DNA from: a virus
IMG/VR virus record: IMGVR_UViG_3300021138_000164
Location: 1 to 24,553 of that record
Length of the DNA: 24,553 nt
Strand: one strand, 5' to 3'
The notes under the pieces were generated by a model. That model did not search any database. It saw only the letters and a list, made by a program, of their open reading frames with translations, and was not told the origin of the DNA. Shown in pieces: positions 1 to 24,553 of the stretch. How positions within the stretch are numbered: position 1 is the first letter of the stretch; each line of letters opens with the position of its first letter. The position numbers and the translations under genes were made by a program.

Positions 1-1
1 C

Positions 2-3000
2 AACGTAAATGTGCAGAGCAATAGTGCGTACAGCAATGCATATTGGCAACAGAATTATCTAACCAATCCAGAGCTGATCAGGACTCTCAAGCTTAAACTG
101 CTATTTGACCGTGTTAGCACTCAGATCACAGGCTGGGATGACAACGGATGGAGCACTGTTGGCTGGGATTTCGTAGCAATTCCATCAGATGGTGCATGGT
201 ATCGTATACAACAATACTATAATCCAGGCGCAGATATGATCAGGATAGACGACCCTGATCTCATACCAGGAAGTGATTATCGCGGTACTATCTTAGAAGG
301 AACTGAGTTTACATTTACACCTGGTTGGGATCTCATAGGATGGGGTCATCCAACTGGTTGGGATGCCGATCAATCCTCGTTCGACAATTACATAGATATA
401 CTGGTACAAGGTGGTGTTGTACCAGTATATGATCAATTCTTTGGTACAGGTAGCAGACGAGCATTTGCGCTCAGCAAGATACCTCAGGGACCAAACATGG
501 TGGTAATTTGGTCAGATGGTGTGCTAAGACAGTATGCTAAAGACTGGATAATTCCAAATTTCGTAACCGACCTGTTATTGATGTTAGGCGGTACTGGTTA
601 TGCTGTAGGAGATAAGCTTGCTCTGGTGATATCACCAGCTGTTGCTACCACTGATATCACTGTGACTGCAGTTGATAATAACGGTGCTATCGTTGAATGG
701 ACTCTGGATACCAGCGGCTCATACGATATATTTGTTGGCGGCGAGGTAGGTGTAGAATACCAACCATACCATTACGGATCTGGATCTGGTGCGGTATTCA
801 AACCTACATGGGGAGGCAGCACGTTAGTGTTCCTTGCTGCGCCTAACAGCAATGCATCGCCTAATATATTTGCATTGTTTGTAGGTACTACCTTCGTGGC
901 AGCACCAACTGGCTCGATCGATATCATCAATGATGGTAACCAATTCATACAACCGTACATTGATCAGAATCATCCAGAAGAACTTTATCAGGTACGCTTG
1001 CCAACTAGCACACGCATAGATGTCTATGAAAAACCAGTTGGCGGCGCGCCGCTGATATACATGTCAGTGTATGATTTAACGTCTGGTAATGATAGATATC
1101 CTCTGGGTGCTAAACCAATGGACCAGGCATCTGTGATAGCACAGATAGATGGACGCATGTTGACATTTGGTTTAGCCAATGATTATGTTATCAATTGGAC
1201 ATCAAATGAGATAGTATTCATTGTGCCGCCAACTGGTAATGTACTGCAGATAATGACTATCTGCGCAGGTGGCGGCAGCACTAGTATCAATACTACAGCT
1301 GTGGTACAACCAGGTAGCGGATACCAACCAGGCGATGTGGTATACCTAGCGGGCGGAGTAACCATTAACTATGATACAGCAAGCGTGCAGGTTGATACGG
1401 TATTAGCGGTATCTGCTGTGATAATGAGCGGTGGATCTAAGTATACAGTTGGCGACGTTTTGGTATTAGAAAATGATTACGCAAGTTCTAGCATTACCAA
1501 TGTTGAACTAACTGTAACTGGCGTATCTGTGTCTGGCGCTATCACAGCAATCGAGATAACAGAGCCAGGACAATATTCTTATACACCTGTTGCGTTTGAA
1601 TATCTAACCAACGGTATAGGCTACGGTGCTGATATATCCCTATCTTGGGGAATAGATACCGTGATACACTCTAATCAGGGAATGTACAGCGTTAAGCCAA
1701 CGCAACCTATGCAGCAACTGTCAACATCTGGCAATGGCACCGGCGCCGAATTCAACACATTGTACACCGGTGTAGTGTCACAGAATACCTTTGTAGGTAC
1801 TGGGTCACAGGTTAATTTCGTGATAGATACGCATCCAGCGAACAACAACGTAAATCTGTTGTTGGTTACCCAAGATGGTATTGTATTGAACGGTACTAAT
1901 TCTGTGATAACAGTGTCCGACAGGGTAGTGACTATATCTCCTGCGCCTGCGAATAACAGTGTTGTAACCATTACGGTATTCGATACCGAATTGTTCAGTG
2001 TGGTACATGATCAGCAAATCATAGCTCAGCTAGGCGTGTACAGCTATAGCTTAAACTATCTGCCATATACTACCAATCCTGTTTATTATAGCACTACAGT
2101 AGCAGTAAATGGGCTAGAGATGTCTGGACCACCAATGCAGACCTTTGTCTCAGATGGCTTCAATCCAATCTTTACTATCAATGAACCGTCTGTGAATCCA
2201 ATATATCTACAGGTATATGTAGATGGTTACCTACAGGTTTATGGTACGAATTATACAGTATCTGGTACCAATGTGATATTCAACACAGCTCCTGTTGCAG
2301 GTGGGATAGTGACTACCGTGCTAGCTGATCCTGGGCTAGGATACAATTTTGAAATCAAGAATGGTTTCATAGACTTTGCATTCTACCCAACTGTAATAAA
2401 TGCAGGTGATGTGATTAAGATCATAACCTACAGCCAAGATGCAAGTTATCAGTTCATCACTGATCAATTCCACGGTCCTACGTTTGTAGATGCAGCTGGT
2501 AACGCATTTTACGAGTTAACCAATGCGCCCTATAACAACAGTTCATTGATGGTATGGGTTAACCGCGAGATGCAGGCATTGCTTTATGATTATACTTTAG
2601 AGACAGTGGCTATTGGCCCAGGATGGCAAACTACAGACTGGGACGTAGAAGGCTGGGATGGCGAAATTGTATACGTTTCCTATGTCAAATTCTCACCAAA
2701 TATAGCTATATCAAACACCGATTACGTGGTAGCGCAATATATGAGTGCAGCTCCAAATGAACCAGCTATAGCATGGCGAACTATAATGTCTGATGCCAAG
2801 TCTACATCTATAGCTATAAGCGATAATAACAAAACTGTGTTGCTATCTGATATTAATGTCTACAGTGACAGCATAGAGATAGCAGACATCACTGTGCTCG
2901 GCATACAGAGTGAAACTCAATCTAACGCAGTTTGGATAGGCAACGAACGCATTGATTATTGGTCAGTGCTGCCTGCACCAACAGCAGAATTCCCTAACAG

Positions 3001-3490
3001 AGGTTTCTTAAACCAACTGATACGAGGAACTTATAACACTCCTATTGGTAACGTGTCGGTATTATACGACACTTTATTCTATGATGGCAACGGTACGACT
3101 ACATACTTTGCTGCTGGCAGCGGAGCACTGCCTGCTGGTGGGAATCTAGTGGTGTACATAGGGAATGAAATACAGGTAGATACTGCTATAAACATCAACG
3201 TGGGTAGCTACAGCATCGTGGAAAATCCTCCATATGAACCAGCTGGTACGTATGTGCAATTTAACAGTGCTCCTCCTGTGGGATGGCGAAATGTTCGCAT
3301 AGCCAGCCCTAGATCAGAAGTTAAGTTTACTAGCCAGATAAGCCACATAGCAGGCAGTACAGTTATCTCAGCGGGATATTCGCAGACAATACCAGGTGGA
3401 TACCAATGGATACCGACGCCAAATGGACTGCAATACAGTAGTTCTAGCTTGGCTCGCTTCTTGTTAGATCATCCAGGAACCAGGAGCTAA
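2..3490 (+). CDS. Large repeat-built tail-fibre-like virion protein (5' end outside window)
   Basis: The frame is open from base 2. The first in-window start-type codon is GTG at 11, with no ribosome binding site, so the gene very probably begins upstream and about 1,160 residues of its C-terminal part are visible. Counting from that GTG, the protein is built of three kinds of short repeats. There are clusters of GWD/GW motifs near residues 40-52, 104-117 and 871-884. There are GxGYxxGDxxxL-type beta repeats near 192, 435 and 476. There are at least five modules that open with F-x-G-x-G or similar, followed by a strand with VDG/QDG and a closing 'aP' turn, near 143, 594, 711, 820 and 1024. 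Such repeats are typical of phage tail fibre and other extended beta-structural virion proteins. No catalytic motif was seen. It heads a block of structural genes. Structural role likely; exact position in the virion unknown. Confidence 0.8.
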   Translation, partial: NVNVQSNSAYSNAYWQQNYLTNPELIRTLKLKLLFDRVSTQITGWDDNGWSTVGWDFVAIPSDGAWYRIQQYYNPGADMIRIDDPDLIPGSDYRGTILEGTEFTFTPGWDLIGWGHPTGWDADQSSFDNYIDILVQGGVVPVYDQFFGTGSRRAFALSKIPQGPNMVVIWSDGVLRQYAKDWIIPNFVTDLLLMLGGTGYAVGDKLALVISPAVATTDITVTAVDNNGAIVEWTLDTSGSYDIFVGGEVGVEYQPYHYGSGSGAVFKPTWGGSTLVFLAAPNSNASPNIFALFVGTTFVAAPTGSIDIINDGNQFIQPYIDQNHPEELYQVRLPTSTRIDVYEKPVGGAPLIYMSVYDLTSGNDRYPLGAKPMDQASVIAQIDGRMLTFGLANDYVINWTSNEIVFIVPPTGNVLQIMTICAGGGSTSINTTAVVQPGSGYQPGDVVYLAGGVTINYDTASVQVDTVLAVSAVIMSGGSKYTVGDVLVLENDYASSSITNVELTVTGVSVSGAITAIEITEPGQYSYTPVAFEYLTNGIGYGADISLSWGIDTVIHSNQGMYSVKPTQPMQQLSTSGNGTGAEFNTLYTGVVSQNTFVGTGSQVNFVIDTHPANNNVNLLLVTQDGIVLNGTNSVITVSDRVVTISPAPANNSVVTITVFDTELFSVVHDQQIIAQLGVYSYSLNYLPYTTNPVYYSTTVAVNGLEMSGPPMQTFVSDGFNPIFTINEPSVNPIYLQVYVDGYLQVYGTNYTVSGTNVIFNTAPVAGGIVTTVLADPGLGYNFEIKNGFIDFAFYPTVINAGDVIKIITYSQDASYQFITDQFHGPTFVDAAGNAFYELTNAPYNNSSLMVWVNREMQALLYDYTLETVAIGPGWQTTDWDVEGWDGEIVYVSYVKFSPNIAISNTDYVVAQYMSAAPNEPAIAWRTIMSDAKSTSIAISDNNKTVLLSDINVYSDSIEIADITVLGIQSETQSNAVWIGNERIDYWSVLPAPTAEFPNRGFLNQLIRGTYNTPIGNVSVLYDTLFYDGNGTTTYFAAGSGALPAGGNLVVYIGNEIQVDTAININVGSYSIVENPPYEPAGTYVQFNSAPPVGWRNVRIASPRSEVKFTSQISHIAGSTVISAGYSQTIPGGYQWIPTPNGLQYSSSSLARFLLDHPGTRS

Positions 3491-3493
3491 ATA
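3487..3493 (+). promoter_or_regulatory. Candidate T4-like late promoter, CTAAATA
   Basis: CTAAATA overlaps the stop codon of the large fibre gene. Variants of the T4 late octamer TATAAATA, including CTAAATA, are used as late-promoter motifs in marine T4-like phages. Initiation about 6-8 bases downstream would fall at about 3500, inside the start of the 44-codon frame. The site would then serve mainly the structural gene at 3638. The motif is short and could occur by chance, but it recurs at 4242 and 22444 at sensible distances from genes. Confidence 0.45.
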
Positions 3494-3498
3494 ATACC

Positions 3499-3633
3499 AT
3501 GCAAGACCAGAAGAACGATCAACCCACACCAGAAGAAAAGCTCCCAGATGAAGACGGTACCGTGATGGTATACGGTTTTGTACAGATCAAAGATGCTAAG
3601 ACTGGCGAAGTTTTGGTTAGCACGAGGTCTTAA
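3499..3633 (+). CDS. 44-residue peptide, truncated paralogue of the next gene's N terminus
   Basis: An ATG nine bases after the fibre gene's stop opens a 44-codon frame ending in TAA. Its N-terminal half is polar and charged (QDQKNDQ, EEKLPDED). Its second half, from VYGFVQIKDAKTGEVLVSTR, parallels residues 10-29 of the following protein (IQGHVLIRDANTGEVLVDKR). The similarity stops where the following protein continues with NAIxYENxS. No strong ribosome binding site precedes the ATG. It may be a small real gene, a decayed duplicate, or the 5' piece of a gene whose frame continues in +1 into the next frame, which is open back to 3578. I cannot decide among these from sequence alone. Confidence 0.45.
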   Translation: MQDQKNDQPTPEEKLPDEDGTVMVYGFVQIKDAKTGEVLVSTRS

Positions 3634-3637
3634 TCGG

Positions 3638-4234
3638 ATGAGCATGTTCACAGATAGCACACAATGGATACAAGGGCATGTCTTGATACGGGATGCCAAT
3701 ACAGGCGAAGTCCTAGTTGATAAGCGCAATGCTATTAACTATGAGAATTTCTCTATCAGTTTAGCTCAAACTATTGCCAATCGTCCTCAGAGCTGGATAC
3801 AAGAAATGTGTTTTGGCAACGGCGGTGCTAAAGTCAGCGAGATAGGTACGATAACATACCTACCACCTAACGTAACAGGTCAAACGGCAGAACTTTATAA
3901 TCAAACTTATTATAAAGTGGTAGATGATCAAAGTCCTCTAGATCTCAATCCTGCGGAGAATTACATCAGCACTGCTCATATAGATGGTACTACATATACT
4001 GATGTGATAGTCACGTGCACATTGGATCTCGGGGAACCATCTGGTCAAGATGCATTTGATACAGCTACTAATCTAAATGGTGCATATGTATTCAATGAGT
4101 TGGGTCTTAACGCTTATAGTGTGAACGGACCTAATACCGGTAGGTTATTGACACATGTTATTTTCAGTCCGGTACAGAAGAGTCTGAATCGTCAGATACA
4201 GATAGTATACACCATTCGGATACAGACAGTGTGA
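3638..4234 (+). CDS. Phage virion structural protein (198 aa)
   Basis: The frame is open back to an ATG at 3578, but the natural start is ATG 3638. It has GAGG at 3624-3627 upstream, and the protein then begins MSMFTDSTQW. The N-terminal part carries GHVLIRDANTGEVLVDKRNA followed by YENFS, and the C-terminal part has GRLLTHVIFSP and a basic KSLNRQIQIVYTIRI strand. The middle is rich in Asn, Thr and Tyr, with a GNGG turn and GEPSGQDAFDTA. I recognise this as a family seen in the structural clusters of aquatic T4-like phages, usually annotated only as a structural or hypothetical protein. No enzyme motif or transmembrane segment is seen. It lies between fibre genes and is probably late-expressed from the motif at 3487. 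Confidence 0.75.
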   Translation: MSMFTDSTQWIQGHVLIRDANTGEVLVDKRNAINYENFSISLAQTIANRPQSWIQEMCFGNGGAKVSEIGTITYLPPNVTGQTAELYNQTYYKVVDDQSPLDLNPAENYISTAHIDGTTYTDVIVTCTLDLGEPSGQDAFDTATNLNGAYVFNELGLNAYSVNGPNTGRLLTHVIFSPVQKSLNRQIQIVYTIRIQTV

Positions 4235-4241
4235 TGGGAAA

Positions 4242-4248
4242 CTAAATA
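4242..4248 (+). promoter_or_regulatory. Candidate T4-like late promoter, CTAAATA
   Basis: CTAAATA sits in the 41-base gap before the next fibre gene. Initiation about 7 bases downstream (near 4255) would leave a roughly 20-base leader containing the AGGTGA ribosome binding site at 4265. This spacing fits a dedicated late promoter for the gene starting at 4276. Confidence 0.55.
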
Positions 4249-4264
4249 TGAGATTAATCATAGC

Positions 4265-4270
4265 AGGTGA
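4265..4270 (+). promoter_or_regulatory. Ribosome binding site AGGTGA that sets the start at 4276
   Basis: AGGTGA lies 5 bases before ATG 4276. An in-frame GTG at 4267 overlaps this same element and would have no binding site of its own. The ATG is therefore preferred. Confidence 0.6.
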
Positions 4271-4275
4271 ACGAT

Positions 4276-5187
4276 ATGACGACTAACATCTATGAATTCA
4301 ATGGTTCGCTATTGGTCAGTGTACCAGATGGTGTATTGAATAGCACAGCATCCCCGTTACAGCTGCCAGGTAAGGGTTACACCAACTACGGTGCGCCTGT
4401 GCTACAAGACATACTTTGGACCATGACAAATTTTGCTGGATCAGTCGCACCGACGCCTCTGTTACAGGGTGTGCTATGGTATAATACCGGAGCAAATCAA
4501 TTACAGGTTTACACTGGGTCAGCATGGTCTACTGTGCTTAAGGACAATCAAAATAATCTACCAGTAACTACGCTTACCTACGATATTGGTTCAAGTTCTT
4601 TGAAGTGGAACAACATATATGCCAATACCGTCAATGCTAACACGATTTCAGCGACAACGATAACAGGTCCTACTAACCTGTTCTATACGACCCAAACCAA
4701 TCTTCCAACGGTAAACAACACATACAACTTGGGCAGCTCAAGCTTTACATTTAACACAGTGTACGCTACCACGTTCAATGGTACTGCAACACAGGCTCAA
4801 TACGCCGACGTGGCAGAAAGATATGCTGCTGATGATGAGATGGAAGTTGGCGATGTTGTAACATTGGGCGGCTCAGCTGAGATAACCAAGACCACTGAAG
4901 ACTGCGATACTTTTGTGTTTGGTGTGATATCAGATAAACCAGCACTGCAGATGAACAGCAAAGCTGGTACTGATGCAACACATCCATATGTTGCATTGAT
5001 AGGTCGTACACCATGTAAAGTTATAGGACCAGTTGGCAAAGGTTGCAGACTGGTATCAAGCGATACCCCGGGTGTGGCTAGAGCAGCAGACAGCGGTGAA
5101 AATCCGCTATGCATCATAGGTCGAGCGCTTGCAGATAAGACCACAACCGATATTGGTTTAGTAGAGATAGCGATAGGAAGAGCCTAA
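4276..5187 (+). CDS. Tail-fibre protein with C-terminal AERY/'MNSKAG' domain
   Basis: This is a 303-residue protein. Near residues 60-85 it has the G-x-L-W-Y-N-T ... VYTGSAW motif that is very common at the N terminus of phage tail-fibre proteins. Next come Asn/Thr-rich repeats of the type 'YDIGSSSLKWNNIYA' and 'YNLGSSSFTFNTVYA', which look like two copies of a beta-strand repeat. From about residue 175 a globular C-terminal domain begins with YADVAERYAADDEMEVGDVV and contains FGVISDKPALQMNSKAG and IGRTPCKVIGPV. I recognise this domain from the ends of many phage fibre and structural proteins. Role: distal fibre or host-contact component. An in-frame GTG at 4267 is the only alternative start nearby. 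Confidence 0.8.
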   Translation: MTTNIYEFNGSLLVSVPDGVLNSTASPLQLPGKGYTNYGAPVLQDILWTMTNFAGSVAPTPLLQGVLWYNTGANQLQVYTGSAWSTVLKDNQNNLPVTTLTYDIGSSSLKWNNIYANTVNANTISATTITGPTNLFYTTQTNLPTVNNTYNLGSSSFTFNTVYATTFNGTATQAQYADVAERYAADDEMEVGDVVTLGGSAEITKTTEDCDTFVFGVISDKPALQMNSKAGTDATHPYVALIGRTPCKVIGPVGKGCRLVSSDTPGVARAADSGENPLCIIGRALADKTTTDIGLVEIAIGRA

Positions 5188-5188
5188 T

Positions 5189-6163
5189 ATGACTTACAGT
5201 GTAGGCGGTAGCATACAGGCATCTGACTATAATGGGTTTGTAGGTACTACCGCTGTGAATGTGGCCTATACCTCAAGTGTTGCGGCGACCAATAAGATTG
5301 CTGCGCTCATGGGTGTTGGCTACGGTGATCGAGGCTATGGTCAAACAGGGATCACGCTGGCAAGTGTAGCAGCCACAGACATTGTTACTGCTGCGCAGTG
5401 GAACAATCTTCAATCTGCGATGAGCGTGATGAACACCCATCAAGGGTCAGGTTTAACCCTACAACCCACAGTGTCCGCAGGCGGAACGATTCTAGCAGAG
5501 AACGGCACGCTTAGTAGGCCCAACATCTCAACTTTGATATCTTCATTGGATTCAAACAGGCTGACTGCATCTGTAACAGATATGCAGGTTACTCTTGCTC
5601 TCACTAGCAGCCAAACCACGCCTTGGACTCATATCATTAAGCATGTGTTTACTGTAACGTTTGGTGGCACAAACAATCCTGATTATGCGAGATGGTTCTT
5701 TAATAGCGGCGGCCAGGTAAGATTTTCCGGAGCAAATACAGGCGGTACTACAACTGCATCGCAGGCATGGGCGCACTTGCTGCGTACAATGGGAACTATC
5801 AGCTTTGGGGCATATAGCACTACCTATACTGGTTCTGGCGGTACTGTTAACAACATTGGTTATTATAATCTCACTACCTCACCAACAGTGATATTCACTC
5901 ATACTGGTGCAGGCGGGACATATTATCCGCACTACAGTGGTATACTTTATTCTATAGCTATACAGACCAATGCTACAGGCACTGCTAATGGCAGCAATGG
6001 CTATCAGCTTACTTGTACGGTTACGTTCAATGATTCGGGTGCGACCTACGCTTACGGGTCTGTTAATGGCACAACAACCAGTACCATTAACTACTACAAG
6101 GCGTCAAATTCCGGATCGTTGTCTATAACAGCGCCGACGTTCACCACAACCACGCCTTTGTAA
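5189..6163 (+). CDS. Tail-fibre-like virion structural protein (324 aa)
   Basis: The start ATG lies one base after the previous stop codon, with AGGAAGAG about 7 bases upstream, so it is tightly coupled to the preceding fibre gene. The N-terminal 80 residues contain Gly-rich GYGDRGYGQT and VTAAQWNNLQ followed by HQGSG. This arrangement resembles assembly or attachment regions of marine phage fibre proteins. The rest is a long Ser/Thr/Gly/Asn-rich beta-type region with many aromatic residues and almost no charged residues, as in receptor-binding or shaft domains. No catalytic motif, signal peptide or transmembrane helix is seen. Structural assignment rests on composition and neighbours rather than a specific domain match. 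Confidence 0.7.
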   Translation: MTYSVGGSIQASDYNGFVGTTAVNVAYTSSVAATNKIAALMGVGYGDRGYGQTGITLASVAATDIVTAAQWNNLQSAMSVMNTHQGSGLTLQPTVSAGGTILAENGTLSRPNISTLISSLDSNRLTASVTDMQVTLALTSSQTTPWTHIIKHVFTVTFGGTNNPDYARWFFNSGGQVRFSGANTGGTTTASQAWAHLLRTMGTISFGAYSTTYTGSGGTVNNIGYYNLTTSPTVIFTHTGAGGTYYPHYSGILYSIAIQTNATGTANGSNGYQLTCTVTFNDSGATYAYGSVNGTTTSTINYYKASNSGSLSITAPTFTTTTPL

Positions 6164-6167
6164 TATC

Positions 6168-6196
6168 TTGACTTGCTGATGCATATCTGTCACAAT
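6168..6196 (+). promoter_or_regulatory. Sigma70-like promoter for the glycosyltransferase/radical SAM operon
   Basis: TTGACT at 6168-6173 (5 of 6 to the -35 consensus) is followed after exactly 17 bases by CACAAT at 6191-6196 (4 of 6 to the -10 consensus). A start near 6203 would leave a short leader with GAGGT at 6214-6218 before ATG 6223. The site lies in the only real gap (59 bases) between the structural block and the 12-gene operon. Confidence 0.4.
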
Positions 6197-6214
6197 CGTG
6201 AGTTAACACGATTG
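6193..6214 (+). repeat. Perfect 8-bp inverted repeat with 6-bp spacer
   Basis: CAATCGTG, then AGTTAA, then CACGATTG. It overlaps the -10 element and the predicted transcription start of the promoter at 6168. It ends next to the ribosome binding site of the gene at 6223. It could be an operator, a 5' RNA hairpin, or a weak terminator for the fibre gene. No T-run follows it, so a classical intrinsic terminator is unlikely. Confidence 0.6.
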
Positions 6215-6222
6215 AGGTCAGC

Positions 6223-6579
6223 ATGGACGAAAGATTACAGAAAGCTCTAGACTTTTCCAAATATCGCATCGCTCTTTTCAATCGCAAAGAAGATCTCAAG
6301 ATCAAGGTCAACAACATGTTGATCCATGCTCACAATGGGGGCATCTTCAAAGCTTCGCAGGAATTGATCTCATTTGTTAAGCTGCTGATAGATGCAGGCA
6401 AGACCACAGTAGTCTTGATCGATGTCAACGGCAATCCTATCCAAATACTGGATACACAGGTGTTCTTTGACGATATCCTAAGCAAATATTTCGAAGCTAC
6501 AAATTATTATCACGTAGAATATACTAAGATTCGCAGTGCTAGGTCAGTTAATAGCATCTACGAGTTTGTAAATGACTGA
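6223..6579 (+). CDS. Conserved phage protein of unknown function (118 aa)
   Basis: The start ATG has GAGGT 4 bases upstream. The protein is mixed alpha/beta. It starts MDERLQKALDFSKYRI, has a helical middle (FKASQELISFVKLLIDAG) and a C-terminal part with VVLIDVNGNPIQI and FFDDILSKYFEA. I recall similar small proteins beside tail-fibre genes in aquatic myophages, without known function. It is the first gene of a long coupled operon and overlaps the glycosyltransferase-like gene behind it by 8 bases. No signal peptide, membrane helix or enzyme motif is visible. Confidence 0.7.
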   Translation: MDERLQKALDFSKYRIALFNRKEDLKIKVNNMLIHAHNGGIFKASQELISFVKLLIDAGKTTVVLIDVNGNPIQILDTQVFFDDILSKYFEATNYYHVEYTKIRSARSVNSIYEFVND

Positions 6580-7480
6580 ATATCCTGACGGATTTGCATT
6601 GCCTCGCGGATATGTCATGTTTGCGCATAATAATCCTAGCATCGACTACGGTACTCTTGCTCTCTGTAATGCACTTTTGATAAAGAAAAATCTCAAAGAA
6701 CATGCTGTGGCCCTGATAACTGACTCTGGCACTATTGGGTGGCTTGAGCAGCAATACACCGACGAGATAATACGTTTAGCATTTGATCGCATCATCATCG
6801 ATGAACCCAAAGATAGCGAAGCTGGATCGCGACGATATCATGATACCAGATACAGCAATTTCGTTGATTCTTACAAGAACACAAATCGCCCCAATGTGTT
6901 TGACATAAGCCCATTTGAAGAAACGATAATGATCGATAGTGATTATCTGATGCTAGATAACACCATGGATATGGTCTGGGGTAACATGGAAGATTTCATG
7001 TGCAATCGCAAGACTGCTGATCTAGATCACAAGATAAACAATTTTGGATTTGGTAACAGATTTAATGACATGAGCATACCGTTGTATTGGGCAACAGCTG
7101 TGTATTTCCGCAAGACAGAAAAAAGCAAACTGATATTTCAGATGATGAATTTTGTCAAAGAAAACTATGCCTATTATCAATATCTGTATCAATTTTCACA
7201 CAGCGGATATTTTCGCAACGATTATGCACTAAGCATCGCATTGCACCTGTTGAACAATCTCATGGAATACGGCAGTGTTAAATCTCTGCCTATTGAGCAG
7301 ATATTATTCAGCTTGGAAGAAGATGAGATGCATGCATTCAAAGATGGGTCCTGTGTTATCACTACCGAATCCAAACAGGGCGATTTCCATCTGCACACAG
7401 TATCAAGAAATGTGCATATGATGAACAAGCGTGCCATATTACGACATTCTACAGAGATCATAACACATGCAATCAGCTGA
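6572..7480 (+). CDS. GT-A-like glycosyltransferase (DxD protein, family A, copy 1)
   Basis: This 302-residue protein opens with GYVMFAHNN followed by IDYGTLALCNALLIKK, a beta-alpha start typical of nucleotide-diphospho-sugar transferases. At residues 118-127 a hydrophobic strand ends in IDSDYLMLD, giving a D122-S-D124 motif in the place expected for the metal- and sugar-nucleotide-binding DxD. Lengths of 250-320 residues are usual for such GT8-like enzymes. The gene overlaps its upstream neighbour by 8 bases and its downstream neighbour by 14. The next gene shares the same architecture (GFFTLAQNN ... DY ... ALALSL ... LDADMLFF), so the two are diverged duplicates. Donor and acceptor cannot be told. 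Fold and broad function are inferred; no signal peptide, so cytoplasmic. Confidence 0.65.
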   Translation: MTEYPDGFALPRGYVMFAHNNPSIDYGTLALCNALLIKKNLKEHAVALITDSGTIGWLEQQYTDEIIRLAFDRIIIDEPKDSEAGSRRYHDTRYSNFVDSYKNTNRPNVFDISPFEETIMIDSDYLMLDNTMDMVWGNMEDFMCNRKTADLDHKINNFGFGNRFNDMSIPLYWATAVYFRKTEKSKLIFQMMNFVKENYAYYQYLYQFSHSGYFRNDYALSIALHLLNNLMEYGSVKSLPIEQILFSLEEDEMHAFKDGSCVITTESKQGDFHLHTVSRNVHMMNKRAILRHSTEIITHAIS

Positions 7481-8342
7481 GATCAACAAGCGCCCTCGGG
7501 GATTTTTCACGTTAGCTCAGAATAATTCTGATACTGATTATCTTCGAATCGCATATGCACTTGCACTTAGCCTCAAGGCTAGCCAGATTTCGGTGCCATA
7601 TCTTACAGTTGGTATAACTCCGGGTACAGTGGTGCCAGAAAAATATATAGAAGCATTTGATAACATCATAGAAATACCCTGGGGTGACCATGCAGCCGAC
7701 AGTGAATGGAAACTAGAAAACGAGTGGAAATCCATCTACATGAGCCCGTATGATGAAACCATCAAGCTAGATGCTGACATGCTGTTCTTCAATGATATAG
7801 GATTATGGTGGGATACGCTGGCCGACAAGGACTTTGCTATCTGTAACCGTGTGCTAGACTACAGAGCTCATCAGGTAGAGAGCGATTACTACAGAAAGAC
7901 ATTCACGGATAACAGGTTACCAAACGTGTATACTGCGTTCATGTATTTCAAGAAAACTCCGGTGAGCACAGAGATCTTTGATATGGCCAAGTTTGTGTAT
8001 TACAACTGGCAACGCTTCTTTGAACTCATGCTAGTACCTGAGAACAGACCCACCTATGTGAGCACTGATTTGGTATTTGCTATAGTTTTGAAGCTGTTAG
8101 ATATTGATCAAGATTATTATACAGTATCGCAGCTGCCTACGTTTACTCACATGAAAACTCAATTACAGAGCTGGGGTCAAGGAAATCTGGACGAAGATTG
8201 GACTAGGCATATGAATAACTTCTTCAATCCACAGTTAGAATGCAAGATAGGTAACTATCTCCAGTTCTTTCCATTACACTATCATATAAAGAGTTTCTTA
8301 ACCGACGAGATCATAGGCTATTATGAACGATCAATTGCTTGA
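7467..8342 (+). CDS. GT-A-like glycosyltransferase (DxD protein, family A, copy 2)
   Basis: This 291-residue paralogue of the preceding protein has RGFFTLAQNN near residue 11 and an alanine-rich helix (AYALALSLKAS). A strand at about residues 98-107 carries KLDADMLFF, giving D102-A-D104 as the probable metal-binding DxD. The pattern 'SPYDETIKLDADM' aligns with 'SPFEETIMIDSDY' of its neighbour. The C-terminal half is rich in aromatic residues (YYNWQRFFELM, QFFPLHYHIKSF), which may bind the acceptor. It overlaps the upstream gene by 14 bases and the downstream gene by 20, which implies coupled translation. Glycosyltransferase assignment is by fold pattern and DxD only; the sugar is unknown. Confidence 0.65.
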   Translation: MQSAEINKRPRGFFTLAQNNSDTDYLRIAYALALSLKASQISVPYLTVGITPGTVVPEKYIEAFDNIIEIPWGDHAADSEWKLENEWKSIYMSPYDETIKLDADMLFFNDIGLWWDTLADKDFAICNRVLDYRAHQVESDYYRKTFTDNRLPNVYTAFMYFKKTPVSTEIFDMAKFVYYNWQRFFELMLVPENRPTYVSTDLVFAIVLKLLDIDQDYYTVSQLPTFTHMKTQLQSWGQGNLDEDWTRHMNNFFNPQLECKIGNYLQFFPLHYHIKSFLTDEIIGYYERSIA

Positions 8343-8865
8343 TAAACGAGCCTGGGCGTGGTACAGCCTAGATACTCTTGAGCTGATGCATGTCGGTTTT
8401 CACGAGGAATCTGATCATGGATTGGGATTGGGTATCATCGAGATAGATTATGGTACTGCATTAGATATTGCTTCGGGAGTTAGCAGATTCTTTGAATACG
8501 AGATACGCAAAGAAGGCGATAATGCAACATTCCATTATATCAATAATATCAGCCAGCCGCCCAAGCAGTTCTGGACTTTAATCAATCCCGAAACCACAGA
8601 ATTCAATGCGAGATTCAACACCACTGCGAGCAAAAGCAGTCCTGTGATCGTGAAAGAAAGATCGCCAACTGGATTTGTGGTTGACATAATACACAAAGCA
8701 ACTAATGTAGTTTTCTATATCACGATGAAAAACGATCCAAATTATCTGATCACGAAGATAGATCTGTACCCGTATGCAGAGCTCGCAGAATCGGTAACTG
8801 ATATAGATATACCGTTGGATATTCGAGACGATTACAGCATATATGTGAGGTACGATGCAGCGTGA
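8323..8865 (+). CDS. Unknown phage protein (180 aa) inside the glycosyltransferase operon
   Basis: It starts inside the end of the preceding gene (20-base overlap) and ends inside the next. The N-terminal region has WAWYSLDTLELMHVGFHEESDHGLGLGIIEIDYG (written here as a run of short motifs: WAWYSLDTLEL, then HVGFHEESD, then GIIEIDYG). The remainder alternates beta strands and polar turns (FWTLINPETTEF, TGFVVDIIHKATNVVFYITM) and ends in SIYVRYDAA. It looks like a small all-beta domain, possibly carbohydrate-binding or a virion accessory protein, but no family motif is recognised. Its only functional clue is its fixed place between two glycosyltransferase families. Confidence 0.65.
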   Translation: MNDQLLDKRAWAWYSLDTLELMHVGFHEESDHGLGLGIIEIDYGTALDIASGVSRFFEYEIRKEGDNATFHYINNISQPPKQFWTLINPETTEFNARFNTTASKSSPVIVKERSPTGFVVDIIHKATNVVFYITMKNDPNYLITKIDLYPYAELAESVTDIDIPLDIRDDYSIYVRYDAA

Positions 8866-9760
8866 TATGAGTGAATTTGATTTTGTATTTCTCAGCTATG
8901 ATGAGCCAAATGCAGAAGCTCTCTATGCCGAGTTAGTAAACATCGTACCGTGGGCAAAACGAGTACACGGTGTTAAAGGTTTTGACAGTGCCCATCGAGC
9001 CTGTGCTGATGTAGCAGACACTGATTTCTTTGTGACAGTAGATGGCGATAACAGCATAGACGAGCAGTTCCTCAACGTGAAGCTAAACATCAGCGAGGGA
9101 CAGGACGATCATGCATGGACCTGGGCAGGCCGCAATCACATTAATGGTTTGGTATATGGCAACGGCGGACTCAAGCTATGGAGCAAGCAGTTTGTGCGCA
9201 GCATGAACAGCCATGAGAACAGCAACAACGATGCTGCTAAAGTGGATTTTTGTTGGAGCCACAAATATCACGAAGTGTTTGGTACATATAGCACCAGCAT
9301 GATTAATGGCAGCCCTTACCAAGCATTCCGCAGTGGGTATCGCGAGGGTGTAAAGATGAGCCTGGAGAATGGGCTGCGAGTATCGCCATCTGAGTTCTCT
9401 CGCAAGATTTGGATTTACAATCTACACAAGCTGTTGATCTGGTGCAGCGTCGGAGCAGACGTGGATAATGGTATATGGAGCATCTACGGTGCTAGACAAG
9501 GTGTGTTTGACTGCAATCTAACCGAATCTGATCACACCATGATCCGAGACTACGATTGGTTTGATCAACGCTGGCTCAGCGTTAAAGATCTTGATCCGAT
9601 CGCAGAATCGTTAGCACTTGGTGATAAGCTGCGACAGGGTCTAAACATAGAGATAGCTGAACTTGACGCTAACAACAGCAAGTTTTTCAAACGCATCTAT
9701 ATCAACCCACCCAGACCTATGATCAGTTACGATAACATCAAACATCTTTCAGCAATGTAA
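8855..9760 (+). CDS. Glycosyltransferase-like protein (family B, copy 1)
   Basis: This 301-residue protein starts at ATG 8855, or possibly ATG 8867, which would give MSEFDFVFLSYDE and match its paralogues better. It shows the family-B signature in order: FVFLSYDEPNAE; WAKRVHGVKGFDSAH; a strand ending TVDGDNSID with D63-G-D65 as the DxD; the NxINGLVYGNGGLKLW motif; and YQAFRSGYREGVKM followed by SVGADVDNG and YGARQG. I recognise this family from aquatic T4-like phages, where it is annotated as glycosyltransferase. The DGD motif and beta-alpha start suit a GT-A fold. It is closest in layout to the gene at 11905, sharing the C-terminal YINPPR end. Substrate unknown. Confidence 0.68.
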   Translation: MQRDMSEFDFVFLSYDEPNAEALYAELVNIVPWAKRVHGVKGFDSAHRACADVADTDFFVTVDGDNSIDEQFLNVKLNISEGQDDHAWTWAGRNHINGLVYGNGGLKLWSKQFVRSMNSHENSNNDAAKVDFCWSHKYHEVFGTYSTSMINGSPYQAFRSGYREGVKMSLENGLRVSPSEFSRKIWIYNLHKLLIWCSVGADVDNGIWSIYGARQGVFDCNLTESDHTMIRDYDWFDQRWLSVKDLDPIAESLALGDKLRQGLNIEIAELDANNSKFFKRIYINPPRPMISYDNIKHLSAM

Positions 9761-11226
9761 TGTATGATATTATTTTTGTCAGCAAGCACGACCAAAACAC
9801 TGCAGCATACGATAGGTTTAAAGAAAACTATCCAACTGCAAAATGGTTGCCTAACTCACCAACATTAAGTGCTGCTATAGCAGCAGCGCAGCCTATGTCT
9901 ATGACTAGCATGTATTGGTTGATCACAGATGATGTGACCCTTGATCCAACACTTGACCTAACTTGGAAACCTAACGATTGGGATAGACAATATCCGCATG
10001 CATGGTTAACTGTTGACCGCCACGGTAACGAAGTTGAAGAATTTGCCGGAGTATACCTCATACCAACGAGATACAAGTTGACTGTCACTGATAAGCAGAC
10101 CGGTCGTGTATCATCGTGCAAATACGTAAATGATCATCAGCAAATATTGCGTCCGTATGACGTAGTTCATATGTCATGCAACGATGTGTCGGATATTAGC
10201 CATGCCTGTGACAGAGCACGGTTGATGTGTAACACTGAGATGTATTGGATAATCATGGACGATGTTGAACTGAGATCGGACATGGATCTGAATTGGCGTC
10301 CTCCTGTCTGGGATCGAGGGTATGTGCACGTATGGCAATCTTTGAACCAAAACGGCAACATATTAGATACTCATACAGGCGTGTATCTTGTTCCGGGAAA
10401 CTATCAACCGGATGGTCAAGAGCTGCAACAAGGCAGCCTAAGCTACATTAAACCAATTGACATTGTGGCATCAATTGCAAAACCCTATGATATATTCTTT
10501 ATCAGCTACCATGAAAAGAATGCAGACCGCGACTTTAAACGTTTGCGAGATAGATTTCCTCGCGTTCAGCATGTGAGTGGGATCAAAGGAATCCATAATG
10601 CACACACGCACTGCGCTGAATTAAGCAAGACTCCCATGTTCTGGACTGTGGATGCAGATACACTAGTTGATGCTAGCTTTGTCTTTGATTACCGTCCACC
10701 TGATTATGACAAGCAATATCTACATCTATGGCACAGTCGAAATCCTGTTAACGGTCTAAGCTATGGTTGGGGAGCTGTTAAGCTATGGCCAACTACATTG
10801 GTGCGCGAGTTTAGGTCAAATTGGCTGGACTTTACTACCACTGTGGGTAACATCAAGATCATACCTGATATCATAGCTACATCGCAGTTTAATTGTGATC
10901 GTATGAGCACCTGGCGCAGTGCATTCCGCGAATCTGTCAAGCTATGTCACAATGTAGCCAATGGTGATCATATAGAGAGCACAGAACGTCTCATGGTATG
11001 GCTTACAGTGGCCAATGAAGTTGAATGGGCCCAAGACAGCCTGCAAGGAGCTAGAGCTGGAGTTGAATTCTATCTTGAAACTCGTTTGATTGATAGGTTA
11101 GACAAGCTCAAGAAGATAAACGATTTTGACTGGCTGATAAAGCAGTTTGATAATCGAAAGAAAATACCAAATGCTCCAGATAGATCTGAACTTTTGACAC
11201 GATTGAAAGAACTATCTGATGTATGA
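9760..11226 (+). CDS. Three-module glycosyltransferase-like protein (family B fusion)
   Basis: The start ATG shares one base with the previous stop. The 488 residues contain three tandem family-B modules. Module 1 (about 1-110) begins MYDIIFVSKHD and has YWLITDDVTLD at 52-62. Module 2 (about 131-230) begins RPYDVVHMSCND and has YWIIMDDVELR at 162-172. Module 3 (about 241-488) is full length, beginning KPYDIFFISYHEKNAD, with FWTVDADTLVD at 294-304 and then NPVNGLSYGWGAVKLW, TWRSAFRESVKL and ARAGVEF. Each is followed by a W-x-P/YRPP ... WDRxY/YDKQY ... W segment. In modules 1 and 2 the first Asp of DxD is missing (TDD, MDD) and the C-terminal half is lost, so only module 3 looks catalytically complete. 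The short modules may bind substrate or organise a complex. Confidence 0.7.
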   Translation: MYDIIFVSKHDQNTAAYDRFKENYPTAKWLPNSPTLSAAIAAAQPMSMTSMYWLITDDVTLDPTLDLTWKPNDWDRQYPHAWLTVDRHGNEVEEFAGVYLIPTRYKLTVTDKQTGRVSSCKYVNDHQQILRPYDVVHMSCNDVSDISHACDRARLMCNTEMYWIIMDDVELRSDMDLNWRPPVWDRGYVHVWQSLNQNGNILDTHTGVYLVPGNYQPDGQELQQGSLSYIKPIDIVASIAKPYDIFFISYHEKNADRDFKRLRDRFPRVQHVSGIKGIHNAHTHCAELSKTPMFWTVDADTLVDASFVFDYRPPDYDKQYLHLWHSRNPVNGLSYGWGAVKLWPTTLVREFRSNWLDFTTTVGNIKIIPDIIATSQFNCDRMSTWRSAFRESVKLCHNVANGDHIESTERLMVWLTVANEVEWAQDSLQGARAGVEFYLETRLIDRLDKLKKINDFDWLIKQFDNRKKIPNAPDRSELLTRLKELSDV

Positions 11227-11908
11227 TATAGTGTTTATTAGCTATGAAGAATCTAATGCCGAGGATAATTGGCAGAGGTTGATATCTAGATTTCCTGCTG
11301 CTAAACGCCTGCATGGCGTACATGGTATACACCAGGCTCATATCGTAGCTGCACACATTGTAGACACAGTGATGTTCTACGTTGTTGACGGTGATGCAGC
11401 TATAGAGCAGGATTTTGCATTTGATTACCAAGTGCCTGATCACCAATTAGATCACGTGCATGTGTTTAGAGCTAGAAATCCGATCAATGATCTAGTATAT
11501 GGATACGGCGCTGTCAAACTATTGCCCACGTCTGATGTAAGAGATTTAGCCGACAGAGATTTCAAACCTGACATGACCAGCAGCATCAACCGCAAATACA
11601 AGATCATACATCAGCTGAGCAATGTTACTGCATTTAATACAGATACCTATAACACTTGGCGCAGTGCTTTCAGAGAATGTGCCAAGCTGGCCAGCGGTGT
11701 CATAGACGGACAAGTTGACACTGAGACGCTGCAGAGATTAGACACATGGTGCTCAGTTGGATCTAGTCGCAACTATGGATATTGGTGTTTAGAAGGCGCA
11801 CAAGCTGGCCGAAAGTTTGGCTTAGCCAGCGGAGGTACCGATCAGTTGATGAAAATAAACGACTGGACGTGGTTACGAGACCAATATCAACAGAGCGGGT
11901 TGGCATGA
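11219..11908 (+). CDS. Glycosyltransferase-like protein (family B, compact copy)
   Basis: This 229-residue protein starts 8 bases inside the previous gene and ends in an ATGA overlap with the next. It is a single compact family-B module: MYDIVFISYEESNAE, AAKRLHGVHGIHQAH, then FYVVDGDAAIE with D57-G-D59, then RNPINDLVYGYGAVKLLP, then NTWRSAFRECAKL and LEGAQAG at the end. Compared with the copies at 8855 and 11905 it lacks the long C-terminal extension ending YINPPR. It resembles the form of this family that I recall most often in aquatic phages. Predicted cytoplasmic sugar transferase; donor and acceptor unknown. Confidence 0.7.
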   Translation: MYDIVFISYEESNAEDNWQRLISRFPAAKRLHGVHGIHQAHIVAAHIVDTVMFYVVDGDAAIEQDFAFDYQVPDHQLDHVHVFRARNPINDLVYGYGAVKLLPTSDVRDLADRDFKPDMTSSINRKYKIIHQLSNVTAFNTDTYNTWRSAFRECAKLASGVIDGQVDTETLQRLDTWCSVGSSRNYGYWCLEGAQAGRKFGLASGGTDQLMKINDWTWLRDQYQQSGLA

Positions 11909-12774
11909 GCATACATTGGCCTAGAGATCTAGAAACCTTCTATATCAGCTATGACGAACCTAATCGAGAAGAAAATTGGGCTAGAATCAGCCTGATGCTG
12001 CCTCATGCTAAGCGCATGCATGGAGTTAAAGGTTTCGAAGCAGCACATAAAGCCTGTGCTAATGCTAGCACCACAGATCGGTTCATGACCATTGACGGCG
12101 ATAACTGGTTATTGGATGAAGGTTTTGATACAGCTTTAGATGACACAGATATAGAAGATGTGATTTTCAGTTTCAAGAGCAAGAATGCAATCAACGGCCT
12201 TGAATACGGAAACGGCGGCCTTAAGTGCTGGCCCAAAGATGTGCTACTAGCCAGCAATACGCATGAAAGCAGCAATAGCACAGATTTCTGTTGGGCGCTG
12301 CGATACTATCAGGTTGATGTACTAGGTAGTATCAGTGTCAACAATGCATCTGCATATCAAGCCTGGCGAGCCGGTTATCGCGAAGGTGTGAAGATGAGCT
12401 ACGTTGGAGGCAACCCAATGAGCAATCCTCGCAGGGATATGGAATCAATATGGTATGGTAACAGGAGCAAGCTCAATATATGGATGAGTGTTGGTCGTGA
12501 TACTGAGAATGGTAGCTGGGCAATGCTGGGAGCTAGGCAAGGGTTCTACGAACTTTATTCTGGACTGATAGACAATCTTGTTATCAATGATTATGCTTGG
12601 TTTGTAGATCATTGGGCCAGTGTGCAGCACTGGGATGTAGCTACTGCTCTAGATTCTTATCGCGTAGCTCTCAAAGATCAGTTTAACCTATACGTACCAG
12701 AATTAGATAGTGCTGACAGTGCATGGTTTAAGACAACATACATAAACCCACCTCGCAAAGGATTGATGTCATGA
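11905..12774 (+). CDS. Glycosyltransferase-like protein (family B, copy 4)
   Basis: The frame is open back to 11782, but the start is taken as ATG 11905, which forms ATGA with the previous stop and places the family motif TFYISYDEPNRE near residue 11. The 289-residue protein has HAKRMHGVKGFEAAH, then FMTIDGDNWLL with D64-G-D66, then KNAINGLEYGNGGLKCW, AYQAWRAGYREGVKM, SVGRDTENG and LGARQGF, and it ends YINPPRKG. This order and the long C-terminal extension match the gene at 8855, so these two are the closest pair. It is followed by a 4-base ATGA overlap with the methyltransferase-like gene. Confidence 0.7.
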   Translation: MSIHWPRDLETFYISYDEPNREENWARISLMLPHAKRMHGVKGFEAAHKACANASTTDRFMTIDGDNWLLDEGFDTALDDTDIEDVIFSFKSKNAINGLEYGNGGLKCWPKDVLLASNTHESSNSTDFCWALRYYQVDVLGSISVNNASAYQAWRAGYREGVKMSYVGGNPMSNPRRDMESIWYGNRSKLNIWMSVGRDTENGSWAMLGARQGFYELYSGLIDNLVINDYAWFVDHWASVQHWDVATALDSYRVALKDQFNLYVPELDSADSAWFKTTYINPPRKGLMS

Positions 12775-13481
12775 CATCGGTAGAGCAGCATCTGCGCAAC
12801 GTTCATAGAATGCTAGACATAGTACCAGATTCCAAGGTTTTCTTAGAACGATATATTGCACTGGCTGCACACGATAATGCAGCACACATCAGCATCCAGG
12901 ATGCCTTTAGCAGTGGTCAGATCGACAGCAAGCTATGGTTGATAGACGTGATCAGTTCTCTTGAGCTTAAGTGTGGCAATGCTTGGACGCTGTGCGGATG
13001 GATCGGAACACTGGGCTATCTCATGCTGCTAAAGAAAGCAGAGCTTGGACTCACAAGCGTGCGCAGCTTTGACATTGATCAATATTGTGCACCAATGGCT
13101 GATACATTAAACAGGCTATCTGTCAAGGACGGTTGGCAGTTCAAAGCGTCAACGCTAGACGTGAACAGTATAAGCTATGATAATTTTGCATATGATACGC
13201 TAAAGTATGATGGTACCGCGCAGCGGGTTACTGATACCGCTGATACCATCATTAACACCAGTTGTGATCACATGGGCAGTGACCGCACTTGGTGGGACAG
13301 CATACCGTCTGATCGATTGATCATATTGCAGAACAACGATTGGTTTGAAAATGATCAACACAATAACAGCGTGAACGATTTGGCTGAGTTTGCAAAGATG
13401 TATCCTATGCGAGAATTGCTGTTTTCGGGTGAACTCGACTGTACACTCTATAAGAGATTCATGCTGATAGGGCGTAAATGA
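12771..13481 (+). CDS. SAM-dependent methyltransferase-like protein (class I Rossmann)
   Basis: This 236-residue protein has a helical N-terminal region of about 65 residues. It is followed by a Rossmann-type stretch: NAWTLCGWIGTLGYLML (G76, G79, G82 as the glycine loop), then SVRSFDID with D101 at the end of strand 2, where class I methyltransferases bind the SAM ribose. After a gap comes ADTIINTSCDHM at 157-168, which resembles the motif IV strand (N/D-x-x-C/P-x-H/Y). The later segment RLIILQNNDWFEND and the FSGELDCTLYKRFMLIG end fit the remaining strands. It overlaps both neighbours by ATGA. The target is unknown; a methylated sugar or peptide would suit the context. Confidence 0.6.
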   Translation: MTSVEQHLRNVHRMLDIVPDSKVFLERYIALAAHDNAAHISIQDAFSSGQIDSKLWLIDVISSLELKCGNAWTLCGWIGTLGYLMLLKKAELGLTSVRSFDIDQYCAPMADTLNRLSVKDGWQFKASTLDVNSISYDNFAYDTLKYDGTAQRVTDTADTIINTSCDHMGSDRTWWDSIPSDRLIILQNNDWFENDQHNNSVNDLAEFAKMYPMRELLFSGELDCTLYKRFMLIGRK

Positions 13482-13723
13482 CTACTGATATAGAGTTGCT
13501 GTCACCAAGGCAGCTGCAGAAAGAAGCTGCTCGTGTGCTCAGTGCAGGAGACGGCTTTGGTAACCACGACCTGGTGAAGTTTAATAAATCAGCACACCAT
13601 GATAGCCATGCGTGGTACAAGGCAGTTATCGCATGGTATGTTGCGCAACACGGTGACCTTCCCAGCAAGATTGGACCAGGGTTATCTGTAAAACTATTAT
13701 TGGACACGGCTGATGATATATGA
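13478..13723 (+). CDS. Unknown small protein (81 aa) coupled to a radical SAM gene
   Basis: The start forms ATGA with the methyltransferase-like gene's stop, and the end overlaps the radical SAM gene by 11 bases. The N-terminal third is helical (SPRQLQKEAARVLSA), the middle has HDLVKFNKSAHHDSHAWYKAVIAWYVAQHG, given here as HDLVKFNKS, HHDSHAW and AVIAWYVAQHG, and the end is acidic (LLLDTADDI). It has four histidines and three tryptophan/tyrosine pairs near the centre but no cysteine. Position directly before a radical SAM enzyme raises the question of a peptide substrate or partner protein, but no leader/core layout is evident. Function unknown. Confidence 0.6.
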   Translation: MTTDIELLSPRQLQKEAARVLSAGDGFGNHDLVKFNKSAHHDSHAWYKAVIAWYVAQHGDLPSKIGPGLSVKLLLDTADDI

Positions 13724-14813
13724 TTACACAGATATTACCACAGTGCATCTCGAAATCACAGCCAAGTGCAATGCCAGCTGTCCGCAATGCGGCCGTAACA
13801 AGTTTGGCGGCCCAGATAACGAGTTTTTGCCACAGACAGAATTAAGTCTAGGCGACATGCAGCGTATCATGCCAGAACAGTTCGTACGTCAATTGAACAG
13901 GCTGTACATGTGTGGCAACTACGGTGATCCGATAGCAGCTAACGACACTCTGGAAGTGTACGAATGGCTGCGAGAGGTAAACCCTGACATCAAGTTAGGC
14001 ATGCACACTAACGCAAGTGCTCGAACACCTGCTTGGTGGGCACGATTGGGCAAGTTATTGAGCAAAAAAGGCGATTATGCTAAGTTTGGACTTGATGGGT
14101 TAGCTGATACCAATCACATCTATCGTCGCGGTACTAACTGGAACAAGATAATGGAGAACGTGCAAGCGTTCATAGATGCTGGCGGCATTGCACAGTGGGA
14201 ATTCATTGTTTTCAAACATAACGAACATCAAGTTGATGCTGCTCGTGCGCTCAGCGAACAGATGGGATTTGCGCAGTTCCGCACCAAGAAGACTGGGCGC
14301 TTCTTCAGCAATACCAAACTGCAGGGCAAGGACAGCCAAGAAGTTTGGAGCTGCAACGGCGAGGTTGAATATCACATAGAGAAACCAGAAAACTCGGCAT
14401 ATCATAATGATAGTTTGATCAACGAACAGTCTTTGATCGAACAATTTGGCAGCATGCAAGACTATGTTGATCAGACCTGTGTTAAGTGCAAAGTTGCTGA
14501 GGACAAGAGCTTGTACATATCAGCTGAGGGGCTGGCTTTCCCTTGCTGCTGGACAGCCAACCAGCTGTATATATGGTATTGGCCCTATAAACAAAGCGAG
14601 ATGTGGTCGCTGCTGGATCACGATATCAACAACGTTAGTGCGCTTGTGAATCCATTAGAATCCATAATAAAAGGACCTTATTTCAATAAGATAGCTAACA
14701 GCTGGTCAAAGCCAAGCATCGCTGACGGCAAACTGCGAGTATGTGCAAAAACCTGTGGTTCTGGCTTTGATCAGTTTGCTAGCCAGTTTCGCGAAACCGT
14801 AAATAAAGCATGA
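13713..14813 (+). CDS. Radical SAM protein with SPASM-like C-terminal cysteines
   Basis: This 366-residue protein has the radical SAM cluster motif at the extreme N terminus, EITAKCNASCPQC, with C19-x3-C23-x2-C26 ligating a [4Fe-4S] that cleaves SAM. YMCGNYGDP at 65-73 resembles the GGE-type SAM-binding strand, and GMHTNAS follows. C-terminal cysteines at 256, 259, 278, 279, 344 and 348 (CVKC, PCCW, CAKTC) are placed like the auxiliary iron-sulfur sites of SPASM or twitch proteins, which often modify peptides or sugars. The gene overlaps the 81-aa gene by 11 bases and the next radical SAM gene by ATGA. The radical SAM class is secure; the reaction is not known. Confidence 0.85.
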   Translation: MIYDYTDITTVHLEITAKCNASCPQCGRNKFGGPDNEFLPQTELSLGDMQRIMPEQFVRQLNRLYMCGNYGDPIAANDTLEVYEWLREVNPDIKLGMHTNASARTPAWWARLGKLLSKKGDYAKFGLDGLADTNHIYRRGTNWNKIMENVQAFIDAGGIAQWEFIVFKHNEHQVDAARALSEQMGFAQFRTKKTGRFFSNTKLQGKDSQEVWSCNGEVEYHIEKPENSAYHNDSLINEQSLIEQFGSMQDYVDQTCVKCKVAEDKSLYISAEGLAFPCCWTANQLYIWYWPYKQSEMWSLLDHDINNVSALVNPLESIIKGPYFNKIANSWSKPSIADGKLRVCAKTCGSGFDQFASQFRETVNKA

Positions 14814-16204
14814 CAGAATTACCTAGCTCAACTTTCTGCGCCCTGCCCTGGGTACACCTCAGCAGCCGTCCAGACGGTGCTATGCGAGTCTGCTGCACTG
14901 CTAATGCCAGCAGCGTCCAAGATCCGGACAGCACCAAGAAAAGTGGCGGTGGCCAGATTGGCGTGCTGCGCACAGCCGATGGCACGCCTGCTAACCTCAA
15001 CAACAGCACGCTGATGGACGCATGGAACAATGATTACATGCGCAACGTTCGCAAGATGATGCTGCGAGGAGAACAGCCTCCTAGCTGTCTCAAATGTTAC
15101 AAAGAAGAAGCAGTGGGAGTGCAGAGCAAGCGCAACTGGGAAACTGCTTACTGGGTAGGACAGTTGGGCCTAGATGATATCATAGGTGATACCACAGAAG
15201 ACGGCGCCGTCAGCCCGAGAATACGCTATCTTGATCTCCGATTAGGCAGCAAGTGCCAGCTAGCCTGCGTGATGTGCAGCCCGCACGACAGCAGTGGTTG
15301 GATCAAAGAATGGACCGACATACATCCAACTATCAAGAATGAACGCTTGCGCGAGAGCTGGAATTGGGCAGACAAGGGCAAGCAACACGGTGCCAGCTAC
15401 AATTGGCACATGAACAATCCAGAGTTTTGGTCACAGCTCTATGACCAAATACCTCATATGAAGCAGCTGTATTTCGCCGGCGGTGAAAGCACCATCATTG
15501 AAGAACATTACACGCTGTTGGAAGAGGTCATACGCAGAGGTTATGCTAAGAACATAGAGCTGCGCTATAATAGCAATGCAGTTGAACTACCTCAGCGGCT
15601 GTTTGATATCTGGGCACAGTTCCGTGAAGTTAAATTCCACTTTAGCATAGACAGTTTCGGTACCAAGAATGATTACATACGCTATCCTAGCCAATGGGAT
15701 CAGCTGTTAGCTAACATGCACCTGCTGGATGCTACTCCCGATCACGTCACTGTGACTACAGCGGTTACAGTGATGGCACTGAACATCTATTACATACCAG
15801 ACATGATCAAGTGGAAGCTAAGCCAAAACTTCGAAAAATTCAACACATGGCCCAGTGGTGCAGGCATGATCAACTGGCACCTAGCCTATTGGCCGCCGCA
15901 GCTCAACGTCAAGGTGCTGCCCAAGTGGGCCAAGCAAATGGTACGTGCTAAATTTGAAGAATTCTTCGTTTGGTTAGAAGATAACTGGGAATCCTGCACT
16001 GGATTAACACCCGATATCACTAAAGATACGGTGTTGACAGCTGGGTATGGCATCAAACGCTTGCGCGGATTGTTAGATTTCATGGACAAAGAAGACTGGA
16101 GCGAACGCATGCCAGAGCTCCGGGAATGGATAAGATTGCTCGATGAGAATCGTGGATTAAACTTTAGAGATACGTTCCCCGAAATGGCCGCGTTAATAGA
16201 TTAA
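14810..16204 (+). CDS. Radical SAM protein with N-terminal SPASM/twitch-like domain
   Basis: In this 464-residue protein the domain order is reversed from the usual one. The N terminus has FCALPWVHLSSRPDG and then MRVCCTA (C10, C28, C29), with SCLKC (C93, C96) about 65 residues later, an arrangement like a twitch/SPASM auxiliary cluster site. The radical SAM motif follows at C149-x3-C153-x2-C156 (GSKCQLACVMC). FAGGESTII near residue 222 is the GGE SAM-binding motif. Proteins of this layout are known from aquatic phages as 'twitch domain-containing radical SAM protein', function unknown. The long C-terminal half has no further recognisable domain. It closes the coupled operon; its stop is followed by the next transcription unit. 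Confidence 0.88.
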   Translation: MTELPSSTFCALPWVHLSSRPDGAMRVCCTANASSVQDPDSTKKSGGGQIGVLRTADGTPANLNNSTLMDAWNNDYMRNVRKMMLRGEQPPSCLKCYKEEAVGVQSKRNWETAYWVGQLGLDDIIGDTTEDGAVSPRIRYLDLRLGSKCQLACVMCSPHDSSGWIKEWTDIHPTIKNERLRESWNWADKGKQHGASYNWHMNNPEFWSQLYDQIPHMKQLYFAGGESTIIEEHYTLLEEVIRRGYAKNIELRYNSNAVELPQRLFDIWAQFREVKFHFSIDSFGTKNDYIRYPSQWDQLLANMHLLDATPDHVTVTTAVTVMALNIYYIPDMIKWKLSQNFEKFNTWPSGAGMINWHLAYWPPQLNVKVLPKWAKQMVRAKFEEFFVWLEDNWESCTGLTPDITKDTVLTAGYGIKRLRGLLDFMDKEDWSERMPELREWIRLLDENRGLNFRDTFPEMAALID

Positions 16205-16240
16205 AGGAAAATAGTAAATGCATTTTGGAGTCCCTGGTAC

Positions 16241-16248
16241 CATAAATA
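16241..16248 (+). promoter_or_regulatory. T4-like late promoter, CATAAATA
   Basis: CATAAATA differs from the T4 late octamer TATAAATA by one base. Initiation near 16255 would leave a short leader with AGGGAT at 16265-16270, 7 bases before ATG 16278. It marks the switch from the long glycan/radical SAM operon to the ThyX unit. Confidence 0.55.
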
Positions 16249-16277
16249 GTAGTGTTAGTTCAACAGGGATCACCGTG

Positions 16278-16649
16278 ATGGCACCTTCCCCGAAAAAGCT
16301 CGTAGACAAGGCATCCGATGATGCCTGGGACGAGATATTCAATAGTTTAACCATAGAGAATGAACCACCAATCCGCTATATCAAGAATGTGATCATCCAA
16401 ACCAAGGATGGATCAGTGATAAAGGTCAGCGGTAAGAATTTTGCTGAGATAATCGAACAGGAGCGAGAGCTAAGTCCCGAAGACAGTGAGATACGCAGCT
16501 GCAAGATGAGCATTAACTTTCCAAGGCTACGTGCTGATGTTGATGCATGGGCTGCTGATCTATTAACAACGTTAAACACAGCTGATAGATTCAAGGTTTC
16601 GGTTAAAGCCAAACGCAAACCAGCAGCTAAAAAATCCAAGCAAGATTGA
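16278..16649 (+). CDS. Conserved phage protein of unknown function (123 aa), basic C terminus
   Basis: Two starts are possible. ATG 16218 has AAAGGA 9 bases upstream and would give 143 residues. ATG 16278 has AGGGAT 7 bases upstream and lies just downstream of the CATAAATA late promoter. I prefer 16278, because transcripts from that promoter would lack the first start and the recognisable family sequence begins there (KKLVDKASDDAWDEIFNSL). The core ENEPPIRYIKN, KDGSVIKVSGKNFAEII and SCKMSINFPRLRADV is familiar from T4-like aquatic phages, where it has no known function. The last 15 residues are strongly basic (KAKRKPAAKKSK), which suggests nucleic-acid contact. Confidence 0.7.
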   Translation: MAPSPKKLVDKASDDAWDEIFNSLTIENEPPIRYIKNVIIQTKDGSVIKVSGKNFAEIIEQERELSPEDSEIRSCKMSINFPRLRADVDAWAADLLTTLNTADRFKVSVKAKRKPAAKKSKQD

Positions 16650-16680
16650 CTCTGCTGCCTGCTAACGGTCATACTGTTGC

Positions 16681-17337
16681 ATGACAGTAAAACTCATAGC
16701 CATATCAAAACCCACCATTGACGAGTGTGCCACAGCAGAAGAATTGGTGGCATATTGTGCCAGGGTATCAAACCCAGCCAATCAAAACAACCACGGTACC
16801 AGCGCAAAGCTAATACGATACCTCATCAACAACGCACATTGGTCTCCTCTAGAGATGGTCCACATGACCATGGAGATCAACACCACCAGGGACATAGCAC
16901 GGCAGATACTGCGGCATCGCAGCTTCAGCTTCCAAGAGTTCAGCCAGCGCTATGCTGATCCAACCAAGTCACTGGGATTTGTGACCAGAGAAGCACGCCT
17001 GCAGGATGCCAAGAACCGTCAGAACAGCATTGAGATCAATGATGCCGAACTACAACAGTTGTGGACTGGCATGCAGGCTATGGCCATAGAAGATGCCAAG
17101 CGTCAGTATGCCAAGGCCATCAACATGGGTATTGCCAAGGAACAGGCCCGTGCTCTGCTGCCAGAAGGGCTCACTGAAAGCAGGATATACATGGCAGGTA
17201 ACCTTCGCAGCTGGGTACATTACTGCGAACTACGCCGTGCTAACGGCACACAGAAGGAGCATCGCGAGATAGCAGATGCATGCTGGGACATAGTTACACA
17301 ACAATTTCCCATGCTAGGAGAACACGATGAAACCTAA
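16681..17337 (+). CDS. thyX: FAD-dependent thymidylate synthase ThyX
   Basis: This 218-residue protein, normal length for ThyX, carries the defining motif RHRxxSxxxxSxR as R78-H79-R80 ... S83 ... S88-Q-R90-Y91 (LRHRSFSFQEFSQRY). HWSPLEMVHMTMEI before it and AGNLRSWVHYCELRRANGTQ near the C terminus are also typical of the family. ThyX makes dTMP from dUMP using methylenetetrahydrofolate, with FAD and NADPH, as a homotetramer, and phages carry it to supply DNA synthesis. No clear ribosome binding site precedes ATG 16681 and the 31-base gap holds nothing else obvious, so translation may depend on the upstream gene. Its end overlaps the P-loop kinase gene by 11 bases. Confidence 0.95.
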   Translation: MTVKLIAISKPTIDECATAEELVAYCARVSNPANQNNHGTSAKLIRYLINNAHWSPLEMVHMTMEINTTRDIARQILRHRSFSFQEFSQRYADPTKSLGFVTREARLQDAKNRQNSIEINDAELQQLWTGMQAMAIEDAKRQYAKAINMGIAKEQARALLPEGLTESRIYMAGNLRSWVHYCELRRANGTQKEHREIADACWDIVTQQFPMLGEHDET

Positions 17338-17809
17338 CAAGAAGATACTGATCATGGGGCTGCCGGGCGCCGGCAAGACCATGTTGGCCAGAGCCTTGAG
17401 AACCAAGCTCAAGGCTGTGCATTGGAATGCAGATGATGTGCGTGCGCAGATCAACAAGGATCTGGGATTCACTGAAGCTGATAGGATAGAACAGGCCCGC
17501 CGCATGGGATGGCTATGCGACAAGGCCGTGGAAGCAGGACATTGGACAATAGCAGATTTTATCTGTCCAACTCCTGCTACAAGGGCAGCGTTTGGACCAG
17601 CTACTGTGATCTGGGTAGATACGATAAAGGAAGGTCGTTTTGCAGATACCAACAAGATGTTTGTGCCACCTGAACCCGGACAGTATGCCTACCGCGTGGA
17701 CACACAGGACGCAGACTTCTGGGCCAAGTACATCTGGGAACAGCTTGACCTTGATGATAAGCCCAGTTGGATCAAGGCAATGCTATATGGATGGAGGAAC
17801 GGCGGATGA
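17327..17809 (+). CDS. P-loop kinase resembling adenylylsulfate (APS) kinase
   Basis: ATG 17327 has AGGAG 6 bases upstream, inside the end of thyX. The 160-residue protein has a Walker A loop GLPGAGKT at residues 11-18. It then has HWNADDVR, where APS kinases have DGDNVR, followed by NKDLGFTEADRIEQARRMG and AGHWTIADFICPTPATR, which closely follow the APS kinase pattern (KDLGF..EDR.E..RR..; FISP...R). APS kinase converts APS and ATP to PAPS, the sulfate donor, but phage relatives with this weaker match may phosphorylate other small molecules. It is joined by an ATGA overlap to a nucleotidyltransferase, which suggests a two-step activation of one substrate. Kinase fold secure, substrate not. 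Confidence 0.78.
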   Translation: MKPNKKILIMGLPGAGKTMLARALRTKLKAVHWNADDVRAQINKDLGFTEADRIEQARRMGWLCDKAVEAGHWTIADFICPTPATRAAFGPATVIWVDTIKEGRFADTNKMFVPPEPGQYAYRVDTQDADFWAKYIWEQLDLDDKPSWIKAMLYGWRNGG

Positions 17810-18177
17810 GAAAGAAGTGGGAAAATAACAAGCCAACTACGCAACTTTTGGGCCGTTGGCAACCTTGGCACGATGGTCATTTTGCGCTGTTTGAGCGAGC
17901 AGTGGCCAAGACAGGTCAGGTTGCTATCATGGTCAGAGACACGGGTGGCACTGACGATAAGAATCCATTCTACTATGATGTGGTGCGTGACAGGATCATC
18001 ACAGAGCTTGGCAAGAAGGGTTACATGCACGGTGACGAGTATGTGGTCATGCTAGTGCCTAACATCGTTAACGTGACATATGGCCGTGATGTGGGTTATG
18101 TTATCGAGCAAGAAGTTTTTGATGCAGATATACATGCCATATCTGCCACACAGATTCGCAAGGAAATGGGTCTTTAA
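17806..18177 (+). CDS. HxGH nucleotidyltransferase (cytidylyltransferase-like)
   Basis: The start is taken as ATG 17806, which forms ATGA with the kinase gene's stop and has GGAGG at 17793-17797, 8 bases upstream. The frame is open further up but without signals. The 123-residue protein has LLGRWQPWHDGHFALFERA, with H22-D-G-H25 as the nucleotide-binding HxGH, and ISATQIRKE at 112-120, the ISxTxIR signature that closes the active site. This is the small alpha/beta cytidylyltransferase/NMN-adenylyltransferase fold, which transfers NMP to a phosphorylated substrate. With the adjacent kinase it could activate a sugar, alcohol or cofactor. It converges on glutaredoxin, the two stop codons sharing TTAA. 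Confidence 0.82.
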   Translation: MRKKWENNKPTTQLLGRWQPWHDGHFALFERAVAKTGQVAIMVRDTGGTDDKNPFYYDVVRDRIITELGKKGYMHGDEYVVMLVPNIVNVTYGRDVGYVIEQEVFDADIHAISATQIRKEMGL

Positions 18178-18479
18178 TTGCTGTTAAACAGAGTTTCTAA
18201 CTCTCCTGCTAGGTACATCTCGCTGACTATGTCACAACCTCCGATGAACTCACTCTTGACATAAAGTTGTGGTATGGTGGCCCAATTAGAGAATAGTTTG
18301 ATGTTAGTTCGTAGCTCATCGTCTTCTAACACGTTGATATCCGTGTAGTCAACGCCCAGCTTACCAAGTATGTGTACAACCTTGGCACTGAAACCGCACT
18401 GTGGAAAATCTTTGGTGCCTTTCATGAACAGCACCGTGTTTGTGCTGTTCACTAGGTTGCGTATCTGTTCCTGCGTCAT
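18174..18479 (-). CDS. Monothiol glutaredoxin (Grx4/GrxD family)
   Basis: This 101-residue protein has the single-cysteine active site C28-G-F-S31 preceded by VLFMKGTKDFPQ, and later SNWATIPQLYVKSEFIGGCDIV. These are the near-invariant signatures of the monothiol CGFS glutaredoxins, including the TIP loop with cis-Pro and the GG-C-D glutathione site. CGFS glutaredoxins bind and transfer [2Fe-2S] clusters and have little thiol reductase activity. That fits a phage that also encodes two radical SAM iron-sulfur proteins, although this link is inference. It overlaps the upstream minus-strand gene by ATGA. Confidence 0.95.
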   Translation of the reverse strand: MTQEQIRNLVNSTNTVLFMKGTKDFPQCGFSAKVVHILGKLGVDYTDINVLEDDELRTNIKLFSNWATIPQLYVKSEFIGGCDIVSEMYLAGELETLFNSN

Positions 18480-19189
18480 TTCTTAGCAGCTGTCTTCTTG
18501 GCTGCAGGCTTCTTGGCAGTGGCCTTGGGTGCTGCCTTCTTGGCCACAGGTGCCGCAACGTTTTCTTCCAACCATGAACTGCTCTTGGCCTTGGCCTTGT
18601 GTCCAGGATTGAGAGTGGGATCAATTGCGTAGGCCTGTGCGCGGCGTGCTGTGGCATCAGCTTCGAGCATCTCTGCCATGCGTATGAGATCACGTGCTTC
18701 CTGCGCCTTGCCGTCAGCGGTGGTGCCTTCCATGTTGCTCTGATGCACGTTGAACTTGCCCATCTCAGCAATAACCTGTGCACGAGTCACTGGATCTAGA
18801 TCATTGAGATCTGGCGGAGTGCTGTCGTCAACTTGTTTCATAGCAGCCAGTATCTGGCGCAGCGGAAATTTCATGCCGCGTGCAGGCGTCATGTGGACCA
18901 GATCCACAGGCACCTTGTCCAAGCGCTGAGCAGCATGCAGCTTCTGCAGCATGGTAGCACCAGTGCCATCCGGAGCAGGACGTCGACCCAGCAGCTCGCC
19001 TAGGTCCTTGCTCTGCTGACCTTCCACGCTCTCCACGATCTTGCGCAGTGCTTCGTTGTACTGATCAGGCAGTGCATCTGTGTCTATTACCAATGCATGC
19101 TCGTCATCACCCGGTAGGCTCATGAACACTACCACTACCTGCTTGCCAGTGTTTTCCATCTGGCCTATGTGTTTCATCATCTCAGCCAT
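18476..19189 (-). CDS. Unknown phage protein (237 aa) with histone H1-like Lys/Ala tail
   Basis: The frame is open to 19258, but ATG at 19189 is preferred: it overlaps the upstream gene's stop by 8 bases (ATGGCTGA) and begins MAEMMKHIGQMENTGKQ. The first half includes a hydrophobic strand (QVVVVFMSLPGDDEHALVIDTD) and a helical segment (YNEALRKIVESVEGQQ). The middle, about 80-190, is helical and charged (VTRAQVIAEMGKFNVHQSNMEG, RDLIRMAEMLEADATARRAQA; each is quoted in part as RAQVIAEMGKF and RDLIRMAEMLEAD). Residues 215-237 are almost only Ala, Lys, Pro and Thr (VAKKAAPKATAKKPAAKK), as in histone H1 and bacterial histone-like tails. I know similar proteins from aquatic phages as hypothetical. 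DNA binding by the tail is an inference. Confidence 0.72.
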   Translation of the reverse strand: MAEMMKHIGQMENTGKQVVVVFMSLPGDDEHALVIDTDALPDQYNEALRKIVESVEGQQSKDLGELLGRRPAPDGTGATMLQKLHAAQRLDKVPVDLVHMTPARGMKFPLRQILAAMKQVDDSTPPDLNDLDPVTRAQVIAEMGKFNVHQSNMEGTTADGKAQEARDLIRMAEMLEADATARRAQAYAIDPTLNPGHKAKAKSSSWLEENVAAPVAKKAAPKATAKKPAAKKTAAKK

Positions 19190-19421
19190 TGGTGATCCCG
19201 TCGTCTGGTGCAGCATTTGCCTGTGGTTGATCTGCGGTCTGTTGTGCTGCTGCAGCATCTACAAATTTCTTAAATTTGTTATAGAGCTGCCCAACTGGTT
19301 CTAATTCAGCACCGCGGAACGCACCGCGGCTGCTGGCGAGATCCAACACTACCAGGATGTTCTGTAGATCTGCGAGGTTAATGGTGCTATCCGCTTGCGG
19401 CTGTGTGGGTTGATCGTTCAT
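19182..19421 (-). CDS. Small phage protein of unknown function (79 aa)
   Basis: The start is set by a consensus ribosome binding site AAGGAGG (plus strand 19429-19435), 7 bases before ATG 19421; an in-frame ATG at 19442 lies upstream of that site and is rejected. The N-terminal part is polar and Gln/Pro-rich (MNDQPTQPQADS). The core INLADLQNILVVLDLASSRGAFRGAELEPVGQLYNKFKKFV looks like two amphipathic helices with a RGAFRGAE turn (quoted in short: LADLQNILVVLDLASSRG and AELEPVGQLYNKF). The C-terminal part is Ala/Gln-rich. I recall this core in aquatic T4-like phages, without known function. It is followed, with an 8-base overlap, by the Lys/Ala-tail gene. Confidence 0.75.
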   Translation of the reverse strand: MNDQPTQPQADSTINLADLQNILVVLDLASSRGAFRGAELEPVGQLYNKFKKFVDAAAAQQTADQPQANAAPDDGITNG

Positions 19422-19428
19422 AATATTG

Positions 19429-19435
19429 CCTCCTT
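19429..19435 (-). promoter_or_regulatory. Consensus ribosome binding site AAGGAGG setting start 19421
   Basis: AAGGAGG on the minus strand, 7 bases before ATG 19421. It is the strongest such site in the window and points to high translation of the 79-aa gene. Confidence 0.75.
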
Positions 19436-19454
19436 GATACATAGCGTCATGTTT

Positions 19455-19482
19455 ATATTAACCACAAGAAGAGCCATGTCAA
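19455..19482 (-). promoter_or_regulatory. Candidate sigma70 promoter, also near-match to late octamer
   Basis: On the minus strand, TTGACA (perfect -35, 19482-19477) is followed after 16 bases by TAATAT (19460-19455). The bases TATAAACA that overlap the -10 also differ from the late octamer TATAAATA at only one position. The site could therefore serve the 79-aa/237-aa/glutaredoxin genes early, late or both. Confidence 0.5.
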
Positions 19483-19503
19483 ATATAAATTTTCAAAGAT
19501 TGG

Positions 19504-19689
19504 CTAGGTAAAGCTGTACCAGATGCGCACTACAGTAGCTGATAAGGTACCAAAACTAGTGAGAAATGCTGTGGTACTCAATGTTAAATCATTGTGCATG
19601 CTCTCACAGTACAGTCCGATAGATCCCGCGATTACGAAGATTCCGAACAATATTACTGGTAGACAGATGCGTGTAAGCATGTGAACCAT
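19504..19689 (-). CDS. Small predicted membrane protein (61 aa)
   Basis: It begins at ATG 19689, with GGAG 11 bases upstream on the minus strand and an exact TATAAATA late promoter about 40 bases upstream. Residues 5-27 (LTRICLPVILFGIFVIAGSIG) form a clear transmembrane helix. Residues about 36-57 (LSTTAFLTSFGTLSATVVRI) could form a second, less hydrophobic one, joined by the polar loop YCESMHNDL. Size, two helices and late control would suit a holin, antiholin or other envelope-acting phage protein, but no family match is recognised and no lysis gene lies beside it. There is an 82-base gap to the next minus-strand gene, so it has its own transcription signals on both sides. Confidence 0.6.
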   Translation of the reverse strand: MVHMLTRICLPVILFGIFVIAGSIGLYCESMHNDLTLSTTAFLTSFGTLSATVVRIWYSFT

Positions 19690-19726
19690 GATAATCGTAT
19701 CTCCGATTCAGTTATATAAGCCAAAC

Positions 19727-19734
19727 TATTTATA
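19727..19734 (-). promoter_or_regulatory. Exact T4-type late promoter TATAAATA
   Basis: On the minus strand the octamer TATAAATA followed by GT matches the T4 late-promoter consensus exactly. Initiation about 7 bases on, near 19720, leaves a roughly 30-base leader to the ATG of the small membrane protein at 19689. Confidence 0.7.
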
Positions 19735-19740
19735 ATATAT

Positions 19741-19748
19741 TATAAAGA
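19741..19748 (+). promoter_or_regulatory. Candidate late-type promoter TATAAAGA, divergent partner
   Basis: TATAAAGA differs from the late octamer at one base and lies 23 bases before ATG 19771. It faces away from the exact late promoter at 19727-19734 in an AT-rich 81-base gap. The same stretch also holds TATAAT at 19731-19736, without a convincing -35, so the type of promoter is unsure. Confidence 0.4.
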
Positions 19749-19770
19749 CAGATGCATTGGGGCTTATTTG

Positions 19771-20883
19771 ATGTTACCACAGACCAGATATGAATACAAT
19801 CACTGGACTTATGTGAGCGGTCCGACACCGCAGTTGCACACCTGGCGGCCATATATGGAGCTTATTGAGCAAGAAAATCTGCACGTTGGCAAGCATTTTT
19901 TTATACATTGCATTAATCAACATCCTATAAATCACATCTATGACGGGTTTCCTTGGGATATGTTTGCCGAAACCTGCGCTAACAATCGGGATAAGCAGAT
20001 CATAGTAGTACTGGATGCACATACAGAAGGACCTAGTTGGCAACATATAAAGACCACAGTTGAACGCATGACCGCAGAGTTTGGTATTAATCCTCATTGC
20101 ATAATACAATGGACTGGTAGCGGTGGTGAAGGAGGCGAACCAATACAAGTAGTCTCGGTGATGGATGCATTTAGCATAATCACAGCTGCAGACAAATGCA
20201 CTCCTCAACCTATCAACCATCATTATATTATGTTAGCTCGTATTCCTCGGCCTCATCGCGTGCTGATAGCTGTGGAAATATTGCAGCGAGGATTAGGTGC
20301 CTTTGGTTATCTAAGCTGCGGCAGTGGCAGTCACGGACCTTTAGTCAGCAGCGACTTTGCTGATCTGGTTCCAGCTGATCTCATAGATAGATTTCCACTA
20401 TTATTGCCAGGTGGATATTGGAGCGATAGTTACGGTGAACGCGAACACACTGACAGTGTCACACTGCCAGAGATCACGGGTGCGTTCTGCAATGTGATAG
20501 CGGAAACAAGCCACGATCTCATGTCGCCCAACGTGTGTACAGCATTTATGACAGAAAAGAGCGAGAAATGTTTCTTGCTTGAACAGGTACCTATATGGGT
20601 AGCAGCTACTGGGCAAGCCAAGCTGGCCAGAGAATGGGGCTTTGATCTCTTTGACGATCTGATAGATCACAGCTATGATCTTGAACCAGATGGTCGGCTG
20701 CGTATCAAAATGGCAGCCGACCAGCTAGAAAAACTATGTGCTCAAAGCATAGGGCAGCTACAGGAATTCAAACGATTGAACCAACAACGATTTACAGCAA
20801 ACAGAGAGCTGTGTTTCTATCTGAGAAAGAATCATCACGATATACAGTATGAAAAATTCAAAGGTTGTGTAAATGCTGTCTGA
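19771..20883 (+). CDS. Putative glycosyltransferase-like phage protein (370 aa)
   Basis: The start is taken as ATG 19771; a TTG just before it is possible. The N-terminal half has short hydrophobic strands (HFFIHCINQH, DKQIIVVLDAH) as in a Rossmann-like domain and an odd GSGGEGGEP loop near residue 115. Near residues 261-300 is FMTEKSEKCFLLEQVPIWVAATG, then LAREWGFDLFDDLIDHSYD (each under 25 residues, quoted as TEKSEKCFL, VPIWVA, GFDLFDDLIDHSYD). This TEKxxK ... P ... G ... GF..F...ID.SYD pattern recurs in phage proteins that resemble GT-B/fucosyltransferase C-terminal donor domains. Family name is uncertain. It overlaps the next gene by 11 bases. Confidence 0.5.
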   Translation: MLPQTRYEYNHWTYVSGPTPQLHTWRPYMELIEQENLHVGKHFFIHCINQHPINHIYDGFPWDMFAETCANNRDKQIIVVLDAHTEGPSWQHIKTTVERMTAEFGINPHCIIQWTGSGGEGGEPIQVVSVMDAFSIITAADKCTPQPINHHYIMLARIPRPHRVLIAVEILQRGLGAFGYLSCGSGSHGPLVSSDFADLVPADLIDRFPLLLPGGYWSDSYGEREHTDSVTLPEITGAFCNVIAETSHDLMSPNVCTAFMTEKSEKCFLLEQVPIWVAATGQAKLAREWGFDLFDDLIDHSYDLEPDGRLRIKMAADQLEKLCAQSIGQLQEFKRLNQQRFTANRELCFYLRKNHHDIQYEKFKGCVNAV

Positions 20884-21226
20884 CGTAGAACGCCTTGCTA
20901 GAAATAGATTATTAGACTATCTTGCATTCAAGAAGATACCTATACCAACAGGTGATATCGTACATTCTGATCTCAATAGACTGGGATTTGATATCATAGA
21001 TTGGGGTACATTGATAGGTGAGATACAGTGTGATTGCCTCATGATGCTTGATTGGGATCAACAAAATATGTCATTTAATACTCTAGCTGATGTAATACAA
21101 GAGCTTATCCATGGACAGCCATTTGAGTTTTCGATAGACATACATCATGCTATGCATCAAGACATGCCAGTAGAAGATCAGGTGCAGCATATGAAAACAG
21201 CAATGGAACTGATATGGCCACGATAG
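20873..21226 (+). CDS. Unknown small protein (117 aa), faint acyl-carrier-protein resemblance
   Basis: It starts 11 bases inside the preceding gene and ends 13 bases inside the next. The helical layout LARNRLLDYLAFK, DLNRLGFDIIDWGTLIGEI, then SFNTLADVIQELIHG resembles the spacing of an acyl carrier protein (DxxLxxLGxDSLDxxxLxxxI ... TxxDVIxxI). However, the Ser that carries phosphopantetheine is replaced by Ile41 (FDIID instead of xDSLD), so it could not be charged in the usual way. The C-terminal 35 residues (HHAMHQDMPVEDQVQHMK) are extra. It may be an unrelated helical protein. It is the middle gene of a three-gene coupled unit. Confidence 0.6.
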   Translation: MLSDVERLARNRLLDYLAFKKIPIPTGDIVHSDLNRLGFDIIDWGTLIGEIQCDCLMMLDWDQQNMSFNTLADVIQELIHGQPFEFSIDIHHAMHQDMPVEDQVQHMKTAMELIWPR

Positions 21227-21975
21227 AAGAAACGCTGCCCCTCATTACATTTGTCTGCTACGTTGGCGGAACCAGTGGACAACAGATCATCAATACCTTG
21301 CAAGAGTCTAAAGCATTTGCTAGATACGACAGCATTGACATCAGTGACACCGGTGCCAGGTATAGGTTTCCATACTGGCCATTCACAGAGAAACAATATC
21401 TAACGAGATTGCCCAGGCAAGATATCACCGAAATCAGTCCGGGCCCAACTCAGTTCATACACACTGAAGAAAATAGGCAATGGCTGCGAGCTCAAAGCTG
21501 GGATTATTTCACCAAGCGTTGGAATGACAGTGCACTATTAGATCTAGATGAAGTAGTGGCTGAAAAACAACAGTTACTATTCCATACGCACCTAGACAAC
21601 AAACTTTTAAATTGGATGTTGCCAGAAGCCAAGAAACTGTTCATGCTAACCAAAAACAGCTATTTTGGTGTGAGGGCAGACGCTGTTAAAAATTCAGAGA
21701 AACATCCAACCGCACCAGACAAATTGCTGCGATACATTGCACAGCGTACTGCATATCATGTGCACTGGAGTCGTGAAGTGGATTTCAATTATCCAAACAG
21801 CAAGACATTTTATTGGTCAGACTTGATCACAGATGACAAGATAGCACATGATAGATGCCTTGCTGATATAATGAAGTGGTATAGTGTAATCATGGATCAA
21901 CAAGAACTAGCAAATGCCTGGAAAGGCACTTGCGAGTATGTATCTGCACAGCGTCAGCTAGGGTTCTTGTTTTGA
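21214..21975 (+). CDS. Possible sulfotransferase-like P-loop protein (253 aa)
   Basis: The N-terminal strand-loop FVCYVGGTSGQQIINTL (residues 13-29) looks like the short P-loop-like 5'-phosphosulfate-binding loop of sulfotransferases, where hydrophobic residues precede G-x-S/T-G and a helix follows. Later strands HTHLDNKLLNWMLPEAKKLFML (read as LLFHTHLDN and KKLFMLTKNS) sit near where the second PAPS-binding segment is expected, and FYWSDLI may be a later core strand. The match is weak and rests on pattern only. It overlaps the upstream gene by 13 bases and converges with a minus-strand gene, overlapping it by 22 bases. Other P-loop or nucleotide-binding folds are possible. Confidence 0.5.
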   Translation: MATIEETLPLITFVCYVGGTSGQQIINTLQESKAFARYDSIDISDTGARYRFPYWPFTEKQYLTRLPRQDITEISPGPTQFIHTEENRQWLRAQSWDYFTKRWNDSALLDLDEVVAEKQQLLFHTHLDNKLLNWMLPEAKKLFMLTKNSYFGVRADAVKNSEKHPTAPDKLLRYIAQRTAYHVHWSREVDFNYPNSKTFYWSDLITDDKIAHDRCLADIMKWYSVIMDQQELANAWKGTCEYVSAQRQLGFLF

Positions 21976-22172
21976 TTTGATTGCAGGGTATTAATGGCAT
22001 CGATTACGATGCTGCGATCCTCTAAATTAAGATCTCGTACGGTCTTGGGCATCTTGGGTGTGCCTAACATGGTTAAGATCTGTCCAATGCGTGCCCAATC
22101 GCAGCTCTGTCGATCATCCTTGAGGTCACCGCTGCGGCTCATCATCTCGCGTCCTAGTTGCTGTGCGTTCAT
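21954..22172 (-). CDS. Small phage protein of unknown function (72 aa)
   Basis: It has AGGAG at plus 22179-22183, 6 bases before ATG 22172, overlapping the stop of the gene upstream. The protein is highly charged and helical (MNAQQLGREMMSRSGDLKDD, then WARIGQILTMLG, then KTVRDLNLEDRSIVIDAINTL). The short stretch between WARIGQ and MLGTPKMPKTV suggests two helices joined by a Pro-containing turn. No family recognised. The coupling to the gene at 22182-22430, and the strong binding site, support a real gene. It converges on the possible sulfotransferase gene with a 22-base overlap. Confidence 0.65.
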   Translation of the reverse strand: MNAQQLGREMMSRSGDLKDDRQSCDWARIGQILTMLGTPKMPKTVRDLNLEDRSIVIDAINTLQSNQNKNPS

Positions 22173-22181
22173 GTGTGTCTC

Positions 22182-22430
22182 CTATTCACTGTGCCTGAGA
22201 TGGAAATCTATGGCGTCTTCGCGGTTATTAAATGCAATCTTCAGCTTGGCTATGTCGGTGGACCAGTGTATCTGATGTATCATTTTGTCTATGTGTGCTG
22301 TGGGATAGTTCAGCTGCAGATGTTGCTCCAGCATGCTCACAGCAAAGCTGTCCTGTGGCATGTCCACGATGACATTGCTGCCGCTGAGCTCAGTGTGCTG
22401 TATCAATCCTTGCCGATTTATATTGTGCAT
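22182..22430 (-). CDS. Small phage protein of unknown function (82 aa)
   Basis: The frame begins at ATG 22430, with only a weak binding site (GATGAA) upstream, and ends 9 bases before the next minus-strand start. The protein has SGSNVIVDMPQDSFAVSMLEQHLQ (in parts: GSNVIVDMPQDSF and SMLEQHL), then HIDKMIHQIHWSTDIAKLKIAF, then NREDAIDFHLRHSE, an alpha/beta pattern with many His and Asp. No known motif. Position between two small minus-strand genes, and its clean fit with the downstream ribosome binding site, argue that it is real. A longer frame on the plus strand here is rejected as a shadow. Confidence 0.55.
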   Translation of the reverse strand: MHNINRQGLIQHTELSGSNVIVDMPQDSFAVSMLEQHLQLNYPTAHIDKMIHQIHWSTDIAKLKIAFNNREDAIDFHLRHSE

Positions 22431-22443
22431 GTGTTCATCTATG

Positions 22444-22450
22444 CTAAATA
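22444..22450 (+). promoter_or_regulatory. Candidate late promoter CTAAATA for the homing endonuclease
   Basis: CTAAATA followed by TAG, 57 bases before ATG 22508. Initiation near 22457 leaves a leader that includes AAAGGAG at 22494-22500. It is the third CTAAATA of the window upstream of a plus-strand gene. Confidence 0.45.
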
Positions 22451-22507
22451 TAGTGTCGATCGCGGTGTATCAGACCCATCGACTCTATTGCTTAAAGGAG
22501 CAACAGC

Positions 22508-23272
22508 ATGCCTACTTATTATAATTGTCCTCCTGGTCACTATGTCTATGCATACATTAGGAGTAGTGATTCTTCTATAGCACATGCAGGAACTCCTTAT
22601 TATATTGGCAAAGGGATTGGTAAGCGAGCATGGGCAAAACACAAGCGAAACAACGGCTCTGATCTACGTCCAATTGATAATACCAACATTATAATAGTCG
22701 AGGCTAATCTAACAGCAATCGGTGCATGTGCATTAGAACGTTGGTTGATACGTTGGTATGGACGCAAAGATATCAAGACAGGTATACTGCAGAATATGAC
22801 AGATGGTGGCGATGGCGCAACTAATGTTTCCGAATCTACTAGAGCTAAATTATCTTCTGCCAACACAGGAAAGATACAGAGCGCAGAAACAACAGCTAAA
22901 AGGTTGGCTAGCAGACACGGATATAGGCATAGTCCCGAAACAAAGGCCAAGATGTCTGAGGCTAAATTAGACAAAACTCCAACACCTGAGACTAGAGCAA
23001 GGATGTCTGCAGCGAACAAAGGTCGTGTTATATCACAAGAACAGAGAGATAAGATATCGTCATCTCTAAAAGGACGATCAACCGGTCCACGAATTGCCGA
23101 GGTTAGGTTAAAGATATCAAAATCACGCACGGGCATTGGTCATTCCGATGAGGCAAAGGTAAAGATTGCAGCAGCTAGTTTTAACCGAACACACTCAGCT
23201 GCAACCAGAGAGAAGTTAAGAGAACTGGCTAAAGCACAATGGGCTGCTAAAAAGCAACTCACTTGCCTATGA
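22508..23272 (+). CDS. GIY-YIG free-standing homing endonuclease with NUMOD3 repeats
   Basis: This 254-residue protein has AAAGGAG 7 bases before its ATG. The N-terminal catalytic GIY-YIG domain spans about 10-100: VYAYI (strand 1, the 'GIY' place), YYIGKG at 31-36 ('YIG'), R40, H45, E77 (catalytic Glu in [11 protein letters not shown]) and N96. From about residue 108 to 245 it carries several NUMOD3-type DNA-binding repeats ([69 protein letters not shown]). This is the layout of phage Seg-type and I-Bmo/I-Tev-like enzymes, which cut related DNA and promote their own spread. It stands alone on the strand opposite to its neighbours, and its 3' end overlaps the next minus-strand gene by 14 bases. 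Confidence 0.93.
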
Positions 23273-23537
23273 ATTTGCGAGCCCATGATTCGGCCCATTC
23301 CTCCAAGTGCTGTTCCAGATAGGCCACACCCTGTGCGCTGTGCAGGCTAGCAGTCTTTTCGATGCTGTTGGTCACCACTGTGGGCAGCTTGTCTTCGATC
23401 ATGTCTATGATCTTCTGTCGTTCCTGCGGCGGCATGTCTCTGCTCCACATGGCTAAACGTTCTGCTACCATAGCACACAGCTGTGCGCTCAGCTGAGACA
23501 GTTGTGGTCGGAATTCGCCTGGATTCATCTCTATCAT
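23259..23537 (-). CDS. Small phage protein of unknown function (92 aa)
   Basis: Start ATG 23537 has AGGAAGG 7 bases upstream on the minus strand. The protein is helical throughout, with [35 protein letters not shown] and [17 protein letters not shown]. The regular charged and hydrophobic spacing suggests a helical bundle or an adaptor for another protein. It follows the VWA-domain gene by 69 bases, which makes it a candidate partner, though no family is recognised. The gap 23538-23606 holds only its ribosome binding site. Confidence 0.65.
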
Positions 23538-23606
23538 TTGGTTACCTTCCTGATGTGACTAGTGTAGCTATGAGACCACTGATAGCCAACCTATTACTAT
23601 ACCCTG

Positions 23607-24553
23607 TCAGGCTGCCTGTCCAATCTCTGCAACACCCGTGTCATGGTCATAGTAAGCATACTGACCAAACGGTGGCTTCACGCGAGTCTTGTGTCCCTCT
23701 GTGATGATCCAGAGCACGTCGCAGTAGCTCTCCGGACCCCAAGTACCAAATGGATAACCGTCTGTGAAGATCACTGCCTTCTTGGGCTCAATCTGTTCTT
23801 CTATCCAGTAGTTCCAGAATGCCATGAACTCTGTGCCACCGCCGCCCTTGCACTCGTAGGTCAGCAAATCGTCTGCGCTGTCCTTGGTGAACTTCTGGAA
23901 GTTGTAGACCTGGGTGTCAAAGCAGAGGATGCTGATGGTGAAGTCGTTGTACATCTGCATGATGCCATAGACCTCGCTGAGGAAGTCCTTGGCCATGGTG
24001 TCGCTGATTGAACCGCTCATGTCAATGGCAATGGCAATGTCAATGGTATCGTCCTTGTCCAGAGTGGGAAGGAAGATGCCACCATACATGTGCTTGCGGT
24101 TAGGACGCATCCAGGTAAAGTCGTCAGTGATGCAGCTCTGGATGTTTTGTTGTAACAGATCGCGCCAGTTGATCTTGGGCTCGATGAGGTCGTCCACCAA
24201 ACGCTGCAGGCTGGCTGGCATCTTGCCTGCACTAGCCTGTGCTGCCTGCAGCACCTTGTTCTTCATCTCTTCGCGGATCTTGTCCAGCTCTTCCTTGCTG
24301 ACCTTGATGGGATTGCCGTCCTTGTCCACAGCCTGGCGACCCTTGCCATCCTTGCCATTGCTGTCCCCGCCCATCTCCAGATGCACGTCCATGGTCAGCT
24401 GCTTCTTGACCTTGCGCTTCTGCAGATCGTCGTACACTGCCTCAGAGGTCCAGCCCAGATACTTCTCGTCATACAAGCCCACACGCTGGTTGGTCTCGCC
24501 CTTCTCGTCAACGTCTGTGACCTTCTTTGTAGGCATCTTGCCAATCTTGTCTG
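23607..24553 (-). CDS. VWA-domain protein, C-terminal part (gene runs off right edge)
   Basis: The first ATG in the window is at 24536, but the frame stays open to the edge with no binding site, so the N terminus is probably missing. Numbered from that ATG, residues 1-110 are charged, with a Gly/Asp/Lys-rich linker (GGDSNGKDGKG). The segment NWRDLLQQ ... WMRPNRKHM at 123-150 precedes a von Willebrand A fold. Its metal site (MIDAS) is visible as D172-M-S174-G-S176, T235 (GGGGTEF) and D259 (FTDGYP). The layout matches VWA-like proteins with an N-terminal metallopeptidase-type domain (DUF2201 type), which often pair with MoxR-like AAA ATPases in aquatic T4-like phages. The catalytic part and any ATPase would lie beyond the edge. 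Confidence 0.85.
   Translation of the reverse strand, partial: DKIGKMPTKKVTDVDEKGETNQRVGLYDEKYLGWTSEAVYDDLQKRKVKKQLTMDVHLEMGGDSNGKDGKGRQAVDKDGNPIKVSKEELDKIREEMKNKVLQAAQASAGKMPASLQRLVDDLIEPKINWRDLLQQNIQSCITDDFTWMRPNRKHMYGGIFLPTLDKDDTIDIAIAIDMSGSISDTMAKDFLSEVYGIMQMYNDFTISILCFDTQVYNFQKFTKDSADDLLTYECKGGGGTEFMAFWNYWIEEQIEPKKAVIFTDGYPFGTWGPESYCDVLWIITEGHKTRVKPPFGQYAYYDHDTGVAEIGQAA

Follow-up and report, generated by a model that had tools for sequence, protein, structure and literature searches.

Twelve open reading frames, g1 to g12, occupy positions 6223-16204 on the plus strand of the window, the 24.5 kb viral DNA fragment analysed here. When the frames were recomputed, all 11 junctions were found to overlap, by 8, 14, 20, 11, 1, 8, 4, 4, 4, 11 and 4 bases in order from g1 to g12, in agreement with a preliminary description of twelve consecutive genes overlapping by 1-20 bases behind fibre genes. 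These figures depend on taking the ATG at 11905, and not the mechanical TTG at 11782, as the start of g8. The genes of the region, all on the plus strand, are the following, with the basis of each assignment in brackets.

3578..6163, plus strand: f2, f3 and f4, structural/tail-fibre genes (PHROG matches, composition, synteny)
6223..6579, plus strand: g1, conserved protein of 118 aa between the last fibre gene and the first glycosyltransferase gene (synteny)
6572..7480, plus strand: g2, GT8-like putative glycosyltransferase with DxD motif (alignment, glycogenin profile)
7467..8342, plus strand: g3, GT8-like putative glycosyltransferase, paralogue of g2 (alignment, glycogenin profile)
8323..8865, plus strand: g4, protein of 180 aa (synteny)
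8855..9760, plus strand: g5, putative glycosyltransferase of predicted GT-A fold, core copy (predicted structure, DxD)
9760..11226, plus strand: g6, 488 aa, with a C-terminal GTB domain (repeated motif, domain BLAST)
11219..11908, plus strand: g7, putative glycosyltransferase of the GTB family, first cassette gene (alignment, synteny, fusions in relatives)
11905..12774, plus strand: g8, GTB-family paralogue of g5 (sequence comparison)
12771..13481, plus strand: g9, predicted class I SAM-dependent methyltransferase (predicted structure, Foldseek)
13478..13723, plus strand: g10, conserved protein of 81 aa, cassette marker adjoining the g11 type (80 loci)
13713..14813, plus strand: g11, radical SAM enzyme with a cysteine-rich C-terminal extension (PF04055, CxxxCxxC)
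14810..16204, plus strand: g12, N_Twi_rSAM protein, an N-terminal twitch/SPASM-like domain followed by a radical SAM core (NF033640)
16218..18177, plus strand: h1, thyX, APS-kinase-like and nucleotidyltransferase-like genes (synteny)

Upstream of the row, f3 matched the PHROG 'tail fiber protein' (E 1.6e-12), f2 matched phrog_11259 (E 1.6e-73), and serine and threonine make up 29% of f4 (5189-6163). As g1 begins 59 bases past f4, and as same-strand genes continue beyond g12 from h1 (16218) through thyX and the APS-kinase-like and nucleotidyltransferase-like genes to 18177, the row is no self-contained transcription unit. A scan for promoters and terminators at its borders gave no convincing candidate, promoter-like matches being at the level of shuffled sequences, and the g1-g12 operon contains no T4 late promoter motif. 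The genes from h1 to the nucleotidyltransferase-like gene, thyX and the kinase-nucleotidyltransferase pair included, were considered as pathway members and rejected because they are kept in phages that lack the cassette described below.

Six of the genes had been described as glycosyltransferases, and in Pfam and NCBIfam searches none of them scored above a family cut-off. Other features nevertheless argue well, short of proof, for six putative enzymes, two GT8-like and four of a second family. The g2 and g3 proteins matched the glycogenin (GT8) profile weakly (E 0.01) and have an invariant DxD, D102, D104, H271 and K275 being invariant in the g2 alignment; the Pfam GT8 family gave no match, so that the likeness to GT8 is tentative and falls short of a formal assignment. 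The proteins g5, g7, g8 and the C-terminal part of g6 form one unnamed family of predicted GT-A fold, here labelled GTB, in which the DxD residues D63 and D65 are invariant; in g6 this domain is preceded by two degenerate repeats of its middle part. PDB profile searches with the GTB and g9 families gave no matches, and their folds were therefore predicted. The g5 model (pLDDT 89.3) has a GT-A-like fold whose best structural matches (Z 9.5-9.8) were glycosyltransferases with nucleotidyltransferases tied, the capsid glycosyltransferase of PBCV-1 being among the best tied matches (Z 9.5-9.6), a likeness, with many matches tied, to the general GT-A/nucleotidyltransferase fold.

The families proposed for the remaining enzymes were borne out. 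Pfam and NCBIfam give no family name for g9, a type present in two copies in many relatives. With its predicted structure (pLDDT 91.7), Foldseek returned 264 PDB matches at E<=0.001, those listed being nearly all methyltransferases (TM about 0.5), NodS and ChlM among them, and by this predicted fold g9 is a class I methyltransferase of Rossmann-like architecture. The g11 protein exceeded the PF04055 cut-off (31.8 bits, cut-off 29.5), its CxxxCxxC cysteines C19, C23 and C26 are invariant, and its score against Pfam SPASM was below cut-off (13.9 bits, cut-off 21.5). The g12 protein belongs to the N_Twi_rSAM family (NCBIfam NF033640, 415.1 bits, cut-off 170, model positions 1-397 of 398), which is here tied to a glycan-type gene set and for which we know of no assigned reaction. 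Its radical SAM core scored below the Pfam cut-off (22.5 bits) with an invariant motif at C149, C153 and C156, a GGE motif and the twitch cysteines C10, C28, C93 and C96 are also invariant, and residues 10-97 matched Pfam SPASM (25.2 bits, cut-off 21.5). In profile searches SkfB, a peptide maturase, was nearest to g12, with CGA decarboxylase and the twitch domain of BtrN, two enzymes acting on sugar-like substrates, also matched.

The small protein g1 is present in 72 of 77 cores, its orthologues being 56-80% identical, and g4 is the fastest evolving member of the row (25-56% identity in relatives). At 80 g10 loci the next gene was of g11 type in 76 and the contig ended in the other 4; g10 is conserved over most of its length.

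The gene set and its order recur in about 20 relatives, and comparison across a subset of the more than 590 GTB loci divides the row into two modules. The core, g1-GT8-GT8-[g4]-GT, lies behind fibre genes in many uncultured aquatic phages, with radical SAM genes optional, and was found in 77 of the best 80 loci of an independent scan; all 51 loci with 6 kb of upstream sequence had it directly behind the fibres in the order f4-g1-GT8-GT8-[g4]-GTB. The added cassette, GT-methyltransferase-g10-rSAM-rSAM, is present in some phages. Co-occurrence of radical SAM and glycosyltransferase genes, the neighbourhood check that had been proposed, was not rare: of 49 core loci with sufficient sequence, 25 had a radical SAM gene no more than 10 kb away, and a GTB gene lay upstream of g10 in 72 of 72 testable g10 loci. 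The other 24 testable cores had no radical SAM gene, and in two loci (L020 and L022) the core is directly followed by h1-thyX. Overlap and co-inheritance thus agree with the single unit of the preliminary description, whereas the occurrence of the core without radical SAM genes makes it two modules. In several phages, on three divergent contig types 60-75% identical, the orthologues of g5, g7 and g9 form one polypeptide between GT8-GT8 and g10-rSAM. A search for fusions of GTB and radical SAM domains found none, the sole fusions being GTB-GTB-methyltransferase. The g5-g7-g9 fusion supports the joining of core and cassette in one pathway.

The cassette is often accompanied by arrays of further N_Twi_rSAM genes, many of them above the NF033640 cut-off, and a single contig can have as many as 22 radical SAM matches. 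In marine relatives the same cluster holds an epimerase-family gene, a SIS isomerase, a carbamoyltransferase, a nucleotidyltransferase-sugar isomerase fusion and an MTA/SAH-nucleosidase-like gene, which fit sugar synthesis and removal of the by-products of radical SAM enzymes and methyltransferases. The tail protein of one relative resembles those of jumbo myophages (27-32%). Among 50,697 records of cultured phages no match was found to g5, its marine orthologue or g1, and matches to g11 and g12 were weak, which left no close relative with annotation to draw on.

Outside phages, GTB, methyltransferase, g11 and g12 genes occur together in some Bdellovibrionota chromosomes, at one locus (L246) amid several GT2 genes; no g10 was seen at the Bdellovibrionota loci, and a literature search for Bdellovibrio radical SAM glycan loci found no papers. 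Phage g12 is nested within the bacterial g12 diversity, which suggests that the g12 of the cassette was probably taken from Bdellovibrionota-related bacteria; in the g11 comparison the outgroup branches are very long.

The preliminary description knew of no phage pathway with exactly this gene set, a statement to be narrowed, as the combination of gene types has a precedent. Pelagimyophages have host recognition clusters in which tail fibres are combined with glycosyltransferases and radical SAM cassettes (Zaragoza-Solas et al. 2020, PMC7029224), and all three are present in the window. As in those uncultured aquatic myophages, a hypervariable island here holds fibres together with radical SAM genes and several glycosyltransferases, a likeness of gene content drawn from a 24.5 kb fragment. 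The pelagimyophage cluster, placed between VrlC and gp14, was described as non-syntenic, whereas here many contigs share one arrangement of a defined core and cassette, to which the fused g5-g7-g9 form and a counterpart in bacteria are added. Campylobacter phages CP220, with 11 radical SAM genes, and CPt10 (11-12 per phage) have these beside genes of nucleotide-diphospho-sugar transferase fold, and a role in host metabolism was proposed by the authors who described them (PMC2853527); identity to g11 is only 24%, and an amidinotransferase stands in place of the GTB/methyltransferase set. A glycosyltransferase of mycobacteriophage Che8 matches the g5 fold weakly. To our knowledge, radical SAM enzymes have no part in mycobacteriophage virion glycosylation. 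That modification lies on capsid and tail tube proteins, according to Freeman et al. (2023) as cited in PMC12619734.

Co-inheritance, the fusion and the adjoining genes in Bdellovibrionota support the proposed dedicated glycan pathway, as far as sequence and predicted structure can indicate, though as two modules and not as one indivisible unit. We put at about even the chance that the operon encodes a cytoplasmic line of glycan assembly and tailoring acting on a phage product, most likely the upstream-encoded tail fibres. The fibre as acceptor is suggested by gene position, by analogy and by the lack of membrane parts: a hydropathy scan found no transmembrane segments in g2-g12, which favours a soluble acceptor. 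In such a line g2 and g3 would begin a sugar chain on the acceptor, g5-g8 would lengthen it, g9 would methylate it, and g11 and g12 may alter unreactive sugar carbons by dehydrogenation, epimerisation or deoxygenation, chemistry of the kind that BtrN and CGA decarboxylase perform, yielding an unusual sugar cap that alters receptor binding or shields the fibre; the cassette would be an optional add-on to a fibre-linked glycosylation core. No place in this line is assigned to g1, g4 or g10. The Bdellovibrionota enzymes occur without a phage fibre, so that they may act on another acceptor or on a surface glycan, an observation that runs against the fibre model.

Alteration of the host's own surface glycan (LPS or capsule) during infection, blocking superinfection or re-adsorption of released virions, has been proposed for the glycosyltransferases of pelagimyophage clusters (PMC7029224) and would suit homologues in Bdellovibrionota chromosomes, once amid several GT2 genes of surface-glycan type. 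However, the twelve genes include no membrane protein, flippase, polymerase or undecaprenyl-phosphate transferase, and the absence of membrane-type hydrophobic segments from g2-g12 sets them apart from gtrABC-type seroconversion; with the core behind fibre genes in every testable locus, we regard this explanation as unlikely, if still a serious one. Separate pathways for core (g1-g6) and cassette (g7-g12), sharing only a site in a hypervariable fibre region, would account for the cores that lack radical SAM genes and for those running straight into h1-thyX, yet the joining of g5, a core gene, to g7 and g9 of the cassette in one polypeptide and the constant GTB gene upstream in testable cassette loci make them decidedly improbable.

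Two further explanations concern the substrate. Maturation of a RiPP-like peptide or a small molecule by the radical SAM enzymes and methyltransferase, with the glycosyltransferases decorating the product, would agree with SkfB as the closest solved relative of g12 by core and with a small conserved g10 beside the radical SAM genes; but g10 differs from a leader-core precursor in being conserved almost throughout the greater part of the protein, none was found at the Bdellovibrionota loci, and sugar-type genes accompany the marine array, and we hold this improbable. Hypermodified phage DNA, with glycosylated or radical-edited bases and a modified pyrimidine supplied by ThyX, has a parallel in virus glycosyltransferases that modify DNA (Pyle et al. 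2024, as cited in PMC12619734), and thyX does lie downstream in the window. Against this, thyX is on the opposite strand in many relatives and is kept without the cassette, only 3 of 15 relatives had a PF00303 (thymidylate synthase/hydroxymethylase) match in their records, which are all incomplete, and bacterial chromosomes carry the same cassette enzymes, so that DNA as the substrate appears highly improbable.

Returning to the fibre-directed glycan line, we tentatively entertain, at somewhat less than even chance, that the phage's own fibres carry a protein-linked, radical SAM-edited glycan made with a cassette held in common with predatory Bdellovibrionota, and that the marine arrays of a dozen or more enzymes would diversify virion surface chemistry. 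As early as 2010, radical SAM arrays in phages were noted as highly unusual (PMC2853527). Constant gene order, the joined g5-g7-g9 polypeptide and the counterpart in bacteria together define a small set (two glycosyltransferases, a methyltransferase and two or three radical SAM enzymes) open to expression and assay as a single pathway. If carried on surfaces, the product would tie phages to the envelope of predatory bacteria; if carried on fibres, it would add a new layer to the recognition between hosts and widespread aquatic phages.

Within the window, which is a complete viral record of IMG/VR, 24,553 bases long, the preliminary description had placed twelve overlapping genes at 6223–16204, and these genes (g1–g12) were all found to be open on the + strand, with overlaps of 1–20 bases at 11 of 11 junctions. 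The same-strand run extends past g12 to 18177, through the next gene (h1), thyX, an APS-kinase-like gene and a nucleotidyltransferase-like gene, and a promoter and terminator scan detected no clear element bounding the twelve-gene row. Other features of this region are:

17327–18177, + strand: the APS-kinase-like and nucleotidyltransferase-like genes, overlapping each other by 43 bases and kept together in both freshwater and marine relatives
19231–19320, + strand: 90-base tRNA-Lys called by ARAGORN, likely a false call; conserved open frames of the opposite strand overlap there
22508–23272: gene for a probable homing endonuclease of 254 aa that carries NUMOD3 motifs (E 3.8e-16); a VWA-type gene lies nearby, at the end of the window

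Family searches identified g11 as a radical SAM protein scoring above the Pfam cut-off and placed g12 fully within NCBIfam N_Twi_rSAM (415 bits against a cut-off of 170). The N-terminal domain of g12 is SPASM/twitch-like, and the cluster cysteines of both g11 and g12 are invariant among relatives. No family match was obtained for g9 in Pfam or NCBIfam, its predicted structure (pLDDT 91.7) being that of a class I methyltransferase. The products of g5, g7, g8 and the C-terminal part of g6 form one paralogous family (GTB), without a Pfam or NCBIfam name, in which a DxD motif is invariant throughout and for which the predicted g5 model has a GT-A-like fold. In a second structural comparison, the best rows for this model (Z 9.5–9.8, 131–142 residues, 3.5–4.5 Å) were glycosyltransferases, of which the PBCV-1 capsid glycosyltransferase is one, and nucleotidyltransferases that share the fold scored level with them. 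The paralogues g2 and g3 gave a profile matching glycogenin (GT8) at E 0.01. In g6 (9760–11226), whose length differs among relatives, the middle part of GTB is repeated twice, in degenerate form, ahead of the GTB domain.

Relatives of g5 and g12 were taken from viral contigs and the window's proteins mapped onto them. Freshwater-type relatives retained the whole gene order. Two loci (L020 and L022) carry the fibres and g1–g6 followed directly by h1-thyX, so that g7–g12 constitute a separate block, the cassette, distinct from the core of g1, two GT8-like genes, optionally g4, and GTB. Marine-type contigs (L038–L043) keep g7-g9-g10-g11-g12 together, plus arrays of further g12-like genes; in L038 a g1-GT8-GT8-g4-g5 core lies around 30 kb upstream, with its own fibres in front and another radical SAM array after it. 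A GTB-alignment scan yielded at least 592 relatives, and among the best 80, which were read, the core was present in 77, fibre-type genes preceded it in all 51 loci with 6 kb upstream, and the 49 core loci with at least 5 kb downstream divided into 25 with radical SAM genes and 24 without. The g10-marked cassette appeared in 8 of these 49, partly because the stretches stop short of it. Among the 80 loci that a g10 scan gave, the next gene was of g11 type in 76 and the contig ended in 4, and GTB lay upstream of g10 in 72 of 72 testable loci; both samples comprise best-scoring loci and are no census.

Core and cassette are moreover tied together by a single open frame of 868–903 codons (L209, L204/L202 and L189), made of g5, g7 and g9 orthologues in that order, with 45%, 49–51% and 38–45% identity to the window, respectively. 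As the fusion frames are 60–75% identical across contig types, they do not represent one assembly error. Fusion contigs extending upstream show the GT8 pair, the fusion, and then g10 and g11-/g12-type genes.

The highest numbers of radical SAM matches per viral contig were 22 (L287–L289, record G020, 117 kb), 18 (87 kb) and 17 (G013, 58 kb); G020 and G013 thus exceed the 11–12 radical SAM genes reported for Campylobacter phages CP220/CPt10 (PMC2853527). In a 216 kb relative (L050:14338–17325), further radical SAM genes adjoin tail sheath/tube-like genes. Immediately after a phage array, an MTA/SAH-type nucleosidase (L038:20395–20943) could clear 5'-deoxyadenosine and SAH.

Another GTB-alignment scan covered 84,980 genomes, and fibre-bearing contigs among its matches resemble phages binned into MAGs. 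Chromosome-sized Bdellovibrionia and Bacteriovoracaceae contigs also hold GTB, g9-type, g11 and g12 genes in close proximity, their g12 being 53–61% identical to that of the window; a third radical SAM gene beside this set shares 61–66% identity with one of those next to the tail sheath/tube-like genes of the 216 kb relative. Ordinary chromosomal genes (MoxR, S49 peptidase) surround one such locus (L231), and the surroundings of another (L246) are rich in GT2. At E ≤ 1e-100, g12 was found in 13 of 144 Bdellovibrionia genomes; at E ≤ 1e-80, it was found in none of 398 Pseudomonadota genomes. In a paralogue-rooted g12 tree, all phage sequences group together, nested among the bacterial ones (support 97; 96 at the next fork). 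This suggests a single bacteria-to-phage transfer, on evidence that is moderate because outgroup branches are long and the tree search was quick. In the g11 tree, whose root is unsure, the lineage of the window and a group that includes Bacteriovoracaceae are sisters (support 97). Lone GTB-family genes lacking radical SAM partners occur in Streptomyces, Actinosynnema and Rhodobacteraceae genomes (L255–L257, L261, L232–L237).

The enzyme set adjoining the fibres is conserved, co-inherited and partly fused. GT8-like enzymes (g2/g3) would start a chain, which GTB enzymes would extend and g9 methylate, and radical SAM enzymes may edit its sugar carbons. No membrane-type segments were detected in the g2–g12 products. 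Such glycan building and editing would agree with the marine cluster's sugar-supply-type genes and its MTA/SAH-nucleosidase-like gene. The most likely acceptor would be the Ser/Thr-rich fibre f4 (29% S+T; relatives' median 24%; enzymes 11–13%), although high Ser/Thr in fibres often has other reasons. The system is real and conserved, f4 being a candidate acceptor.

Virion glycosylation is known in mycobacteriophages, as cited in PMC12619734, and in pelagimyophages, fibres, glycosyltransferases and radical SAM cassettes have already been described together in host recognition clusters, interpreted as modifying the host O-chain (PMC7029224). To these, the present analysis adds a defined core and cassette, the g5-g7-g9 fusion, the array sizes, an unnamed GT-A family and a link to Bdellovibrionota.
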